Below are positions 1-62,715 of a stretch of 62,715 nucleotides of DNA, piece by piece. Under the pieces are notes generated by a model, which worked only from the letters and a program-made list of their open reading frames with translations, made no database searches and was not told the DNA's origin. The stretch lies in the NCBI GenBank assembly GCA_944376715.1, contig CALWDO010000013.1, forward strand, positions 1-62,715, written 5' to 3'. The stretch comes from an uncultured Lachnoclostridium sp. Lineage in GTDB: Bacteria > Bacillota > Clostridia > Lachnospirales > Lachnospiraceae. The translations under genes were made by a program, and so were the position numbers. Positions within the stretch are counted from its first letter, which is position 1. The number at the start of each line of letters is the position of its first letter.

Positions 1-176
1 CTACAGGTTAAGTCCGCTCGCTCCGCATCGCGTCCGTTTTGCTCCGCAAAACCGTCTGTTGGAGCCCGCTGATTGCAGTAGGCCGTATCCGGGCTATACC
101 CGGCACGAATGGCGGCCTGAGTGGCGTTCAGGTCAACTAAATATTCTTCTATAAATTGTTTTTGCTTTTTAGTCAC
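1..176 (-). CDS. Phage terminase small subunit, N-terminal part (runs off left edge)
   Basis: The terminase small subunit recognises phage DNA for the packaging motor. Only 58 codons are present because the frame leaves the window at base 1. The GTG start at 176 is supported by a GAGGTGAG ribosome site five bases upstream. The N-terminus KQFIEEYLVDLNATQAAI followed by RAGYSPDTAY is the family signature. After that point the translation becomes unusually polar (QNGRDAERAD) and the DNA becomes a CG-rich imperfect repeat, unlike the usual helical continuation. The gene may therefore be altered or carry a recombination scar. Its place, left of the early genes and on the same strand, fits the start of the late packaging region. 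Confidence 0.75.
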   Translation of the reverse strand, partial: MTKKQKQFIEEYLVDLNATQAAIRAGYSPDTAYCNQRAPTDGFAEQNGRDAERADLTC

Positions 177-254
177 TCGGGCTCACCTCGCTTTCGTTTT
201 TCGGGTAAGAAAAAGAGATGGCGCTGGGCCATCTCCTTTATAACAGTTTAGATT

Positions 255-980
255 CTATTCTCCATTATAATATTTTCTTAAGTATTGTTTTACTTCTTCT
301 TTATTTTTTACATTTGATGTATCAATGATTTCATATAACTTATTCAGAAAAGCATTTTTATCAATTTTTCTATCTTTTAACACAATTGCCAATAAATAAT
401 CTATCCTAATTTCATTTGCCACACCGAGCACGGATCTTTCTTTTAAAGCTATTTTATAACAATCTCTTTTGATCATATTTATTTTAATACACGATCCAAC
501 AAGAGCAACAATGTAAAAAATATTAAAGAAAAAATGATATAAAGTTACGCCAACTATAACCCAAAATAGTAACGGACGCATAACTTCTCTATCACTCATA
601 AATAAAAAATAAAGAAGAAACAAATAAACTAACTGAATTGTCAAATTAAACGCTGAAAACTCAAACTGCGACAAAACACGATTAATTGTATCATTTTTAT
701 CAACTTTTTCTATGATTCGCATTTCTTCTGGCGATAACAAAGTTACAACAATAGCCAATCCGGCTAAAGACATTCCCAGTAACGTGAATTCACCACCGAT
801 AATCATAGAAAAAATTTGTTTTATATCAGTTATATACAAAATAAATTTTTCTCTAAACTCTAATACAAACTCAAAAAATAAGCAAAAAATAATAGTTAAA
901 GATCCTGCAAATTTCACTTCCATCGTCTGGACTGCAAAATAATCTTTATATCTTTTATAGCGTTTTATTCTTCCAAACAT
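255..980 (-). CDS. Four-helix membrane protein, second gene of a two-gene cargo cassette
   Basis: I do not recognise a named family. The 241-residue product has four likely membrane helices, at about residues 24-41, 58-82, 112-128 and 137-163, and a charged cytosolic tail of about 70 residues. It starts 14 bases after the stop of the 307-residue gene upstream, so the two are co-transcribed from the promoter at 1947-1975. Both genes are clearly more AT-rich than the phage replication genes, a sign of separate acquisition. A soluble sensor followed by a small multi-helix membrane protein is the layout of the lambda RexAB and Kiwa exclusion systems. That comparison rests on architecture, not on sequence identity. 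Confidence 0.7.
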   Translation of the reverse strand: MFGRIKRYKRYKDYFAVQTMEVKFAGSLTIIFCLFFEFVLEFREKFILYITDIKQIFSMIIGGEFTLLGMSLAGLAIVVTLLSPEEMRIIEKVDKNDTINRVLSQFEFSAFNLTIQLVYLFLLYFLFMSDREVMRPLLFWVIVGVTLYHFFFNIFYIVALVGSCIKINMIKRDCYKIALKERSVLGVANEIRIDYLLAIVLKDRKIDKNAFLNKLYEIIDTSNVKNKEEVKQYLRKYYNGE

Positions 981-994
981 AAAATCCCTTCTTT

Positions 995-1918
995 TTACTT
1001 AGAAATGAAGAGTGTTAGAATAGTCTCTCGGCAAGCAGCAAAAAATTCGTCCTCGTTACTATCGTCTATCTCTCTTCTTATAGGTTTACTCTCCTCTGTA
1101 GTATACTTTTTGCCATTTTTATCTGTAGCTTTTACCATTGCATACCCATTTTTTAAAGCTTCTTTCGCGCTTATTTCATGTGTTAATTTACCAACTCTTT
1201 CCAAATTCTTTTTTATTTCAGGAGATTCTATTTTTAAGCCGACTCCTCCTTGGGAATCAAAAACAACACTCATCGAATTAGCATTAGCATCTTCCAAATT
1301 TTTCGAAAAGTCTGTTAATCCATTTGCTAAATCATCTAACATGTAATCATCAGATGGATTAGGTAGTTTGTATTTAAACTCTAACCTTTTAATATTATCT
1401 ATTTTTTTTAATTCTTCTTCTATCTCATCAATTTCTAAGCCTTCTGTATACAAACTAACATCGAATTTAAAATTGACATTATTGTTTTTCATACATATAT
1501 TTAATATTCCCTTAAATGCTTTGTTAAATTCTTGGTAACCAAATCTGTTTCGCGTATGAAATCCTACAATTTCTTTATCTACGTCATAGTAAAACCGTAC
1601 ATCCTCAATCGTTGGTTGAAAATGCGATTCAGTTTGTGACGTTGTTTCATTCATCGTTTTATAATATATTCTCGTAGACTTGTATATGTATCCAGAAATA
1701 TAATTATCTTTTTTAGTTCCTATTGACACTCTGTATTTTGTTGAAAAGCAATGCTTTTCGCCATCACTGCCAATCTGGAATTCTTCAGTTTCATAAACAA
1801 TTCCACTTTTCAAAAAAGAAGAAATCATTCTCTTCATTTCAATTAACAATTCTTCTTTTTTATACATTTCCAACAATTGAACAGATTCAAGATTAATTTT
1901 AGAAAAATAAATAATCAT
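995..1918 (-). CDS. Soluble protein of a two-gene phage cargo cassette (RexA- or DUF4747-like by appearance)
   Basis: The product is about 307 residues with no membrane segment. I start it at the ATG at 1918, preceded by GGGGTG, because the alternative ATG at 1933 would lie only about seven bases from the predicted transcript start. The C-terminal third, with KRLEFKYKLPNP and YAMVKATDKNGKKY, reminds me of DUF4747 proteins and of the overall plan of lambda RexA. That is a recollection, not a search result. It is the first gene of the pair, followed by the four-helix protein at 255-980. The position between the late regulator and terminase is a common cargo site. A superinfection-exclusion role is inferred from the pairing. 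Confidence 0.65.
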   Translation of the reverse strand: MIIYFSKINLESVQLLEMYKKEELLIEMKRMISSFLKSGIVYETEEFQIGSDGEKHCFSTKYRVSIGTKKDNYISGYIYKSTRIYYKTMNETTSQTESHFQPTIEDVRFYYDVDKEIVGFHTRNRFGYQEFNKAFKGILNICMKNNNVNFKFDVSLYTEGLEIDEIEEELKKIDNIKRLEFKYKLPNPSDDYMLDDLANGLTDFSKNLEDANANSMSVVFDSQGGVGLKIESPEIKKNLERVGKLTHEISAKEALKNGYAMVKATDKNGKKYTTEESKPIRREIDDSNEDEFFAACRETILTLFISK

Positions 1919-1946
1919 TTTTGCACCCCACATGCGTTTTTCTTAC

Positions 1947-1975
1947 ATTGTACACCAAACATTTCCAGTGTTCAA
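1947..1975 (-). promoter_or_regulatory. Consensus sigma-A promoter of the two-gene cargo cassette
   Basis: The -35 box TTGAAC lies at 1970-1975 and the -10 box TACAAT at 1947-1952, with an ideal 17-base spacer. It reads leftward into the gene starting at 1918. No operator-like repeat overlaps it, so it looks constitutive and would be active in the lysogen. Confidence 0.75.
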
Positions 1976-1987
1976 CATAATGCGACA

Positions 1988-2014
1988 CAAAAACCACCGG
2001 CTCTTGCCAGTGGT
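1988..2014 (-). terminator. Rho-independent terminator insulating the cargo cassette from the early operon
   Basis: On the minus strand, nine paired positions (one G-U type) at 2006-2014 and 1993-2001 close a four-base loop and are followed by TTTTT. It stops leftward early transcription just before the cassette promoter. Confidence 0.65.
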
Positions 2015-2236
2015 CTTCGTGAAAAACGTATGTGGGTAGCAGTCTTCGTGCTCATGCACCGGCGTACTGCCTATAGCCGATCCGCCGCCAGCGCTGTGAC
2101 ACCCTGACGGCGGCAAGGAGATACAATGCCTTCTGCTCTGCATTTTATTATATTTCAATCCACTCCAGATTGGAACATCCCCACCTGGAGACCTGATTTT
2201 ATTATAAAACGGCATTTCCGGCCAAAACGGCCTTTT
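2015..2236. other. Gene-free structured stretch between late regulator and cargo cassette
   Basis: I find no convincing gene here. The one long leftward frame has no ribosome site and no recognisable protein. The stretch holds a strong ten-pair GC-rich hairpin (2082-2091 with 2104-2113) that pairs fully when one G-U is allowed, and then the terminator at 1988-2014. A non-coding RNA or the structured leader/trailer of the early transcript is possible. Confidence 0.4.
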
Positions 2237-2698
2237 TTACCGAATTTTACATTTTTCCAAATATTTATCCCTGATATGCCGCCTCACATAATCTGGATTC
2301 CCGCCATACCCTGTCTTCTCCGCAATCCGTACCCAGCTCATGCCGTCTATGTACCGCATCCGGAACACGCAGCGCACCTGCCCGTCCGGGATCGCGTTGA
2401 TCCAGTCTTCTACCGCCTTCACCTGCTCCTTCCGGCGCTCCAGGATCTGGCACCGGCGCTCATACAGCGGCCAGTCAAATCCTACTACGCTTTGGGGCTG
2501 AGGATATCCGGACCGATAATCGAAGATTGTGCTGTTCCCGATCCCTGCATCACCTTCACGCATCTCCTGCAGCTCTGCTTCCAGGTATGGGATCTCCCTC
2601 TTGTATTTCCTATAATTTCCCAAGAGCTTCCGCGTGATCCGGATCTCCATTGGCATCAGCCCCTTTCTTTTTTGATTGTTTTTTCCATGTAATTCCAT
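2237..2698 (-). CDS. Phage late-gene regulator, ArpU/RinA or DUF1492-like HTH protein
   Basis: This is a 153-residue protein with a coiled N-terminal half and a C-terminal sigma-region-4-like helix-turn-helix (MSWVRIAEKTGYGG, then a basic recognition helix YVRRHIRDKYLEK). Proteins of this type close the early region of many Firmicute siphophages and activate the packaging and structural operon that starts with terminase. That matches its position upstream of the terminase fragment at 1-176. The start at 2698 has GGAGG nine bases upstream; a shorter start at the internal MPMEIR is possible. The direct target promoter is not in view. Confidence 0.65.
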   Translation of the reverse strand: MELHGKNNQKRKGLMPMEIRITRKLLGNYRKYKREIPYLEAELQEMREGDAGIGNSTIFDYRSGYPQPQSVVGFDWPLYERRCQILERRKEQVKAVEDWINAIPDGQVRCVFRMRYIDGMSWVRIAEKTGYGGNPDYVRRHIRDKYLEKCKIR

Positions 2699-2768
2699 TT
2701 GTCTAAACCTCCATCTATTATGCTAGACGTATGGAAAATCGACATGGTTTCACTTTTTTGACTGTTTT

Positions 2769-3155
2769 TTAATTTTTTTTCTCGGGCAAATTTAAATTAT
2801 TACTTACCCGTGAATATGGGTCCGGGAGATACATCCAGGCAACTACCTCCGGTTTTTCCCATTCCGGCTCTTCATCGATGATCCATCCCTCATCTTCAAA
2901 ATAAGCTCCTGTAAGGATCGCATTTTCATACGTCACATTCTTGTATGTTCCGTTCACCTGTATGAGGACACATTCATCTCCCAACGGGAGCCCCTCCGCG
3001 ACAGGAACCCATTTGCGTACTGCCTCTGCAATCTCTTCCGGTTCTAATCCAGTGTTCTCATACTCAGCCAGCCTCTGAACCAAGTTCTCCTTCTTTTCCG
3101 GAGACCAGTACCCACTCTTGATGCCGTTGCATCGCATATGTGTCATTCTTTCCAT
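2769..3155 (-). CDS. DUF551-type phage protein
   Basis: The 128-residue protein carries the DUF551 pattern: a Trp-Val-Pro-Val entry, an acidic 'LP' segment, and a C-terminal WMYLPDPYS. DUF551 proteins are common in phage early regions and have no assigned biochemical role. The ATG at 3155 overlaps the stop codon of the ParB-like gene (TGATG), with AGAGGTG just upstream, so translation is probably coupled. The last 12 residues are polar and probably unstructured. Confidence 0.65.
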   Translation of the reverse strand: MERMTHMRCNGIKSGYWSPEKKENLVQRLAEYENTGLEPEEIAEAVRKWVPVAEGLPLGDECVLIQVNGTYKNVTYENAILTGAYFEDEGWIIDEEPEWEKPEVVAWMYLPDPYSRVSNNLNLPEKKN

Positions 3156-4780
3156 CACTTCTGCACCTCTTTCAAAAACTCCACCAGTTCCGTCTCAGAG
3201 TCCGGATGTTTATCATACCGTTCATGCCGGTTCCATTTCCCATATCCATATTTGGGGTGTTTAGGCGGTTCCGGTCCACCAACAAGGTGTAAATACACAG
3301 CTGTAAATGTCCTTTTCCGCTCGTTCCCTTCATACACCTCGGCGATCAGTCTTGCGCCATTCTCAAAATCATACTTGTAATACTTCACGCCGATATTTTC
3401 ATCTTCATACCACAAACCCCAATCTCGATAATTCCGCAGCCATTCTTTCCTTTGGTCATTATTCTTCATGATCGGCAACTCCGGCTGTTCAGGTTTTTCA
3501 GGTTTATCCTGCTCTGCATTATCCAGGTCACATTTCATAGCAGCAAGCGCACCGACCAGGATTTTCTTTTTCCGGATCATTTCCTCCGGAAGTTTCTCGA
3601 CCTTGTCCACTTTCAGATATTCGCTGAGCTGTCCCTTTGCTTCATCCAGCATCGATTGGAGGAGATCTTTATCCGAGAGCTGCACTGCTTCCTGATCTGT
3701 TTCTTCCGGAGACGGCAGCCCCATCTCTTTAAGCGCTTTCTTTGTCCTGCTGCATGCATATTCGCAAAGATTTTCACAGTCCTTGCAGCATGGAACTGCT
3801 TCTCTGTCCCCGGCGCGGTGATACGCCTTGGAGCGATCCACAAACTGGCAGATATTTCCTTTCGTGCTTTTCAGTTCCGCAACATGATCCAGCATCTCAC
3901 ACGGAAACGGATTCGCCATCGGGGCTTCTACACAATAACAAAATTTCTGACGGATAGCACAGCCGACCTGATGGCAGCTGAAACAATCATGGGTGCCGCA
4001 TCCACTTGAAGCAATCAAACTGTCTTCCGGGTATTCTCTCAGAGGAAGACCATACACGGGCAGCTTTTTCTGTTCCTTTTCCCCAGCAAGCGCTGCCCTC
4101 GTTTTCTTATAATCGCTCCAACATTTTGCGCATTCCTTTTGCCCCGCATTCTGCTGTTCCGGGGAAGTCCCCCACTCCTGGCGGATGCATTGATGGATTC
4201 CCGGAGGACAGGAAGAATCTTCATTCCACTCTTCCTGTTGTTGCGACGTCGCAACAGGATCTTCTTCCGGGAGCACTTCCGGAAAATCCTTTATCTCCAT
4301 CTGGCCGGGGATGTTTTCTTCTGGCTTTTTCTTTTCCGGCTCAGCTGCTTCCGGTTTTTTCAGCTTCCGGATCTCTTTCACCGTCATATCTTCCGTCACC
4401 TGCCCGATCTGTTCCGGAGACATGTTCAGCATCTCCTGCAACTGGGACTTACTAAAATTCCGGTACTCCGGCTGCAGCTGCGGGGTATTCCCGCCAACAC
4501 TGAACTGGTCATTAATAGCTATGTACCGGGATGCCGATGACATGGAAAGCCCAAACTGATCCGCTGCATATTCCCACAGGGATCCATATCCCATCTCCCG
4601 GAACAGTTCCCGGTCCCGCACTGCCTTCAGGTGGAACCCGATGGAGATACAACTCCTGGCCACATTGGTCATGTCATTTTTGATAATCCTGCTGGCCGCT
4701 TCCGCCGTCAGGGTGTTGATATAATGCTTCTGATAATGCTCCACCCATTCTTCCGGGGTTCTTTTGAATTCCTCACTCAT
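3155..4780 (-). CDS. ParB-like HTH protein with a cysteine-rich middle
   Basis: A large early phage protein of about 541 residues. The ATG at 4780 is chosen because GAAGGAG lies six bases upstream and the codon overlaps the previous stop (ATGAGTGA). Residues about 20-120 look like a ParB/DUF3102-type DNA-binding helix-turn-helix (YAADQFGLSMSSASRYIAI). A proline/glutamate linker follows, then a region with about 20 cysteines in CxxC-like pairs (for example CFSCHQVGC and CCKDCENLC) that probably bind metal, and a C-terminal domain of unknown type. A perfect palindrome (4240-4255) lies inside the gene. A role in replication or DNA partition is inferred from its position among replication genes. 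Confidence 0.55.
   Translation of the reverse strand: MSEEFKRTPEEWVEHYQKHYINTLTAEAASRIIKNDMTNVARSCISIGFHLKAVRDRELFREMGYGSLWEYAADQFGLSMSSASRYIAINDQFSVGGNTPQLQPEYRNFSKSQLQEMLNMSPEQIGQVTEDMTVKEIRKLKKPEAAEPEKKKPEENIPGQMEIKDFPEVLPEEDPVATSQQQEEWNEDSSCPPGIHQCIRQEWGTSPEQQNAGQKECAKCWSDYKKTRAALAGEKEQKKLPVYGLPLREYPEDSLIASSGCGTHDCFSCHQVGCAIRQKFCYCVEAPMANPFPCEMLDHVAELKSTKGNICQFVDRSKAYHRAGDREAVPCCKDCENLCEYACSRTKKALKEMGLPSPEETDQEAVQLSDKDLLQSMLDEAKGQLSEYLKVDKVEKLPEEMIRKKKILVGALAAMKCDLDNAEQDKPEKPEQPELPIMKNNDQRKEWLRNYRDWGLWYEDENIGVKYYKYDFENGARLIAEVYEGNERKRTFTAVYLHLVGGPEPPKHPKYGYGKWNRHERYDKHPDSETELVEFLKEVQK
4240..4255. repeat. Perfect 16-base palindrome GTTGCGACGTCGCAAC inside the ParB-like gene
   Basis: Its 14-base core TTGCGACGTCGCAA recurs once more, at 20089-20102, just before the recombinase. 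Both copies lie in reading frames, but in different codon phases (here VATSQ, there CDVAK), so shared protein coding does not explain the match. Confidence 0.6.
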
Positions 4781-5147
4781 GGCTCTCTCCTTCTTCACAT
4801 AAGGCCTTTACTGTATCCTGTACAGCGATTAACAGTTTCTTTGTGAACAGGTCCGGGTATTTTTCACGTACATCCGCGCATCTTTCCATCAACCTTGCCT
4901 TTCCAGCATCCTGGCTAAAGTCGATATAAGGCAGTTCCGCCACTACGCTGCTTACTTCACGGATCCGCTCTGTATATGCTGCCCTGAGCTGTCCCTGTGC
5001 CTCTTTCAGGTCTAGACACAGTTTCTCGTAAGATTTCCGGTACTTCCCCTCCAGGTCTTCCCTGGGAATTCTTTCTTCGTTCCGTCTCTTCCTGGCAGCC
5101 AGACGCTGCACTTCCCAGAATAATTTATCTGTCATAAAAACTTGCAC
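4773..5147 (-). CDS. Phage early protein of unknown function
   Basis: I do not recognise this 124-residue protein. It is highly charged and predicted largely helical, with a basic N-terminal block (AARKRRNEERIPRED) and an acidic C-terminus. It overlaps the helicase gene upstream by 16 bases and the ParB-like gene downstream by 8 bases (ATGAGTGA). It is therefore part of a tightly coupled translation unit with the helicase and the ParB-like protein, which suggests a helper role in replication. Confidence 0.6.
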   Translation of the reverse strand: MQVFMTDKLFWEVQRLAARKRRNEERIPREDLEGKYRKSYEKLCLDLKEAQGQLRAAYTERIREVSSVVAELPYIDFSQDAGKARLMERCADVREKYPDLFTKKLLIAVQDTVKALCEEGESHE

Positions 5148-6514
5148 CCCGCTTTCCGGTAAGATGTTTTCCTTTTCCGGTACTGGTTTTCACAAAATCC
5201 GATATCATCCACGTAATCATAGCAAACTGCTGATTCTTTCCCCGGCGCGGTTCTCGCGATCCGGCCGATACTCTGCGTAATCACAGAATAATCTTTTCGG
5301 GGCGTCGTCAGGTACAGGCGGTCAAGGCACGGGATGTCCAACCCTTCTTTTGCCAGGCTATAGGATGCAAACAGATACCGTTTCTTTCCCTGCCTCATGT
5401 CCTCAATAGCCATAGACCTTTCCTCTTTTGCTTTTTTACTGGTCATTTTCCCGTCGATCATAACGCTCATATCTTTCAGGTCTGTCGGCATCATAGAACG
5501 CAGCAGTTTTAAATGTTCCAGCCGGTCTGAGAGGATCAGGTTTGAATGATCCCTGTTATCCGCAAGATCTTTTATGATCTTTTCATTTCTGCATCGGTTT
5601 CCCACCAGGTAAGGAATCAGTTTTGCATAGTCCATGGTTCCGTCTGTGTCCAGACATTCCGGCGCCGTCTGGATTCCGGTATCACGCTTCATGACTGACA
5701 CCTGCATGGTTTTCTCGGATACAGCTTCATCCGGAACCTTATATGCCACATCTCCCAGGATCGCAAAAGTGGTCCGGATCAAACCGTCTGATCTGTGAAC
5801 TGTGGCAGACAATCCGTATTTATACCTTGCCGCCAGGCTGCTCATTACCCGGTAGAACATGGTCACCGATGCAGGTGTTCCGGCGACGCGGTGGCATTCA
5901 TCCACAATAATCACATCCCACTCATACTTATAGACCGGGAGATCTATCTTGCTGAGAGTCTGGACTGTTGCAAAGGTCATAAGATTGCCTACTTCCACCT
6001 TCCCACCGGTAATCTTCCCCATACCGGATCCGCCAAAATACTGCACTGCCCGTCCATAAGATTGTTCCAGAAGATCCTTGGTATGGGTCACCCAAAGTGC
6101 TTTACGTCCGATCTGTGCCGCAAGCGCAATTCCCATCTGCGTCTTTCCGGATCCGCAGGGGCTCTGCAAGATCCCACACCCGGATCGCTCCATTGCTTCT
6201 ACTGCTGCTTCCTGGTACTCATACAGCGGGATCTTGCCGCGGTATTCTTTCATGCCGCCATCTGCCAGATCTGTCCGGATTTTACACCCACTCAGATACT
6301 TCCGGATATGCTTTCCTACCCCGCAGGGAAGTACCAGGACGCCTGACATCACCCGATACAACGACAGGTATTGATCCGTATTTCCCGTCCAAAAGCCGCG
6401 CCTTTTCCGGTTTATGTATTCCGGATTTTCAAATACCAGATTCTGGCGTGCCCACTGAAGCAGTTCCGGGGAAGGATCCTGTATGTATAATTCATTGCCG
6501 ATTGTCAGTTCCAT
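5132..6514 (-). CDS. DEAD/DEAH-box superfamily 2 helicase
   Basis: A 460-residue ATP-dependent helicase or translocase. The motifs are in order: Q-motif region LYEYQEAAVEAM, Walker A SPCGSGKTQ (about residue 120), Walker B VDECHR (about 205), motif III GLSAT, then the C-terminal RecA fold with motif VI QSIGRIART (about 415). The length and layout match stand-alone phage SF2 helicases of Firmicute siphophages that work with a resolvase-like nuclease and a primase. Both are present here: the nuclease overlaps its start and the primase lies further upstream. Likely roles are replication-fork remodelling or recombination. Confidence 0.85.
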   Translation of the reverse strand: MELTIGNELYIQDPSPELLQWARQNLVFENPEYINRKRRGFWTGNTDQYLSLYRVMSGVLVLPCGVGKHIRKYLSGCKIRTDLADGGMKEYRGKIPLYEYQEAAVEAMERSGCGILQSPCGSGKTQMGIALAAQIGRKALWVTHTKDLLEQSYGRAVQYFGGSGMGKITGGKVEVGNLMTFATVQTLSKIDLPVYKYEWDVIIVDECHRVAGTPASVTMFYRVMSSLAARYKYGLSATVHRSDGLIRTTFAILGDVAYKVPDEAVSEKTMQVSVMKRDTGIQTAPECLDTDGTMDYAKLIPYLVGNRCRNEKIIKDLADNRDHSNLILSDRLEHLKLLRSMMPTDLKDMSVMIDGKMTSKKAKEERSMAIEDMRQGKKRYLFASYSLAKEGLDIPCLDRLYLTTPRKDYSVITQSIGRIARTAPGKESAVCYDYVDDIGFCENQYRKRKTSYRKAGCKFL

Positions 6515-6891
6515 TTTCTTCCTACCTCCCCTGCCTGTTGTTCATCGAGGCTTTTTATTTTCCTGCTCCGCAGAGACATCAGTTCCCGGAAAGGCAGGAT
6601 ATAAATATTCCCCGTTGCATACCTTACTGCAAAAGCCCCTTCCAGATTCCCGCATTCTTCCCACCGCTTCATAGCGCTGATCTGGTTGGGTTCCATACGG
6701 CTCAGGCGGAATGTCTTTCCGGTACACACTTTACAGTCAAACACAAATGCTTTTCCGTTTTTAACCGCGATCACATCAAACGGCTGTCCGTTCCGGTTAT
6801 CCTGGAATACATGCACCCAAAATCCCTCCATTGCCAGCATGCGCGCAAAAATACGCTCAAACTGGGATCCACATGCTTTATTATTCATCAC
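6505..6891 (-). CDS. Holliday-junction-resolvase-like nuclease (RecU/Hjc-type fold)
   Basis: A 128-residue protein with the restriction-endonuclease-like core. An N-terminal GSQFERIFARML helix supplies the acidic residue. FDVIAVKNGKAFVFDCKV then gives the D-(x)n-DCK catalytic strand pair typical of VRR-NUC, RecU and Hjc nucleases. Such enzymes cut four-way junctions or branched replication intermediates before packaging. The start is GTG 6891 (GGAGGT seven bases upstream) or the adjacent ATG 6888. The gene overlaps the helicase start by 10 bases. The upstream side is the repeat-rich non-coding stretch at 6905-7234. Confidence 0.75.
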   Translation of the reverse strand: MMNNKACGSQFERIFARMLAMEGFWVHVFQDNRNGQPFDVIAVKNGKAFVFDCKVCTGKTFRLSRMEPNQISAMKRWEECGNLEGAFAVRYATGNIYILPFRELMSLRSRKIKSLDEQQAGEVGRKWN

Positions 6892-6904
6892 ATAAATTAC
6901 CTCC

Positions 6905-7234
6905 GGTTACATACAGTTACAAAAAATAATGCCTTTATAAAAATCTTTGTAACCTTAAAATTTGTTGTATTTTCAACGTTTTCCGTACTTCGGTTACACG
7001 GTTACAAAGTTACATGTGTTTTTCCTATATAGGGAGTTTTTTCTAAATTTTCGTAAAATATTTTTCTATATATATCAGGGTTTTCGGCTGTAGCTTTTGT
7101 AACTTTGTAACTTTTCCGAGAAAAGCCCTTAAAATCAACATTTCTGCGGTTACACAAATTCGCCGTCCGGCTACAAGGTTACATCCGGTTACGAAAATCC
7201 GGCTGTTTTTTGGCCAATGTAACTCCTGTGTAAC
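6905..7234. repeat. Cluster of 13 GTTAC/GTAAC repeats, candidate iterons of a phage replication origin
   Basis: The 350-base gap between the helicase-primase and resolvase genes has no credible gene. It holds 13 copies of the pentamer GTTAC or its complement, many extended to GGTTACA. They often come in pairs 8-11 bases apart (6992/7000/7009, 7099/7107, 7178/7188, 7219/7230), with an AT-rich centre at about 7020-7080. Iterons next to replication genes plus an AT-rich unwinding zone are the usual picture of an origin. No experiment is implied. Confidence 0.5.
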
Positions 7235-7241
7235 CCCAAGA

Positions 7242-9101
7242 TCAGTCAAAGGGCAGCTCTTCCTGTTCATAAATTTCCTGGAAATCCTGTTCGGCAGCGG
7301 CAGCATCCGGATCCATTTTCAGGAATACACACCTGCAGGATTTCCCGCCAACTTTCTTCACCTTCGTCGGCTGTCCTCCCTGCGTCTCAATCAGGTTTTT
7401 CTTCTCTGCCCATGACAGGAAAGACTTTCTGGAGAACCGCTTTTTCTCCAGCATACTGTTAAAAATATTGATATAAATGATGGCCGTATCCCCTTTGATT
7501 TCTCCCCACTCTTCATTCGTAGGGATCAACGGGTCAAATTTCGCCCGGTTCACATCGATTTCCCCCAGGATATACTGGTAACACCGCTCGTTGTCGGACA
7601 GCTCATTCCGGTCAATCAGGCACTCTCTGGCCGCATCAAGAGAAATATAGCATCCGTCCTTGAAAATCTGCTCTGTGGCAATCTTGTCCGCCGTCAGAAT
7701 AATGGACAGGGATATGCTCTGCTTCTTCATCTTCTCGTCGGAATTCAGCTGTTCCTGGAACCCCTGCTGGATCTTGCGCAGCTCCTGCACACCCATATCC
7801 CGCACGATCTCCACAAACTGTTTTCCTGCGTGCCCATAGTGTTTCTTAAAGACCGACACAGCTTCCTGCGGATCTTCATATACATTCTGACCGCACTCCA
7901 CCTCCAGGATCCGGTTCATAGCCCCACCCTGGCTTACATAAGAATTCAGCGGACGTTCCCCGTTGGTCAGGATACAGTTCTTCCACCGGTTCTCCCGGAC
8001 AAGACCCAGGTCTTTATTAGAGCGGCTCTTCCCCTTCCCGGAACAGAGGTCATATACAAGCGCTTCAAAGTTGTCTGCGATCTTTTTGTTTGCCTTGCTG
8101 GTATCATCCAGAAGCATCGGAAGATGATTCAGAAGATCCGCCCTGGCTTCCAGCGCCACATCCGTCGTCTTAAAGTCACCGATAAACCGGTTTGCATCCG
8201 GGTCTGCCCATACAGAAGCAGCCAGCATCAGGGTCACCGTTTTCCCACCTTCTGTCTCTCCCCACAGATCTACCATGAACGGGAGACCTGCCAGCGGTTC
8301 GATCAGCACGCTGGCAAACGATGCCGCCAGCATCATCAGGATCTCCATCCGGCCGGTCTTCCGGAGCTTCCGGACATACTGGAGCCAGACTTCCCCGTCA
8401 CCATGCTCGCCAACAGATTCGTATACCTGCTGGAACCTTGTGTCCGCATCAAAGATGATATGGTTGTCATACGGGATAAAATCTCCCGCGATCCACCCCA
8501 TTTTCGATGTGGAAAACTGCACGTCTATGGCGTCCTCGTTAAAATTCTCCACGTCTGCCAGATATCGGACCAAAAGCTTCGCATTCTCACTGGTCACCGA
8601 CACTCCACGCTTAGACAGCGCGGTGATCTTGCTGGCAGTGGAAACCAGATCCTTGGGGACAATCAGCTCCTGCCATCTATTATTCCGTTTATATGCCAGC
8701 TTCAGTTTCTCGTCTCCGGTCTCCAGGTTCTTAAGCCTCTCTACCGGGATGATCGGGTGGTAACAGGCCAGGATATCTGTAGTTCCCACGTTCTGCAGGT
8801 AGATCCCGCTCTCTCCGGCCACCCAGCTTCCGCAGCGCATACGGTCATACGGGCCTTCAAAATTGGTCCAGTTGTCCAGCATACTGGGCGACTCTTTTTT
8901 CTTCTTCATAGACGCCCGCTCCGCCCGTTTATAGGCATTCAGAAGCTGGCTGAACTTAGTCTTCACACCCAGCTCCTCCGCCCGGTCCAGAAGCGACATG
9001 GTCATCCTGGTCTTATACACTTCGTCTTCCTGGTCAAAAATTTCCGCAAATACCCTTTCTTCCAGGATGCTCTCCTTTGTCAGCTGATTTAATGGCTCCA
9101 T
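7242..9101 (-). CDS. DUF927-domain replicative helicase/ATPase
   Basis: A 619-residue protein of the DUF927 family, the helicase-like partner of small phage primases. The P-loop is in the segment LWGETEGGKTVTL (about residue 283), followed by a Walker B-like LPMLLDDTS. The N-terminal third is variable and the C-terminal end is acidic (EEQELPFD-like, here EQEELPFD), close to an SSB-interaction-type tail. It overlaps the CHC2 primase gene upstream by 13 bases, so primase and helicase are made together and probably act as a two-part replication initiator. The repeat cluster lies directly downstream of the stop. Confidence 0.8.
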   Translation of the reverse strand: MEPLNQLTKESILEERVFAEIFDQEDEVYKTRMTMSLLDRAEELGVKTKFSQLLNAYKRAERASMKKKKESPSMLDNWTNFEGPYDRMRCGSWVAGESGIYLQNVGTTDILACYHPIIPVERLKNLETGDEKLKLAYKRNNRWQELIVPKDLVSTASKITALSKRGVSVTSENAKLLVRYLADVENFNEDAIDVQFSTSKMGWIAGDFIPYDNHIIFDADTRFQQVYESVGEHGDGEVWLQYVRKLRKTGRMEILMMLAASFASVLIEPLAGLPFMVDLWGETEGGKTVTLMLAASVWADPDANRFIGDFKTTDVALEARADLLNHLPMLLDDTSKANKKIADNFEALVYDLCSGKGKSRSNKDLGLVRENRWKNCILTNGERPLNSYVSQGGAMNRILEVECGQNVYEDPQEAVSVFKKHYGHAGKQFVEIVRDMGVQELRKIQQGFQEQLNSDEKMKKQSISLSIILTADKIATEQIFKDGCYISLDAARECLIDRNELSDNERCYQYILGEIDVNRAKFDPLIPTNEEWGEIKGDTAIIYINIFNSMLEKKRFSRKSFLSWAEKKNLIETQGGQPTKVKKVGGKSCRCVFLKMDPDAAAAEQDFQEIYEQEELPFD

Positions 9102-9583
9102 AATACGCCCTCATTTTCCCACAGATAATCAAACAGCGCGATCTGCCGGGTCATTTCCCTCTGTGCCTGGCAGTATTCCTCACTGAATGGCTCCAGATGC
9201 GGGATCCGCTCCCGAAGATCAGAAATTGCATCCAAGTTGTCCCGGATGCGTTTCCATGCGCGTTTGTTTTCCTTTTCTTGCATTTCCCTGGCTTTCTTTG
9301 CATGATATGCCCGCATACGCGCGCCTGCGTCCATAGAGTCGCCGCCCAGGCGCCGGAAGGCTTCCTGGAAGGTAAGGTTATCCATCATTTGTACAAAAGA
9401 AAAAATATCCCCCGAAGCGCCGCATCCAAAGCAATAGAAATCCTTCTGGTATACCTTCAGGCTAGGATCCCGGTCGCCATCATGGAAAGGGCAGCAAATA
9501 AAGCCGCCCCTCCCTACTGTCAATCCATACATGCCCAGGATATCCTTCATGGAATATTTATCTTTAATTTCCTCCACTGTCAT
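9089..9583 (-). CDS. CHC2 zinc-finger DNA primase (small, DnaG-like N-terminal domain only)
   Basis: About 164 residues. The start is put at the second ATG (MTVEEI), with GGAGG five bases upstream, rather than the ATG at 9595. The zinc-binding motif is clear: CCPFHDGDRDPSLKV followed by FYCFGCGASGDIF, with the expected helix LTFQEAFRRL. There is no TOPRIM domain, so the protein is a DNA-binding primase module that must work with another subunit; the DUF927 protein immediately downstream is the obvious partner. The C-terminal half is a basic, coiled helix-rich segment. Confidence 0.85.
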   Translation of the reverse strand: MTVEEIKDKYSMKDILGMYGLTVGRGGFICCPFHDGDRDPSLKVYQKDFYCFGCGASGDIFSFVQMMDNLTFQEAFRRLGGDSMDAGARMRAYHAKKAREMQEKENKRAWKRIRDNLDAISDLRERIPHLEPFSEEYCQAQREMTRQIALFDYLWENEGVLWSH

Positions 9584-9603
9584 ATGCGCCTCCATGCTGC
9601 TTT

Positions 9604-10203
9604 TTACATAAACGGCAGCTCCTCGTCGATTCCATCCGGAATACTCATAAACCCGTCCATACCCGGATCCGGAGCTTTCGCTGTCTCCGGAGTCGCCGGT
9701 CCTACAGGCAGGAGTTTATCCTCCGGAACGGTCGCCGTCTTCAGGCCGTCAATACTCCGGATCTGCAGGAGTTTCGTAGACATCTTTTTCTCTCCATCCG
9801 ATGCAAGGAATTCTTCCCGGCCAAAGATCCCGCCAAACCGTTTCCCAACCAGCCCTTTCTCATTCCAATCCCAACGGTATCCATTGTTGGATTTCTCGAT
9901 GGAACAGATCATCCCTTTAAACCAGGGATTCGCAGACTGCCCATCCCGGTCATGCGTATGCTGCCGGTATACGCCGCTCCACTTGGCATTGGAATCCTGC
10001 TGACGGCGGGAATCAAACTGTCTCTGGTAGAACCCTTTCTGCTCCCCTTCTGCAATGTCAAATAAAAGAACCATCTGTTCCCTGCTGTTGGCATCCTGCC
10101 GGATATTGACCTGTTTCACGATGCATATGTATAACCCGGCCGGGAGCTGCATCACTTCCCCTGTATATGCCGGCGTTGTGTCCCATCCTGGTATTGGCTG
10201 CAT
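9604..10203 (-). CDS. Phage single-stranded-DNA-binding-like protein (DUF669-type OB fold)
   Basis: A 199-residue protein with a beta-rich N-terminal region (PAGLYICIVKQVNI, then a KGMI-SIEKSNNGYRW block) like the DUF669 group of phage SSB-like proteins. A proline-rich linker follows, and the extreme C-terminus DGIDEELPFM matches the acidic, proline-phenylalanine tail by which bacterial SSB recruits repair proteins. GAGGGA lies just before the ATG. The ATPase gene upstream ends one base before this ATG. Likely role: coating single strands for replication and for the neighbouring Sak4-like annealing ATPase. Confidence 0.65.
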   Translation of the reverse strand: MQPIPGWDTTPAYTGEVMQLPAGLYICIVKQVNIRQDANSREQMVLLFDIAEGEQKGFYQRQFDSRRQQDSNAKWSGVYRQHTHDRDGQSANPWFKGMICSIEKSNNGYRWDWNEKGLVGKRFGGIFGREEFLASDGEKKMSTKLLQIRSIDGLKTATVPEDKLLPVGPATPETAKAPDPGMDGFMSIPDGIDEELPFM

Positions 10204-10860
10204 TTATTTTCCCTCGCTTTCTTTATTTTTCGGATTCTCTATCCCGTAATACTCCCGGATCGTGTTATCCACGTATAGAAGATCATTGTCAATCTCCACA
10301 GACTCAAACATGTCATCAGGGGACTTGCTTACAGCCCCGTCTCTAGACTGGGTGACAAACATGTACCGTTCTCCTTTGACCGCCCGGAGCACAATGGTAA
10401 ACATACCTTCCAGGCACACCTTCTCGTCCAGAAGCTTCCCTATCGTCTTGGGTTTAATATCGCCAAATTCATTCGTATCTTCATGCATGATGACATAGAC
10501 AATCCGGTCCGCCGGCGCATCATCGGCAATCGTCCGGATCAGCCTGTAGAAATCATCTGCCAGCTGATTGTACAGGGAAAAAACAGCGTTCCCTTTTCCG
10601 GTGGTGTTGTGCCCTTCCATGAACTGACCGGTAATCAGATACCCTGCATCGTCTATGACGATGGACTTTGGCCAGCGATTATCTTTAATCGCATTTTTGA
10701 TCTTCCCATAATCATTGCACACGTTCCCGGGGAGCTTTCCACGGAAAGGCAGCGGTTTGTTCAGGACGCGGATTACCCCAAAATCTTTTCCCACGCAATT
10801 TTTAAGACTCCTGCTTTTCCCGCTGCCGGATTTGCCTATAATCAGAACCGGTATTCCCAT
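10204..10860 (-). CDS. RecA-like phage ATPase, AAA_24/Sak4 type
   Basis: A 218-residue P-loop ATPase. Walker A IIGKSGSGKSRSL lies at residues 7-19 and Walker B KSIVIDDAGY at about residue 66, followed by a sensor-like segment VIMHEDTNEFG. The size and motif order fit Sak4-type single-strand annealing proteins (AAA_24), which need an SSB partner; an SSB-like gene lies directly downstream. The start is supported by AAGGAG before the ATG. An alternative reading is a simple phage nucleotide-binding protein of unknown role. Confidence 0.75.
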   Translation of the reverse strand: MGIPVLIIGKSGSGKSRSLKNCVGKDFGVIRVLNKPLPFRGKLPGNVCNDYGKIKNAIKDNRWPKSIVIDDAGYLITGQFMEGHNTTGKGNAVFSLYNQLADDFYRLIRTIADDAPADRIVYVIMHEDTNEFGDIKPKTIGKLLDEKVCLEGMFTIVLRAVKGERYMFVTQSRDGAVSKSPDDMFESVEIDNDLLYVDNTIREYYGIENPKNKESEGK

Positions 10861-11472
10861 TTACTCCATCTCCTTTGCAAAATCAATCGTTTTCAGCACG
10901 TCCAGAATACAGTTATCTAATACTTTCTGTGAGGCAGAAGGATGCAGCCGAAGCGTCCCCTGTTCATTGTGCCAGTAAACAAAAGAATTCCAGGAAGCAT
11001 GCTCACTGCAGGGGCCACAGGGAATTCCCTCCCCGTGCTCCATATCTACTTCCCGATTATCAATCAATGAGAGCAGATCCATATTTATCAAAGTAAAAAT
11101 CTTATTCTCCCGATGCTGAAGCAGCTTATACATACGGTATTTATAGTCCAGCACCACTGGAGTCTCTGTCAGGATCTGTTTTGCCCTCATGTATCCGGCG
11201 GACAATATTTCTGTATTTGCCAGTTCTTCCCGTTCCCGGATGTCCTGAAGGCCTTCTTTGCCCGCCACAAATCCTTCATCCTTTTCCGGAAGGCGGCCGC
11301 AGAGCTCCACAATCGCTGCCTTGAGTTTATAAGGAACCGTTCCAAACACCATCTCTACTTCCCATCCGGCGCCGGAGACGTACAACCACCCGGCATACCG
11401 GCGCACTACCAGCCGGCCGCTGCTAAACGCTTCCTTAAACAGTCTTTTCGCTGTCGCGATATGTAAAAACAT
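10861..11472 (-). CDS. Phage early protein of unknown function
   Basis: I do not recognise this 203-residue protein. It has a mixed alpha/beta composition, a basic N-terminus and a cysteine pair in EGIPCGPCSEH. It stops at the base before the Sak4-like ATPase start and has a strong GGAGGGG ribosome site. It is therefore translated within the recombination/SSB module and may be an accessory factor of it. Confidence 0.6.
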   Translation of the reverse strand: MFLHIATAKRLFKEAFSSGRLVVRRYAGWLYVSGAGWEVEMVFGTVPYKLKAAIVELCGRLPEKDEGFVAGKEGLQDIREREELANTEILSAGYMRAKQILTETPVVLDYKYRMYKLLQHRENKIFTLINMDLLSLIDNREVDMEHGEGIPCGPCSEHASWNSFVYWHNEQGTLRLHPSASQKVLDNCILDVLKTIDFAKEME

Positions 11473-11485
11473 TTCTTTCCCCTCC

Positions 11486-11983
11486 TTACCGGATCCGGAG
11501 ACTCTCTCCCCTGGGGAGAAGGCGCGCCCACTCTACTTCATGGCCTTCCAGATATTCCCGGATCTTTTTATTATCCGGTACCGGATCCTGCTGGATCAGG
11601 AACCGCATGGGGATATCCGTCACATCCGGAGCCACTTCCAACGGCTGCAGCCCGCCATTTGCCTGGATATTAAAAGAGAACAGAGCGGTCTTAAATTTCT
11701 TCTTCCCGATTGCACGCATATTTTCTTCCAGGATCCCCTTCAGCGTATCCATCCTGCCCTCCAACGCCTTTCTGCGCAGCTGCAGGCGGGTTTCTTCCGT
11801 CTTCATGGCATCAATGTCCGCTTTCATCCCGAAGATGATCTTTGCATAGTTATCCGCTTTATCTTCAATCTCCGCATCAATGCTCTCCAACGTGTCCCGG
11901 ATCACCTGCTCGTCCACATCGTCTTCATACAGCAGCTCCCTCACTGCTTCATACTGTCCTGTCAGTTCATATAAGCTTGGCAT
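11486..11983 (-). CDS. Siphovirus Gp157-family protein
   Basis: A 165-residue protein matching the Gp157 pattern: N-terminal SLYELTGQYEAVRELL, an acidic DTLESIDAEIEDKADNYAKI segment, a long coiled coil with KTEETRLQLRRKALE, and a C-terminal beta-rich half beginning KKFKTALFSFNI. Gp157 was first noted in Streptococcus thermophilus phages and linked there to phage resistance. Its biochemical role is not settled, but it habitually sits next to SSB and Sak-type recombination genes, as it does here. AAGGAG precedes the ATG. Confidence 0.85.
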   Translation of the reverse strand: MPSLYELTGQYEAVRELLYEDDVDEQVIRDTLESIDAEIEDKADNYAKIIFGMKADIDAMKTEETRLQLRRKALEGRMDTLKGILEENMRAIGKKKFKTALFSFNIQANGGLQPLEVAPDVTDIPMRFLIQQDPVPDNKKIREYLEGHEVEWARLLPRGESLRIR

Positions 11984-12440
11984 ATCTTTTCTCCTTTCCT
12001 ACCAATCTGGCTTTCTTCCAAAATCCCGGCGCATTCTGATGTTCCTTCAGATTTTCCTCCATCATGTGTTTGTATCTCTGTGGCCCATACCGCTTTATCT
12101 TCTGCTGCCGGTCCTCCTCAATCTTCCGGATCAGCGCGGTCACTTGGCACGCCGGATAGTAATACCGGTCATACCGGTCATGCGCCATCCGGTACTTTGG
12201 AATATGGGAACCAATGTTATACCGGTACTTCAGGTACCTTTTTCCGTTATGGTTGCTGATCCGGATACTGTTGCACACTCCGTAATCCAGCTTCAAATAA
12301 ATACTGTCCGTGGAATATGCATCATATCGCTGGACCACAATCCCTGCTTTCAGGAGAGCCTCCTGGAGCACTTCCGCCAGGTTTTGGACCTCATCATTTT
12401 TCGTCATATATCTTTTTCCGGATCTGTTCGATTTCCTCAT
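11967..12440 (-). CDS. Phage early protein of unknown function
   Basis: A 157-residue basic, tyrosine-rich protein I do not recognise. From the ATG at 12440 it overlaps the upstream gene by 47 bases; the internal ATG at 12407 (MTKNDEV) would cut the overlap to 14 and is a reasonable alternative. It overlaps the Gp157 gene by 17 bases. The segment RYDRYYYPACQVTALIRKIEEDRQQ suggests a nucleic-acid-binding surface, but no named motif is present. Confidence 0.55.
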   Translation of the reverse strand: MRKSNRSGKRYMTKNDEVQNLAEVLQEALLKAGIVVQRYDAYSTDSIYLKLDYGVCNSIRISNHNGKRYLKYRYNIGSHIPKYRMAHDRYDRYYYPACQVTALIRKIEEDRQQKIKRYGPQRYKHMMEENLKEHQNAPGFWKKARLVGKEKRYAKLI

Positions 12441-12711
12441 CTGACGCGCCTTCCGGGACTCTTATTTCCATTGAAACAGGTGTAAATATTTCCAGCATAG
12501 TCTCAGCTATTTTGTTGGCTTCCGGGTCTTTTTTTGAAAGATTCCGTTCTATCGTCTTCAAAGACGCCAGGATGAAAACAAGATCGTCTTCATGAAAAGG
12601 GCAAATAGCATTTGCGATTTTATTGGTAAAATGCTTCAGCGCATCTCCAATGCCGCCGGACATCCTTTCAGCATTCGCTTCTTTAATTTTCTGCAAGTAA
12701 CTTTTCTCCAT
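12394..12711 (-). CDS. Phage early protein of unknown function
   Basis: A 105-residue, mostly helical, charged protein without a family I know. It has a good ribosome site (AAAGGA, six bases before the ATG) and lies in the early operon between the HTH gene at 12730 and the basic protein at 11967. The acidic C-terminal helix (PEGASDEEIEQIRKKI) could be a protein-interaction surface. Confidence 0.55.
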   Translation of the reverse strand: MEKSYLQKIKEANAERMSGGIGDALKHFTNKIANAICPFHEDDLVFILASLKTIERNLSKKDPEANKIAETMLEIFTPVSMEIRVPEGASDEEIEQIRKKIYDEK

Positions 12712-12729
12712 GTTTTTCCTTTCCTCCAG

Positions 12730-13092
12730 CTATATATCGTTTTCAGGCGCCACACTGTTTTCTGTTTTCTTCCGGAGCTTCGACAGTCCTGTGGCGACGG
12801 TCTTCACTGTCGTACCCATCTCGTCCGCGATCTTCTCGTGGCTCCATCCGGCACGGTGCAGGGCCTGGATCTTTCCCCAGTCCAGCTTCTTCCGCTTCGC
12901 CGGCTGCTTCTCCGGGTTCGGATCGGGGGGGGGGGATTCCGGATCTGCCGGCTGCTCCTCAATCGCAAATTCGCCTAACAGCCAGTCAGCGATCGTAAGG
13001 CTTGTAATATCTGTCAGCTGCAACATATATACCATACGCCCCGCCTTCAGCTCATCGACCACCCGCTGGCCGGTAATTCTTTCAAGGCTCAT
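12730..13092 (-). CDS. Small phage HTH protein with an 11-base homopolymer in its linker
   Basis: A 120-residue protein. The N-terminal half is unknown. The C-terminal part, LHRAGWSHEKIADEMGTTVKTVATGLSKLRKK, is a clear helix-turn-helix of the sigma/terminase-small-subunit type, so it probably binds DNA. The halves are joined by a proline-rich linker (ESPPPDPNPEKQ) encoded by eleven consecutive G bases on the plus strand. A one-base change there would cut the DNA-binding half from the protein. It starts right after the 27-residue membrane peptide (13096-13179) and may regulate the early operon. Confidence 0.6.
   Translation of the reverse strand: MSLERITGQRVVDELKAGRMVYMLQLTDITSLTIADWLLGEFAIEEQPADPESPPPDPNPEKQPAKRKKLDWGKIQALHRAGWSHEKIADEMGTTVKTVATGLSKLRKKTENSVAPENDI
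12925..12935. repeat. Run of eleven G inside a coding region
   Basis: G11 (C11 on the coding strand) encodes the Pro-Pro-Pro linker of the HTH protein. Tracts this long slip readily in replication, and also in sequencing, so either phase variation or a base-count error is possible. Confidence 0.8.
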
Positions 13093-13095
13093 CTC

Positions 13096-13179
13096 TTACG
13101 CTCCTTTCACAACCTTCGCCAACGCTGCCCAAAACAGGAGGCACAGCGCCAGGATCACTGCCCATTTGTTATCATTCAT
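13096..13179 (-). CDS. 27-residue membrane peptide
   Basis: This small gene encodes one hydrophobic helix: MNDNKWAVILALCLLFWAAL followed by AKVVKGA. Its ATG overlaps the end of the preceding gene (GATGAATGA), so translation is probably coupled. Its stop lies seven bases before the ATG of the HTH gene. Single-helix phage peptides in early operons are often host-membrane modifiers, but nothing in this sequence assigns a role. Confidence 0.55.
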   Translation of the reverse strand: MNDNKWAVILALCLLFWAALAKVVKGA

Positions 13180-13369
13180 CATCCTCATAGTAGAAATACC
13201 CTCCGCTTTCCCTGTACGCCACGTACCCGCAGATGCCGCTGACCAGCAGGATCACGACCGGCCAGAAGACGCTTGTCCGACATTCGATCGCACCGCAAAG
13301 GCTAGCAGACCCTATGATCCCGCCGAAAGCTGCGACGGCTCCGGCAATCTTATACAATTTCATAACCAA
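13172..13369 (-). CDS. Small two-helix phage membrane protein
   Basis: A 65-residue protein with two membrane helices (about residues 6-26 and 34-52) and an acidic cytosolic or external tail (YFYYEDDE). It overlaps the gene upstream by 10 bases and the 27-residue membrane peptide downstream by 8 bases. I know no named family. The two adjacent hydrophobic products suggest a shared role at the membrane early in infection. Confidence 0.55.
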   Translation of the reverse strand: MVMKLYKIAGAVAAFGGIIGSASLCGAIECRTSVFWPVVILLVSGICGYVAYRESGGYFYYEDDE

Positions 13370-13695
13370 TACAACCTTTCTTCCTTCTCCCCGCGGTATA
13401 CATCCAGGTACTTTTCAAGGCTCGTCATCATCAGGTCACGCTTCATACCAGACCGTTCTTCCGCATCGATATGTTCCCAGTCATACAGACACTGCGCGTA
13501 GCCGAAGAGAAAATACCTCTCCATATCCACGCTGTCCCGCAGGATCCCGATCCTCGGGTCCAGGATATTTATACGGATCCGGTTGTCCATATCCGTAAGG
13601 TGGGTGAACAGCGTCCTGATCCTGCACCGAAGCATCGATGACGCCGCAGGGTAGCGGTCCGCCATTTTATCCAGAAACTGTTTCCAATGTTCCAT
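13360..13695 (-). CDS. Phage early protein of unknown function
   Basis: A 111-residue helical, charged protein that I do not recognise. It is the first protein gene downstream of the phage tRNA and overlaps the next membrane protein by 10 bases. The central segment MERYFLFGYAQCLYDWEHI is aromatic-rich. No start other than the ATG at 13695 is better supported. Confidence 0.5.
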   Translation of the reverse strand: MEHWKQFLDKMADRYPAASSMLRCRIRTLFTHLTDMDNRIRINILDPRIGILRDSVDMERYFLFGYAQCLYDWEHIDAEERSGMKRDLMMTSLEKYLDVYRGEKEERLYWL

Positions 13696-13722
13696 ATGTA
13701 ATTCGCTTTCTTCGCGCGCGAT

Positions 13723-13797
13723 TGGATCCGCCGGGGTTCGAACCCGGATCAGATGAAAGGATGAGAGACCTCGCTCTGCCGATTGAGCTACGGATCC
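13723..13797 (-). tRNA. Phage tRNA with an irregular anticodon arm (anticodon read tentatively as CUC)
   Basis: The 75-base sequence has a perfect seven-pair acceptor stem (GGATCCG/CGGATCC), a proper D arm (GCTC...GAGC), a perfect T arm (CCGGG-TTCGAAC-CCCGG) and discriminator A, without an encoded CCA. The 25 bases between D and T arms do not form a normal five-pair, seven-loop anticodon arm. The best reading pairs GAGG with CCTT and places U33-CUC-A37, which would decode GAG (Glu). It lies upstream of the early protein genes. It could be a decayed tRNA or a tRNA with an altered arm. Confidence 0.7.
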
Positions 13798-13865
13798 ATG
13801 TGCCCCGTTTCCGGGGCTGTATATATTTATATGGGGTTTAGGAGTCAGGCAGCTTGTCTGCCTGA

Positions 13866-13890
13866 GGGCGCGGTCCGGAGTCGAACCGGT
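13866..13890 (-). other. Possible 3' remnant of a second tRNA
   Basis: The minus strand has ACCGG-TTCGACT-CCGGA followed by CCGCGCC, which looks like a T arm and the 3' half of an acceptor stem. No matching 5' half (GGCGCGG) or D arm is found upstream. It is probably a tRNA fragment left by recombination or an eroded tRNA. Confidence 0.35.
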
Positions 13891-13975
13891 ATTGTGTGTT
13901 TGTGGGGTATACTATGTATTTGAAAGGACTTCCTTATTGCCCGCCGTCGGGCCTCCCGCGCCATGTTCCCCGCCG

Positions 13976-14125
13976 CTATCCGGCGGCGGGTTCTTTCTTT
14001 TTCTCTACTTTGTCGTATCCCAGGACATCCATCATTCTGGTGAGCATCTGTTCTGCTTCTTCCTTCGTGGGACGCCGTTCTTCCCCATTGACACGATATT
14101 CAATTTTTATACCATTGACTTCCAT
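13976..14125 (-). CDS. Small phage protein of 49 residues
   Basis: This short gene has an excellent ribosome site (AGGAGGTGGGTAA before the ATG) and encodes MEVNGIKIEYRVNG, a helical middle (TKEEAEQMLTRMMDVLGYDK) and a basic end. I know no family. The sequence over its stop codon is part of a GC-rich inverted repeat (13970-13990) that, read rightward, precedes a T-rich stretch and may act as a terminator against transcription from the other strand. Confidence 0.6.
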   Translation of the reverse strand: MEVNGIKIEYRVNGEERRPTKEEAEQMLTRMMDVLGYDKVEKKKEPAAG

Positions 14126-14168
14126 TTACCCACCTCCTGAAATCAATATATGTACGGCAGATTGTCCG

Positions 14169-14348
14169 TTATCCTGATTCCATCCCATCCGTCTGGTATT
14201 TCTCTAAAAGAGTTTGAAAATCTTTCCACTCCTTTGATTCTTCGAGTTCTCTCCACCCACGGGAAGGAACAGAAAATCGTATTACAACCTGATCAGATAA
14301 AATGGATCTGAATTCCTCATACCCGTACGGTTTAGGCTCAATCTCCAT
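14169..14348 (-). CDS. Small phage protein of 59 residues, minus arm of the first divergent cassette
   Basis: The start is taken at ATG 14348 because a strong GGAGGAGGTGG lies just upstream; a longer frame back to 14450 has no such site. The product MEIEPKPYGYEEF... is acidic and aromatic, with no known family and no membrane helix. Its upstream region is shared with the divergent plus-strand gene at 14464. That whole control region resembles the one between 15013 and 15126. Confidence 0.6.
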   Translation of the reverse strand: MEIEPKPYGYEEFRSILSDQVVIRFSVPSRGWRELEESKEWKDFQTLLEKYQTDGMESG

Positions 14349-14463
14349 ATCTATAAACCACCTCCTCCCCTGGCTCCGCCTGTTCTTCCTTTTCTTTTTT
14401 CTCTGTGGTATACTCTTTATATACCCCTGTCCGGGCCGAGTATAATGCAAAGGAATTTCTCAA

Positions 14464-14886
14464 ATGCTTTTACTTACACAAACCACAATCCCTAAAATCG
14501 ATTTAACTATCACGATTTCCGTAATCGTGGCCCTTGCCGCTATCGTTTCACCCATATTTACCACGATTATCAATAATCGCCATCAGTCTAAATTAAAAAG
14601 GATGGAACTAAACCAAAAACAATTTGAAAGCACCATTCTGTATAAGCGTACTATCTTCGAAAATTACCTTAAGAGCGCCGGTAGGTGTGTTAAATACTCT
14701 GACCCTGAAGCTTTAAAAGAATATGGCGAATACTATTTTCTGGCCCTCACATACGCTCCCGATAATATTAAAAGTCTTATGATTCAAATCAATTCCGCCA
14801 TATCTCATGCTCATTTCGATCAGGCTACTGCATTGTTTGAAGAACAGGCTGTGCCTTTAATAAGTACCATGCTAAAAAACATGTAA
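14464..14886 (+). CDS. Membrane-anchored protein with charged tail, plus arm of the first divergent cassette
   Basis: A 140-residue protein with an N-terminal membrane helix (about residues 15-35, ITISVIVALAAIVSPIFTTI), then a basic and glutamine-rich coiled segment and a helical domain. No family is recognised. It is written against the flow of the early operon, like the lysogeny genes, and has its own upstream signals: an extended -10 TGGTATACT near 14407 and AAAGGA eight bases before the ATG. A perfect ten-pair terminator follows at 14915-14950. Orientation, insulation and membrane anchoring suggest a gene expressed in the lysogen, perhaps for exclusion. Confidence 0.6.
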   Translation: MLLLTQTTIPKIDLTITISVIVALAAIVSPIFTTIINNRHQSKLKRMELNQKQFESTILYKRTIFENYLKSAGRCVKYSDPEALKEYGEYYFLALTYAPDNIKSLMIQINSAISHAHFDQATALFEEQAVPLISTMLKNM

Positions 14887-15013
14887 GCAGTATACATATC
14901 GTTATCACGTACACAAGATACAGCTTTAAAAATTCAGGCTGTATCTTTTTCATTATCATGCAGCAAGCTCCAGCTATTACCCAGACCATGGCAATCGCAA
15001 ACGCTGTGCTCAC
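14825..15013 (-). CDS. Small two-helix membrane protein, minus arm of the second divergent cassette
   Basis: A 62-residue product with two membrane helices (about residues 4-20 and 31-52). The GTG start at 15013 has AAGGAGGT seven bases upstream. Its 3' end overlaps the plus-strand gene at 14464-14886 tail to tail by 62 bases, and that gene's terminator hairpin lies inside this frame. Such overlap of a small hydrophobic protein with an opposing transcript is also the geometry of type I toxin-antitoxin pairs. That is only a geometric hint. Confidence 0.45.
   Translation of the reverse strand: MSTAFAIAMVWVIAGACCMIMKKIQPEFLKLYLVYVITICILLTCFLAWYLLKAQPVLQTMQ
14915..14950 (+). terminator. Rho-independent terminator of the 140-residue membrane protein gene
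   Basis: A perfect ten-pair stem AAGATACAGC / GCTGTATCTT with a 13-base loop, followed by TTT. Confidence 0.75.
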
Positions 15014-15125
15014 CTACTCCACCTCCTTCCCTGACTCCACAGGAGCTTTATTTGTCTTCCTTCCTGTGCTACACTTTCTTTACAGGCTCCCGCCAGAGCC
15101 CAGTATCGAAGTAAGGAGAAAGGCA

Positions 15126-15950
15126 ATGAGCACTTATGACGAAGCTGTCCGTATTCATGAAATGCTTGAAAAAACTTTAGAACCTATTCGCAGGATCCAG
15201 GATCAATATTTTGAAGTACTCGAACCAATCAGGCAGGCTCAAGAAGTTCTTTATAACCGCTGGAATCAATATTTCTCTCAGTACCAATTGATGAACGAAA
15301 ACATTATTCAAATTGTCAATTCAGTTAACGAAATGACCCAGGCATTTTCTGTCCCTTTTCAACAATTAACAGAAAATCTCCTATCTAATTTGTACGAGTC
15401 TTTTTCTGCTATCAACGGCATAACATCTCCCGCATATGACATTCTTAATACGCTTTCAGAAGGTATTACATTTTCACCTAATGGAGTATCTATCACTGAA
15501 GATGCTTTACAATCTATCTCCGAGTTTGTTGATTTGCCTTCAGAAACCACGGAGGCCCACCCCGAAACATCCACTAAGCTAATCTCCTTCAAGGAATTTC
15601 TCCTTGACATTCTAATTCCGATATTTGCAATATTGATTCCGTTGATACAGACACAGCATCTTCATCGTTTAGATGCATTAGAGGAAGAACGTTATCAACT
15701 GGAAGAATCTGAATATCAGGAACGATTAATCCAAATTGAAGAAGAACAACTAGAGACTGAACAACAAATCCTTACATACCTTGAACAGATTTCAAATTCT
15801 CTTGAAGCAAATCCAGGGAATCAACAACTTCTCGAAGAATCTGTAGACGCTCTTCAGCAATCCCTAACTGCGTCTCCTGAGCTTGAAGAATCTGCTGATC
15901 CTGAGTATGAAGCCTCTGATGTTCCCGATATTCATAATGTACATAAATAA
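15126..15950 (+). CDS. Coiled-coil membrane protein, plus arm of the second divergent cassette
   Basis: About 274 residues from the ATG at 15126, chosen for its AAGGAG site; the longer frame to 14958 lacks one. There is a long helical N-terminal region, one membrane segment (LLDILIPIFAILIPLI, about residue 165), then a glutamate/glutamine-rich coiled coil and an acidic tail. No family is recognised. The order 'membrane helix then Q/E-rich helix' recalls the shorter plus-strand gene at 14464, and the two control regions are related. The gene lies between cro and the early genes in the lysogenic orientation, and a terminator follows at 15965. Probably a lysogeny-expressed accessory protein. Confidence 0.6.
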   Translation: MSTYDEAVRIHEMLEKTLEPIRRIQDQYFEVLEPIRQAQEVLYNRWNQYFSQYQLMNENIIQIVNSVNEMTQAFSVPFQQLTENLLSNLYESFSAINGITSPAYDILNTLSEGITFSPNGVSITEDALQSISEFVDLPSETTEAHPETSTKLISFKEFLLDILIPIFAILIPLIQTQHLHRLDALEEERYQLEESEYQERLIQIEEEQLETEQQILTYLEQISNSLEANPGNQQLLEESVDALQQSLTASPELEESADPEYEASDVPDIHNVHK

Positions 15951-15964
15951 ATTGATTTACCCAT

Positions 15965-16014
15965 AAGACTGCAATGCCTATCCAAAGCGATATATACTGC
16001 AGTCTTCTTTTTTT
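15965..16014 (+). terminator. Terminator between the coiled-coil gene and cro
   Basis: A perfect nine-pair stem AAGACTGCA (15965-15973) / TGCAGTCTT (15998-16006) with a following run of seven T. Confidence 0.7.
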
Positions 16015-16027
16015 GTTTGGATTTATT

Positions 16028-16261
16028 TCACTCCACCCCTTCTATTTTTTGTCTCATTTCGTGACATTCCTCATCAAAAAAAATTTTCTGAACTGTTGTA
16101 TTGTAATAATCCGCCAATGCAATTTTAACAGAATCTCTTGGAATCCTTCTCTCTGTTTCGTACATTGCAAGCGTAGAAGTCGCAATTCCAATAGATTTTG
16201 CTACCTCAGATCGACTTCTTGGACCTCTTAATTCCATTAAGCGCTTTCCGTATGGAACCAT
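16028..16261 (-). CDS. Cro-like XRE-family regulator
   Basis: A 77-residue protein with a single XRE helix-turn-helix (SRSEVAKSIGIATSTLAMYETERRIPRDSVKIALADYY). It is the first gene of the leftward lytic transcript and diverges from the CI-like repressor at 16401, with three operators between them. In related phages this protein commits to lytic growth by shutting off the repressor promoter. A strong promoter (TTGACA-17-TATACT) drives it. Confidence 0.8.
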   Translation of the reverse strand: MVPYGKRLMELRGPRSRSEVAKSIGIATSTLAMYETERRIPRDSVKIALADYYNTTVQKIFFDEECHEMRQKIEGVE

Positions 16262-16279
16262 TTCTTATCACCTCCACTT

Positions 16280-16375
16280 GTCACTTTTTGTGACTAAATT
16301 CAGTATATCACTACTCTATATTCTTGTCAATCACATTTTGTGACATTTTTATTTACTTTTATCACACATTGTGAT
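16280..16375. promoter_or_regulatory. Immunity switch region: three operators and two divergent promoters
   Basis: Three 15-base inverted repeats of the form RTCAC-N5-GTGAY lie at 16280-16294, 16330-16344 and 16361-16375. The leftward promoter has TTGACA at 16325-16330 and TATACT at 16302-16307, 17 bases apart. It is flanked by the first operator and touched by the second. The rightward repressor promoter has TTTACT at 16352-16357 and TATCAT at 16375-16380, with the third operator in its spacer. This is the textbook layout of a CI/Cro switch. Confidence 0.8.
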
Positions 16376-16400
16376 ATCATACCTGTAAAGGAGGCACGCG

Positions 16401-16853
16401 ATGGGAAACTTTCAAAATATCTTCAAACGATTAAGAATATCAAGCGGATTAACACAATCAGAAATCGCTCAACGAATAGGTATATCGCGTAGCACAATCG
16501 GGATGTATGAAACAGGTGCTCGCGAACCAGACTTCGAAACTTTAGAAAAAATAGCTGATTTCTTCAATGTTGACACGGATTATTTATTAGGCCGAACAGA
16601 TAGAACTTCTATCTTACCAGAAACCATAGGTCTTTATAACTCTTCTTTGAATAAAAAAGATGAAAAGGATATAGAAAAAATCCTCGATCACACCAGAGAG
16701 CAGCTCCTAAACCAAGAAGGATTGATGTTCGATGGAAATCCGGCAACATCTGAAGCGATAGACTCCATCCTTTCTGCCATGCAGATCGGCATGGAAATGG
16801 CGAAGAAAAAGAATAAGGAAAAATACACTCCTAAAAAATACAAAAAGGACTGA
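16401..16853 (+). CDS. CI-like phage repressor, XRE family
   Basis: A 150-residue protein. The N-terminal XRE helix-turn-helix (GLTQSEIAQRIGISRSTIGMYE) lies at residues about 15-40, and FFNVDTDYLLGRTD is the usual linker of Firmicute phage repressors. The C-terminal part is helical, with no LexA-type peptidase residues, so induction is expected through the ImmA peptidase encoded five bases downstream. AAAGGAGG precedes the ATG. It keeps the lytic promoter off by binding the three operators in the upstream gap and should also control itself through the third operator. Confidence 0.85.
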   Translation: MGNFQNIFKRLRISSGLTQSEIAQRIGISRSTIGMYETGAREPDFETLEKIADFFNVDTDYLLGRTDRTSILPETIGLYNSSLNKKDEKDIEKILDHTREQLLNQEGLMFDGNPATSEAIDSILSAMQIGMEMAKKKNKEKYTPKKYKKD

Positions 16854-16857
16854 TATC

Positions 16858-17292
16858 ATGAATAATCGGCTGATTTGCAAAAAGGCAAACCAATTAGTCA
16901 GATTTTACAAGACCCGCGATCCGTTTGAAATGATCAAGGGCATGAATGTCATCCTGGTATTCCATCCACTCGAAGATATCCGCGGCTTTTATCAATACTT
17001 TCAACGTAATAACATCATTTATATCGATGAAAAACTGGATGAGTTTGAAAAGAAATTTGTATGTGCCCATGAACTTGGACATATGTTTTTGCATAAGAAA
17101 ACAAATGCCATTTTTATGGACACAAAGACACATTTCAAATCTGACCGTTTTGAACAAGAAGCCGATTTATTCGCAGCGGATCTATTGATTTCCGATGAAC
17201 TACTCGCAGAATATTCTGAATATACTTGTCGGCAAATCTCTGTATTAACAGGTTATCATGAGGCTCTGATTGAGCTCCGTAGGCTCATTTAA
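16858..17292 (+). CDS. ImmA/IrrE-family metallopeptidase
   Basis: A 144-residue zinc peptidase with the HExxH motif in FVCAHELGHMFLHKK (about residue 69) and the downstream acidic ligand region FEQEADLFAADLLI. In ICEBs1-like and siphophage systems this family cleaves the neighbouring XRE repressor after DNA damage to trigger induction. The gene starts five bases after the repressor stop, which supports that partnership. Confidence 0.9.
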   Translation: MNNRLICKKANQLVRFYKTRDPFEMIKGMNVILVFHPLEDIRGFYQYFQRNNIIYIDEKLDEFEKKFVCAHELGHMFLHKKTNAIFMDTKTHFKSDRFEQEADLFAADLLISDELLAEYSEYTCRQISVLTGYHEALIELRRLI

Positions 17293-17352
17293 ATTTCATA
17301 GCATTCTAATATTTTAACTCAATCCAATATGAGAGAAAGGAACGATATTTAT

Positions 17353-18675
17353 ATGAAAAGAAAGTGGTATCTTCAAACTTGGTTCATCTGTGTTCTATTT
17401 GTTTTTTGGCCCTTAGTCATACCCGCTGTTTTAGGAGTAGTGTTTCTTGTGTTACAAATTTTTGAAAATAATAAGCTCAGAGAAAAATATGGTACTATAG
17501 ATTCTCTGGATAATAAGATTTCTGATCTTAAGACTAAAATAAATGAAATTGAAAAATCCAATTCCGATTTAATTACGAATTGGAACTATAAAATTAATAA
17601 CAAAAAAACAGAATATGATAGCTTATGTGCCGAAATTGCCACCCTAGGACAAGAAGCGGTCTGCTCACAATACGTTTATTCCGATTATGATGGCCTTACA
17701 TCCGAGGAATGTAAAAATAAGTTGGCTCTTTTAAAGGCAGAAGAGCAAGCCTACATTAAAAATTCTAATGCGGTAAAATTATTCGGTAGTTCTTCCAAGA
17801 AAGGATTAAATTCCAACGTAAAGCAAATATTACGATGCTTTAATTCCGAATGTGACAATGTTTTATTGAACTTATCTGTAAAAACCATTGATACGGCACG
17901 AAACAAAATAACAAAATCGTTTGAGACTCTCAATAAATTGTTTTCTGTTGATGGGGTTCAATTGGAACAAAAGCTTTTGCAATATAAACTAGAAGAACTA
18001 AATCTTGTCTATACATATGAACTTAAAAAGGAACAAGAACGAGAACATCAAAGGGTTATTAAAGAGCAGATGATAGAAGAAGAGAAAGTTCGAAGAGAAA
18101 TAGAACGGCAAAAAGCAAAATTAGAAAAAGACCAGGCTCAATATTCCAATGAGATTAATCGTCTTATGGGATACATGCAAAAAACCCAGGATGATGTAGA
18201 AAAGCAACTTTATATCGATAAAATCAAAGAATTGGAGGAAAAACTTAAACAGCTGGAAGCTGATAAGGCTACTGTTTTGGAACGAGAAGCCAATGCGCTC
18301 GCAGGGTATGTATATATTATTTCAAATATTGGCTCTTTTGGAGAAAATGTCTACAAAATTGGCATGACACGACGCCTAGAACCTATGGATCGCGTGAAGG
18401 AACTTGGAAGTGCTTCTGTCCCATTTGAATTTGATGTGCATGCCATGATATTCTCAGATAATGCTCCAGCTCTTGAAACTGCCCTGCATCAGGCATTTGA
18501 AAAACAGAGTGTGAATCGCGTAAATTTGAGAAAGGAATTTTTCCGAGTATCTCTGGATGATATTGAAAAAGTTGTCAAAGATAACTTTAATAATGCTGTA
18601 AAGTTTACTCGTATACCGGTGGCAAAGGAATATAACGAAACACTTGAGATATTAAAACAAGAACAATCTGCTTAA
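17353..18675 (+). CDS. Membrane nuclease with DUF4041 and GIY-YIG (T5orf172) domains, SNIPE-like
   Basis: About 440 residues. The ATG at 17353 (MKRKWYL) is preferred because AAAGGA lies upstream; the ATG at 17329 has no such site. Order: N-terminal membrane segment (about residues 8-36), coiled coil, DUF4041-type region (about 90-200), second coiled coil, and a C-terminal GIY-YIG variant with GYVYIIS (318), YKIGMTRR (334-341, catalytic-type Arg) and ETALHQAFE (375, metal-ligand-type Glu). A membrane anchor plus DUF4041 plus GIY-YIG is the plan of the SNIPE defence nuclease, which cuts incoming phage DNA at the membrane. Its place after repressor and ImmA fits expression in the lysogen. Confidence 0.75.
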   Translation: MKRKWYLQTWFICVLFVFWPLVIPAVLGVVFLVLQIFENNKLREKYGTIDSLDNKISDLKTKINEIEKSNSDLITNWNYKINNKKTEYDSLCAEIATLGQEAVCSQYVYSDYDGLTSEECKNKLALLKAEEQAYIKNSNAVKLFGSSSKKGLNSNVKQILRCFNSECDNVLLNLSVKTIDTARNKITKSFETLNKLFSVDGVQLEQKLLQYKLEELNLVYTYELKKEQEREHQRVIKEQMIEEEKVRREIERQKAKLEKDQAQYSNEINRLMGYMQKTQDDVEKQLYIDKIKELEEKLKQLEADKATVLEREANALAGYVYIISNIGSFGENVYKIGMTRRLEPMDRVKELGSASVPFEFDVHAMIFSDNAPALETALHQAFEKQSVNRVNLRKEFFRVSLDDIEKVVKDNFNNAVKFTRIPVAKEYNETLEILKQEQSA

Positions 18676-18708
18676 ATATTTTTACTTGTCTTACAAAAGT
18701 AATTGTTA

Positions 18709-18794
18709 ATCGAATTATGAAGATAGGAAAGGCTCCCGACACACTCGGAAGAGTACCTAAAATGATGGATACGTCGCCCATCTTGTAATTCGAT
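18709..18794 (+). other. Structured element after the membrane nuclease gene
   Basis: A long closing helix (18709-18724 with 18780-18794, ATCGAATTA...TAATTCGAT plus five further pairs after a small bulge) encloses a four-pair GGAA-tetraloop hairpin (18743-18754) and a second GATGG/CCATC hairpin. It has no T tract and no coding potential I trust. It could be a structured 3' end, a riboswitch-like element or a remnant of a mobile element. Confidence 0.4.
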
Positions 18795-18800
18795 GAACTA

Positions 18801-18829
18801 TTGACTGCGAGCATATTATAGACTATAAT
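18801..18829 (+). promoter_or_regulatory. Strong promoter of a small RNA
   Basis: TTGACT (18801-18806), an exact 17-base spacer, and a perfect TATAAT (18824-18829). No protein gene follows; a terminator lies about 95 bases downstream. Confidence 0.7.
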
Positions 18830-18835
18830 GAATCC

Positions 18836-18931
18836 ACAGTAAAGCTACACTTTACTGAACATCGCCTATAGGACATCAAAGAAGATATGAATTCATTATG
18901 TGAAGGTCTCGTAGCAATACGAGACCTTTTA
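18836..18931 (+). ncRNA. Candidate small RNA, about 95 bases
   Basis: The transcript predicted from the promoter at 18801-18829 begins near 18836. It folds into a perfect eight-pair hairpin CAGTAAAG/CTTTACTG and ends at a perfect nine-pair terminator GGTCTCGTA-GCAA-TACGAGACC followed by TTTT (18905-18930). Only a weak 22-codon frame is present. It is encoded between the membrane nuclease and the toxin pair, in the lysogenic orientation. Function unknown. Confidence 0.6.
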
Positions 18932-18936
18932 CGTTA

Positions 18937-19057
18937 CTCCAAAACAATTTGTTAACGTCGGTAAATCATTTGCCCCTGCGGGGGATCAGGGGCGCACCTT
19001 GAAAACATAATATCCTTACCAAGGCAGTTGATAGGGCGGTCATAGCAATTCTGAATT
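18937..19057. other. Short non-coding stretch with a CCCCTG hairpin
   Basis: The only structure I see is GCCCCTG...CAGGGGC near 18972-18993. It closely resembles the hairpin after the recombinase (21612-21632), down to a shared CCCCTGCG left arm. It may mark the end of an older inserted segment. Confidence 0.3.
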
Positions 19058-19170
19058 AAAAAAATAAGTAAACCGCTCTGATATCCTTGGCCGGATGGGC
19101 GGTTTACTCATAATAACTGTCTAATTCGCCGGAACGGGGAGCTCGTACCTCCCTTACCGACTGTCTTGTT
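19058..19170 (-). ncRNA. Candidate small RNA, antitoxin-RNA-like, about 113 bases
   Basis: Leftward promoter: TTGACA (19199-19204), 16 bases, extended -10 TGCTATAAT (TATAAT at 19177-19182). The predicted RNA contains a GGGAG/CTCCC hairpin and ends in a perfect nine-pair stem GTAAACCGC/GCGGTTTAC (19099-19107 with 19068-19076), then TTATTTTTTT. From memory this resembles the antisense RNAs that accompany small holin-like type I toxins in Firmicutes. No intact toxin gene overlaps it here, only a possible tail of one (SNSELKK then stop, ending near 19067). A frame of about 23 codons inside it has no ribosome site. Confidence 0.55.
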
Positions 19171-19176
19171 AAGTAT

Positions 19177-19204
19177 ATTATAGCAGATATACTTAAAATG
19201 TCAA
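19177..19204 (-). promoter_or_regulatory. Consensus promoter of the leftward small RNA
   Basis: TTGACA and TATAAT with a 16-base spacer and a TGC extension of the -10 box. It is among the strongest-looking promoters in the window. Confidence 0.7.
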
Positions 19205-19334
19205 ATGGTGACAGCTGATCTCCTGCGCCAAGCTGTTTCCGCACAATGGACATGGATTGAAATAAATGCATAGGGAACAATAAATATCACATAGAAAACC
19301 GCATATCATGTAAACAAATGGAAGGAGTGATTAT

Positions 19335-19559
19335 ATGTCGACACTTGAAAAAGCAATGAGTCTGTTACAGGAACTTCCTGAACAGAAAGTAGAAACCGTT
19401 TACACCTTTATTCAATTCATAATTGCAAATGACGCTGCCGACACTGCAAATCGCACATCTGCTTTTGGTATAGCGCACAAGTATGCGAATCCTGATCTCA
19501 TCGATAAAGAAAAGGAGGCGTTTTCAAATGCCATGGTCAAAAAACATGTTCTTGATTGA
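19335..19559 (+). CDS. VapB-like antitoxin of a PIN-toxin pair
   Basis: A 74-residue protein. The N-terminal helical region LEKAMSLLQELPEQKVETVYTFIQFI is of the DUF2281/VapB type found in antitoxins. The C-terminal tail is probably the segment that wraps the toxin. GGAAGGAG precedes the ATG. It overlaps the PIN-domain toxin gene by 32 bases in another frame, the normal order of antitoxin before toxin. The pair probably represses its own promoter and stabilises the prophage or provides defence. Confidence 0.7.
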   Translation: MSTLEKAMSLLQELPEQKVETVYTFIQFIIANDAADTANRTSAFGIAHKYANPDLIDKEKEAFSNAMVKKHVLD

Positions 19560-19911
19560 TGCCAATGTCATTCTCCGCTACCTTTTAAATGACAACCCAT
19601 CGATGTCTCAAAAAGCCAAGGAAATCATTGAAGCAGGAGCTTATACGAAAGCTGAAATTCTCGCAGAAGTTGTCTATGTTTTGGACGGCGTATACTCAGT
19701 TACACGTGAAGATATTAAAACATATATTTTAAGGATTTTAGATGATGTGCAATGCTCAGAGCACTCTTCTATCGCCTATGCGATGACTGTATATGCTGCA
19801 ACAAAACTTGATTTTGTAGACTGCCTACTCGTCGGCTATCACTTTGTTAATGGTGAAAAAGTATTCACTTTTGACAAAAAGCTGAACAAGCAGATACAAG
19901 AAAAATCTTAA
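19528..19911 (+). CDS. VapC-like PIN-domain ribonuclease toxin
   Basis: About 127 residues from the ATG at 19528, chosen for AAGGAGG upstream; a frame start at 19483 has no site. The PIN acidic residues are in place: MFLIDANVILRYLL (first Asp), AEVVYVLDGVY (Glu), KLDFVDCLLVGY (Asp) and VFTFDKKLNKQI (last Asp). PIN toxins cut RNA, commonly tRNA or rRNA, when freed from the antitoxin encoded just upstream. The 9-base-stem hairpin at 19916-19939 may end the transcript. Confidence 0.8.
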   Translation: MPWSKNMFLIDANVILRYLLNDNPSMSQKAKEIIEAGAYTKAEILAEVVYVLDGVYSVTREDIKTYILRILDDVQCSEHSSIAYAMTVYAATKLDFVDCLLVGYHFVNGEKVFTFDKKLNKQIQEKS

Positions 19912-19915
19912 TTCC

Positions 19916-19979
19916 AACCGTATGGAATTACATACGGTTAAAAATAAAGACCGCCCTGATGCGGCAACACCAGGACGGT
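19916..19979 (+). promoter_or_regulatory. Two hairpins in the leader before the recombinase
   Basis: The first is a perfect nine-pair hairpin AACCGTATG-GAATTA-CATACGGTT (19916-19939). The second is ACCGCCCTG/CAGGACGGT (19950-19958 with 19971-19979), one mismatch, with a 12-base loop. I recall similar hairpins before many Clostridia serine recombinases; a regulatory RNA role is inferred. Confidence 0.45.
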
Positions 19980-20036
19980 TCAGATATCTCCGAAAAGATA
20001 CCTCACAAACACAACTATAGTGTATCATTTTCGGAG

Positions 20037-20073
20037 CAGCCATGCAAGCGAAAACTCGCTGGCTGTTATTTTT
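20037..20073 (+). terminator. Terminator-like hairpin just before the recombinase (possible attenuator)
   Basis: CAGCC...AGCG / CGCT-GGCTG (20037-20065) followed by TTATTTTT. It overlaps a 25-codon leader frame, so translation of the leader could alter its folding. Confidence 0.45.
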
Positions 20074-20119
20074 GTACCAAAAAATAATTTGCGACGTCGC
20101 AAAAGTCGTTCCCGTATAG
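20042..20119 (+). CDS. 25-residue leader peptide upstream of the recombinase
   Basis: The peptide is MQAKTRWLLFLYQ followed by KIICDVAKVVPV, with CGGAG five bases before its ATG. I recall similar short frames containing YQKxxxDVxKxVP before serine recombinases in other Clostridia, which suggests conservation. The palindrome at 20088-20103 lies in its codons for ICDVAK. It overlaps the terminator-like hairpin, so a leader-peptide or attenuation role for recombinase expression is possible. Confidence 0.4.
   Translation: MQAKTRWLLFLYQKIICDVAKVVPV
20088..20103. repeat. Perfect 16-base palindrome TTTGCGACGTCGCAAA before the recombinase
   Basis: Shares the 14-base core TTGCGACGTCGCAA with the palindrome at 4240-4255 in the ParB-like gene. 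It lies about 47 bases before the recombinase start and could be an operator. Confidence 0.55.
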
Positions 20120-20149
20120 AGGAACGTGGATTGAACTGGAGGTATGAAC

Positions 20150-21607
20150 ATGAAAAATGGTGCATGTTACATCCGGGTAAGTACAGAAAAACAGGATGAA
20201 CTGTCCCCGGACGCCCAGAAACGTCTGCTGCTGGATTATGCCCGGGAGAATGATATTATCGTCACGGAAGACAGCATCTTCTGGGAGATCGGGATCTCCG
20301 GCCGGAAGACGGAAAACCGGCCGGCGTTCCGGCAGATGGTCGCCACTGCCAAAAGCAAAGACCATCCTTTTGATGTAATCCTGGTCTGGAAATTTTCCCG
20401 GTTTGCCAGGAACCAGGAAGAATCCATCGTCTATAAATCTCTGCTGAAAAAAAGCGGTGTGGACGTGGTCAGCGTATCGGAGCCGCTTCCGGAAGGGATC
20501 ATGGGCGGCCTGATCGAGCGGATCCTGGAGTGGATGGACGAATACTACTCTATCCGCCTGTCCGGCGAAGTCATGCGCGGCATGACGGAGAAAGCCATGC
20601 GCGGCGGCTACCAGTCCAATCCGCCCATGGGATACAACCGGGAGCGCGGCGGCCTTCCGGTGGTCAACGAAAAGGAAGCAGCCATCGTGCGCCGAGTGTT
20701 CCACCTTTTTGTGGACGAAAAGATGAGCATGTGCGCCATCGCCAAAAGAATGAACCTGGACGGATACCCCACCAAACGCGGCGCCCACTGGAATGTGACG
20801 CACATCCGGTACATGCTCGGCAATCCATTCTACATTGGGAAAATACGATGGAATTATATCACACATGCAAATGGGAAACGGAAAAGGGATGAAGAGGACT
20901 GGATCATCGCGGATGGCGTGCACGAACCGATCATCCCGGAAGAGACTTTCCAGGTTGCACAGAAGCGGCTCAAAGAAGCTGCCGGACGCGGCTTTGGAGC
21001 CGGGCACATCTCATCCCGGCACTGGCTCAGCGGCATACTGAAATGCGGCGTCTGCGGCGGCCCCATGACTTATGTGGGAGCGACAAAACGAAACGGGGCT
21101 TCCTACCGGTGCGTCTATCATGTCCGCGGGGCCTGCAGCACCACCGGCCGGATCGCGCTGTCCAAGCTGGAGAGCGCCGTCCTGTCCGGCCTGGAGGACC
21201 CTTTCGATACAGCGGCCGATGCTGTCTTTGTCCAGCGGGATCTGCTGCAGGATGATGCAGGCGCGCCGCAGATCATCCAGGATCAGATCAAAGACCTGGA
21301 TCGTAAAGAAAAGCGTCTGCGCGCTGCTTATATGGATGGGATCGATACACTGGAAGATTACCGGGAAGCGCGCCGTACTCTGGACGCGCGCCGGGAAGAA
21401 TTAAAGAGACGCCTGGAAGAACTGATCTGCCCGGAAGAGTCCGAAGATGTCCGGATCCGCCTGATCCAGAATACGCAGGATGTACTGAAGGTACTGAAGA
21501 ATCCGGATATAGACGTCCTGAAGAAACAGGACGCCATCCGGAATATTTGCCAGAAGATCCTCTGGAACAAAGAGACCAGCACACTGACCTTCTACTTCTA
21601 TACATAG
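20150..21607 (+). CDS. Large serine recombinase (phage integrase)
   Basis: About 485 residues from ATG 20150 (GGAGG at proper distance; the ATG at 20144 is too close to it). The N-terminal resolvase domain carries the catalytic serine in ACYIRVSTEKQ and the conserved Arg-rich VWKFSRFARN. A recombinase domain follows, with GGYQSNPPMGY and the RGAHWNVTHIRYMLGNPFYIG motif. A zinc ribbon (KCGVCGGPM...C...C, about residue 300) precedes a C-terminal coiled coil. It is the last prophage gene and lies about 65 bases from the junction with the interrupted PBP gene, as expected for the integrase that put the prophage there. Excision would need a directionality factor that I cannot identify. Confidence 0.95.
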   Translation: MKNGACYIRVSTEKQDELSPDAQKRLLLDYARENDIIVTEDSIFWEIGISGRKTENRPAFRQMVATAKSKDHPFDVILVWKFSRFARNQEESIVYKSLLKKSGVDVVSVSEPLPEGIMGGLIERILEWMDEYYSIRLSGEVMRGMTEKAMRGGYQSNPPMGYNRERGGLPVVNEKEAAIVRRVFHLFVDEKMSMCAIAKRMNLDGYPTKRGAHWNVTHIRYMLGNPFYIGKIRWNYITHANGKRKRDEEDWIIADGVHEPIIPEETFQVAQKRLKEAAGRGFGAGHISSRHWLSGILKCGVCGGPMTYVGATKRNGASYRCVYHVRGACSTTGRIALSKLESAVLSGLEDPFDTAADAVFVQRDLLQDDAGAPQIIQDQIKDLDRKEKRLRAAYMDGIDTLEDYREARRTLDARREELKRRLEELICPEESEDVRIRLIQNTQDVLKVLKNPDIDVLKKQDAIRNICQKILWNKETSTLTFYFYT

Positions 21608-22763
21608 AATACCCCCTGCGCAGGACAGGGGGACAAAAATTGAAGCCGTGCAGGCAGTATTTTTGAATACGCGGATTACAAGAATTCATAATGGCATGGG
21701 TAAAATCCTGATCCCCATGCCCGCCGACCTTATGGCACCGGATCCTCCGGTCTTCCACAATCTTATACCCGGGACAGTTAAAGTGGTCTTCCAGCGTGCA
21801 GGTCCCGGTCAGCAGCGCTGCGGAAGAAGTAAAAATCTTAAACGTGGATCCAGGCTCATAAGTGTCATTGACGCTCTGATTCCGCCACATCTGGTTCAAT
21901 GCGTCCTGTTTTTGTTCTTCTGTCATCAGAGAAGCATCTTCTCCCGTATTCAAAATAAACGGATCATTCAGGTCAAATTCCGGCACATTTACGCAGGCAT
22001 AGATTTCTCCATTCTGCGGGTTCATAATCAATATAGAAACATAGTCCGCCTGCTTTGCTTCCATGACCTTCAGCGCCTCCTGCTGCGCATAGGACTGAAT
22101 ATTATAGTCCAGGCTGACTACCAGATCGTTGCCGGGCACCGACTCCACCCGCTCCTCTTTGGCATTCTCGATCTCGATGCCTCTGGCGTCCGTCAGAGTC
22201 AGGATCGTCCCCGGGATTCCCTCCAGATACTCGTCATACATGACCTCCAGTCCGATGATTCCCTGATTGTCGCTGCCTGTGAATCCCAGAACCTTGGAGG
22301 CCAGTTCACTATAGGGATAGTAGCGTTTGAAATCTTCATCCACTTTTACGCCTGCATAATGATAGGCACGGATAGCATCCCCCACTTCCTTATCCACGTT
22401 GGATTGGATCCGTTCTATAGAACTTACCTTCTCCACCCGGTTTCGCACCGTTTCTTCCGACAGTCCCAGTTCCTTACAAAGCATCTGTATCACCGCTTCC
22501 GGATCTTCGATCTGACTGTGAATCACGGAGATGGTGCAGACTGTCCGGTTATCAGCCAATACCGTACCGGTCCTGTCGATGATCCGTCCCCTGGCGGCCT
22601 TGATGCTCCGCTCCCTCTCATGAAGATCCTGCGCCAGTTCCTGGTAATATTCTGATTCAAATATCATAAGATAGATCAATCTCCCCGCAAGAACGGCCAT
22701 CATGCCAAAACAGGCGAAAAACACGACCAGTATCTTTTTCTTGTGAAAAGTCATGCAATGCAC
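21288..22763 (-). CDS. Second penicillin-binding transpeptidase of the division cluster, 3' end cut off by the prophage
   Basis: A class B PBP of the FtsI/SpoVD type. It has an N-terminal membrane anchor (LVVFFACFGMMAVLAGRLIYLM), a dimerisation region and a transpeptidase with SxxK (YEPGSTFK) and SxN (MNSCNP). After that proline (base 21672) the reading frame enters prophage DNA and runs on by chance to 21288, antisense to the recombinase. The third motif, KTG, is missing, so the product as it stands should be inactive. GTG 22763 is the best start, with GAGGTG seven bases upstream. A complete PBP gene lies directly upstream, so this one may be the sporulation paralogue (SpoVD); that assignment is inferred. 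Confidence 0.8.
   Translation of the reverse strand: MHCMTFHKKKILVVFFACFGMMAVLAGRLIYLMIFESEYYQELAQDLHERERSIKAARGRIIDRTGTVLADNRTVCTISVIHSQIEDPEAVIQMLCKELGLSEETVRNRVEKVSSIERIQSNVDKEVGDAIRAYHYAGVKVDEDFKRYYPYSELASKVLGFTGSDNQGIIGLEVMYDEYLEGIPGTILTLTDARGIEIENAKEERVESVPGNDLVVSLDYNIQSYAQQEALKVMEAKQADYVSILIMNPQNGEIYACVNVPEFDLNDPFILNTGEDASLMTEEQKQDALNQMWRNQSVNDTYEPGSTFKIFTSSAALLTGTCTLEDHFNCPGYKIVEDRRIRCHKVGGHGDQDFTHAIMNSCNPRIQKYCLHGFNFCPPVLRRGYSMYRSRRSVCWSLCSRGSSGKYSGWRPVSSGRLYPDSSVPSVHPAYSGSGGSGHLRTLPGRSVLPGVSLILPGARPEYGALPGNLPVYRSHPYKQRADAFLYDPGL
21608..21675. other. Right attachment-site junction (attR) of the prophage
   Basis: The recombinase stops at 21607 and PBP-type coding (minus strand, ...AIMNSCNP) begins at 21672. 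The codons after the proline (RIQKYCLHG) no longer match any transpeptidase, so the crossover lies close to 21665-21675. The exact core dinucleotide cannot be fixed without the left junction, which is outside the window. Confidence 0.7.
21612..21632. terminator. Hairpin after the recombinase
   Basis: CCCCCTG / CAGGGGG, seven perfect pairs with a seven-base loop, followed by ACAAAAA. Probably terminates the recombinase transcript. Lies within the arm of the attachment site. Confidence 0.5.
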
Positions 22764-22768
22764 ACAAA

Positions 22769-22829
22769 AACACCTCATAAGACTTTTTGTTCCAAATCTA
22801 TGAAACTTTTCCTTGTCTTATGAGGTGTT
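22769..22829 (-). promoter_or_regulatory. 15-pair hairpin holding the ribosome site of the interrupted PBP
   Basis: A perfect 15-base inverted repeat (22769-22783 with 22815-22829) between the two PBP genes, followed by TTTTT on the minus strand, so it can terminate. Its 3' arm contains GAGGTG, the Shine-Dalgarno of the second PBP, which would be hidden when the hairpin forms. Confidence 0.65.
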
Positions 22830-22846
22830 AAGTCAGTCAAATCAAT

Positions 22847-25018
22847 TTATTCTGTCGGATCTGCGTTGGGATCCTCTTCTGTCGCGACCTCCGGCTGTAC
22901 GTCTACCAGATTCTGGTTCACCGGCGTATCTCCCAGGACAGAGTCGTCTTCTTCATCCACGCTCTCCGGATCCGGCATCTGCACGGTTTCTCCGGTCTGT
23001 GGATCTACCAGGGTTCCCTCTTCCAGAGGCTCTTCTTCCTCTTCCTCCGCAGCCGTCTCTTCCGGATTTTCCTCTTCCTGTGCCGCTTCTACTTCATCTA
23101 CCATATCTGCCGGAATCTCCTCGGTCGGATAGATGTTCAGATACGGAAGGGCTTCTTCCATAATATTTTTCCAGATCTCCATCGCAAAAGAGCTGGAGGA
23201 CTGTTTTTCCGCATTGGGTTCATCCACCACCACGTAAAGTACGACTTCCGGATTCTCCGCTGGAGCGAACCCGATAAAAGATACCAGATAATTAGTCTTG
23301 TCCCTCGGAATCTTCTCCGCCGTACCGGTCTTGCCTCCCATGGCGTATCCCGCAATACGGGCAGCCCTTCCGGTGGCGTTGTTGCCATTGGCGTCCGCCG
23401 CTCCATACATCGTATTGTACAGATACTGGCGGATCAGGGATGACGTTTTCGCGGAAATAGGCTCTCTTAAGACTACCGGCTCAATATTCTGCACGGTTCC
23501 GCCATTGCTGTCCAGAATCTTTTTCACCACATGAGGCTGATAATAATAACCGCCGTTGATGCAGGCAGAAAATGCCGCCGCCATCTGTACCATCGTTACA
23601 TTATAGTTCTGCCCGAAAGAGTTTGTCGCCAGATCCGTAGCTCCCATGACCAGATTCTCGCTGGGCGCTGTATCTGCCGAGTAATAAAGAAGACTGTCTG
23701 TACGGGCCTCTCCCGGAAGATCGATCCCGGTACGCAGACCCAGATTAAACATGTTCTGGTACTTGGAGAAATTTTCTTCTCCCAGCTTCGCCGCGATCTG
23801 CATCAATGCGTCGTTGCAGGAAAACATCAGGGAGCCCTGCAGGTCGATAATTCCATGTCCGACTTTCTTGGAACACCAGATCGTATGGCTGCCCACAGTC
23901 TGATTACCGTCACACAGGAAAGTATCTCCGTCATGAACCGCTCCTGTCTCCAGCGCCGCCGCCACTGTGATCGGCTTTGCAGTGGATCCCGGCTCATAAG
24001 TATCGCTGATGCAGAAATTTCTCCACAGTTCATTGAGCGCGTTCAGGCGTTCTTCATCGGAGAGATTCGCCGCCTCTTCTTCCGTATAGAGTCCATTGAT
24101 CACTACATCATACGGATTATTCAGATCATAGGTCCGGTTGCTGGCCATGGCAAGGATCTCTCCCGTATTGGGGTCCATCATGATTGCCGCCGCAGTCTTA
24201 CTGCCGTCGCCTTCCCGGTATGCGTCTGTATATTTTTCCTGGAACTCTGCAATCGCGTTTTCCACGATCTGCTGAAGCGTAATGTCGATCGTGGACACGA
24301 CGCTGTTGCCGTCGGTCGCCGCCCGTACGGACTTCTCCTGTTCCAGGTCTTCATTCAGATAGTTATAACTTCTTCCGTTCTCCCCGTTCAGAGTCTCGCT
24401 GTACTCCTGCTCAATACCATACTGGCCCACATTGCCGGATACCGTATATCCGATCACGTTGCATGCCAGCGTATTGTAGGGATATCTGCGTATGTAATCC
24501 TCTTCCAGCCAGACTCCTTCGATACGGTTTGCAGAGTCGTCCATTGCGGCCTCAAACTCTTCCACTTCGTCTTTTGTCAGATGCTTTTCCAGTACCACAT
24601 AGTGGCTCGTCGCGTTTTCCTGCATGATCCGATCCAGTTCAGTCCGGTCCTGGCCGAAATAATTGACCAATGCCTGCAGCGTAGGCTCCACACAGTCTTT
24701 TGCGGCGTCTTCACTATGGTATTCCCAAAGCACGCCCGGATCCAGAATCAGATTATATACCTTTTCACTGGTGGCAAGTACAGTTCCGTTACGGTCATAA
24801 ATATCGCCTCTTTTATAAGGAAGCGTGATACTGTTTGTGTCCTGCTGGGCAAGTACTTTCATAGTGTACTGGTCCCCGCTGACCCGGTTGATATAGACTA
24901 AACGTATCATGATACCTGCCAACGCCAAAACAATCACAGAAAATGTCAGCGCCAGCTTTCTCTTGACCTTTAGAGTTGCTCTTTTCCTTTTTGACATGCG
25001 TCTTCGATATTCAGCCAC
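22847..25018 (-). CDS. Penicillin-binding transpeptidase of the division cluster (FtsI/SpoVD type), intact
   Basis: A 723-residue class B PBP with an N-terminal membrane anchor at about residues 22-42 and a GDIYDRNG dimerisation motif. The transpeptidase carries SxxK at 345-348 (EPGSTAKP), SxN at 400-402 (SCN) and KTGT at 563 (GGKTGT). The last 90 residues are a long acidic Glu/Pro-rich tail without PASTA repeats. It makes septal or spore peptidoglycan cross-links. It lies in the order mraZ-rsmH-ftsL-pbp and is the intact member of the tandem pair. As the only complete copy it probably serves vegetative division (FtsI), though many databases label such proteins SpoVD. Confidence 0.85.
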   Translation of the reverse strand: MAEYRRRMSKRKRATLKVKRKLALTFSVIVLALAGIMIRLVYINRVSGDQYTMKVLAQQDTNSITLPYKRGDIYDRNGTVLATSEKVYNLILDPGVLWEYHSEDAAKDCVEPTLQALVNYFGQDRTELDRIMQENATSHYVVLEKHLTKDEVEEFEAAMDDSANRIEGVWLEEDYIRRYPYNTLACNVIGYTVSGNVGQYGIEQEYSETLNGENGRSYNYLNEDLEQEKSVRAATDGNSVVSTIDITLQQIVENAIAEFQEKYTDAYREGDGSKTAAAIMMDPNTGEILAMASNRTYDLNNPYDVVINGLYTEEEAANLSDEERLNALNELWRNFCISDTYEPGSTAKPITVAAALETGAVHDGDTFLCDGNQTVGSHTIWCSKKVGHGIIDLQGSLMFSCNDALMQIAAKLGEENFSKYQNMFNLGLRTGIDLPGEARTDSLLYYSADTAPSENLVMGATDLATNSFGQNYNVTMVQMAAAFSACINGGYYYQPHVVKKILDSNGGTVQNIEPVVLREPISAKTSSLIRQYLYNTMYGAADANGNNATGRAARIAGYAMGGKTGTAEKIPRDKTNYLVSFIGFAPAENPEVVLYVVVDEPNAEKQSSSSFAMEIWKNIMEEALPYLNIYPTEEIPADMVDEVEAAQEEENPEETAAEEEEEEPLEEGTLVDPQTGETVQMPDPESVDEEDDSVLGDTPVNQNLVDVQPEVATEEDPNADPTE

Positions 25019-25042
25019 TTAATACTCCTGTCTGTATTCTGG

Positions 25043-25528
25043 TTATTTTCCAAGTATTTGATCTGTCAGAGATTTTTCCTCCTCCGGCAGTTCACCACTC
25101 TGTCTCACATAATCCTGGGTTCCATTATCGTACAGGATTACCTGATCCGGCTCCGCATAGACCATCCCCAGTTCATTGATCGCCACGTCACGGATATAAT
25201 CCAGATCCACAGAAGTCATAATTCGGGTGTAATTATCATCGTTTTCTTTTCTCAGCTCTTCCAGCTGCGTCTCCAGGGACGCGATATTCTTCACACGGCT
25301 GGTTGTCTCCGCCTGCAGCTGCAGATACCGGACACAGGACCACAGAACCATACAGGCCGCCGCCGCCAGGAAAAATGTGTAAAGAAGGTTGGTATACTGT
25401 ACTTTTTCTTTCGCAGCCTGTCGATTCCTGCGCTGCGCAGGACGCCGTTCCCTCTCCGGACGCTCCGCCGGCTGTATCTTACGTACTGTATTTCCCTCTA
25501 CATATCCATATTTCTTTCTTGAGGCCAT
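25043..25528 (-). CDS. ftsL: FtsL-like septum protein
   Basis: About 161 residues: a basic cytosolic N-terminus (AERPERERRPAQRRNRQAAK), one membrane helix (LLYTFFLAAAACMVLWSCV), then an extracytoplasmic coiled coil (TSRVKNIASLETQLEELRKEND). This is the FtsL/DivIC plan, and the position between rsmH and pbp is where ftsL lies in Firmicutes. FtsL bridges the FtsQ/DivIB complex to the septal synthase. The sequence itself is poorly conserved, so the name rests on topology and synteny. The start could be the TTG nine bases upstream. Confidence 0.7.
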   Translation of the reverse strand: MASRKKYGYVEGNTVRKIQPAERPERERRPAQRRNRQAAKEKVQYTNLLYTFFLAAAACMVLWSCVRYLQLQAETTSRVKNIASLETQLEELRKENDDNYTRIMTSVDLDYIRDVAINELGMVYAEPDQVILYDNGTQDYVRQSGELPEEEKSLTDQILGK

Positions 25529-25557
25529 CGCCAACACCCACTTTCTTTCCTTTTTCT

Positions 25558-26493
25558 TTACTCCCTTTCAAAAATACGAAGCTTCGCACTTTTAGAACGA
25601 CTGTTTTCTTCCAGTTCCCGTTCCGACGGAAGGATCGGTTTCTTTGTAACTACCTTGCCTTTGGAAACTTTCCCGCACACACACACCGGAAAAGAACTGG
25701 GGCATGTGCATGGATGTTCAAAGGTACGGAATGCGTTTTTTACGATCCGGTCTTCCAATGAATGAAAGGTAATGATACATAGCCTTCCTCCCGGCCGGAG
25801 CATATCCGCCATATCTTCCAGGGAATCTTTCAGAACCTCCAATTCCTGATTCAGTTCAATCCGGATCGCCTGAAATGTCTGTTTTGCCGGATGCCCTTTT
25901 TGCATCCGTATTTTCATGGGAATGGCGGATTTAATAATCTCTACCAGTTCCCCTGTTGTCTCTATCGGTTTTTCCTCTCTAGCCTGCACGATATGCCTGG
26001 CAATGTTTTTCGCAAATTTATCTTCCCCGTAGTCTCTGATAATCCGGTATAATTCTGCCTCGCTGTAACCGTTTACAATATCTCTGGCCGTCTTGTCCTG
26101 TCTCTGATCCATACGCATATCCAACGGTACATCTTCCCTGTAGGTAAAACCTCTCTCCGCTTCATCCAGCTGATAAGAGGAAACTCCCAGATCCAGCAAG
26201 ATACCGTCCACCTGCTCTACTCCCCGGTTCTTTAATTCCTCTTTCATACGGCAATAATTGTTTCGGATGATCGTTACCTTATCTCCAAATTCTGCGAGGC
26301 GTTTCCCTGCCGCTTCTATGGCTGCTTCATCCTGATCAATTCCATAAAAACGGCCTTTTTCGGACAGTCTTCTGCATACCTCAAAGGCATGTCCTCCTCC
26401 GCCCAGGGTTCCGTCCACGTAGATCCCGTCCGGGCGAATCTTCAACTGTTCGATCGTCTCCTCCAACATGACGGAATAGTGTTTGAACTCCAT
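25558..26493 (-). CDS. rsmH: 16S rRNA (cytosine1402-N4)-methyltransferase RsmH
   Basis: A 311-residue enzyme that methylates N4 of C1402 in the ribosomal P site. The N-terminus [15 protein letters not shown] and the SAM-binding [12 protein letters not shown] are diagnostic, as are [20 protein letters not shown] and [20 protein letters not shown]. The start is put at ATG 26493, with AGGAG upstream. The longer GTG frame at 26508 overlaps the mraZ stop. It is the second gene of the division cluster. Confidence 0.95.
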
Positions 26494-26504
26494 GAGCCGT
26501 CTCC

Positions 26505-26936
26505 TCACTCTCTGCCGCCAAGCCCGCTTAGATGCTCAGCAATCACATCCATATCGCTGAAATCCGCGTTTTCTTTCCAGAGTTCTTCATTCCAGATTTC
26601 AATGTGATCCAGCATCCCCGCCAGCAGCACGTCTTTCTCAATATGGGCAAACTCCCTGAGCGTCACCGGAAGCAGAATTCTTCCCTGCTTGTCCAACTCA
26701 CAGATAGTCGCTCCCGCGATAATAAATCTGGTGAAAAGTCTGGCATTTTTATCAGTGAGAGGGAGCTTCTGAAGCTGCTGCACATAGGCCTCCCAACTGT
26801 CCATAGGATACACGAATAGGCAGCCATCCAGTCCTCTTGTCACCACAAACTCGTCGCCGAGCAGTTCCCGAAACTTTGAGGGTATGATCAGCCTGCCCTT
26901 GGGATCTACCGTATGTCTGTACTCGCCCATGAACAT
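26505..26936 (-). CDS. mraZ: Transcriptional regulator and division-cluster protein MraZ
   Basis: A 143-residue protein with two SpoVT/AbrB-like MraZ repeats: [20 protein letters not shown] near the N-terminus and the matching [19 protein letters not shown] in the second half. MraZ binds repeats upstream of its own gene and controls the division cluster. Matching repeats lie at 26967-27011. The gene is the first of the cluster, with a sigma-A-type promoter 86 bases upstream. AGAGGG precedes the ATG. Confidence 0.95.
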
Positions 26937-26966
26937 CGATATACACCCTCTTCCGTCTATATGGCC

Positions 26967-27011
26967 CCACTTTTTTACCCTTTAGAACCACTAAAAACCA
27001 CTTTTCACCAC
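26967..27011 (-). promoter_or_regulatory. MraZ operator: GTGG-type boxes every 10-11 bases
   Basis: Read on the minus strand, GTGG/GGGT boxes start at 27011, 27001, 26991, 26980 and 26970, in AAAGTGG-like contexts, between the promoter and mraZ. This is the arrangement of known MraZ boxes. Confidence 0.7.
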
Positions 27012-27021
27012 CTACCCGTTA

Positions 27022-27050
27022 ATCATACCCCGGATTTGCCAAAAATGCAA
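27022..27050 (-). promoter_or_regulatory. Promoter of the mraZ division cluster
   Basis: TTGCAT (27045-27050), 17 bases, TATGAT (27022-27027), directly followed by the MraZ boxes. Confidence 0.65.
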
Positions 27051-27113
27051 TAGGTTTCTTAAGGGATTCTTCAGAAACTCTTTGTTTTTCCTTCATTTTC
27101 CAGTAAAAATGCA

Positions 27114-27158
27114 CAAAAAAAGAACCTTTACAAGTCTGCAGCGGCAGACTCGTAAAAG
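27114..27158 (-). terminator. Terminator between lgt/spo0E-like and mraZ
   Basis: Long stem TTTACgAGTCTGC / GCAGACTtGTAAA with a four-base loop and a TTTTTTT tail on the minus strand. Confidence 0.8.
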
Positions 27159-27176
27159 TCCCTTTTCTCCTGTTCC

Positions 27177-27338
27177 TCAGTATGAAGTTGTATTTTCCGC
27201 TTCGTAACGTTCGATCAGCCGGTCCAGCTTCTGTGATTCTGCCAGCAAACCTTCCAGGCTGCCGTCCTTCTCCACCAGATAATCCAGCTTTTTACGCTGA
27301 CGCTCAATCGCCAGCTTGATCCTCTTCTGTCTGTCCAT
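27177..27338 (-). CDS. Spo0E-like aspartyl-phosphate phosphatase
   Basis: A small gene of 53 codons. The sequence MDRQKRIKLAIERQRKKLDY followed later by SQKLDRLIERY fits the Spo0E family, whose signature is a short two-helix protein with SxxLDxLIxxY. Family members remove phosphate from Spo0A and delay sporulation. It overlaps the end of lgt by 35 bases and is therefore co-transcribed with it. A Spo0A-box-like site lies upstream of lgt (28294-28301), which would allow feedback. A terminator follows at 27114-27158. Confidence 0.75.
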   Translation of the reverse strand: MDRQKRIKLAIERQRKKLDYLVEKDGSLEGLLAESQKLDRLIERYEAENTTSY

Positions 27339-28197
27339 GTTCCTCCCTGACTGCCCTGCGTCTACCCATGACGATCAAAAACAGGGAAACAAGAATCAGC
27401 ACGCCCGCCAATAACTGCGATACCGGGATACCTGTGCTGCCGATCTGCAGCTGGTCTGTCCGCAGTCCTTCGATCCAGACCCGTCCAAGACCATATCCCA
27501 ATATATAGGTCAGGAACAATTCGCCCCGGAATTTCTTCCGGTCACGATACCAGTACAGGAAACAGAGAACTCCTAAATTCCAGATAGACTCATACAAAAA
27601 TGTCGGATGTACCTGGATGAACTGTTCTCCTCCAATCACCTGCACATGCGCCCACATTTCTTCCGTAATCTCGTTGGCACGGACAGCGCTCACCGGAAGC
27701 TGCATGGCAAACAGTCCGTCCGTATATCCTCCAAACGCTTCTCTGTTGAAAAAATTCCCCCAGCGTCCCAGAACCTGACCGGCCACCAGACCGATACAGG
27801 CTGTATCCAGAAGCAGCGGAAAAGAAATCTTCTTCACGCGGCTGTACACATACACCGTGGCCACTGCTCCAATGATCCCTCCATAGATGGCGAGGCCTCC
27901 CTGCCTCAGATTAAAGATACTGAGCAGGTTGTCCTTGTAATGATCCCATGAGAAAATCACATAATACGCTCTCGCACAGATAACAGATACTATGATAGCA
28001 TAGATCACCATATCCGTGTATGTATCTGGATTCTGACCGGTCCTTTTCGCCTCTCTCTGCGCCAGGTACAGGCCCAGCAGGATAGAGCATCCTATGATAA
28101 TTCCGTAATAGGCGATATCGAATCCAAATACCGAGACGGATTTTCCCACATGCTCCAGGTAGATTCCCAGATGCGGAAAGTTGATTGATGTGTTCAT
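27304..28197 (-). CDS. lgt: Prolipoprotein diacylglyceryl transferase Lgt
   Basis: A 297-residue membrane enzyme with about seven helices that transfers diacylglycerol to the lipobox cysteine of prolipoproteins. The Lgt signature GLVAGQVLGRWGNFFNREAFGG is split here as GQVLGRWGNFFNREAFGG. HPTFLYESIWN and the later GYGLGRVWIEGLRTD are also conserved. It has a good upstream promoter (28246-28274) and overlaps the Spo0E-like gene. The C-terminus is a short charged cytosolic tail. Confidence 0.95.
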   Translation of the reverse strand: MNTSINFPHLGIYLEHVGKSVSVFGFDIAYYGIIIGCSILLGLYLAQREAKRTGQNPDTYTDMVIYAIIVSVICARAYYVIFSWDHYKDNLLSIFNLRQGGLAIYGGIIGAVATVYVYSRVKKISFPLLLDTACIGLVAGQVLGRWGNFFNREAFGGYTDGLFAMQLPVSAVRANEITEEMWAHVQVIGGEQFIQVHPTFLYESIWNLGVLCFLYWYRDRKKFRGELFLTYILGYGLGRVWIEGLRTDQLQIGSTGIPVSQLLAGVLILVSLFLIVMGRRRAVREEHGQTEEDQAGD

Positions 28198-28245
28198 TGT
28201 TGAAAGTCCTTTCCATGCAAACCGCCCTGTACGGTTTACGTCTCT

Positions 28246-28301
28246 ATTTTATTTCTAATTCCGACATTTTTCAACCGAATGTTGTCGACATAATTCGACA
28301 A
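28246..28301 (-). promoter_or_regulatory. lgt promoter with an adjacent Spo0A box
   Basis: TTGAAA (28269-28274), 17 bases, TAAAAT (28246-28251). Twenty bases upstream of the -35 box lies TTGTCGAA on the same strand (28294-28301), a perfect core 0A box, with a second partial site ATGTCGAC beside it. Spo0A could control lgt and the Spo0E-like gene. Confidence 0.6.
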
Positions 28302-28309
28302 ACATGTTC

Positions 28310-29410
28310 TTACACATTGAACAGGAACTCAATCACATCTCCATCCTTAACCACATACTCTTTTCCTTCCGAACCGACCAGGCCCTTTGCCCTGGCAGCC
28401 GCGATGGAACCGCAATCCAACAGATCCTGATAATTCACCACTTCCGCGCGGATGAAGCCCCTCTCAAAATCCGAATGGATCTTGCCTGCTGCCTGGGGAG
28501 CTTTGGTCCCTACTTTGATCGTCCATGCTCTGGTCTCTTTCTCTCCTGCTGTCAGATAGCTGATCAGCCCCAAAATACGGTAACTTGCCTGGATCAGCTT
28601 GTCCAGACCGGAGGTTTTGATCCCCAGATCCTCCAGGAACATCTTCTTTTCATCCTCTTCCAGTTCTGAGATCTCTTCCTCGATCTGAGCGCAGATCACG
28701 AATACTTCGCTATGCTCCGTAGCGGCAAATTCGCGTACTTTCTGCACATTCGGATTGGAAGCTCCATCATCCGCCAGATCATCCTCCGACACATTCGCGG
28801 CATAGATCACCGGTTTTGCCGTCAACAGATTGTAGGAAGCAAACCATGCCTGTTCTTCCTCATCATCCAGTTCGCCAAAAGTCTTGGCTGTCTTGCCCTC
28901 TTCCAGATGCGCCTTGATCCTCTGCATCAGATCCAGTTCTTTGGCAAGGGTCTTATCGTTTCTGGCTCCTCTGGAAGTCTTGGCGATCCTTCTCTCCAGA
29001 ATCTCAATGTCAGAGAAGATCAGTTCCAGATTGATCGTCTCGATATCGCGCAGAGGGTCCACGCTTCCGTCCACATGGACCACGTTAGGATCCTCAAAGC
29101 ATCTCACCACGTGGATGATCGCATCTACCTCCCGGATATTTGCCAGGAACTGATTGCCAAGGCCCTCACCTTTGGACGCCCCTTTTACCAGCCCTGCGAT
29201 ATCCACGAATTCGATCACTGCCGGCGTCACCTTTGCGGAGTGGTACAGCTCTGCCAGCTTGCCCAGTCTCTCGTCCGGCACAGCCACCACGCCCACATTG
29301 GGATCAATGGTGCAGAACGGATAGTTTGCCGACTCTGCACCGGCCTTGGTCAAAGAATTAAACAGAGTGCTCTTTCCCACATTGGGAAGTCCTACGATTC
29401 CTAATTTCAT
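28310..29410 (-). CDS. ychF: Redox-regulated ATPase/GTPase YchF
   Basis: A 366-residue Obg-family P-loop protein. The G1 motif GIVGLPNVGKST starts at residue 4. The switch segment SANYPFCTIDPNVGVV and FVDIAGLVKGASKGEGLGN are typical of YchF, and the C-terminal TGS-like domain ends in EYVVKDGDVIEFLFNV. YchF prefers ATP and associates with ribosomes and stress responses. It lies alone between lgt and rseP on the minus strand. Confidence 0.95.
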   Translation of the reverse strand: MKLGIVGLPNVGKSTLFNSLTKAGAESANYPFCTIDPNVGVVAVPDERLGKLAELYHSAKVTPAVIEFVDIAGLVKGASKGEGLGNQFLANIREVDAIIHVVRCFEDPNVVHVDGSVDPLRDIETINLELIFSDIEILERRIAKTSRGARNDKTLAKELDLMQRIKAHLEEGKTAKTFGELDDEEEQAWFASYNLLTAKPVIYAANVSEDDLADDGASNPNVQKVREFAATEHSEVFVICAQIEEEISELEEDEKKMFLEDLGIKTSGLDKLIQASYRILGLISYLTAGEKETRAWTIKVGTKAPQAAGKIHSDFERGFIRAEVVNYQDLLDCGSIAAARAKGLVGSEGKEYVVKDGDVIEFLFNV

Positions 29411-29443
29411 TTTATCTTCAATCTCCTTTATTTATCCAGTATT

Positions 29444-30475
29444 TTAAAAAAATATGTTTTTCACATCGTTAAACAAAATCACCACCATCAGGCACATGAG
29501 CAGCATGAAGCCCACAAAATGTACCATGCCCTCTTTCTCCTGCGGAACCGCCTTTCCGCGGATCGCCTCGATGATCAAAAACACCAGCCGTCCGCCGTCC
29601 AGTGCCGGAATCGGCAGAAGATTCATGACGCCCAGGTTCACCGTCAGCAGCACCGACATCATCACCATGCTCAGAGTCACATAATACCAGCCGTCCGCCC
29701 GGTTGGCCTCATAGGTCTGCCCGATGGCGTCCACGATGCCCACAGGCCCCGACATATCGTCCAGTCCCACGTTCCCCTGTACCAGCTCCGCGAGGCTTTC
29801 GATCGTCGCCTTCAGCCAGTATCTCATCTCCGCCGCGCTGTAGCCCAGCGTCTGGAATACGTTTCCATGCGTCCTGGCTTCCGCGGCGCTGAAGCCATAA
29901 TAATACCAGCCGGTATCCTCATCTTTCATCGGAGTCAGAACCACAGCATGAGTCTCTCCATCCCTGCGGTAAGTCACCTCCAGAGTCTCGCCCTGATGCA
30001 GATTATTGAACAGAGTAATCTCTCTGTACAGATATACACGGTTTCCATTCAAACGGATGATTTCATCCCCATCCTGCATTCCGGCCGCTTCCGCGGGATA
30101 TCCCGGCGTAACGTTGATCACCGGACGGTCATATCCCAGACAGGACACCAGAATCACCGACAGCACAAATCCCAGCAGGAAATTAAAGACCGGCCCTGCC
30201 GCCACTACGGCGATCCGTGCCCACACAGATTTACTGCCGAAAGAACCTTCTTCCGTGCTCTCTTCATCTTCTCCCACCATCATGCAGGAGCCTCCAAAGG
30301 GAAGAAGTTTCAATGAATATCGGGTGCCTCCCCATTCATGGCTCAGAAGCCTGGGACCCATACCTACAGAAAATTCGGTCACCGTGATCCCATTCCATTT
30401 CGCAAGTAAAAAATGCCCCAGTTCGTGAACGATCACGATCAGGCTGAATATGATAAGCGCCAGTATGATGCTCAA
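29444..30475 (-). CDS. rseP: Site-2 intramembrane metalloprotease RseP/RasP
   Basis: A 343-residue membrane protease. HExxH is in the first helix (VIVHELGHFLLAKW). A PDZ domain lies in the middle (GYPAEAAGMQDGDEIIRLNG), and the third zinc ligand is in LLPIPALDGGRLVF. It cuts membrane-embedded anti-sigma factors and signal-peptide remnants. It begins one base after dxr stops, in the common order uppS-cdsA-dxr-rseP. The start ATG 30475 lies directly at the dxr stop. Confidence 0.9.
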   Translation of the reverse strand: MSIILALIIFSLIVIVHELGHFLLAKWNGITVTEFSVGMGPRLLSHEWGGTRYSLKLLPFGGSCMMVGEDEESTEEGSFGSKSVWARIAVVAAGPVFNFLLGFVLSVILVSCLGYDRPVINVTPGYPAEAAGMQDGDEIIRLNGNRVYLYREITLFNNLHQGETLEVTYRRDGETHAVVLTPMKDEDTGWYYYGFSAAEARTHGNVFQTLGYSAAEMRYWLKATIESLAELVQGNVGLDDMSGPVGIVDAIGQTYEANRADGWYYVTLSMVMMSVLLTVNLGVMNLLPIPALDGGRLVFLIIEAIRGKAVPQEKEGMVHFVGFMLLMCLMVVILFNDVKNIFF

Positions 30476-30476
30476 T

Positions 30477-31619
30477 TTACCACCTGCCTTTAATCATCTC
30501 ATAGGTCTTCTCTTCTGTCTCCAGAATCTGGTCCACCGTCGGATCCGGGATCACCTGATGAGCTTCCATACAGCTCTGGATGATCTCCGGGATCTCCAGA
30601 AAACCAATCTTTCGATCCAGGAACATGGCCACCGCGCGCTCATTGGCCGCATTGTATACGGTCGGAAGGCTTCCGCCCGCTGCCGCCGCGTCAAACGCCA
30701 GACGAAGTCCGGGAAAATTCTCCATATCCGGTTTCTCGAAAGTAATCTGTCCCAGAGTCCAGAAATCCAGCCGGTCCCCCGGCAGATATCTCCGCTCCGG
30801 ATAATAAAGCGCGTACTGAATCGGCAGCTTCATGTCCGGAGTCCCCAGCTGGGCAATCACGGCTCCATCCACAAATTCTACCATAGAATGAATAATGCTC
30901 TTTGGCTGGACTACGATCTGGATATTCTCCGGCTCCACACCGAACAGCCACCGGGCCTCCATCATCTCCAGACCCTTATTTACCAGCGTGGCAGAATCAA
31001 TCGTAATTTTACGGCCCATATGCCAGTTCGGATGTTTCAGCGCATCTTCCACCTGTACATTTTTCAGTTCTTCCCTTTTCTTTCCGCGGAAAGGTCCGCC
31101 GGACGCAGTCAGCAGTATCTTTTTCAGCTGCCCTCTGCTTTCTCCGTTCAGGCACTGGAAGATCGCGCTGTGCTCGCTGTCTACCGGGAGGATACGCACG
31201 CCCTTTTCCTTTGCCAGCGGCATAATGATATGCCCCGCAGTCACCAGCGTCTCCTTGTTCGCCAGCGCGATATCTTTTCCTGCTTCCATCGCCGCAATGG
31301 TAGGACGGATCCCTATCATTCCCACGATGGCCGTTACCAGGATCTCTGACTCCGGCTGCACAGCCACTTCCAGAAGTCCATCCATCCCGGATACGATCTT
31401 TACATCCAGATCTGCTGTCCGGGTCTTCAGCTCTTTTGCTTTTTCTTCTGTCCACACAGCCGCCAGCGATGGATGGAATTCCCTGATCTGTTTTTCCAGC
31501 AGATCAATGTTGGAACCTGCTGCCAGCGCCGTGATCTCCAGGTCACCGTTATTCCTGGCCACCTCCAAAGTCTGCGTCCCAATCGAACCGGTAGATCCCA
31601 ATATCGCTATTTTCTTCAT
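30477..31619 (-). CDS. dxr: 1-deoxy-D-xylulose 5-phosphate reductoisomerase
   Basis: A 380-residue enzyme of the non-mevalonate isoprenoid pathway, converting DXP to MEP with NADPH. The start MKKIAILGSTGSIGTQTLEV (ATG 31619) has AAGGAG seven bases upstream; a longer frame to 31673 has no support. NADPH-binding GSTGSIG, ALANKETLV and the metal-site region PVDSEHSAIFQ are all present. The isoprenoids made supply the undecaprenyl synthase gene of the same run. Confidence 0.95.
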   Translation of the reverse strand: MKKIAILGSTGSIGTQTLEVARNNGDLEITALAAGSNIDLLEKQIREFHPSLAAVWTEEKAKELKTRTADLDVKIVSGMDGLLEVAVQPESEILVTAIVGMIGIRPTIAAMEAGKDIALANKETLVTAGHIIMPLAKEKGVRILPVDSEHSAIFQCLNGESRGQLKKILLTASGGPFRGKKREELKNVQVEDALKHPNWHMGRKITIDSATLVNKGLEMMEARWLFGVEPENIQIVVQPKSIIHSMVEFVDGAVIAQLGTPDMKLPIQYALYYPERRYLPGDRLDFWTLGQITFEKPDMENFPGLRLAFDAAAAGGSLPTVYNAANERAVAMFLDRKIGFLEIPEIIQSCMEAHQVIPDPTVDQILETEEKTYEMIKGRW

Positions 31620-31665
31620 GTATTTTCTCCTTTTTCTTCCGGCGTATACCAAAGCCGGGCTTCCA

Positions 31666-32478
31666 TCATACAAATAAAACCGCCAATGTATAGATCATGG
31701 GCGCTGTCACGATCACGCTGTCAAAACGGTCCAGGATTCCTCCATGTCCCGGAATCAATGTGCCATAGTCTTTGATACCGTGCTGCCGCTTTATGGCAGA
31801 CGCTGCCAGATCGCCGATTTCAGACGCCACTGCGCCCACCGCGCAGATTAATACATACGCAATGACCGGCGCCCCTGTCAGGGCTCCGTAGATTCCGCCC
31901 AGCGCCGCCGCGCCTATAACGCCCCCCACAGCTCCTTCTATGGATTTTTTCGGACTTAATACAGGCGCCAGTTTATGTTTGCCAATCAGCATTCCGGTAC
32001 AGTAGGCGAATGTATCGCACCCCCAGGAGCAGAAAAAGATCAGCCAGACCAGATAAAATCCGCCTTCCAGCATTCTGGTCTGATAGATAAACGACAGCAT
32101 TACAGGAATATAGACAATTCCAAAAAATGCGGCCATTACCTGCTGTGTTTCAAACTTGGGAAAGGTGAACACATAAACAGCAAGAATTAAGAGAAAAGCT
32201 GCAGGAAGCACCAGCCACAGTCTCTCTGACTGTGAAGACAGGACACTTCCGGCGCAGACCTTACACACGACCAGCCATGCAGCAGCTCCCAGGTATCCCA
32301 CCGCGGCCAGCACATTATCCGGAGCATCCAGTCCGAAAACCTTGTAGAACTCCCGCAGGCCGATCAGACTGGCCGCCAGTACCAGCACCCATAACAAATT
32401 TCCTCCAAACCAGCAGGTCAGTATGATCACCGCCAGCAGGACGATCCCGCTTAAAAGCCGAGTAAGAAATGATTTCAT
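31666..32478 (-). CDS. cdsA: Phosphatidate cytidylyltransferase CdsA
   Basis: A 270-residue polytopic membrane enzyme that makes CDP-diacylglycerol from CTP and phosphatidic acid. The C-terminal signature SAIKRQHGIKDYGTLIPGHGGILDRFDS is diagnostic and is seen here in two parts (KRQHGIKDYGTLIPGHGG and ILDRFDSVIV). Its start overlaps the uppS stop by one base. It lies between uppS and dxr. Confidence 0.95.
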   Translation of the reverse strand: MKSFLTRLLSGIVLLAVIILTCWFGGNLLWVLVLAASLIGLREFYKVFGLDAPDNVLAAVGYLGAAAWLVVCKVCAGSVLSSQSERLWLVLPAAFLLILAVYVFTFPKFETQQVMAAFFGIVYIPVMLSFIYQTRMLEGGFYLVWLIFFCSWGCDTFAYCTGMLIGKHKLAPVLSPKKSIEGAVGGVIGAAALGGIYGALTGAPVIAYVLICAVGAVASEIGDLAASAIKRQHGIKDYGTLIPGHGGILDRFDSVIVTAPMIYTLAVLFV

Positions 32479-33194
32479 CAGGATTCCTCCTTCTGCTCAT
32501 CCTTTACGCCGCCATAGCGGCGGTCTCTACTATTATATTTCTCAATGGCCTTTTTCAGTTCTTCTTTACTGAAATCCGGCCACGGGACATCCGTAAAATA
32601 GAATTCTGTATAGGCGAGCTGCCACATCAGATAATTAGACAGACGCAGCTCTCCGCTGGTACGGATCAGAAGATCCGGATCCGGAATCCCCGCCGTATCC
32701 AGATGATCCGAGATTACATCTTCCGTAATCTCCTCCCAGGGAATCCCCTCTTTCACAATCTTCTGTACAGCGCGCCGGATCTCGTCTCTGCTGCCGTAAT
32801 TAATTGCGATCGTAAAATTCAGGCCGTCCTGATCCGCCGACTCTTTTTCCAGATTCGCGATACTCGCCTGAATATCCGGAGCCAGCCCGGTCTTGTCGCC
32901 GATCACGCGTACCCGCATATGGTTCTTCTTCGCGGTCTTCACGCAGGTCTTCATATAATTGCGCAGCAGCGTCATCAGCGCATCCACCTCATCTTTGGAC
33001 CGTTTCCAGTTCTCTGTGGAAAACGCATAGACCGTCAGATATTTGATTCCCATATTCCAGGCGTCTTCACAGATACGTTCCACATTCTTCGCGCCCTGCA
33101 CATGTCCGTAATTGCGGGGCATTCCTTTCGCTTTCGCCCATCTTCCATTGCCGTCCAGTATAATCGCCACATGCTGCGGAACTTTCATATCCAC
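32478..33194 (-). CDS. uppS: Undecaprenyl diphosphate synthase UppS
   Basis: A 238-residue cis-prenyltransferase making the lipid carrier for peptidoglycan. VAIILDGNGRWAKAKG at residue 9, GHVQGAKNV, LTVYAFSTENWKRS and the C-terminal IRTSGELRLSNYLMWQLAYTEFYF are the conserved segments. It opens the uppS-cdsA-dxr-rseP run and follows frr by 84 bases. Confidence 0.95.
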   Translation of the reverse strand: MDMKVPQHVAIILDGNGRWAKAKGMPRNYGHVQGAKNVERICEDAWNMGIKYLTVYAFSTENWKRSKDEVDALMTLLRNYMKTCVKTAKKNHMRVRVIGDKTGLAPDIQASIANLEKESADQDGLNFTIAINYGSRDEIRRAVQKIVKEGIPWEEITEDVISDHLDTAGIPDPDLLIRTSGELRLSNYLMWQLAYTEFYFTDVPWPDFSKEELKKAIEKYNSRDRRYGGVKDEQKEES

Positions 33195-33278
33195 CTCTCC
33201 TTTTGCCCCTCTTCCGGGGAATTCTACGGAAAACGGGCAGATGCACCCGCACCTGCCCTGTTCTCCATCAACTGAACC

Positions 33279-33833
33279 TTATACGGTCATGATCTCCTTG
33301 GTCTTTTCCTCAATCGCCTTGTCGATCTCTTTCACATACTTATCTGTCAGCTTCTGTATCTTCTCTTCCAGGTCCTTCTGGTCGTCTTCGGTCAGTTCAT
33401 TGTTTTTATTCATCTTCTTGAATGCATCGTTGGCGTCCCTGCGGATATTGCGGATAGCAACCTTCGCTTCATCGCCTTTTTTCTTCACATCCTTAGCCAG
33501 CACCTTACGGCGTTCCTCGGTCAGCTCCGGAAATATCAGGCGGATCGATGTACCGTCATTGGTAGGATTGATACCCAGATCGGAAGTCATGATCGCCTTC
33601 TCAATCTCCCGGATCATCTTTTTCTCCCAAGGCTGGATCATAATCACTCTTGCCTCCGGCACAGAGATATTTCCCACCTGCTGCAGCGGCGTCGGCGTGC
33701 CGTAATAATCCACACGGATCTTGTCCAGTACGTGCGGGTTCGCCCTTCCTGCCCGAATCGAGGCGTACTCCTTTAAAAGCGCGTCGTAAGATTTTCCCAT
33801 CTTGGTTTCATACGGCTGTAATCTTTCTTCCAT
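33279..33833 (-). CDS. frr: Ribosome recycling factor
   Basis: A 184-residue protein of normal length that splits post-termination ribosomes together with EF-G. The N-terminal helix contains KEYASIRAGRANPHVLDKI and YYGTPTPLQQVGNISVPEAR; the C-terminal three-helix bundle is intact. It lies 13 bases after pyrH, the usual pyrH-frr pair. Confidence 0.95.
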   Translation of the reverse strand: MEERLQPYETKMGKSYDALLKEYASIRAGRANPHVLDKIRVDYYGTPTPLQQVGNISVPEARVIMIQPWEKKMIREIEKAIMTSDLGINPTNDGTSIRLIFPELTEERRKVLAKDVKKKGDEAKVAIRNIRRDANDAFKKMNKNNELTEDDQKDLEEKIQKLTDKYVKEIDKAIEEKTKEIMTV

Positions 33834-33846
33834 GTTCAGTTCCTCC

Positions 33847-34542
33847 CTATACCGTTATTCTCGTTCCTGTAAACTTTCCATTTACTGTATTGACAATGCT
33901 GTCCTCTTCATTCAGTCCAAACACCAGCATGGGCATCCGGTTTTCCATACACATAATAGACGCAGTCAGGTCCATCACTCCCAGCTTCTGATCGATAACT
34001 GACTGGATGGAAATCTCGTCATATTTTTTCGCATCCGGATTCAGCTTCGGATCGCTGTCGTATACTCCGTCCACAGCCTTCGCCAGCAGGATTACATCCG
34101 CTTCAATCTCCACTGCCCTGAGCGTCGTAGTTGTATCCGTTGAAAAATACGGATGGCCTGTCCCCCCTGCAAAGAAGACCGCCTTTCCCGCCTCCAGACT
34201 CTCCATGGCCGCGTCCTTTGTGAACATCTCCGCCATAGGTCCGCAGGTAAACGGCGTAAAGATCTTCGTCTTTATCCCTGTACTGCGGAAGATCTCCGAC
34301 ACATAGATGCAGTTCATCACCGTGGCAAGCATGCCGATCTGGTCGGACTTGGCACGGTCGATATTCTCGCTTGTCCGTCCTCTCCAGAAATTGCCGCCTC
34401 CGATGACGATTCCTACCTGGATCCCGTCATCCATGATCTTTTTTACCTGACCCGCCACCTTCAGGCAGGTCGCCTCGTCAAACCCGGTGTGTTTATCCCC
34501 TGCCAGGGCCTCACCGCTTAATTTTAAAAGCACACGTTTCAT
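33847..34542 (-). CDS. pyrH: Uridylate kinase PyrH
   Basis: A 231-residue UMP kinase. MKRVLLKLSGEALAG at the start, VIGGGNFWRGR and a C-terminal half with DLTASIMCMENRMPMLVFG are family signatures. ATG 34542 is preferred to 34566 because GAGGTG lies just upstream and because the family begins at this methionine. It converts UMP to UDP and is co-transcribed with frr. Confidence 0.95.
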   Translation of the reverse strand: MKRVLLKLSGEALAGDKHTGFDEATCLKVAGQVKKIMDDGIQVGIVIGGGNFWRGRTSENIDRAKSDQIGMLATVMNCIYVSEIFRSTGIKTKIFTPFTCGPMAEMFTKDAAMESLEAGKAVFFAGGTGHPYFSTDTTTTLRAVEIEADVILLAKAVDGVYDSDPKLNPDAKKYDEISIQSVIDQKLGVMDLTASIMCMENRMPMLVFGLNEEDSIVNTVNGKFTGTRITV

Positions 34543-34595
34543 ATCGCACCTCGGTAGTATAATCATCTATACTCTATCATAATTCCCATTTTTTT

Positions 34596-35048
34596 TCAAC
34601 CAAATAGCTCATCCGAATCCAGCACAAGCGTAAAAGGCCCGTCGTTCAAAAGTTCTACTTTCATGTCCGCTCCAAACCGCCCCCGTTCCACGGTCGGAAC
34701 CTGCTCTCTGCATTTCTCTATGATATACTCGTACATTTCCGATGCCATCTCCGGCTTGCCCGCGCGGGTAAATCCGGGACGGTTTCCTCTGCGGCAGTCT
34801 GCATACAGGGTAAACTGGGAGATCAGCAAAAGCGAACCTCCTACCGTTTCCAGATTCAGGTTAGTTTTTCCATTCTCGTCTTCGAAGATGCGTAAGCCCA
34901 GCATCTTTTTTACCATCCGGTCTGCGGTCTCTTTTGTGTCCTCATCGGACACGCCGATCAGTACCATGAACCCTTTCCCAATCTTCCCCAGCACCTCTCC
35001 GTCCACAGTCACAGACGCATGGGCTACTCTCTGTACTACAAATCTCAT
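34596..35048 (-). CDS. dtd: D-aminoacyl-tRNA deacylase
   Basis: A 150-residue enzyme that removes D-amino acids and glycine from mischarged t[33 protein letters not shown] and the substrate-gating [10 protein letters not shown] are diagnostic. Its ATG overlaps the stop of maf (ATGA), so translation is coupled. Confidence 0.95.
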
Positions 35049-35641
35049 CTTTTTTCATCCTTTCCGTAGGTAATCAGATCTATACCCCGCGCCAGCGCTT
35101 CCTGGTAAAGTCTTCCTACCGGCAGTCCCACTACCGTATTATAATCGCCTTCGATACCGGATACATAGGCGGCAAATTTTCCCTGAATAGCATAAGCTCC
35201 TGCTTTATCCATGGGCTCGCCGCTCTCCACATAAGCCTGGACCTGCTCCTCCGTCATGGGATACACATGCACCTTTGTCGTTTCCGCAAAGCAGATCTCC
35301 TGTCCGCTTTCCTTCAGGATCAGCGTCACTCCGGTAACTACCTCATGCGCTTTTCCCTGGATCATTTTTATCATTCTCACCGCGTCTTCCGCGTCTTTTG
35401 GTTTGCCCAGTATACGTCCGGATACCGCCACCACCGTATCTGCGCCTATGACCACATCTCCGTCTGTTTTCGCCGCTACTTCCCGTGCCTTCTGGCGGGA
35501 TAATTCTTTCACCGCTTCAGAAGGAATATCTGTCTTGATAACTTCTTCTCCTTCCGCTTTCACGATCTCGAACAATACGCCGATCTGTTCCAGGAGTTCT
35601 TTCCTCCTGGGCGATCCGGACGCCAGGATAATCCTCTTCAT
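35045..35641 (-). CDS. maf: Maf-family nucleotide pyrophosphatase
   Basis: A 198-residue house-cleaning pyrophosphatase acting on modified or canonical NTPs. [16 protein letters not shown] at the N-terminus, [19 protein letters not shown] and a C-terminal [14 protein letters not shown] are the family motifs. It overlaps the small gene upstream (ATGA) and dtd downstream. Historically it was linked to septum inhibition. Confidence 0.9.
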
Positions 35642-35922
35642 CTTCCTTCCTCCTCGTCTCCTGAGCGGTCTGCTTCAATCCGGAATACATTGATCGTATC
35701 CACATCCGGGCAGCAGAACACAGCCTGTCCTTCCGGCTGCCCCGGTATGGATCCTCCGTACCGCAGAATATCTATATACGGAAACGCCACATGCATGGCC
35801 ATGGGACAGAGTCTGCCCCTTTCCGTGTCAAAATCAAAGCAGTCTCCCACCTGATGTCCCCGGTGGCACTTCTCGCTTCCTTTCCGGTCAATCAATGTGA
35901 TCTTAATCTTCGGTCTGCTCAT
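35638..35922 (-). CDS. TIGR04076-type small conserved protein
   Basis: A 94-residue protein with the pattern KCHRGHQVGDCFDFDTERG, then LCPMAMHVAFPYIDILRYGG, and a conserved cysteine near CCPDVD. It fits the uncharacterised TIGR04076 family of anaerobic bacteria. The cysteines could bind a metal. It overlaps the pyridoxal kinase gene by 20 bases and maf by 4 bases. Confidence 0.7.
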   Translation of the reverse strand: MSRPKIKITLIDRKGSEKCHRGHQVGDCFDFDTERGRLCPMAMHVAFPYIDILRYGGSIPGQPEGQAVFCCPDVDTINVFRIEADRSGDEEEGR

Positions 35923-36775
35923 CCAGCACCTCCAGACAGGACTCGATCAGTATGCCTTTGTAACGGTCCTTATTTTCCAGATTTTTAAGGATCATGGTTC
36001 TCACCACGTCCATGGCATGTTTCACACTCTTTTTCATGCTGTGCCCATTCATGATACCGCCCAGCATGACGGAGGAAAAAATATCTCCCGTTCCCGGGAA
36101 ACGCACCGGAATGTAATCAAAGGGAATCTGAAAATATTCCCCTGTTTTATGATCGTATCCGCAGACCTGATGCGTTCCGCCCATCTCCACACTGGTCACC
36201 GCCACGGATTTTGCCCCCAGATCCCGAAGCTTTCCAATCAGCATCCGTATCTCCTCCTCGGACGTTTCCGCCTGATAGTCCATCCCTGCCAGAAATACCG
36301 CCTCCGTATAATTCGGTACAATGTAGTCCGCGCAGGACACCAGTCTTCTCATATTTTCCACCGTCTTCTGGTCCATGCCGTTATACAACTTCCCGTCATC
36401 GCCCATGATGGGGTCGCAGAAGATCAGCACGCCTTTCTCCGACTGGCCGCGGCAGTACTTTGTGACCAGCTCCGCCTGCTCCCGGTTGACGATAAAACCT
36501 GTGGAAACAGCCTGGAAAGAGAAGCCCAGTTCCTCCCATACACGCAGAGTGTTCTTCATGTATTCTGTCGTATCCAGTATATCAAACTTTCCATAGTCCA
36601 GCGTATTGGACACCAGCGCCGTAGGCAGATTATATACATTAATTCCCATATGGGACAGCACCGGAATCATAGCTGACAGCGCCACTTTCCCATAACCTGC
36701 CAGATCGTTGATCAACAGCGCCTGCCGGTGATCCTGTATTTTTTCCGTCATCTTTTGTATCACTTTCCTTTCCAC
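35903..36775 (-). CDS. Pyridoxal/pyridoxamine kinase (PdxK/PdxY-like)
   Basis: A 290-residue ribokinase-fold enzyme. The N-terminus INDLAGYGKVALSAMIPVLS, the substrate region VFCDPIMGDDGKLY-like (here FCDPIMGDDGKLYNG) and the GTGD anion hole (VRFPGTGDIFSSVM) identify a vitamin B6 kinase. It phosphorylates pyridoxal or pyridoxamine. It overlaps the TIGR04076 gene downstream by 20 bases and follows the enolase terminator. Confidence 0.85.
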   Translation of the reverse strand: MERKVIQKMTEKIQDHRQALLINDLAGYGKVALSAMIPVLSHMGINVYNLPTALVSNTLDYGKFDILDTTEYMKNTLRVWEELGFSFQAVSTGFIVNREQAELVTKYCRGQSEKGVLIFCDPIMGDDGKLYNGMDQKTVENMRRLVSCADYIVPNYTEAVFLAGMDYQAETSEEEIRMLIGKLRDLGAKSVAVTSVEMGGTHQVCGYDHKTGEYFQIPFDYIPVRFPGTGDIFSSVMLGGIMNGHSMKKSVKHAMDVVRTMILKNLENKDRYKGILIESCLEVLDEQTED

Positions 36776-36871
36776 TCTGTCAGGGACAACGCACCGGTCC
36801 CTGGCTTCACCACATTATACAAAATGAAACCATGATACGCAAGTCTTCAAATTCCAGATCGAACTGCAAAA

Positions 36872-36907
36872 CTGCCGGGTCATGGTCTGCGATCCATGAT
36901 CCGGCAG
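36872..36907 (-). terminator. Terminator of eno
   Basis: A 14-base arm pair, CTGCCGGATCATGG / CCATGACCCGGCAG on the minus strand, with one mismatch, an eight-base loop and TTTT. Confidence 0.8.
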
Positions 36908-36911
36908 TAAA

Positions 36912-38210
36912 TCATTCAAACGGATTCCTATATGACGCCAGGCTGCCCAGCTCTTCTTCAATCCTGAGCAGCTGGTTATATTTTTCAGTCCGCTCCGCCC
37001 GGCAGGGAGCTCCTGTCTTGATCTGTCCGGATCCGCAGGCCACCGCCAGATCCGCGATAATATCCTCAGAAGTCTCTCCGCTTCTGTGAGAGATGATCGT
37101 GCGGTATCCTGCTTTATGCGCCATGTGGATGGCGTCGAAGGCTTCGGTCAGCGTTCCGATCTGATTGACCTTGATCAGCACCGCATTGGCAGCCTGAAGT
37201 TTCACACCGCAGGAAATCCTCTTGGTGTTGGTCACGAACAGGTCGTCGCCCACCAGCTGGACCCGGCTTCCCAGCTGACGGGTCATAAGCTGCCAGCCTT
37301 CCCAGTCGTCTTCCGATAGTCCGTCTTCAATGGAAACCAATGGGTACTGGGCGATCAGTTCTTCGTAATACTCCACCATTTCTTCCGAGCTGCGGCTGAT
37401 CCGGTGTCCGTTGGTCTTCGCCTCCCCCGGAAAATCATATAACTGCGTCTTATCGTTCACCAGTTCGCTGGCTGCCGCGTCCATGGCAAACACAAAATCC
37501 TTTCCCGGTTCATATCCCGCTTCCTCTACTGCCTCTTTCAGGTACAGAAAGACTTCCTTCGCATCCCTCATATCCGGGGCAAATCCGCCTTCGTCCCCGA
37601 CTGCCGTGGTCAACCCTTCCTTATCCAGGATCAGCTTCAATTTATGATAAACCTCTACTCCCATACGAAGTCCTTCCCGGAAACAGCATGCTCCTACAGG
37701 CATAATCATAAATTCCTGGAAATCCAGATTATTCTTGGAATGGCGTCCTCCATTCAACACATTCATCATCGGAACCGGCATGGTGTCTGTACGGATACCT
37801 CCCAGATACTGATAAAGCGGAAGGCCCAGCGCCCTGGCGGCGGCCTTTGCCACGGCCATGGAGACTGCCAGGATCGCATTGGCTCCCAGATTGGACTTAT
37901 TTTCCGTACCGTCCGCGTCGATGAGCAGATGATCGATATAACCCTGATTAAGTCCGTTCTCTCCCAGAAGGACATTAGCGATCTTGGTGTTTACATTGGT
38001 CACCGCCTTCTCCACGCCCAGTCCCAGATAGCGTTCCTGGCCGTCCCGCAGCTCCACCGCCTCAAATCTACCTGTGGACGCTCCTGAAGGGACAGCTGCC
38101 CGGGCCTGATAGATCCCGTCCAGAAGCACTTCCGCCTCCAGTGTGGGATTTCCTCTGGAGTCCAGGATTTCTCTCGCATAGACATAAGTAATCGGCAGAT
38201 ATTGATTCAT
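36912..38210 (-). CDS. eno: Enolase
   Basis: A 432-residue glycolytic enzyme interconverting 2-phosphoglycerate and [20 protein letters not shown] near the start, [24 protein letters not shown] and the catalytic-loop region [20 protein letters not shown] are all intact, so the enzyme should be active. Its Shine-Dalgarno AGGAGG lies in the 3' arm of the hairpin at 38215-38258, which is also the terminator of the gene upstream. No promoter fits between that hairpin and the ATG. Confidence 0.95.
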
Positions 38211-38214
38211 GAAA

Positions 38215-38258
38215 AAAGAACCTCCTCATACGTTTTTCTTAGTATGAGCAGGTTCTTT
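38215..38258 (-). terminator. Terminator/hairpin that also hides the eno ribosome site
   Basis: 17-base arms (38242-38258 with 38215-38231, one mismatch), a ten-base loop, then a T run directly before eno. AGGAGG of eno is at 38221-38226, inside the 3' arm. Confidence 0.75.
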
Positions 38259-38263
38259 GCTTC

Positions 38264-39619
38264 CTATTCTGTGATTTCCGACAGATACTGGGACATCACA
38301 TAACCTTCTTCATTATTCTGTTCGATACAGCGAATCTGTACCCATTCCTGAGACGGATCACCCAGAACTTCCACGGTCTCTCCCGCATTAACCTGGGTAA
38401 GAATCTCACCGTTTGTGCTTGCCTCGCTGCGAACATTGACTGAGCTTCCATTCACTTTCATGGTAAGCGTCGTCTCTTCGGCCGGAGCTTCTTCCTCGGG
38501 CGCCTCTTCTTCCGCCGGCGCCTCTTCAGCCGGAGCTTCCTCCTCCGTATCAGAAGAACCGTCTTCTTCTCCCTTAATGATCAGAGAACCTTCCTCTTCA
38601 TCCTCCTGTTCCTGCTCTGTCACGGTTTTGTCCGTATTGTCACGTCCGCCGCCAAATATACGGAATGCGGCAAACCCGATGACAGCTACCAGTACCAGCG
38701 CGATCACTACCCCAAGGATCACCATCTTTTTCCCGTCGTCTTCCAGATCCCAGTCGTAACGGTCATCCTCGTCGTCGTAATCCTCGTCGTCGTAATCATC
38801 TTCCTCGTCATCCTCATCCTCGTCGTCGTATTCCTCTTCTTCGTCATCAGGCTCTTCCACCATTACAGGAACCGGCTTTTTCTTCGGCTTTGGTTCTGGT
38901 ACAGGCTCTGGTTCTTTCTCAGGCTCCTCTTCCGGCAGATCCGGATCCGCGATAAAATACTCAAACGTATCGTCTTTTGCCACCGCGGGTTCTACCGTGA
39001 TTCCCGCCTCGCCGGCTGCCGCCTCATAGACCTGATCCACCAATGTCTCGGAAGCCCCTCTCAGGATCTGACGAAACGCTCCCACCAGAAATACTGCCCA
39101 GCTTCCCATATATCCGGACACTCCTGCCGGCTGGTTCTTCGCAAGCGTGGGCAGGATTTTCTCCAGCTTGTCCAGTTCTGCCTGAATCTTGTCCTCTGCC
39201 AGACCAAAGATAGCGGAAATCTCCTTTGCAGTAAAATCATCTTTATAAGCCATCACCAGCATGATCCGGTGCAAAAGAGGGAATCCTCCAGGTATCTCAA
39301 ACAACGCGCCCGTTTTTTCTGTTCCGGACGGCTTTCTTTCCTGATCTGCCGCAAGCAGTTTGTGATATTCCCTGCGCATCCTGCGGTAATACTTGCCCCA
39401 GAACCACTTTTCCTGATTCTTGGCAGGATCCGCCTCATCCAGTACTCCGAACAGTTCCGCGAAAAAACCTTTCATGAACTCCCCGGCTGCTTCTTCCGAC
39501 TGCAGGATCAAGAAAGAGCGGCTGTAGGTATCCTCATACACCGCGTCATACAGTTTTCTGTAGCCCTGCTTATCTCCTTTCCCGAGATCCTCCAGGGCAC
39601 GTTTCATCTCAAGTACCAT
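38264..39619 (-). CDS. Membrane-tethered sigma-factor-like protein with external SH3 domain
   Basis: A 451-residue mosaic. Residues about 14-90 resemble sigma region 2 (YRKLYDAVYEDTYSRSFLIL) and about 128-156 sigma region 4 (FTAKEISAIFGLAEDKIQAEL). Then come a proline/lysine linker and a very acidic Asp/Glu stretch (255-296), one membrane helix (299-321, preceded by GKK, so the N-terminus is inside) and another acidic linker. A bacterial SH3 domain (about 387-449, NVRSEASTNGEILTQV) would lie outside the membrane. No peptidase site is obvious. It lies between gpmI and eno. Signalling from the wall to transcription is a guess from the layout. Confidence 0.7.
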   Translation of the reverse strand: MVLEMKRALEDLGKGDKQGYRKLYDAVYEDTYSRSFLILQSEEAAGEFMKGFFAELFGVLDEADPAKNQEKWFWGKYYRRMRREYHKLLAADQERKPSGTEKTGALFEIPGGFPLLHRIMLVMAYKDDFTAKEISAIFGLAEDKIQAELDKLEKILPTLAKNQPAGVSGYMGSWAVFLVGAFRQILRGASETLVDQVYEAAAGEAGITVEPAVAKDDTFEYFIADPDLPEEEPEKEPEPVPEPKPKKKPVPVMVEEPDDEEEEYDDEDEDDEEDDYDDEDYDDEDDRYDWDLEDDGKKMVILGVVIALVLVAVIGFAAFRIFGGGRDNTDKTVTEQEQEDEEEGSLIIKGEEDGSSDTEEEAPAEEAPAEEEAPEEEAPAEETTLTMKVNGSSVNVRSEASTNGEILTQVNAGETVEVLGDPSQEWVQIRCIEQNNEEGYVMSQYLSEITE

Positions 39620-39631
39620 ATCTCTCCTACC

Positions 39632-41170
39632 TTATTTTATCAACAGGGACTTTCCGGTCATCTCTGCCGGCTGTTCCATACCCATCAGTTCCAGAAGCGT
39701 CGGGACGATATCCGCCAGACAGCCGCCCTCTCTCAGCTTATAGGAAGGATCCGCGTTTACCAGAATAAATGGAACCGGATTCGTTGTATGCGCCGTAAAC
39801 GGTTCGCCGGTCTCATAGTCCTTCAGCTGCTCCGCATTTCCATGGTCCGCGCAGATAAACATCTGGCCGTCTACAGATTCCAGCGCGTCCACCGCTTTGC
39901 CTACACACTCATCTACTACTTCGATCGCCTTGATCGCCGCGGCTTCTACTCCTGTATGGCCTACCATATCCGGGTTCGCGAAATTGATAATGATCACATC
40001 ATATTTTCCGGACTTGATTGCCTCGCAAAGTTTGTTGCATACTTCATAAGCGCTCATCTCCGGTTTCAGATCGTAAGTAGGAACTTTTGGAGACTTCACG
40101 AGAATACGGTCCTCTCCCGGATTAGGCTCTTCCACACCTCCATTGAAGAAGAATGTCACATGGGCGTATTTCTCCGTCTCGGCAATACGCGCCTGAGTCA
40201 TATTGTGAGCCGCCAGATACTCGCCGAAGGTATTCTTCAGAACCACTTTATGGAACGCCACCAGCTTATGAGGAATCGTCTCATCATAATCCGTGAAGCA
40301 TACATAAGTCAGATCCAGTCTCTTCTCTCTCGGGAAACCTGTAAACTCATCGTCGCAGAACGCGCGGGTAATCTCTCTTGCACGGTCCGGACGGAAATTG
40401 AAGAAAATGATGGAATCCTTATCCTGGATCGTCGTCACAGGTTTTCCGTCCTTCACTACCACAATCGGTTTCACAAACTCATCGTGTACGTCCTGGCTGT
40501 AGGAATCGTTTACCGCGCATACAGGGCACTCCGCCTGCACGCCCTCGCCTTTGGTAAGGGCTTTATAAGCCAGTTCCACACGGTCCCAGCGGTTGTCACG
40601 GTCCATAGCGTAGTAACGTCCCATCACGGTCGCCACTTCCCCTACGCCGATCTCTTTCATCTTATCGCGGAGTTCTTTAATGTATCCTTTTCCGGATGCC
40701 GGCGGCGTGTCACGGCCGTCCAGGAAGCAATGTACATACACTTTCTCCAGTCCATGACGTTTTGCCATCTCCAGAAGCGCATACAGATGCGTGTTATGGC
40801 TGTGCACGCCGCCGTCGGACAGGAGTCCATACAGGTGCAGGGAAGAATTATTTTTCTTCGCGTTCTCCATAGCGGTCAGCAGAGCTTCATTCTGGAAAAA
40901 GTCTCCGTCCTGGATCTCTTTCGTGATCCTTGTCAGTTCCTGGTATACGATACGTCCGGCGCCCATATTCATATGGCCCACCTCGGAGTTGCCCATCTGT
41001 CCGTCCGGCAGTCCTACTGCCAGCCCGCTGGCATTTCCTTTTACAAACGGATATTCTTTCATCAGTTTATCCATCACCGGAGTCTTTGCCTCCGCTACCG
41101 CGTTCGCCTCGACTTTGTCATTTAATCCATAGCCATCTAAAATCATCAAAACTGTAGGTCTTTTGCTCAT
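39632..41170 (-). CDS. gpmI: 2,3-bisphosphoglycerate-independent phosphoglycerate mutase
   Basis: A 512-residue, manganese-dependent enzyme of the alkaline-phosphatase superfamily. MILDGYGLNDKVEANAVAEA, the catalytic-serine segment QMGNSEVGHMNMGAGRIVYQ (seen as NSEVGHMNMGAG) and the C-terminal FICADHGNAEQLKDYETG are conserved. It converts 3- to 2-phosphoglycerate and belongs to the glycolytic block running gap-pgk-tpiA-gpmI-eno. Confidence 0.95.
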   Translation of the reverse strand: MSKRPTVLMILDGYGLNDKVEANAVAEAKTPVMDKLMKEYPFVKGNASGLAVGLPDGQMGNSEVGHMNMGAGRIVYQELTRITKEIQDGDFFQNEALLTAMENAKKNNSSLHLYGLLSDGGVHSHNTHLYALLEMAKRHGLEKVYVHCFLDGRDTPPASGKGYIKELRDKMKEIGVGEVATVMGRYYAMDRDNRWDRVELAYKALTKGEGVQAECPVCAVNDSYSQDVHDEFVKPIVVVKDGKPVTTIQDKDSIIFFNFRPDRAREITRAFCDDEFTGFPREKRLDLTYVCFTDYDETIPHKLVAFHKVVLKNTFGEYLAAHNMTQARIAETEKYAHVTFFFNGGVEEPNPGEDRILVKSPKVPTYDLKPEMSAYEVCNKLCEAIKSGKYDVIIINFANPDMVGHTGVEAAAIKAIEVVDECVGKAVDALESVDGQMFICADHGNAEQLKDYETGEPFTAHTTNPVPFILVNADPSYKLREGGCLADIVPTLLELMGMEQPAEMTGKSLLIK

Positions 41171-41244
41171 ATCCTATCTCCTTTTTGTGCTTTGCTAATT
41201 CATTATTGTACATGAACTGAGGCCGACATTCAAGCCTTTTTGCG

Positions 41245-42108
41245 TCAAACTCCAAGTCCCTTCTGCTCCTGTACACGGGGCAGATCCGGATGTTCTCCTC
41301 CCCACCCGATCTGCGGCAGACACCGCAGCAGATACAGGTCTTCTTCCGCAATATGCACATCCGGAAGCTCCAGGTTCTGTTTCAGGCGCTCCATGGATGA
41401 TGCCTTGGGAATCACGCCGATTTCCTGGTCCAGCAGAAAGATCAGAAGGAATTGAGCCGGAGTAAGACCGTATTTTTCAGCCATTTTAGCGACCAGCGGC
41501 TCCTCCAGCACACGCCTGCGTCCCAGAGGACTCCACGCCTGCACCTGGATATGCTGTGATTTACAATACTGCACGGCCAGTTCCTGCATATATCCCACAT
41601 GCAGTTCCAGCTGATTGACCATAGGCCGGATCTTAGCCGTCTCAAGCAGCGCCTCTATGTGGTGAGGCAGAAAATTACTGAGGCCGATAGCTCTTACTTT
41701 TCCCTGTTGATAAAATTCCTCCATAGCGGCCCAGCTCCCCCGGTCCAGTTCTCTCCAGTCCGTACTGTCAGGATCCGGTTTGGGCCAGTGGATCAGAAAC
41801 AGATCCAGATAATCTGTCTGCAGACGTTCCAGAGACTCCTCGAAACTCTTTTTTGTAGCTTCATAACCCAGCCTGTCTTTCCATACTTTAGAGGTCAGGA
41901 AAATCTCCTCCCTGGGAACGCCGCTCTCCCGGATCGCTGTCCCTACTTCTGTCTCATTTTCATAAATTGCCGCGGTGTCCAACAGACGGTATCCCGCTTC
42001 CAGCGCCATGCGGATAATACGTCCGCCGTTGCCGTCTGTAGATTTATAAGTACCATAACCAATCTTCGGCAGCTTTACGCCATTTTCCAATATAAAATAC
42101 TGCTCCAT
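41245..42108 (-). CDS. Aldo/keto reductase
   Basis: A 287-residue NADPH-dependent reductase. KLPKIGYGTYKS opens the barrel. The catalytic tetrad is seen in GYRLLDTAAIYENE (Asp, Tyr), VWKDRLGYE (Lys) and FLIHWPKP (His). IGLSNFLPHHIEALL and the C-terminal IPKASSMERLKQN cofactor motif are present. The substrate is unknown; homologues reduce methylglyoxal or diketones. It sits inside the glycolytic block. Confidence 0.9.
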   Translation of the reverse strand: MEQYFILENGVKLPKIGYGTYKSTDGNGGRIIRMALEAGYRLLDTAAIYENETEVGTAIRESGVPREEIFLTSKVWKDRLGYEATKKSFEESLERLQTDYLDLFLIHWPKPDPDSTDWRELDRGSWAAMEEFYQQGKVRAIGLSNFLPHHIEALLETAKIRPMVNQLELHVGYMQELAVQYCKSQHIQVQAWSPLGRRRVLEEPLVAKMAEKYGLTPAQFLLIFLLDQEIGVIPKASSMERLKQNLELPDVHIAEEDLYLLRCLPQIGWGGEHPDLPRVQEQKGLGV

Positions 42109-42431
42109 CTTTTACCTCTCTCTGCCATCCGACAAACGTATTTTTTCTTCATTTATTGTAACACCGAAAGACCGGAAAGCAATACAAAATATTTATTTCA
42201 TCCGCATAAATCAATAAACAGACGTATTCCGCTTATCCCGCGGACTTCCACATATCGGGACAGCGAAAGTATTTGGACATCCTCTCTTCATATATAAGAC
42301 GAAATCAGATACCTTTTGGTTCCTTCGGAAATTGTAGACCGGCGGATTCGGTCATTGCCGATATAAGGGAAAATATGGAATATATAGTGGAAATGTCCTT
42401 GATGATTTCGAAGCTACGATCAATAATTTAA
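42109..42431. other. Gene-free stretch with a possible coding remnant
   Basis: No intact gene. Read rightward, 42342-42430 encodes a plausible but unrecognised fragment in one frame (YKGKYGIYSGNVLDD then FEATINNLIRKR), and upstream sequence continues it in another frame (RYLLVPSEIVDRRIRSLPI). This suggests a frameshifted relic. It is weak evidence. Confidence 0.3.
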
Positions 42432-42507
42432 TAAGAAAGAGACTATCCCATAGAGGATCCAGACACCGAAAAGTCTGAATCCTGCGGGACAGTCTCTTTC
42501 TTACATG
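42432..42507 (-). terminator. Long terminator hairpin after tpiA
   Basis: An AAGAAAGAGACTGTCCC / GGGATAGTCTCTTTCTT stem extended by inner pairing (CAGGATTCAGAC with GTCTGGATCCT). It is symmetrical enough to act from both strands. Confidence 0.75.
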
Positions 42508-42517
42508 TTACATTGAA

Positions 42518-43267
42518 TTATTTCCAGTTTACAATCTTTCCGAAATCCGGTTTCAGAGCTGCGCCGCCTACCAGACCGCCGTCGATATCCGGCTGTGCGA
42601 ACAGTTCCGGAGCGGTTGCCGCATTGACAGATCCGCCGTACTGGATACGGATCGCATCTGCAGTCGCCTGATCATAGATCTCAGCGATGCACTCGCGGAT
42701 GCCCTTGCATACTTCCTGTGCCTGCTCGGTCGTAGCGGTCTTTCCGGTTCCGATGGCCCAGATCGGCTCGTATGCGATCACTGCGCTGGCTGCCTGCTCT
42801 GCAGTCACACCCTGGAATCCGACTTTTACCTGCTGACGGATGAAGTCCATGGTCACGCCCTGCTCTCTCTGAGTCAGAGTCTCGCCGCAGCACATGATCG
42901 GGGTCAGGCCGTGCTCGAATGCTTTAAGCATCTTCTTGTTGACCGTCTCGTTGGTCTCTGCAAAATATTCTCTTCTCTCAGAATGGCCAAGGATTACGTA
43001 TTTTACGCCTGCGTCGGTAAGCATGTTCGGGGAAATCTCTCCGGTATACGCACCTTTCTCCTCGAAATACATATTCTCAGCGCCTACCTGAATGTTAGAA
43101 CCTTTTGCCGCCTCTACTACCGGGATGATGTCGATAGCCGGTACGCAGAATACTACGTCTGCATCTTCCGTTGCCACAAGCGGTTTCAGGGTATTTACCA
43201 GCTCCACTGCCTCGGTAGGAGTCATATTCATTTTCCAGTTTCCTGCAATAATCTTTCTTCTTGCCAT
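42518..43267 (-). CDS. tpiA: Triose-phosphate isomerase
   Basis: A 249-residue TIM barrel. [12 protein letters not shown] at the start carries the catalytic lysine, [12 protein letters not shown] the catalytic histidine, and [15 protein letters not shown] the catalytic glutamate and flexible loop. It follows pgk by 25 bases within the glycolytic block and is the last gene before the long hairpin terminator. Confidence 0.97.
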
Positions 43268-43292
43268 TTTAAACGGCCTCCTTATCTTATCT

Positions 43293-44516
43293 CTATTTGT
43301 CGTCTGCAGCCATTACGCCCGGAAGCTCTTTGCCCTCCAGGAACTCCAGGGAAGCGCCGCCGCCGGTGGAGATATGAGTCATCTTGTCGCCATAGCCCAG
43401 CGTATTTACAGCAGCTGCAGAGTCGCCGCCGCCGATGATCGTGGTCGCGTCAGTCTCAGCAAGCGCTTTCGCCACCGCAATCGTACCTTTTGCCAGAACC
43501 GGATTCTCAAATACGCCCATCGGTCCGTTCCATACAACAGTCTTGGCGGACTTCACTGCGTCTGCATACAGTTCAGCCGTCTTCGGTCCGATATCCAGAC
43601 CCAGCTTGTCAGCCGGCATTGCGTCACAGTCTACGGTCTCAACTTCGATCTTGGCGTCGATCGGGTTCGGGAACGCGTCAGCCACTACCGTATCGATCGG
43701 AAGAAGCAGCTTCTTACCCAGTTTTTCAGCTTTCTCGATCATCTCTTTGCAGTAATCCAGTTTGGTATCGTCTACCAGAGAGGTTCCTACTTCCTTGCCC
43801 TGTGCTTTCAGGAAAGTATAAGCCATACCGCCTCCGATGATCAGCGTATCGCACTTCTCAAGCAGGTTGGAGATTACGTTCAGTTTGTCCGCAACCTTTG
43901 CGCCGCCCAGGATCGCCACAAACGGTCTTACCGGATTCTCTACGGCATTGCCCAGGAAATTGATCTCTTTCTCCATCAGGTATCCGACTACATTCTCTCC
44001 GCCTTTTGCCTTGATGTATTTGGTTACGCCTGCAACGGAAGCATGGGCTCTGTGAGAAGAACCAAATGCGTCGCATACATAGATGTCGGCCAGATCAGCC
44101 AGTTCTTTGCTGAATTCATCGCCGTTCTTGGTCTCTTCTGCTCCGCGGAAACGGGTATTCTGAAGCAGTACCACATCTCCGTCTTTCATATTCTCTACGG
44201 CTTTCGTAGCAGCTTCGCCGGTTACATGATAATCCGGTACGAACACTACCTCTTTGCCCAGTTTTTCGGACAGGCGTTTTGCAACCGGAGCCAGAGACTC
44301 ACCCTCGTTCGGGCCGTTTTTCACTTTGCCCAGATGAGAGCAGAGGATCACCTTTGCGCCGTCGCCTATCAGTTTCTTGATAGTCGGAAGAGCAGCCACA
44401 ATACGGGTGTCGTCCGTGATCTCGCCATTTTTCAGCGGAACATTAAAATCGCATCTTACAAGCACGCGTTTACCTTTTGCGTTAATGTCATCTACGGTCT
44501 TTTTATTCAGTGCCAT
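43293..44516 (-). CDS. pgk: Phosphoglycerate kinase
   Basis: About 407 residues. The start [20 protein letters not shown] (ATG 44516) is where the family begins; the longer upstream frame is not supported. [27 protein letters not shown] and the ATP-site glycine-rich segment [12 protein letters not shown] are present. It makes ATP from 1,3-bisphosphoglycerate. It lies between the gap terminator and tpiA. Confidence 0.97.
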
Positions 44517-44539
44517 AGTTCTATCCCTCCTAAATGATA

Positions 44540-44612
44540 TTCGTTTTTTGTATCGCAGAGAACACCGTTCTTTGCGATACAAAAAAGGATCCGGTCCTGA
44601 AGACCGGACCCT
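44540..44612 (-). terminator. Tandem hairpins between gap and pgk
   Basis: The first, GGTCCGGTC...GACCGGATC (about 44587-44611), is followed by TTTTTTG on the minus strand and probably ends gap mRNA. The second is TTGTATCGCA / TGCGATACAA with inner sequence (about 44549-44583), which has A and T runs on both sides. Confidence 0.7.
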
Positions 44613-44631
44613 TAAAGGTCTTTGCTTATGA

Positions 44632-45645
44632 TTAGCCAAGCTCTGCGAAGTATTTAATGGTACGAACCATCTGAGAAACGTAGGAGTTCTCGTTGTCATA
44701 CCAGGAAACAACCTCAACCTGAACTTTTCCGTCCGGAAGATCAGCAACCATGGTCTGAGTTGCATCGAACAGGGAGCCGTATCTCATACCAACGATATCG
44801 CTGGATACGATCTCATCCTCGGTGTATCCGAAGGACTCGGTTCCTGCTGCTTTCATAGCTGCGTTGATCTCTTCTTTGGTTACTTTCTTGCTCAGAACTG
44901 CGAACAGAAGCGTGGTGGAACCGGTCGGGGTCGGTACACGCTGAGCAGCGCCGATCAGTTTGCCGTTCAGTTCCGGAATAACAAGACCGATAGCTTTTGC
45001 AGCGCCGGTGCTGTTCGGAACGATATTTACTGCGCCTGCACGGGATCTTCTCAGATCGCCTTTTCTCTGCGGTCCGTCGAGGATCATCTGATCTCCGGTG
45101 TAAGCGTGGATCGTGCACATGATACCGGACTCGATCGGAGCCAGGTCGTTCAGAGCCTTAGCCATCGGAGCCAGGCAGTTGGTGGTGCAGGAAGCTGCGG
45201 AAATAATAGTATCCTCTTTGGTCAGAGTCTCATGGTTTACATTGTATACGATGGTCGGCAGATCGTTGCCAGCCGGAGCGGAGATAACCACTTTCTTAGC
45301 GCCTGCGGTAAGATGTGCAGATGCTTTTTCTTTGGAGGTGTAGAATCCGGTACACTCCAGAACTACATCTACGCCGATCTCTCCCCACGGAAGCTCTGCA
45401 GCGTTAGCTTTTGCATAGATCTTAATCTCTTTTCCATCAACGATAATGGAATCGTCCGTTGCGGATACGGTGTCTGCCAGTGCGTATTTACCCTGAGAAG
45501 AGTCATACTTCAGCAGGTGTGCAAGCATCTTCGGGGAAGTCAGGTCGTTGATTGCAACTACCTCGTATCCCTCAGCACCGAACATCTGTCTGAATGCCAG
45601 ACGGCCAATACGTCCGAAACCATTGATTGCTACTTTTACTGCCAT
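44632..45645 (-). CDS. gap: Glyceraldehyde-3-phosphate dehydrogenase, type I
   Basis: A 337-residue NAD-dependent enzyme. The Rossmann motif [15 protein letters not shown] lies at the N-terminus, the catalytic cysteine in [17 protein letters not shown] (about residue 153) and the C-terminal [16 protein letters not shown] at the end. It begins the glycolytic block. TTAGGAGGAATTG precedes the ATG. A strong hairpin after the gene may set the gap:pgk ratio. Confidence 0.97.
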
Positions 45646-45898
45646 GTTTCAATTCCTCCTAAAAAGTTGAATAATAAATTTTTGACCTTATAACTCTTAC
45701 CATGATTGTTAAAAGATCATCAACCATTACATATTCTACCTAATTTGTCCAAAAATATCAATACCCAATGTCAAAGAATCCCTATTTTTTTTCTTTACTT
45801 TCGCGGGAATATCCCATATGATGGAAAGGAAGAAACAAACAGTTCCTGCTGTCCGCGCCCCGGGTGGTATGGCACTGTTTTTTACGCAGGAGGAAACT

Positions 45899-46705
45899 TT
45901 GAAAATCTTATCTGACTATCATGTACACACTTCTTTTTCAGGAGACAGCAGCGTTTCTCCGGAAACCGTGATCGAGCAGGCCATCGGCCAGGGTCTTCAG
46001 CATCTGTGCCTCACCGACCACATGGACTACGACTATACGGACGGGGACGTCTGCTTTGAATTTGACCCGCGCGAATATTTCCGCAGGCTGCAGCCTCTGA
46101 AAGAAAAATATCAGGATCAGATCGATCTGTGCATCGGCGTGGAACTGGGTCTGCGCCCCTATCTGAGCGAACGGCACCACAGCCTGATCTTTTCTTATCC
46201 TTTCGACTTTGTGATCGGTTCCATTCACCTGGTAAACAACCGCGATCCCTACTTTCCGTCTTATTTTGAGGGCAGGGATGAATCGGAGGCATACCTGGAA
46301 TATTTCCAGTGCGCCCTGCAGAATCTGAGCGCCTATACCAACTTTGACACCTTCGGCCATCTGGACTATGTGGTACGCTACGGTCCCAACCAGAACCGTT
46401 TTTATTCTTACGACCGGTACCGGGAGATACTGGACGAGATCCTGCGCACGCTGGTCCGTCATGATATCGGGCTGGAGATCAACACCGGAGGATACCGCCA
46501 CGGACTGGAAGAACCCAACCCCTGCAGGGCAATCATCAAACGCTACCGGGAACTGGGCGGCAAAATCATCACATTCGGCTCCGACGCCCACGACCCGCTT
46601 TTCCTGGGTTATCAGTTCGACCGGGCGGCCGCTCTCGCAAGAGAGTGCGGATTTACCAGCTATTATATTTTCCATCGCCGCAAGCCCCAGGAGCTTCCCC
46701 TGTAG
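45899..46705 (+). CDS. PHP-family histidinol-phosphatase-like protein (HisJ type)
   Basis: About 268 residues from the TTG at 45899, chosen because AGGAGG lies five bases upstream and because family members start here (KILSDYHVHTSFSGDSS). Metal ligands are in YHVHTSFSGD, CLTDHMDYDY, IGVELGL, GHLDYVVRYG and FGSDAHDP. HisJ-type enzymes remove phosphate from histidinol phosphate. No other his genes are near, so the substrate could differ. It lies on the plus strand, divergent from gap. Confidence 0.8.
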   Translation: MKILSDYHVHTSFSGDSSVSPETVIEQAIGQGLQHLCLTDHMDYDYTDGDVCFEFDPREYFRRLQPLKEKYQDQIDLCIGVELGLRPYLSERHHSLIFSYPFDFVIGSIHLVNNRDPYFPSYFEGRDESEAYLEYFQCALQNLSAYTNFDTFGHLDYVVRYGPNQNRFYSYDRYREILDEILRTLVRHDIGLEINTGGYRHGLEEPNPCRAIIKRYRELGGKIITFGSDAHDPLFLGYQFDRAAALARECGFTSYYIFHRRKPQELPL

Positions 46706-46726
46706 CTTCCGGCTTTCCGTCTGTCT

Positions 46727-47812
46727 CTAACAGGAGCCCAGAATCGTGCCTCCGCCTGCCACGTAGTCGCCGTTGTAAAAGACGACTGCCTGGCCCGGCG
46801 TGACCGCACGGACCGGTTCATCAAAAATGCATTCCACCTCATCTTTTCCCACACGCCGGACTGTGCACATGGCCCCCGCATGGTTATAGCGGATCTTCGC
46901 CAGACACCGCATCTCGCTCTCCGGCGCTTCTACAGCCATCCAGTTCAGGCGGTCAGCCCTGAGCCTGTCCGAAAATACATCTTCTGTTTCTCCGATCACC
47001 ACTTCATTGGTCTCCGGACGGATCTCCAGCACTACCACAGGTCGTCCCATGGACAGTCCCAGCCCTTTGCGCTGGCCCACAGTATAATGGGTGATCCCTT
47101 TATGCTTCCCAATTACGGTCCCGTCTGTCCACACGAAATTGCCTTCCGGGATCTTCACTCCCGCATGCTCTTCAATAAAGCGTGCGTAATCCTTATCCGG
47201 CACAAAACAGATTTCCTGGCTGTCCGGCTTATGCGCCACAGGCAGCCCCAGATCCTCCGCGAACCTCCGGATTTCGTCTTTGGAATATTCTCCCACCGGC
47301 ATCAGCGTGCGGGAAAGCTGTTCCTGGGTCAGATTGTACAGAGCATATGTCTGATCCTTGGCAGCCGTCTTTGACATTTTCAGGGCGTACCTCCCGTTTG
47401 GCAGAAGGTCGATCCTGGCGTAGTGGCCGGTGGCGATATAATCTGCTCCAATCTCCATGCTCCGTCTCAGCAAAGACTCCCATTTTACATACCGGTTGCA
47501 GGCAATACACGGATTCGGCGTGCGTCCATGCAGATACTCGTCCATAAAATAGTCGATCACTTTTTCCTGGAAATCTTTTTTGAAATTCATCACATAATGG
47601 GGAATCTCCAGGCGCGACGCCACGCGTCTTGCATCCTCCACGGCGCTGAGTCCGCAGCATCCCCCGTTCTCTTCCACCTGTTCCGGCTCCTCGTCCTGCC
47701 AGATCTGCATGGTCACTCCCCATACCTCATATCCCTGCTGCAGGAGCAGCCAGGCCGCCACAGAGGAATCCACTCCTCCGGACATACCTACCACTACTTT
47801 CTTTCTCTTCAT
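46727..47812 (-). CDS. mnmA: tRNA 2-thiouridylase MnmA
   Basis: A 361-residue enzyme that adds sulfur to U34 of Glu, Gln and Lys tRNAs. The start MKRKKVVVGMSGGVDSSVAAWLL (ATG 47812) gives the PP-loop SGGVDSS. The catalytic cysteines are in PNPCIACNRYVKW and DSQEICFVPDKDY. The gene starts one base after the nifU stop, so sulfur donor, scaffold and user (nifS-nifU-mnmA) form one unit under the IscR-type regulator. Confidence 0.95.
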   Translation of the reverse strand: MKRKKVVVGMSGGVDSSVAAWLLLQQGYEVWGVTMQIWQDEEPEQVEENGGCCGLSAVEDARRVASRLEIPHYVMNFKKDFQEKVIDYFMDEYLHGRTPNPCIACNRYVKWESLLRRSMEIGADYIATGHYARIDLLPNGRYALKMSKTAAKDQTYALYNLTQEQLSRTLMPVGEYSKDEIRRFAEDLGLPVAHKPDSQEICFVPDKDYARFIEEHAGVKIPEGNFVWTDGTVIGKHKGITHYTVGQRKGLGLSMGRPVVVLEIRPETNEVVIGETEDVFSDRLRADRLNWMAVEAPESEMRCLAKIRYNHAGAMCTVRRVGKDEVECIFDEPVRAVTPGQAVVFYNGDYVAGGGTILGSC

Positions 47813-47813
47813 T

Positions 47814-48257
47814 TTAATACTCTTCGCTTTCCTCTTCTTCACCCTCGTGAATATCTGACTTCGGCTTTTCAAGACCCTCGATCTTGATCCCATGCTTTTC
47901 CGCATAATCCCAGAGCGCCGCATGAATCGCTTCCTCCGCCAGTAAAGAACAGTGTACCTTGACCGGAGGCAGCCCGTCAAGAGCTTCCATAACTGCTTTG
48001 TTTGTCACCTGCAGCGCCTCATGGATATTCTTTCCCTTTACCAGTTCCGTAGCCATACTGCTGGTGGCGATGGCCGCTCCGCAGCCGAAGGTCTTAAATT
48101 TTACATCCTGAATAATCTGGTTCTCGTCAATATCCAGATAAATTCTCATGATATCTCCGCATTTTGCGTTTCCTACGGTTCCCACGCCGCTGGCGTTCTC
48201 AATTTCACCCACATTTCTGGGATTCTGAAAATGGTCCATTACTTTATCGCTGTACAT
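47814..48257 (-). CDS. nifU: Fe-S cluster scaffold protein (NifU/IscU type)
   Basis: A 147-residue scaffold starting MYSDKVMDHFQNPRNVGEIE (ATG 48257), with cluster-binding cysteines in GNAKCGDIMRI, KTFGCGAAIATSS and VHCSLLAEEAI. An acidic C-terminal tail follows. It receives sulfur from the NifS desulfurase encoded upstream and hands clusters to targets. It ends one base before mnmA. Confidence 0.92.
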   Translation of the reverse strand: MYSDKVMDHFQNPRNVGEIENASGVGTVGNAKCGDIMRIYLDIDENQIIQDVKFKTFGCGAAIATSSMATELVKGKNIHEALQVTNKAVMEALDGLPPVKVHCSLLAEEAIHAALWDYAEKHGIKIEGLEKPKSDIHEGEEEESEEY

Positions 48258-48300
48258 ATCGTCTTTCCTTTCTTTATCTTTGTCATATGCGGCCGGCAGT

Positions 48301-49470
48301 CTACTGCCGGCGCACAAAGTCTTCATAGAGCGGAGACATGCCTCTTAGCTTCTCCACAATCTTTTTGATCGTTTCTACCACATAGTCCAGTTCTTCCTCT
48401 GTCGTCTCCTCGCTGAGGGTCAGACGGAGCGAACCGTGGGCGATCTCATGAGGCAGACCGATGGCCAGCAACACATGAGAAGGATCCAGAGAGCCGGATG
48501 TGCAGGCGGAGCCGCTGGAACCGCAGATCCCTTCCATATCGAGCATGATCAGGAGAGACTCTCCCTCCACAAACTGAAAACTGAAATTCGCATTGTTCGG
48601 CAGACGTCTGGTCCGGTGCCCGTTCAATCTGGTATAAGGCACTTCCTGAAGTACACGGTCGATCAGATGATCCCGCAGTCTTCTCTCTTTTTCCGTCCTT
48701 TCTTCCATAGTACGCACCGCGCGTTCCACTGCCGCGCCGTATCCCACGATCCCCGGCACATTCTCCGTACCGGCACGGCGTTTTCTCTCCTGAGCTCCGC
48801 CGTGGATAAAGCTGCGGATCTTCACCCCTTTGCGGATATAGAGAAAACCGATTCCTTTGGGACCGTTCAGCTTGTGCCCGCTGGAGCTGAGCATGTCAAT
48901 CCCCAGTTCATCCACCTGAATAGGAATCTGTCCAAACGCCTGTACCGCGTCCGTATGAAACAGGATCCCATGCTCTCTGGCGATCTGCCCGATCTCTTTC
49001 ACCGGCTGGATGGTTCCGATCTCATTATTGGCAAACATGATGCTGATCAGGATCGTTTCCGGCCGGACAGCCCTCTTCAGCTGGTCCAGCTTCACAATCC
49101 CGGACTCATCCACATCCAGATAAGTCACTTCAAATCCGTGTTTCTCCAGCCACTGGCAGGTATGCAGCACCGCATGGTGCTCAATCTTCGATGTGATAAT
49201 ATGGTTGCCCTTCGCGCGGTACGCCTCCGCCGTCGCCTTGATGGCCCAGTTGTCGGCCTCCGTACCGCCGGCAGTAAAATAGATCTCCTCCGGCTTCGCT
49301 CCCAGCGCTCCGGCAATGGTCTCCCGGCTGGCCGCGATGGCCTCCTTGCTCTTCTGGGAAAACTGGTATACGCTGGACGGATTCCCGTATAATTCCGAGA
49401 AATATGGGAGCATAGCCTCCACCACTTCCGGCGCCGTCTTTGTCGTTGCTGCATTATCTAAATAAATCAT
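48301..49470 (-). CDS. nifS: Cysteine desulfurase (NifS/IscS type)
   Basis: A 389-residue PLP enzyme taking sulfur from cysteine. MIYLDNAATTKTAPEV at the start, the PLP lysine region MLSSSGHKLNGPKGIGFLYI, and the active-site cysteine loop CGSSGSACTSGSLDPSHVL mark the class I (NifS-like) group. It supplies both the NifU scaffold and MnmA, encoded downstream. It follows the IscR-type regulator gene by seven bases. Confidence 0.95.
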   Translation of the reverse strand: MIYLDNAATTKTAPEVVEAMLPYFSELYGNPSSVYQFSQKSKEAIAASRETIAGALGAKPEEIYFTAGGTEADNWAIKATAEAYRAKGNHIITSKIEHHAVLHTCQWLEKHGFEVTYLDVDESGIVKLDQLKRAVRPETILISIMFANNEIGTIQPVKEIGQIAREHGILFHTDAVQAFGQIPIQVDELGIDMLSSSGHKLNGPKGIGFLYIRKGVKIRSFIHGGAQERKRRAGTENVPGIVGYGAAVERAVRTMEERTEKERRLRDHLIDRVLQEVPYTRLNGHRTRRLPNNANFSFQFVEGESLLIMLDMEGICGSSGSACTSGSLDPSHVLLAIGLPHEIAHGSLRLTLSEETTEEELDYVVETIKKIVEKLRGMSPLYEDFVRRQ

Positions 49471-49477
49471 GTTCTAA

Positions 49478-49942
49478 TCACTCCTCTTCTATTCCATGCA
49501 CCTGCAGGTCTTTTTTCGCCTCCCGCACTCTCCGGCTTTCTTCCGCCAGATCGCTTAACTTCATCTCATCCACTGTGCGGTTCACGCTTTCGTTAATCTT
49601 TTTCCAGACATATTTTGCCACACACAGGTCTTCCCCGCTGCAGCCGCCGTTCCCGAGAAGGCCCGGACATTCTACCGGGCTTAAACTTCCCTCCAGCGCC
49701 CGCAGAATATCGCCCACCGAGATCTCTTCCGCGGGGCGCTTCAGCAGATATCCTCCTCCAGCTCCGCGAAACCCTTCCACCAGCCCCGCTTTCCGGAGTC
49801 TGGCGATCAGTTGTTCCAGATAATTTTCCGATATGTTCTGCCTGGCTGCAATACTGGCCAGCGATACAGGTTCTCCCCCGCCATACTGGGCCAGATCGAT
49901 CATTGCCCGCAGCCCGTAACGTCCTTTTGTAGATAATTTCAT
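49478..49942 (-). CDS. iscR: Rrf2/IscR-family Fe-S regulator
   Basis: About 154 residues from MKLSTKGRYGLRAMIDLAQY (ATG 49942). The winged helix with SLASIAARQNISENYLEQLIARLRKAGLV is typical. Three cysteines in VECPGLLGNGGCSGEDLC match the cluster ligands of IscR. It probably senses Fe-S status and represses its own operon iscR-nifS-nifU-mnmA through the palindrome at 49960-49976. Confidence 0.88.
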   Translation of the reverse strand: MKLSTKGRYGLRAMIDLAQYGGGEPVSLASIAARQNISENYLEQLIARLRKAGLVEGFRGAGGGYLLKRPAEEISVGDILRALEGSLSPVECPGLLGNGGCSGEDLCVAKYVWKKINESVNRTVDEMKLSDLAEESRRVREAKKDLQVHGIEEE

Positions 49943-49959
49943 CCTGTCCACCCTTAATT

Positions 49960-50017
49960 CCTAGTATTTTGCTAGGTTTTATGGTCAGATCATACCACCA
50001 GTCCATGGTTCTGTCAA
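49960..50017 (-). promoter_or_regulatory. iscR promoter and operator
   Basis: TTGACA (50012-50017), 17 bases, TATGAT (49989-49994). The 17-base palindrome CCTAGCAAAATACTAGG (49960-49976) lies over the expected start region, where an Rrf2-type repressor would block transcription. Confidence 0.7.
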
Positions 50018-50065
50018 GTACCCGGGACGAATATATTTAAAAACAAAAGCCATCGCAGGACTTCT

Positions 50066-51574
50066 ATGAAATCATCCACTCAATTTGTCAAGGGAACCTT
50101 GATTCTGGCCTTTGCGAATCTATTGTGCAGATTTCTGGGTTTCTTCTATAAGATATTCCTGGCACAAGCCCTCGGTGCGGAAGGAATGGGCATCTATCAG
50201 CTGATTTTTCCGGTTTTTTCCGTATGTCATGCCCTGACCGCATCCGGCATCGAAACGGCCATTTCCCGTTTTACAGCATCAAGAAAAGAAGAAGGTGCAT
50301 CTTTCCTGTACGCCGGCGTTTCCCTCTCCCTTGCCGCTTCCTTTCTGACCGGAGCGGTCCTCTGGCTGGGAGCGGCTCCCATCTCCGTCCGGCTGCTGCA
50401 TGAACCCCGCTGCGAAATCCTTCTTCAGATTCTGGCCGCCGCAATCCCTCTGGCCGCTTTCCACGGATGTTTCTCCGGTTATTGTCTGGGGCGGAAAGAG
50501 ACTGTCATACCCGCTATCGCCCAGTTTCTGGAACAGGCCGCGCGCATCGGCACAGTCTGGCTCCTGTGCGGCATCAGCATCCAGCAGGGAAAAGAGATCA
50601 CTCCCGCCCTGGCGGTTTTCGGACTTTTGGCAGGAGAAGCAGCCTCTTCTCTGCTGATGCTCACCTTTGTATCTCCGAAACGACCGAACCTGCGTCCGGT
50701 ATCCAGGTATCTGAAGAAATGTCAGACACTGCTTTCCATGGCGCTGCCGCTCACCGGAAACCGTCTGACACTCGCTCTGCTCCAGAGTCTGGAAGCGGCT
50801 CTGATCCCTCTTTGTCTTCGCAAATCCGGACTTGACACCGCGGACGCGCTGAGTCTCTATGGTATCCTGACAGGAATGTCCATGTCTTTTCTCATGTTTC
50901 CCAACGCATTGACCGCTTCCGTATCTTCCATGCTGCTTCCTGCGGTCTCGGAAGAGCAGGCGCGCGGAGATCAGAAAAAGATTTCTCTTACCATAGAGTA
51001 TACCCTGCAATTCGGACTGACCATCGGGATCTTCTGCATGGGACTCTTCCTCCGGTACGGGCAGGAACTGGGCGAGCTGTTTTTCCAGGAGACACTGGCG
51101 GGCCGCTTTCTGGTCACTCTGGCATGGATCTGTCCCTTCCTGTATCTGACCGGCAACCTGAACAGTATTCTGCACGGGCTGGGAGAAACCGGAGTCACCT
51201 TTTTTAACCAGCTGGCGGGAAACGGCGTCCGTATTCTTTTCATCGTCCTCCTGGTACCGTCTCTGGGAATCCAGGGCGTCTTGATAGGAATCCTGGCCAG
51301 CCAGCTTATACTAAGTTTTCTGGGAATTCTGGCCGTGTCGCGCCATGTAATCCCCTCCATCGGTCTGGACAGTCTGGTTCTGAAACCGCTGGGCGCCCTG
51401 ATTCTGTCTATGGGAGGTGTAGAGCTGGTGAAACATTTATGTCCCGTCCTGCGTCTGGGCGGCGAACTGTTTATGCTGATCTTCAGCATCTGCCTGATGG
51501 CCGCGGCTTATTTCCTTCTGCTGCTCCTGGGCGGAATCTGGAAAATATTCCGCTTCCAAAGACGCTCCGATTGA
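50066..51574 (+). CDS. SpoVB-like lipid flippase (MOP superfamily)
   Basis: A 502-residue protein with about 14 membrane helices. The first helix FVKGTLILAFANLLCRFLGF and the motif ALGAEGMGIYQLIFPVFSV resemble SpoVB/MurJ-type exporters of the oligosaccharide flippase superfamily. SpoVB moves peptidoglycan precursor into the spore cortex space; related proteins act in vegetative growth. It is on the plus strand, divergent from iscR. Its stop codon overlaps the -35 box of the DAHP synthase promoter. I cannot separate SpoVB from a vegetative paralogue by eye. Confidence 0.8.
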   Translation: MKSSTQFVKGTLILAFANLLCRFLGFFYKIFLAQALGAEGMGIYQLIFPVFSVCHALTASGIETAISRFTASRKEEGASFLYAGVSLSLAASFLTGAVLWLGAAPISVRLLHEPRCEILLQILAAAIPLAAFHGCFSGYCLGRKETVIPAIAQFLEQAARIGTVWLLCGISIQQGKEITPALAVFGLLAGEAASSLLMLTFVSPKRPNLRPVSRYLKKCQTLLSMALPLTGNRLTLALLQSLEAALIPLCLRKSGLDTADALSLYGILTGMSMSFLMFPNALTASVSSMLLPAVSEEQARGDQKKISLTIEYTLQFGLTIGIFCMGLFLRYGQELGELFFQETLAGRFLVTLAWICPFLYLTGNLNSILHGLGETGVTFFNQLAGNGVRILFIVLLVPSLGIQGVLIGILASQLILSFLGILAVSRHVIPSIGLDSLVLKPLGALILSMGGVELVKHLCPVLRLGGELFMLIFSICLMAAAYFLLLLLGGIWKIFRFQRRSD

Positions 51575-51600
51575 CATTTACAACGCGAAAAACTTATACT
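51571..51600 (+). promoter_or_regulatory. Promoter of the DAHP synthase gene
   Basis: TTGACA (51571-51576), 18 bases, TATACT (51595-51600). The -35 box begins within the preceding stop codon region. Confidence 0.6.
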
Positions 51601-51661
51601 ATAATAGGAAATTGTCAGGGATAAGCGTATGTCCCGGCCGAAGGAGACGAAAGGAGACATT

Positions 51662-52690
51662 ATGGGATTCACATTCAACAAAAAACTGCCCATCCCGAAA
51701 GAGATCAAATCCATGTATCCGCTTTCGGAAAAATGCGCAGCCATAAAAGCACAGAGAGATAAAGAGATCCGGGACGTGATCACCGGAGCAGACGACCGTT
51801 TCCTGATCATTGTCGGCCCCTGCTCGGCAGATAATGAAACCGCCGTTATGGATTACCTCCACAGACTGGTGCCCGTCCAGGAAAAGATCAAAGATAAATG
51901 TATTATTATACCGCGTATTTACACCAACAAACCCCGCACCACCGGGGAAGGTTATAAAGGAATGGTTCATCAGCCGGATCCGGAGGCGGCTCCCGACCTG
52001 CTGGCCGGACTCGTCGCCATCCGCAAGCTGCATATCCGCAATATCGAAGAGACCGGACTGACCGCAGCCGATGAGATGCTCTATCCGGAAAACTGGTGGT
52101 ATCTGTCCGATCTGCTCTCCTATGTGGCCGTAGGAGCCAGATCCGTAGAGGACCAGCAGCACCGCCTGACTGTCAGCGGCTTCGACGTACCGGCAGGCAT
52201 GAAGAATCCCACCAGCGGCGACATGACCGTCATGCTGAACTCCGTAGTAGCAGCCCAGCATGCGCACAACTTTATCTACCGCGGATGGGACGTCAACACC
52301 GACGGCAATCCGCTTGCCCATACCGTTCTGCGGGGCGCGGTCAACAAACGGGGCGCGACGCTTCCCAACTACCACTATGAAGACCTTCTCCTGCTGCTGC
52401 ATCTGTATCAGGAAAAGAATCTGAAAAACCCCGCCTGCGTGGTAGACACGAACCATTCAAATTCCAACAAACAGTATCTGGAACAGATCCGGATCACCAA
52501 AGAGGTCCTGCACAGCCGCCAGTACAATCCCGACATTCACAAACTGGTCAAGGGGTTGATGATCGAAAGCTATATCGAGGACGGCTCTCAGGGCATTCAC
52601 GATAAAGTGTACGGCAAATCCATTACAGACCCGTGTCTGGGCTGGGAGAAGACCGAGCGTCTTCTCTATGAAATCGCAGAAAAATGCTGA
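51662..52690 (+). CDS. 3-deoxy-7-phosphoheptulonate synthase, class I (AroG/AroF type)
   Basis: A 342-residue enzyme for the first step of the shikimate pathway, joining PEP and erythrose 4-phosphate. LIIVGPCSADNETAVMDYLH, RIYTNKPRTTGEGYKG, VGARSVEDQQHRL and CVVDTNHSNSNKQYLEQ are diagnostic. The start ATG 51662 (MGFTFNKK) has AAAGGAGA upstream. Whether it is inhibited by Phe, Tyr or Trp cannot be told. A bidirectional hairpin follows and separates it from the convergent fusion gene. Confidence 0.93.
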   Translation: MGFTFNKKLPIPKEIKSMYPLSEKCAAIKAQRDKEIRDVITGADDRFLIIVGPCSADNETAVMDYLHRLVPVQEKIKDKCIIIPRIYTNKPRTTGEGYKGMVHQPDPEAAPDLLAGLVAIRKLHIRNIEETGLTAADEMLYPENWWYLSDLLSYVAVGARSVEDQQHRLTVSGFDVPAGMKNPTSGDMTVMLNSVVAAQHAHNFIYRGWDVNTDGNPLAHTVLRGAVNKRGATLPNYHYEDLLLLLHLYQEKNLKNPACVVDTNHSNSNKQYLEQIRITKEVLHSRQYNPDIHKLVKGLMIESYIEDGSQGIHDKVYGKSITDPCLGWEKTERLLYEIAEKC

Positions 52691-52699
52691 TACATACGG

Positions 52700-52734
52700 A
52701 GCGGGGATCAGGCAGCATCAGCCTGGTCCCCGCT
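52700..52734. terminator. Bidirectional terminator between the DAHP synthase and the kinase-amidotransferase fusion
   Basis: 14-base arms AGCGGGGATCAGGC / GCCTGGTCCCCGCT with a seven-base loop. T-rich sequence follows to the right. Confidence 0.8.
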
Positions 52735-52739
52735 TTATA

Positions 52740-55700
52740 TTATCTCACATATTTCTGAATAAAGTTCAGCATGATCTTACGCGTCTCCTCGTAAGCATTG
52801 GCAGTCTCAAACCGCCGTTCCGGATGCCACTGGAGCGCCAGAATCTTCATCTCGTCCGATCCGTACGCCTCCACGATCCCGTTCTCCCGGTCCAGCGCCA
52901 GCGGCTCAAAGCAGGGCGCCAGATCCGCTTCAAAGATACAGTCGTCATGATAATTATTCACCCAGATATTCCGCTCTTCCTTTACCAGCCACACCTGATG
53001 GTCTACTCCCCGCTGCCTCTCAACAGGCAGATCCGGATGATAACGGAGCTTTCCTCCGAACATGACGTTGATATACTGCATTCCACGGCAGGTCGCGATA
53101 ATCGGGATCCCATGCGCCACGCAGTAATGGATCACCTGCTCCTCCATACGGTCACGGTGGGGCTGCAGATCATCTTCATGAGGCCGGTCGTACATCTCCG
53201 GCGGCAGAGAACCCCCTCCCACCACAATCAGAAGATCCCTTTTTTTATTAAACAGCATCTCCACATTTTTAGTAAAATTCGATACGGCTTTCGGAATAAA
53301 TCCCAGCAGTTCATAGAACCTCACATATCCGGATTCCAGAATATCCACCGGATCGCCGTACTGGTTTACGCCTTCTCTCTGGGTAATCAGCGCGCTTAAA
53401 TTCCGGTACTGGATACCCTCCTCGATCTTGCCGCTCTTACAGTCCATGGTCAGGTAGCTTAAGGACGCCACATAGTCGTAGATCTTTTCCCCGCATCCGA
53501 TGGCCGCAGGTATCTCAAACTCCGCGCAGCGGATCGCCATATGGGAAGCCGCGCCTCCGTAACAGGTGATAAATCCTTTGATCCCTTTGGCAAACACCCA
53601 TTCATATCCCGGATCCGCCTTGGGCACCACCACGATTTTGTCATGAATATCCGCGTCCGGCTCCTCCTCCAGCAGAACTACTTCCCCTTCCACTTTTTTC
53701 GTCGTGATAAAGTTCGGCCTTGCCTCATATACTTCGACCACATCCAGGCTGGTGCGGTCCACGATCACCTCAGGAAGCGAAAGCTCCCGGAACTGCTGAT
53801 ACTTCACGTGTCTTCTCTGGATCAGCGTCTCGAGGCGATCCTTTAATTCGTCCGCGATCATATACTGGGGAATCTTGAAATCCTCAATCTTCAGCCAGGA
53901 AAGATCCTGACGGGCGATCTCCAGTACATTGCCCGTACGCACCAGAAGCTCCAAAATAAGGCTCAGAGACTTCGTAAATTCAAATTTAAAATACTCTCTC
54001 TGGCGCACCGCGCTCCGTATAAAATGGATCAACTGTCCTGCCTCGGCTGAAAAACCATGTTCATCCAAAGCCTGCTGCACTCTGGACAGTTCCAGGGCGT
54101 CCGGGCGCCCTTCCGCTCTATGACGGCGTCTGGATGGACCCGGCCGAAAATTCATCTGATCGTAACGCTCCGTCCGTATATCATAGGTTCCCACCCGCAG
54201 ATGACCGTATTTCCGGTTAAATTCTGCCCTGGTCATGCGGTCCATGGAAAAATCCTGAAAATCTCTCTCAAATTCCGTGGCCACCGTGGAGATCGACTGC
54301 ATAAACGCATCCACATCTTCCGCGGAAAACCAGCTGGCGCCCGGTTCCGAGACAGGGCCGCACTCCGTAAAGCTTCTCAGGAATGCCCTGGCCATGAAGG
54401 CCATCCTGGCCTGACGGGCAAACTGGGGCGTGCCGTAGAGCTGAAGCGCTGTCAGCAGATTCTGCACCGACGCCAGAATCTGGTGCACAGATGTCTCCTG
54501 ATTCGCCAACCGGGCTTCCTCATTCTCCCGAATCTCTTCCAGACTTTTCAAAGCATCCAGGTCTTCCTCCAGGATTTCATCAAAGTGCAGGATCGCGTAC
54601 TCGGTTACTTCTTTCAAACTCTCCGTCAGGCAGCGGCGTTCTTTCTCCGTAAATCCATAATCCAGCAGGCATTTCGTCCGTTCTTCTGTGCCGAAGTCAT
54701 AAGTGGAAAATACGATCTCAAACTCAATCTTGTCATGGGCAGTCAGATTTCGCTTCAACGCTTCCTGGTAATACTTCACCAGCCGCAGCGCCAGCGGTTC
54801 ATCCACCTTTTGAGGAATCAGAGAATAGAAAGAATATTCCAGGCAAATATAAGGCTTATTCCCGATCTGGTGCATAAGATCCTGATCCAGCTTCCGAAAA
54901 CCGATGGCCGCGATCCCCTGGTTCCACGCCCGGCGCGTGATAATAGCCCGATACAGGGAATAATCCAGCGGCCGCGGATTGGTACCGATGATCTCGGACG
55001 GATTCCAGAAAGCCATATCCGACAGCATCATCGGCGTACCGGTCACCACATTGCGGTGGCGGTCATACATAGCCCCCGCATCCTGCAGGAGCCGGAAGAA
55101 CGCCTGATCGTCATAAGCCCCCGCCTGTTTATAGCTGGCCACCAACGGCCGCATCTGGAAAAGAATCACCCGGTTATCCTGGTCAATGGCAAATTCAATG
55201 TCCAAAGCCAGACCGTCCATGATCTGTTCCAGTTCTCTTACTGCCCGCAGCAGTTCTCTCCACGGAGTATGCAGACGGTTTTCGTCCACATTGCGGATCA
55301 CTTTCATCATCTTGCCTGCCGACCCGCTGGTCACGCTGTCCGTCGATCCGGTCTCATCGTAGTTAATCAGATAATAGGGCCGATGATTCTGGATATCTCT
55401 GGTAAAAACGACTCCTCCGTACCGTACATTTCTGGCCTGGCACTGGATCAGCACCTGTTCATTCTCCACCTGCCGGATATCTCTGGCATAAGATTCAATC
55501 ACCGCATCCACGGCCCGGATAATCTCATCCATACTGGATGAATCCACGTCCAGTATGCTTTTATAATGTCCCGCATTGGAACGCTGAAAGGAATCCTCTG
55601 CGGAAGAGGAACTGCGCACCACAATGCGCCGTCCTTTGAACTGTTCCATAATCTCCCTGCATACCGCCTGCTTGTCCTTCTGATAATCTCTGATATACAA

Positions 55701-55796
55701 AATATACATTTCCTCAATGGCAGATTCATGGACCAGGCTCCGGAGCGCGAACAGCGTATCCGCCTTTGTCGATATGAGTTTCCTGTGTTCTTCCAT
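52740..55796 (-). CDS. Fusion of a PEP-synthase-like (glutamine-kinase-like) enzyme with a class I glutamine amidotransferase
   Basis: A 1018-residue protein of three parts. Residues 1-220 are a PPDK/PEP-synthase ATP-grasp domain (RRIVVRSSSSAEDS, ILFQMRPLV). A long helical middle follows, then a swivelling phosphohistidine domain with CYGGAASHMAIRCAE (His752). Residues about 855-1018 are a class I amidotransferase/C26 domain with nucleophile Cys903 (ATCRGMQ) and QWHPE (His991, Glu993). The two halves look like the Campylobacter capsule enzymes Cj1418 (L-glutamine kinase) and Cj1417 (gamma-glutamyl-CDP-amidate hydrolase) joined in one chain. That suggests phosphoramidate chemistry; no cytidylyltransferase gene is in view. 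It starts 15 bases after the xerD terminator. Confidence 0.7.
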   Translation of the reverse strand: MEEHRKLISTKADTLFALRSLVHESAIEEMYILYIRDYQKDKQAVCREIMEQFKGRRIVVRSSSSAEDSFQRSNAGHYKSILDVDSSSMDEIIRAVDAVIESYARDIRQVENEQVLIQCQARNVRYGGVVFTRDIQNHRPYYLINYDETGSTDSVTSGSAGKMMKVIRNVDENRLHTPWRELLRAVRELEQIMDGLALDIEFAIDQDNRVILFQMRPLVASYKQAGAYDDQAFFRLLQDAGAMYDRHRNVVTGTPMMLSDMAFWNPSEIIGTNPRPLDYSLYRAIITRRAWNQGIAAIGFRKLDQDLMHQIGNKPYICLEYSFYSLIPQKVDEPLALRLVKYYQEALKRNLTAHDKIEFEIVFSTYDFGTEERTKCLLDYGFTEKERRCLTESLKEVTEYAILHFDEILEEDLDALKSLEEIRENEEARLANQETSVHQILASVQNLLTALQLYGTPQFARQARMAFMARAFLRSFTECGPVSEPGASWFSAEDVDAFMQSISTVATEFERDFQDFSMDRMTRAEFNRKYGHLRVGTYDIRTERYDQMNFRPGPSRRRHRAEGRPDALELSRVQQALDEHGFSAEAGQLIHFIRSAVRQREYFKFEFTKSLSLILELLVRTGNVLEIARQDLSWLKIEDFKIPQYMIADELKDRLETLIQRRHVKYQQFRELSLPEVIVDRTSLDVVEVYEARPNFITTKKVEGEVVLLEEEPDADIHDKIVVVPKADPGYEWVFAKGIKGFITCYGGAASHMAIRCAEFEIPAAIGCGEKIYDYVASLSYLTMDCKSGKIEEGIQYRNLSALITQREGVNQYGDPVDILESGYVRFYELLGFIPKAVSNFTKNVEMLFNKKRDLLIVVGGGSLPPEMYDRPHEDDLQPHRDRMEEQVIHYCVAHGIPIIATCRGMQYINVMFGGKLRYHPDLPVERQRGVDHQVWLVKEERNIWVNNYHDDCIFEADLAPCFEPLALDRENGIVEAYGSDEMKILALQWHPERRFETANAYEETRKIMLNFIQKYVR

Positions 55797-55810
55797 AGTC
55801 TCCTCCCGTC

Positions 55811-55843
55811 AAAAAAGCGCACGGATCCTCCGGATCCATGCGC
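55811..55843 (-). terminator. Terminator of the xerD-like gene, directly before the fusion gene
   Basis: Arms GCGCATGGATCC / GGATCCGTGCGC (one mismatch), three-base loop, TTTTTT. The T run ends 15 bases before the ATG of the fusion gene, leaving no room for a separate promoter. Confidence 0.8.
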
Positions 55844-55859
55844 CTTTGCATGTCATCTG

Positions 55860-56741
55860 TCATCCTCTCGGATGCGCTTTGCTGTATTCTTTCCTCATCC
55901 CCGGCTGAAATCCGGCGTAAATCTGCGTGGCAGCCAGATCCGAATGCCCCAGCATCTCCCGGATGGTCTGTAACTGTGCGCCGCCCGCAGCCATATGAGC
56001 TGCGCAGGAATGTCGAAACATCCTGGGCGTAATATCTTTCTCGATACCGGCCTTAGCCGCATAACTCTTCAGAACCTTCCAGAATCCCTGACGGCTCATG
56101 GGCATGCCGGAACAGTTCAGGAAGAGAAAATCGCTGTCTTCCTTTTTCAGGAACGCATCCCGTCCCTTTTCCATATACTGCCGCAGCGCCTGTCCTGCTT
56201 TCTTTCCGAACGGAATCATGCGTTCCCGGTCATTCTCCCTGCAGATCACCCATCCGAAATTCAGGTTCACATCTCCCGTTTTCAGGTGGACCAGCTCGCT
56301 GACCCGAAGTCCGGTGGCATACAGAAGCTCCAGCATGGCTTTGTCCCTGCTTCCCTTGGGCCCATCCGTCACCGGCTGGTCCAGAAGCCGCTCCATCTCC
56401 TGAACCGTCAGGATATCCGGGAGCTGCCTTTCTACCCTGGGCGCTTTCAACTGCAGAGCCGGATCCTCCTGGATCCGGTGTTCCCGCACCAGATATTCAA
56501 AAAAAGCCTTCATCGAGGCCACATACCTGGAAATCGTGGACGACGCCATACCGCACCGCTCCAGATCCAGTACATAGGAGTTCAGAATTGTGGCCGTGAT
56601 CTCATCGATACTCTCCGCACCTTTTTCCTTTGCGTATGCCGCCATCTTTGTCAGGTCGCTGTGATAGGACAGCACCGTATTATGAGAAGCCTTCCTGACT
56701 TCTCCCAGATAACTTACAAAACACTGTATCTCATAGTCCAT
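55860..56741 (-). CDS. Tyrosine recombinase, XerC/XerD type
   Basis: About 293 residues from ATG 56741 (MDYEIQCFVSYL), with GAGGG upstream; the frame to 56798 is not supported. The SAM-like N-terminal domain is followed by the catalytic residues: Arg in LLYATGLRVSELVHLK, His-x-x-Arg region TPRMFRHSCAAHMAAG, His in MLGHSDLAATQIY with the tyrosine in the same motif. Xer recombinases resolve chromosome dimers at dif. The position beside spoIIM matches the xerD locus of Bacillus and Clostridia. The final residues KEYSKAHPRG are normal for XerD. Confidence 0.85.
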   Translation of the reverse strand: MDYEIQCFVSYLGEVRKASHNTVLSYHSDLTKMAAYAKEKGAESIDEITATILNSYVLDLERCGMASSTISRYVASMKAFFEYLVREHRIQEDPALQLKAPRVERQLPDILTVQEMERLLDQPVTDGPKGSRDKAMLELLYATGLRVSELVHLKTGDVNLNFGWVICRENDRERMIPFGKKAGQALRQYMEKGRDAFLKKEDSDFLFLNCSGMPMSRQGFWKVLKSYAAKAGIEKDITPRMFRHSCAAHMAAGGAQLQTIREMLGHSDLAATQIYAGFQPGMRKEYSKAHPRG

Positions 56742-56868
56742 AACATACCCTCGTCTGTAAAAAGAATCCCCCGCCCGGGGAATCCTCCGTATGCGCACAC
56801 ATTTTTAACGTCCCTCCGTGTGCGCTGCGGTACAAGTATAGCTGAGAACGGCCGAAATTTCAATAATT

Positions 56869-57426
56869 TCAGAATATTTTCCTGAGAATCTGCTGTAAAA
56901 TAAGCGGATTGACGCCCGCTTCCGTCCCGATTCCGAACAACAGGAAAAGGAATCCCGCCATCACCAGGCACAGGTATCTCTTCCGGTTCTTTCCGCCATA
57001 CATCGTCCACAACAATACCCAGCCAAAAGCAGGAAGGTAAAAGAAAAGCTGCGGAAAAATCCCCGCCGCGCAGATCAGGATACCTGCCAGTCCCAGACGG
57101 ATGGCAGAGATACTGAGCGCCGTTCCCCATGCCATCCCCAGCAAAAATACCAGCCCGGCAAAAATTGCCGGAGCCATGGGCAGCACTCCGCAGCAGATTA
57201 CCAGAAAATACTGGCCGCATCGGTATCTTCCCACATAATTCAATAATTTTCCCGAATCAATCCGCAGATTTGCGTACTGGTTCAGGAAATATTCGCTGAA
57301 AATTCCTGCCAGCGCAGCGCTTTTCTGCATCTGCACCACCGTTATCCCTGCCAGGATCCCGCAAAAAAAGAACAGCAGATACCCTGCCGGGCGCGCCTTA
57401 TATTTACCGAAAACAGACTCTCCCAT
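56869..57426 (-). CDS. spoIIM: Stage II sporulation protein M
   Basis: A 185-residue protein with five membrane helices and the SpoIIM pattern: an N-terminal basic segment, GYLLFFFCGILAGI, and a central AGLVFLLGMAWGTALS. SpoIIM is the scaffold of the DMP engulfment complex with SpoIID and SpoIIP. The gene lies between proC and the xerD-like gene, the common spoIIM-xerD order. It supports a spore-forming host. Confidence 0.85.
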   Translation of the reverse strand: MGESVFGKYKARPAGYLLFFFCGILAGITVVQMQKSAALAGIFSEYFLNQYANLRIDSGKLLNYVGRYRCGQYFLVICCGVLPMAPAIFAGLVFLLGMAWGTALSISAIRLGLAGILICAAGIFPQLFFYLPAFGWVLLWTMYGGKNRKRYLCLVMAGFLFLLFGIGTEAGVNPLILQQILRKIF

Positions 57427-57471
57427 AATGTTCCTCCCTGCTTATTATATGAACAGGGAGGAAACGATATA

Positions 57472-58266
57472 TCAGATCCGGGTACATTTTTTGTAAACGG
57501 CTTCCGACGCTTTCAGCACCGCGTTTCTCATTCCGTACTCCTCCAGCGCCGCCACGCCTTCTATCGTCGTGCCTGCCGGAGAGCATACCTTATCTTTCAG
57601 GACCCCCGGATGTTCTCCTGATTCCAGCACCATAGCCGCCGCTCCTTTAACCGCCTGAGCCGCAAATACATATGCCTGCTTCCGGGGCATGCCGCATCTC
57701 ACCGCGCCGTCCGCCAGCGCTTCAATAAACATATAAACATATGCAGGGGAACTGCCGCTGGCGCATACCACCGCGTCCATCAGCCTTTCGTCCACCAGTT
57801 CCACCTCACCGCAGGATGCGAAAATCCTTTTCAGCATATCCAGCTCCTGGGGCGCGTATTCTTCCTGTATGCAGCTGATGCCCGTCATCCCTTCCCCGAT
57901 CATAGCCGGAGTATTCGGCATGGCGCGGGCGATACGTTTATCATTGCCCAGGCTCAGTTTCAGCTGCTCGATGGTTTTCCCCGGCGCCAGGGAGATCACC
58001 ACATGCTCCGGCGTCACCATATATCGGATAGCTTTCAGCACTTCCTCATAAAACTGGGGCTTCACCGCCAGAATCAGATATTTACACCGATTCGCGCACT
58101 CCGCGTTTGAATCTGCGTACATGACTCCGGTCTCCTCGTAAACCCGCCGTTTTGTTTCCTCAGTTTTCGCAGTAAAGATCAGATCCTCCTTCGGAAATTC
58201 TTTCATCAGACCATGAAGAATCGCACTTCCCATATTCCCCATACCTATAAAACCTATCTTCGCCAA
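57472..58266 (-). CDS. proC: Pyrroline-5-carboxylate reductase
   Basis: A 264-residue NAD(P)H enzyme, the last step of proline synthesis. IGFIGMGNMGSAILHGLMKE binds the cofactor. The conserved C-terminal stretch MDAVVCASGSSPAYVYMFIE and VCSPAGTTIEGVAALEE are the family signature. It starts at a TTG (58266) with GGAGGT upstream. The rny terminator lies 25 bases before it. Confidence 0.93.
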   Translation of the reverse strand: MAKIGFIGMGNMGSAILHGLMKEFPKEDLIFTAKTEETKRRVYEETGVMYADSNAECANRCKYLILAVKPQFYEEVLKAIRYMVTPEHVVISLAPGKTIEQLKLSLGNDKRIARAMPNTPAMIGEGMTGISCIQEEYAPQELDMLKRIFASCGEVELVDERLMDAVVCASGSSPAYVYMFIEALADGAVRCGMPRKQAYVFAAQAVKGAAAMVLESGEHPGVLKDKVCSPAGTTIEGVAALEEYGMRNAVLKASEAVYKKCTRI

Positions 58267-58291
58267 CCTGTATGTACCTCCTGTTCCTACT

Positions 58292-58319
58292 AAAAAAGGA
58301 TGCCGTTTTCACGACATCC
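58292..58319 (-). terminator. Terminator of rny
   Basis: GGATGTCG...CGGCATCC-type stem with an eight-base loop and TTTTTT on the minus strand, close to the proC start. Confidence 0.75.
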
Positions 58320-58344
58320 CCTTTGTTATCTTTTCTATTCGTTA

Positions 58345-59904
58345 TTATTTTGCATATTCCGTCGCTCTGCTCTCGCGAATCACATTGACCTTGATCTGAC
58401 CAGGGTATTCCAATTCAGCTTCAATCTGCTTGGAAATATCACGCGCAAGCAATACCATCTGCGCGTCGTCCACCTGATCCGGAACTACCATAACCCGAAT
58501 CTCTCTGCCTGCCTGAACAGCAAAAGATTTCTCTACTCCTTTGTAGGAGTTTGCAATATCTTCCAGTTGTTTTAATCTGTTTGTATAAGTCTCCAGCGTC
58601 TCTCTTCTCGCACCTGGTCTGGCCGCCGATATAGTATCTGCGGCCTGTACAATACAGGCGATTAAAGATGTGGGTTCCACATCCCCATGATGGGCCTCCA
58701 CAGCATTAATGACAATCGGAGATTCCTTATACTTTTTACATAAATCCACGCCAATCTGAATATGGGAACCTTCCATCTCATGGTCAATGGATTTACCAAT
58801 ATCATGTAAAAGTCCGGCTCTCTTGGCCAAACGGACATCGACGCCAATCTCCCCCGCTAATAAGCCCGACAAATGAGCTACTTCAATAGAATGCTTCAAA
58901 GCATTCTGTCCGTAGCTGGTACGGAACTTCATACGTCCAAGCAGACGCACGAGTTCTGGGTGAATACCGTGAACGCCCACTTCCAGCGTCGCAGCTTCCC
59001 CTTCTTCCCGAATCATCGTATCTACTTCTTTCTGGGCTTTTTCTACCATCTCTTCGATCCTGGCCGGATGAATACGCCCATCCACGATGAGTTTTTCCAG
59101 CGCAATCCGCGCCACCTCCCGGCGAATGGGATCGAATGCTGACAGAATCACAGCTTCCGGCGTATCGTCTATGATCAGATCTACGCCGGTCAGGGTTTCA
59201 AGAGTACGGATATTCCTGCCCTCTCGCCCTATAATGCGTCCTTTCATCTCGTCATTTGGAAGCTGAACCACAGAAATCGTGGTCTCGGCCACATGGTCTG
59301 CCGCACATTTCTGAATGGCATTCACAATATATTCCTTTGCCTTCTTGTTCGCTTCCTCTTTTGCCCTGCTTTCCAATTCCTTGACCAGCTTGGCAGTTTC
59401 ATGTTTTACATCGTCTTCAACTGTTTTTAAAAGATATTCTTTTGCTTGTTCGGAGGTAAGGCCTGAGATTCTCTCCAGTTCCTGTAACCGCTTCGCAGAC
59501 AGCGCTTCCACTTCCGCACGCTTTTTCGCAAGCTGTTCTTCACGTGCAGTAAATCCCGCTTCCCGCCGTTCGATGGCTTCCGTCTTCTTATCCAAAGCTT
59601 CTTCCTTCGAAAGTACACGGCGTTCATAACGCTGGAGCTCCGCTCTGCGCTCTTTGGTCTCTTTATCCAGCTCGTTCTTGGTCTTCATGGACTCTTCTTT
59701 TGCTTCCAGCAGCGCTTCACGCTTCTTCGTCTCTGCTGTCTTCAAAGCTTCATCTATGATCTCTCTCGCTCTGTCTTCTGCATTTCCGATCTTAGCCTCT
59801 ACGACCTTCTTGCGATAGCCGATCGCACAGGGCCAGACCACTGCAGCTGTCAGGACGAGTGTAACCGCCACGGCCACAATAATCTCAACCATATACAGGA
59901 GCAC
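58345..59904 (-). CDS. rny: Ribonuclease Y
   Basis: A 519-residue endoribonuclease. The N-terminal membrane helix ([19 protein letters not shown]) is followed by a long coiled coil to about residue 200, a KH domain with [21 protein letters not shown], and an HD domain with [20 protein letters not shown] carrying the metal ligands. RNase Y starts decay of most mRNAs in Firmicutes and acts at the membrane. It lies upstream of proC, divided by a terminator. Confidence 0.96.
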
Positions 59905-60019
59905 CTCCTTATTAAGTTTTCATTGTACATTATACATACACAATAACTAAATTTTAAACTGTTTTTACAATTATGTCAAGTCTAACGTGGACTCTTTTGT
60001 GCAATAATTCAGCAACAAT

Positions 60020-60550
60020 TCAAGGTGTATCCTGTATGTCTTCTCCCATCACCGACAAAATATCGCCTGTCCGGAATCCCCTGCGCAGAAGCGCCGACAG
60101 CAGCCGTCTCTTCTGCTTTTCATCACAATTTTCCCGATCGTAGCCTTTTTTCTCGAGAAAATCCCGGATCAGCTCCTTCTCGTCTGCCGGTTCCAATTCT
60201 TCAGAAACTTTCTGAATCAGTTCTTCAGAAGCCCCGGCGCGATACTTGAGCTCCTGGACCAGAAGGTTCCTGCTCTTCTTCCGGCTGCCATTCTCCAGAT
60301 AATTGCGCACATAACGCTCATCATCCAGATATCCAAAGCTCTTCACATACTCCACAGCCGCAGCCGCCTCTTCCCGTTCAAATCCGGCTCTCAAAAGCCG
60401 GTCCGTAAGCTGGCTCTCCGTACGGTCAGAGCTCTCCAGCAAACGGAGTGCTTTAAGCTTTGCCCTTCTCAACCGGCTGTCCGGGCTCTCCTGACCCCGG
60501 CTGTCCGGATTCTGACTGTCCTTCCTCTGCCGGCGATACCGGTAATCCAT
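60020..60550 (-). CDS. recX: Recombination regulator RecX
   Basis: A 176-residue, three-repeat helical protein ([62 protein letters not shown]). RecX modulates RecA filaments. The only ATG (60550) overlaps the recA end by 98 bases, an unusually long overlap; a TTG at about 60474 inside the recA tail would shorten it to about 22 bases. Both agree with coupled expression from the LexA-controlled recA promoter. Confidence 0.85.
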
Positions 60551-61529
60551 AATGCTCTCTTACTTTCCTTTCCACTTCTTCGCAGATTTGCGGATTCTCT
60601 TTCAGATACTGCTTCGCGTTCTCCCGGCCCTGTCCGATCTTGGCGTCGTTGTATGCGTACCATGCTCCGCTCTTCACAATCACGCCGCAGTCTGCCGCCA
60701 GATCCAGAATATCCCCTTCTCTGGAGATTCCCTTGCCGAACATGATATCGAACTCCGCCTCCCGGAAAGGCGGCGCGATCTTATTCTTCACCACTTTGAC
60801 ACGGGTACGGTTGCCTACCACTTCGCCGCCCTGCTTCAGCGCCTCGATCCTGCGGACGTCCAGACGGACAGAAGAATAGAACTTCAGCGCGCGGCCTCCG
60901 GTAGTCGTCTCCGGATTGCCGAACATAACGCCTACTTTTTCACGGAGCTGGTTGATAAAGATCACCACGCAGTTGGACTTGCTGATCACCGCGGTCAGCT
61001 TCCGGAGCGCCTGGGACATCAGACGGGCCTGAAGACCCACATGGGAATCGCCCATGTCGCCGTCAATCTCCGCCTTCGGCACCAGCGCTGCCACCGAGTC
61101 CACAATCACGATATCAATGGCTCCGGAACGCACCATCGTCTCCGTGATCTCCAGCGCCTGTTCGCCGTTATCCGGCTGAGAGATATAGAGATTGTCAATA
61201 TCCACGCCGATATTCTTCGCGTACACCGGATCCAGCGCGTGCTCCGCGTCGATAAATCCGGCAATACCGCCCCTTTTCTGCACTTCTGCCACCATATGTA
61301 AAGCTACCGTCGTCTTACCGGAGGATTCCGGTCCGTAGATCTCTACCACGCGGCCCTTGGGTACTCCGCCCGCTCCCAGCGCGATATCCAGGCTCAAAGA
61401 TCCCGTGGGCACCGTCTCCACCTGCATATGGCTGGTGTCTCCCAGTTTCATCACGGAACCCTTTCCATACTGTTTTTCAATCTGACTCAGCGCCGCGTCC
61501 AATGCCTTTAATTTATCCTCTTTACCCAT
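60453..61529 (-). CDS. recA: Recombinase A
   Basis: A 358-residue RecA. Walker [15 protein letters not shown] at about residue 66, [16 protein letters not shown], loop regions [26 protein letters not shown] (seen in part) and the C-terminal domain are all normal. The tail is a Gly/Ser/Glu/Pro low-complexity segment ([11 protein letters not shown]) that overlaps recX. A perfect LexA box lies 36 bases upstream, so the gene is in the SOS regulon. Confidence 0.97.
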
Positions 61530-61564
61530 AAATGTCTCCTTTTATTTTTACAGATTTCACAATA

Positions 61565-61578
61565 CGAACTTTTGTTCG
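61565..61578. promoter_or_regulatory. LexA (SOS) box upstream of recA
   Basis: CGAACTTTTGTTCG, a perfect palindrome matching the Gram-positive LexA consensus CGAACNNNNGTTCG. Confidence 0.9.
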
Positions 61579-61625
61579 ATTCCCTGTCCCTATCCTATCC
61601 CATTGCGCGCCGGATGTCAAGGAGT

Positions 61626-61669
61626 AAAAAATGCCGATATGGAAATCTCTGGCAGATCTCCATACCGGC
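61626..61669 (-). terminator. Terminator of asd
   Basis: Long imperfect stem GCCGGTATGGAGATCT / AGATTTCCATATCGGC followed by TTTTTT on the minus strand. Confidence 0.8.
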
Positions 61670-61681
61670 AACGGGAATCTA

Positions 61682-62715
61682 TTATTTCTTCGTGATGTAA
61701 CCTTTCGCTTTCAGCGTCTCCGCGCAGAGCACAGCCCCGCCTGCCGCGCCGCGCACGGTATTATGGGAAAGTCCGATGAATTTCCAGTCATAGATGCTGT
61801 CCTCGCGCAGACGTCCCACGGAGACGCCCATACCGTTCTCGTAATCCACGTCTGCCTTCACCTGCGGACGGTTGTCTTCTTCCATATAACGGATAAACTG
61901 CTTCGGAGCGCTGGGCAGTCCGGCTTCCTGCGGGAATCCGCGGAAATTCACCAGACGGTCGATCAGCTCTTCCTTTGTAGGTTTCTTGCGGAATTTTACA
62001 AATACCGCCGCCGTATGGCCGTTCAGCACAGACACGCGCACACACTGGCAGGTGATCTTCGGTTCCTCCGCTTTCACGATCACGCCGTTTTCAATATGTC
62101 CCCACAGACGCAGCGGCTCCTGTTCGGACTTCTCTTCCTCTCCGGCGATGTAAGGAATCAGGTTCTCTACCATCTCCGGCCAGTCCTTAAAGGTCTTGCC
62201 CGCGCCGGAGATCGCCTGATAAGTGGTGGCTACCACTTCATAGGGCTCGAACTCTTTCCACGCTGTCAGCACCGGCGCATAACTCTGGATAGAGCAGTTC
62301 GGCTTCACAGCGATAAATCCTCTGGTAGTGCCGAGACGTTTCTTCTGGAACTCGATCACATCGAAATGCTCCGGGTTGATCTCCGGGACAACCATCGGCA
62401 CATCCGGCGTCCAGCGATGGGCGCTGTTGTTGGACACTACCGGCGTCTCCGTCTTCGCATATGCTTCCTCGATGGCGCGGATCTCATCTTTGCTCATATC
62501 CACGGCGCTGAATACGAAATCCACTTCCGCCGCCACTTTTTCCACTTCATTTACATTCATGACTACGATCTTCTTTACCGCTTCCGGCATAGGCGTATCC
62601 ATTTTCCAACGGCCGCCCACCGCCTCTTCGTAAGTCTTTCCTGCGGAACGTTCGCTGGCAGCGATGGTCGTCACCTCAAACCACGGATGATTCTCCAGTA
62701 AAGAAATAAATCTCT
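61682..62715 (-). CDS. asd: Aspartate-semialdehyde dehydrogenase (N-terminus beyond right edge)
   Basis: The frame is open to the right edge (RFISLLENHPWFEVTTIAAS), so the first codons are missing; a GTG at 62674 is internal, not the start. The catalytic cysteine is in AVKPNCSIQSYAPVL and the active-site histidine region in FIGLSHNTVRGAAGG. The enzyme makes aspartate semialdehyde for lysine, threonine and methionine and for diaminopimelate or dipicolinate. The sequence belongs to the archaeal/fungal-like subgroup common in Clostridia. Confidence 0.93.
   Translation of the reverse strand, partial: RFISLLENHPWFEVTTIAASERSAGKTYEEAVGGRWKMDTPMPEAVKKIVVMNVNEVEKVAAEVDFVFSAVDMSKDEIRAIEEAYAKTETPVVSNNSAHRWTPDVPMVVPEINPEHFDVIEFQKKRLGTTRGFIAVKPNCSIQSYAPVLTAWKEFEPYEVVATTYQAISGAGKTFKDWPEMVENLIPYIAGEEEKSEQEPLRLWGHIENGVIVKAEEPKITCQCVRVSVLNGHTAAVFVKFRKKPTKEELIDRLVNFRGFPQEAGLPSAPKQFIRYMEEDNRPQVKADVDYENGMGVSVGRLREDSIYDWKFIGLSHNTVRGAAGGAVLCAETLKAKGYITKK

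Follow-up and report, generated by a model that had tools for sequence, protein, structure and literature searches.

A prophage splits a spoVD-type class B PBP gene at active-site codons hit repeatedly by distant serine recombinases in the Lachnospiraceae

In the stretch of DNA analysed here, referred to at its full length of 62,715 bp as the window (contig C13 of genome G000, a Lachnospiraceae genome of 2.9 Mb in 79 contigs), a prophage interrupts a class B PBP gene at the codons of its active-site SxN motif, and comparison across the family shows that this one SxN codon has been hit repeatedly by two distant serine recombinase subfamilies. The reading we favour, with moderate confidence, is that a phage occupies an attB within a gene of SpoVD role and would be excised from it in the sporulating mother cell, in the manner of skin and SP-beta. 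For another genus, selection on the gene strongly suggests that the split gene is used in its restored form; the mother-cell timing, and such regulation of the window prophage itself, we only infer.

The nearest named relative of G000 is Lachnoclostridium sp. An196 (G014/L035), whose PBP is 98 % identical, and the match to this orthologue passes through the SxxK motif (STFK, 21837-21848, minus strand) and ends at the 7-bp core GTAATCC, so that the cut falls in the SxN codons (SCN, 21675-21683), 65 bp from the large serine integrase gene (Table 1). A preliminary description of this DNA had the match run through both motifs and break at about 21,672, 65 bases from the end of a serine recombinase gene, and it was right on both counts, the distance being exact. 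It had also placed the break between SxN and the third motif, and the half bearing the third motif is indeed separated, although the cut is not well past the SxN codons but overlaps them. The KTG half that it reported as absent is absent from the window but, with the An196 protein (3' half) as query, is found on another contig of G000 (C74:4704-5369; 95 % identity to An196, open frame of 225 aa), where the motif is KTA and not KTG; KTA is likewise found in 75 of 80 named loci, the remaining five not being scorable at the motif. Contig C74 is 5,703 bp long. In our own reading, the KTA half is preceded there by the end of a lysin-like gene whose tail is SPOR-like, which is what the left prophage end would show; the DNA here resembles the endolysin-bearing stretch of the prophage in a second genome of the genus, G002. 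When the flanks are joined in silico at the core, they give ...HAIMNSCNPALMTMGLAMG..., the same as in An196, with the site reading MNSCNPALM in frame. The preliminary description had proposed exactly this search for the left junction and this join, and a remainder does exist and is in frame at the shared core. As in sporulation gene-intervening elements, the insertion lies inside the coding sequence of a sporulation-linked gene, its own recombinase stands beside one end (the integrase, 65 bp from the core), and a short direct repeat at both ends accompanies a join that restores the frame, here in silico only. Since this codon is also cut elsewhere in the genus and in other genera, the split is not a matter of chance.

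Table 1. Features of the window around the split PBP gene and within the prophage
Feature	Position	Strand	Basis or remark
Right-hand part of prophage	1..21672		contig begins at 1; left end on C74
DNA helicase	5132-6514	-	PHROGs
Primase/helicase	7242-9101	-	PHROGs
Sak4	10204-10860	-	PHROGs
Gam	11486-11983	-	PHROGs
HTH; M78; T5orf172	16401; 16858; 17329		Pfam
Structured leader with terminator before integrase gene	19912..20085	+	fold z -7.2; no Rfam match
Large serine integrase, 487 aa	20144..21607	+	Resolvase + Recombinase + Zn_ribbon_recom; phrog_95 integrase
Read-through tail of truncated PBP frame into unrelated prophage DNA, antisense to integrase	21288..21672	-	ORF 21288-22778, 496 aa
Crossover core GTAATCC at gene/prophage junction	21673..21679	-	identical 7 bp at other end, C74:5371-5377
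5' part of spoVD-type class B PBP gene	21673..22778	-	PBP_dimer + Transpeptidase domains (Pfam)
sigmaE-like -35/-10 (TCATAAG-N14-CATAGATT) before spoVD	22795..22823	-	12/15 consensus positions; weak
Intact upstream paralogue, FtsI/SpoVD-like class B PBP, KTG motif	22847..25018	-	domain, profile and structure matches

The split PBP probably plays the SpoVD role. The best NCBIfam model for the intact An196 orthologue is TIGR02214 (SpoVD), with 532.7 bits, a score below the curated cut-off of 688, and its best match among solved structures is C. difficile SpoVD (PDB 7rcz); the 5' half in the window scores 291.6 bits against the same model. The upstream paralogue also matches both TIGR02214 (400 bits) and 7rcz, more weakly. 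This neighbour had been described as an intact tandem copy, and it is adjoining and uninterrupted, but it is a paralogue, with 34 % identity along the 5' half. Stronger support for the role than these profile and structure matches comes from distribution. The orthologue (threshold E below 1e-75) co-occurs with SpoIVA (marker TIGR02836): in 61 genomes, tallied by hand, both are present in 48, neither in 7, SpoIVA only in 4 and the PBP only in 2, and in the 44 good genomes the corresponding figures are 37 and 5 with one discordant case in each direction (Fisher p = 2e-5 and 3e-5, respectively, with kinship ignored), which makes a SpoVD role probable. In B. subtilis, spoVD belongs to the sigmaE-controlled cortex genes (PMC517825). 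A motif similar to the weak sigmaE-like element of the window precedes spoVD in the seven genomes of the genus that could be aligned (13 tried); it overlaps a terminator-like hairpin, recognised by eye, that lies in the short stretch separating the two PBP genes (22784-22830, minus strand) and ends at the spoVD start, so its conservation has two possible causes.

The prophage has its replication genes on the minus strand and its repressor, ImmA-like, PIN and integrase genes on the plus strand; two stretches of its sister prophage in G006 put its length at about 40 kb. When the structural-module DNA of that sister was searched in G000, only short matches were obtained, on C55 and C74, and the left half of the window prophage is therefore missing or diverged in the assembly. 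The integrase has the Resolvase, Recombinase and zinc-ribbon domains by which large serine integrases are defined, and the same-site integrases of G006, G002 and G005 are, respectively, 91 %, 64 % and 62 % identical to it. A leader ending in a terminator is conserved before five integrases (those of G000, G006, G002, G005 and G008), with both partners changed in 5 of 30 consensus pairs and a covariation term of about zero, and this structured leader may control the integrase. Directly before it lies a PIN-domain ORF (19483-19911, plus strand), which we take to be VapC-like. The prophage also contains a skipping-rope RNA (RF02924; 18713-18790, plus strand; 43.7 bits) and a tRNA gene (13723-13797, minus strand), and the homologous part of the G006 prophage carries a tRNA as well. 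In the viral contigs searched, neither the exact attP of the window phage nor the PBP gene was found; one of them, IMGVR_UViG_3300006141_000019 (55,231 bp), contains an unbroken attP of the same core, along with the gene of a 64 % identical integrase.

Between G000 and G006, three of seven phage genes (integrase, primase/helicase and helicase) have dS values of 0.55-0.64 and the other four of 1.05-2.2, against 0.93-2.14 for host genes; for many wider pairs, the NG86 estimate is saturated or undefined. As three of the phage genes are less diverged than the host genes, each of the two prophages may have been acquired separately and recently, in which case selection says little about them. Between G000 and An196, dN/dS is 0.022 for the 5' part of the PBP gene and 0.040 for the 3' part, and with G006 as outgroup, five amino-acid changes fall on the G000 branch and four on that of An196, six being unresolved. 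The insertion in the window is possibly recent, and the intact-looking halves of G000 accordingly do not discriminate between readings.

Across the 17 genomes of the genus (G000-G016), the gene is intact in nine, with frames of 587-597 aa, split in four, probably split in one and undetermined in three (G004, G007 and G008), so that the uninterrupted gene the preliminary description had hoped for in related strains is found in An196 and elsewhere in the genus. Both halves are seen in the four split genomes (G000, G006, G002 and G005), whose prophages have related integrases; G011 is the probable case, its 3' junction being seen and its 5' contig ending early. The junctions share a GTAAT/C-type core and fall at an identical codon. 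In G002, the halves lie 54.6 kb apart on one contig, and the insert carries terminase, portal, major head, tail, tape-measure and lysis genes, including that for an endolysin. In G005, lysin- and holin-like genes come after the 3' half, with host-like genes beyond them (own reading), and this prophage looks rearranged or misassembled. Separately, a stand-alone serine recombinase of 396 aa is encoded in G000 (contig C45; L183, 6034-7224) and in An196 (L184, 6265-7455), the two being 87 % identical and adjoined by TrkA-like and rhomboid-like genes (own reading); recombinases of this kind are matched in 13 of the 17 genomes, the neighbours having been seen in G000 and An196 only.

Beyond the genus, the best 80 of 180 named loci comprise 75 with an uninterrupted match and five with an interrupted one. 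Three of these five (L036, L037 and L040) are G006, G005 and G002; in L062 (JAETRR010000023.1), the insert measures 4.4 kb and its integrase shares 54 % identity with that of the window, and L066 breaks at the same SxN codon on a contig that stops 0.4 kb further on. Among the matches listed for 397 genomes of the family, themselves a sample of a larger group, the gene is in a single frame except in G000 and G019. Re-examination of 17 family genomes, mostly weak scorers, revealed splits at the same codon in G104, G162 and G304, one match spanning the site in the other 14; the number of same-codon splits in the family is a lower bound, intermediate scorers being only partly covered. The inserts in these three are 4.9-8.0 kb long and hold one serine recombinase each, and no phage genes were recognised in them. 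Their recombinases (family B) are 49-59 % identical to one another and 19-22 % identical to the window integrase over long alignments, and their cargo consists of HSP70 and chemotaxis genes in G162, glycerol-kinase-type and FAD-oxidoreductase genes in G104 and an ABC transporter in G304. Both available genomes of the G162 genus are split. An in-frame NSCNP join is obtained in each of the 17 genomes tested that have both halves on one contig (15 of the G304 genus, G162 and G104), a consistency check in which cores were picked by pattern and in-frame joins accepted.

Other sites were encountered alongside this one. The element in G019 (C13; L155), a genome of another genus, is 8.2 kb long and cuts the spoVD-type gene elsewhere, near residue 174; it holds three serine recombinases in tandem together with SulP-like transporter and PHP-like genes (own reading). 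In five genera (L237, L241, L242, L246 and L252), the gene next to that of an ABC permease (own reading) encodes a family-B-like recombinase (36-39 % identical), a neighbourhood that is apparently another preferred recombinase site. A small ORF often precedes these recombinases and may be their partner; one also stands before many family-B recombinases, where it is a candidate directionality factor.

Of the 37 species in the genus of G304, 17 are split at the SxN codon, 18 are intact (two of them, G459 and G454, by a partial or gapped match) and two yielded no orthologue. Both halves lie on one contig in 15 of the 17 split species. Three ABC-transporter genes recur in the inserts, by resemblance and, in G304 alone, by domain scan, together with the recombinase and in some cases extra genes; the insert of G460 is cut by contig ends. 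On a tree of 33 genomes (17 split and 16 intact), split status requires four changes against a shuffled mean of 11.3, none of 500 shuffles being as low; nine split species form a supported clade, and another clade mixes five intact with two split species. The element thus appears, from this tree, to be vertically inherited among close split relatives, from one origin or more. In seven close split pairs, two of which share G441, dN/dS is 0.015-0.043 for the 5' half and 0.000-0.045 for the 3' half, compared with 0.014-0.042 and 0.009-0.034 in five intact pairs (a sixth, G461-G450, is too similar to use). The dS values of the split pairs are broadly alike for element genes (0.19-1.57) and gene halves (0.38-1.40), and the recombinase has a dN/dS of 0.106-0.141 in six of the seven pairs; the remaining pair gives 0.234, over just 88 codons. 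Such constraint would be lost in a permanently dead gene, and spoVD therefore seems to stay functional in this genus though split in the inherited chromosome, the element probably being removed when the gene is needed. Programmed, skin-like excision is the simplest reading of these substitution patterns.

Promoter sequences were also considered as a guide to timing, by scanning a sigmaE consensus (KMATATT-N12..14-CATACAHT) against shuffles. Upstream of the window integrase, the best sigmaE score is 10/15, and 95 % of 60 shuffles score as high. All 60 shuffles are beaten by three of 16 family-B recombinase upstreams (G304, G436 and G463), and all 40 by three of 30 spoVD upstreams of the G304 genus (G441, G445 and G470). 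The spacing and one example promoter can be found in PMC517825 and PMC3789822. These scores are not taken as proof of sporulation-timed excision.

In the account we favour, a temperate phage would have integrated through its serine integrase into an attB formed by the conserved SxN-codon DNA of the PBP gene of spoVD role, so that the sole product left to the lysogen is a truncated PBP lacking the third motif. The integrase and a directionality factor would reverse the insertion and restore the frame exactly, as the in silico join predicts. Vegetative cells would not need the split gene, the intact paralogue serving division, and, during sporulation, the element would be removed in the mother cell, whose line is terminal, much as skin and SP-beta are. 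Such a skin-like switch had been suggested in the preliminary description, and it gains from the in-frame remainder, the sporulation link of the gene and the selection seen in another genus, but not from the promoter of the window integrase. For the window, the support is indirect and comes from a vertically inherited element at the same codon, flanked by halves under strong purifying selection, which belongs to a different genus and uses a different recombinase subfamily.

The most serious competitor, which we regard as possible though less probable, is an ordinary temperate prophage that uses conserved active-site DNA as its attB without developmental control, the lysogen being unable to sporulate, or impaired in it, until a rare induction. 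Conserved coding DNA is a frequent target of serine integrases, the window holds a replication module, an attP-bearing phage contig exists, and both the possibly separate acquisition of the G000 and G006 prophages and the lack of a sporulation-type promoter above shuffles before the window integrase fit it; what it leaves unexplained are the non-phage elements at the same codon whose flanking halves are both under full purifying selection. That the two halves might instead act as separate polypeptides which assemble into an active PBP, making excision unnecessary, would suit the open and conserved state of both frames and the in-frame ATG found before the core in six of 19 3' halves (G456, G463, G466, G468, G162 and G104). 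We nevertheless consider it very improbable, as the 3' halves have no start codon in common (G439 and G443 are without ATG, GTG or TTG in the stretch examined), the cut hits the catalytic motif SxN, and selection on the recombinase persists in the G304 genus. An assembly or binning artefact fusing phage and host contigs could be suspected from the fragmented state of G000 and from its halves being on different contigs; it is largely refuted, and its probability negligible, given that independent assemblies show the same junction logic and that the halves share one contig in G002, L062, G162 and G104, as they do in 15 of the 17 split G304-genus species.

Several known systems bear comparison with programmed excision of this kind. 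The skin element is a phage-derived element in the mother-cell gene sigK of B. subtilis and C. difficile, where a serine recombinase restores the frame (PMC10747680, PMC517825); the window prophage is alike in element type, serine recombinase and in-frame join and differs in gene (spoVD) and taxon, and here in being seen in assemblies only. SP-beta, an active phage in spsM of B. subtilis that is excised during sporulation (PMC4191935), is likewise a phage in a sporulation gene, with a different gene, site and integrase, and has a directionality factor, for which no counterpart is named in the window prophage. Prophage-like elements also occupy other mother-cell sporulation genes, namely vfbin in spoVFB, vrin in spoVR and yin in yabG (PMC4191935, PMC10747680); in what is available of these papers, spoVD is not named for them, whereas here a single codon is struck in several genera by different elements. 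The non-phage intervening element gin, in gerE of B. cereus ATCC10987, also has a serine recombinase (PMC5595907) and in both respects resembles the small elements of G162, G104, G304 and the genus of the latter, which differ in lying in spoVD, in carrying ABC-transporter, glycerol-kinase-type or HSP70/chemotaxis cargo and in extending over 17 species of one genus. A literature search, largely without subscription papers, yielded no element reported at this spoVD site, in agreement with the preliminary description, which knew of none. The sole insertion found was a secondary one of ICEBs1 in spoVD of B. subtilis (PMC3715440), also a mobile element inside spoVD, which is a laboratory off-target site with undetectable excision and not a dedicated attB.

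Taken across the Lachnospiraceae, we think it rather likely that the SxN codons of spoVD form a family-wide hub of programmed splitting, at which phages and long-lived elements with metabolic cargo insert and mother-cell excision would rebuild the gene. This would carry developmental gene splitting beyond a few genes of Bacillus and Clostridium, into common anaerobes of the gut and a spore-wall transpeptidase. One codon is reused by very different elements, and selection measured across many species indicates that a sporulation gene remains functional while split. It would also call for caution, as annotation would label such genes pseudogenes and such species spore-defective.
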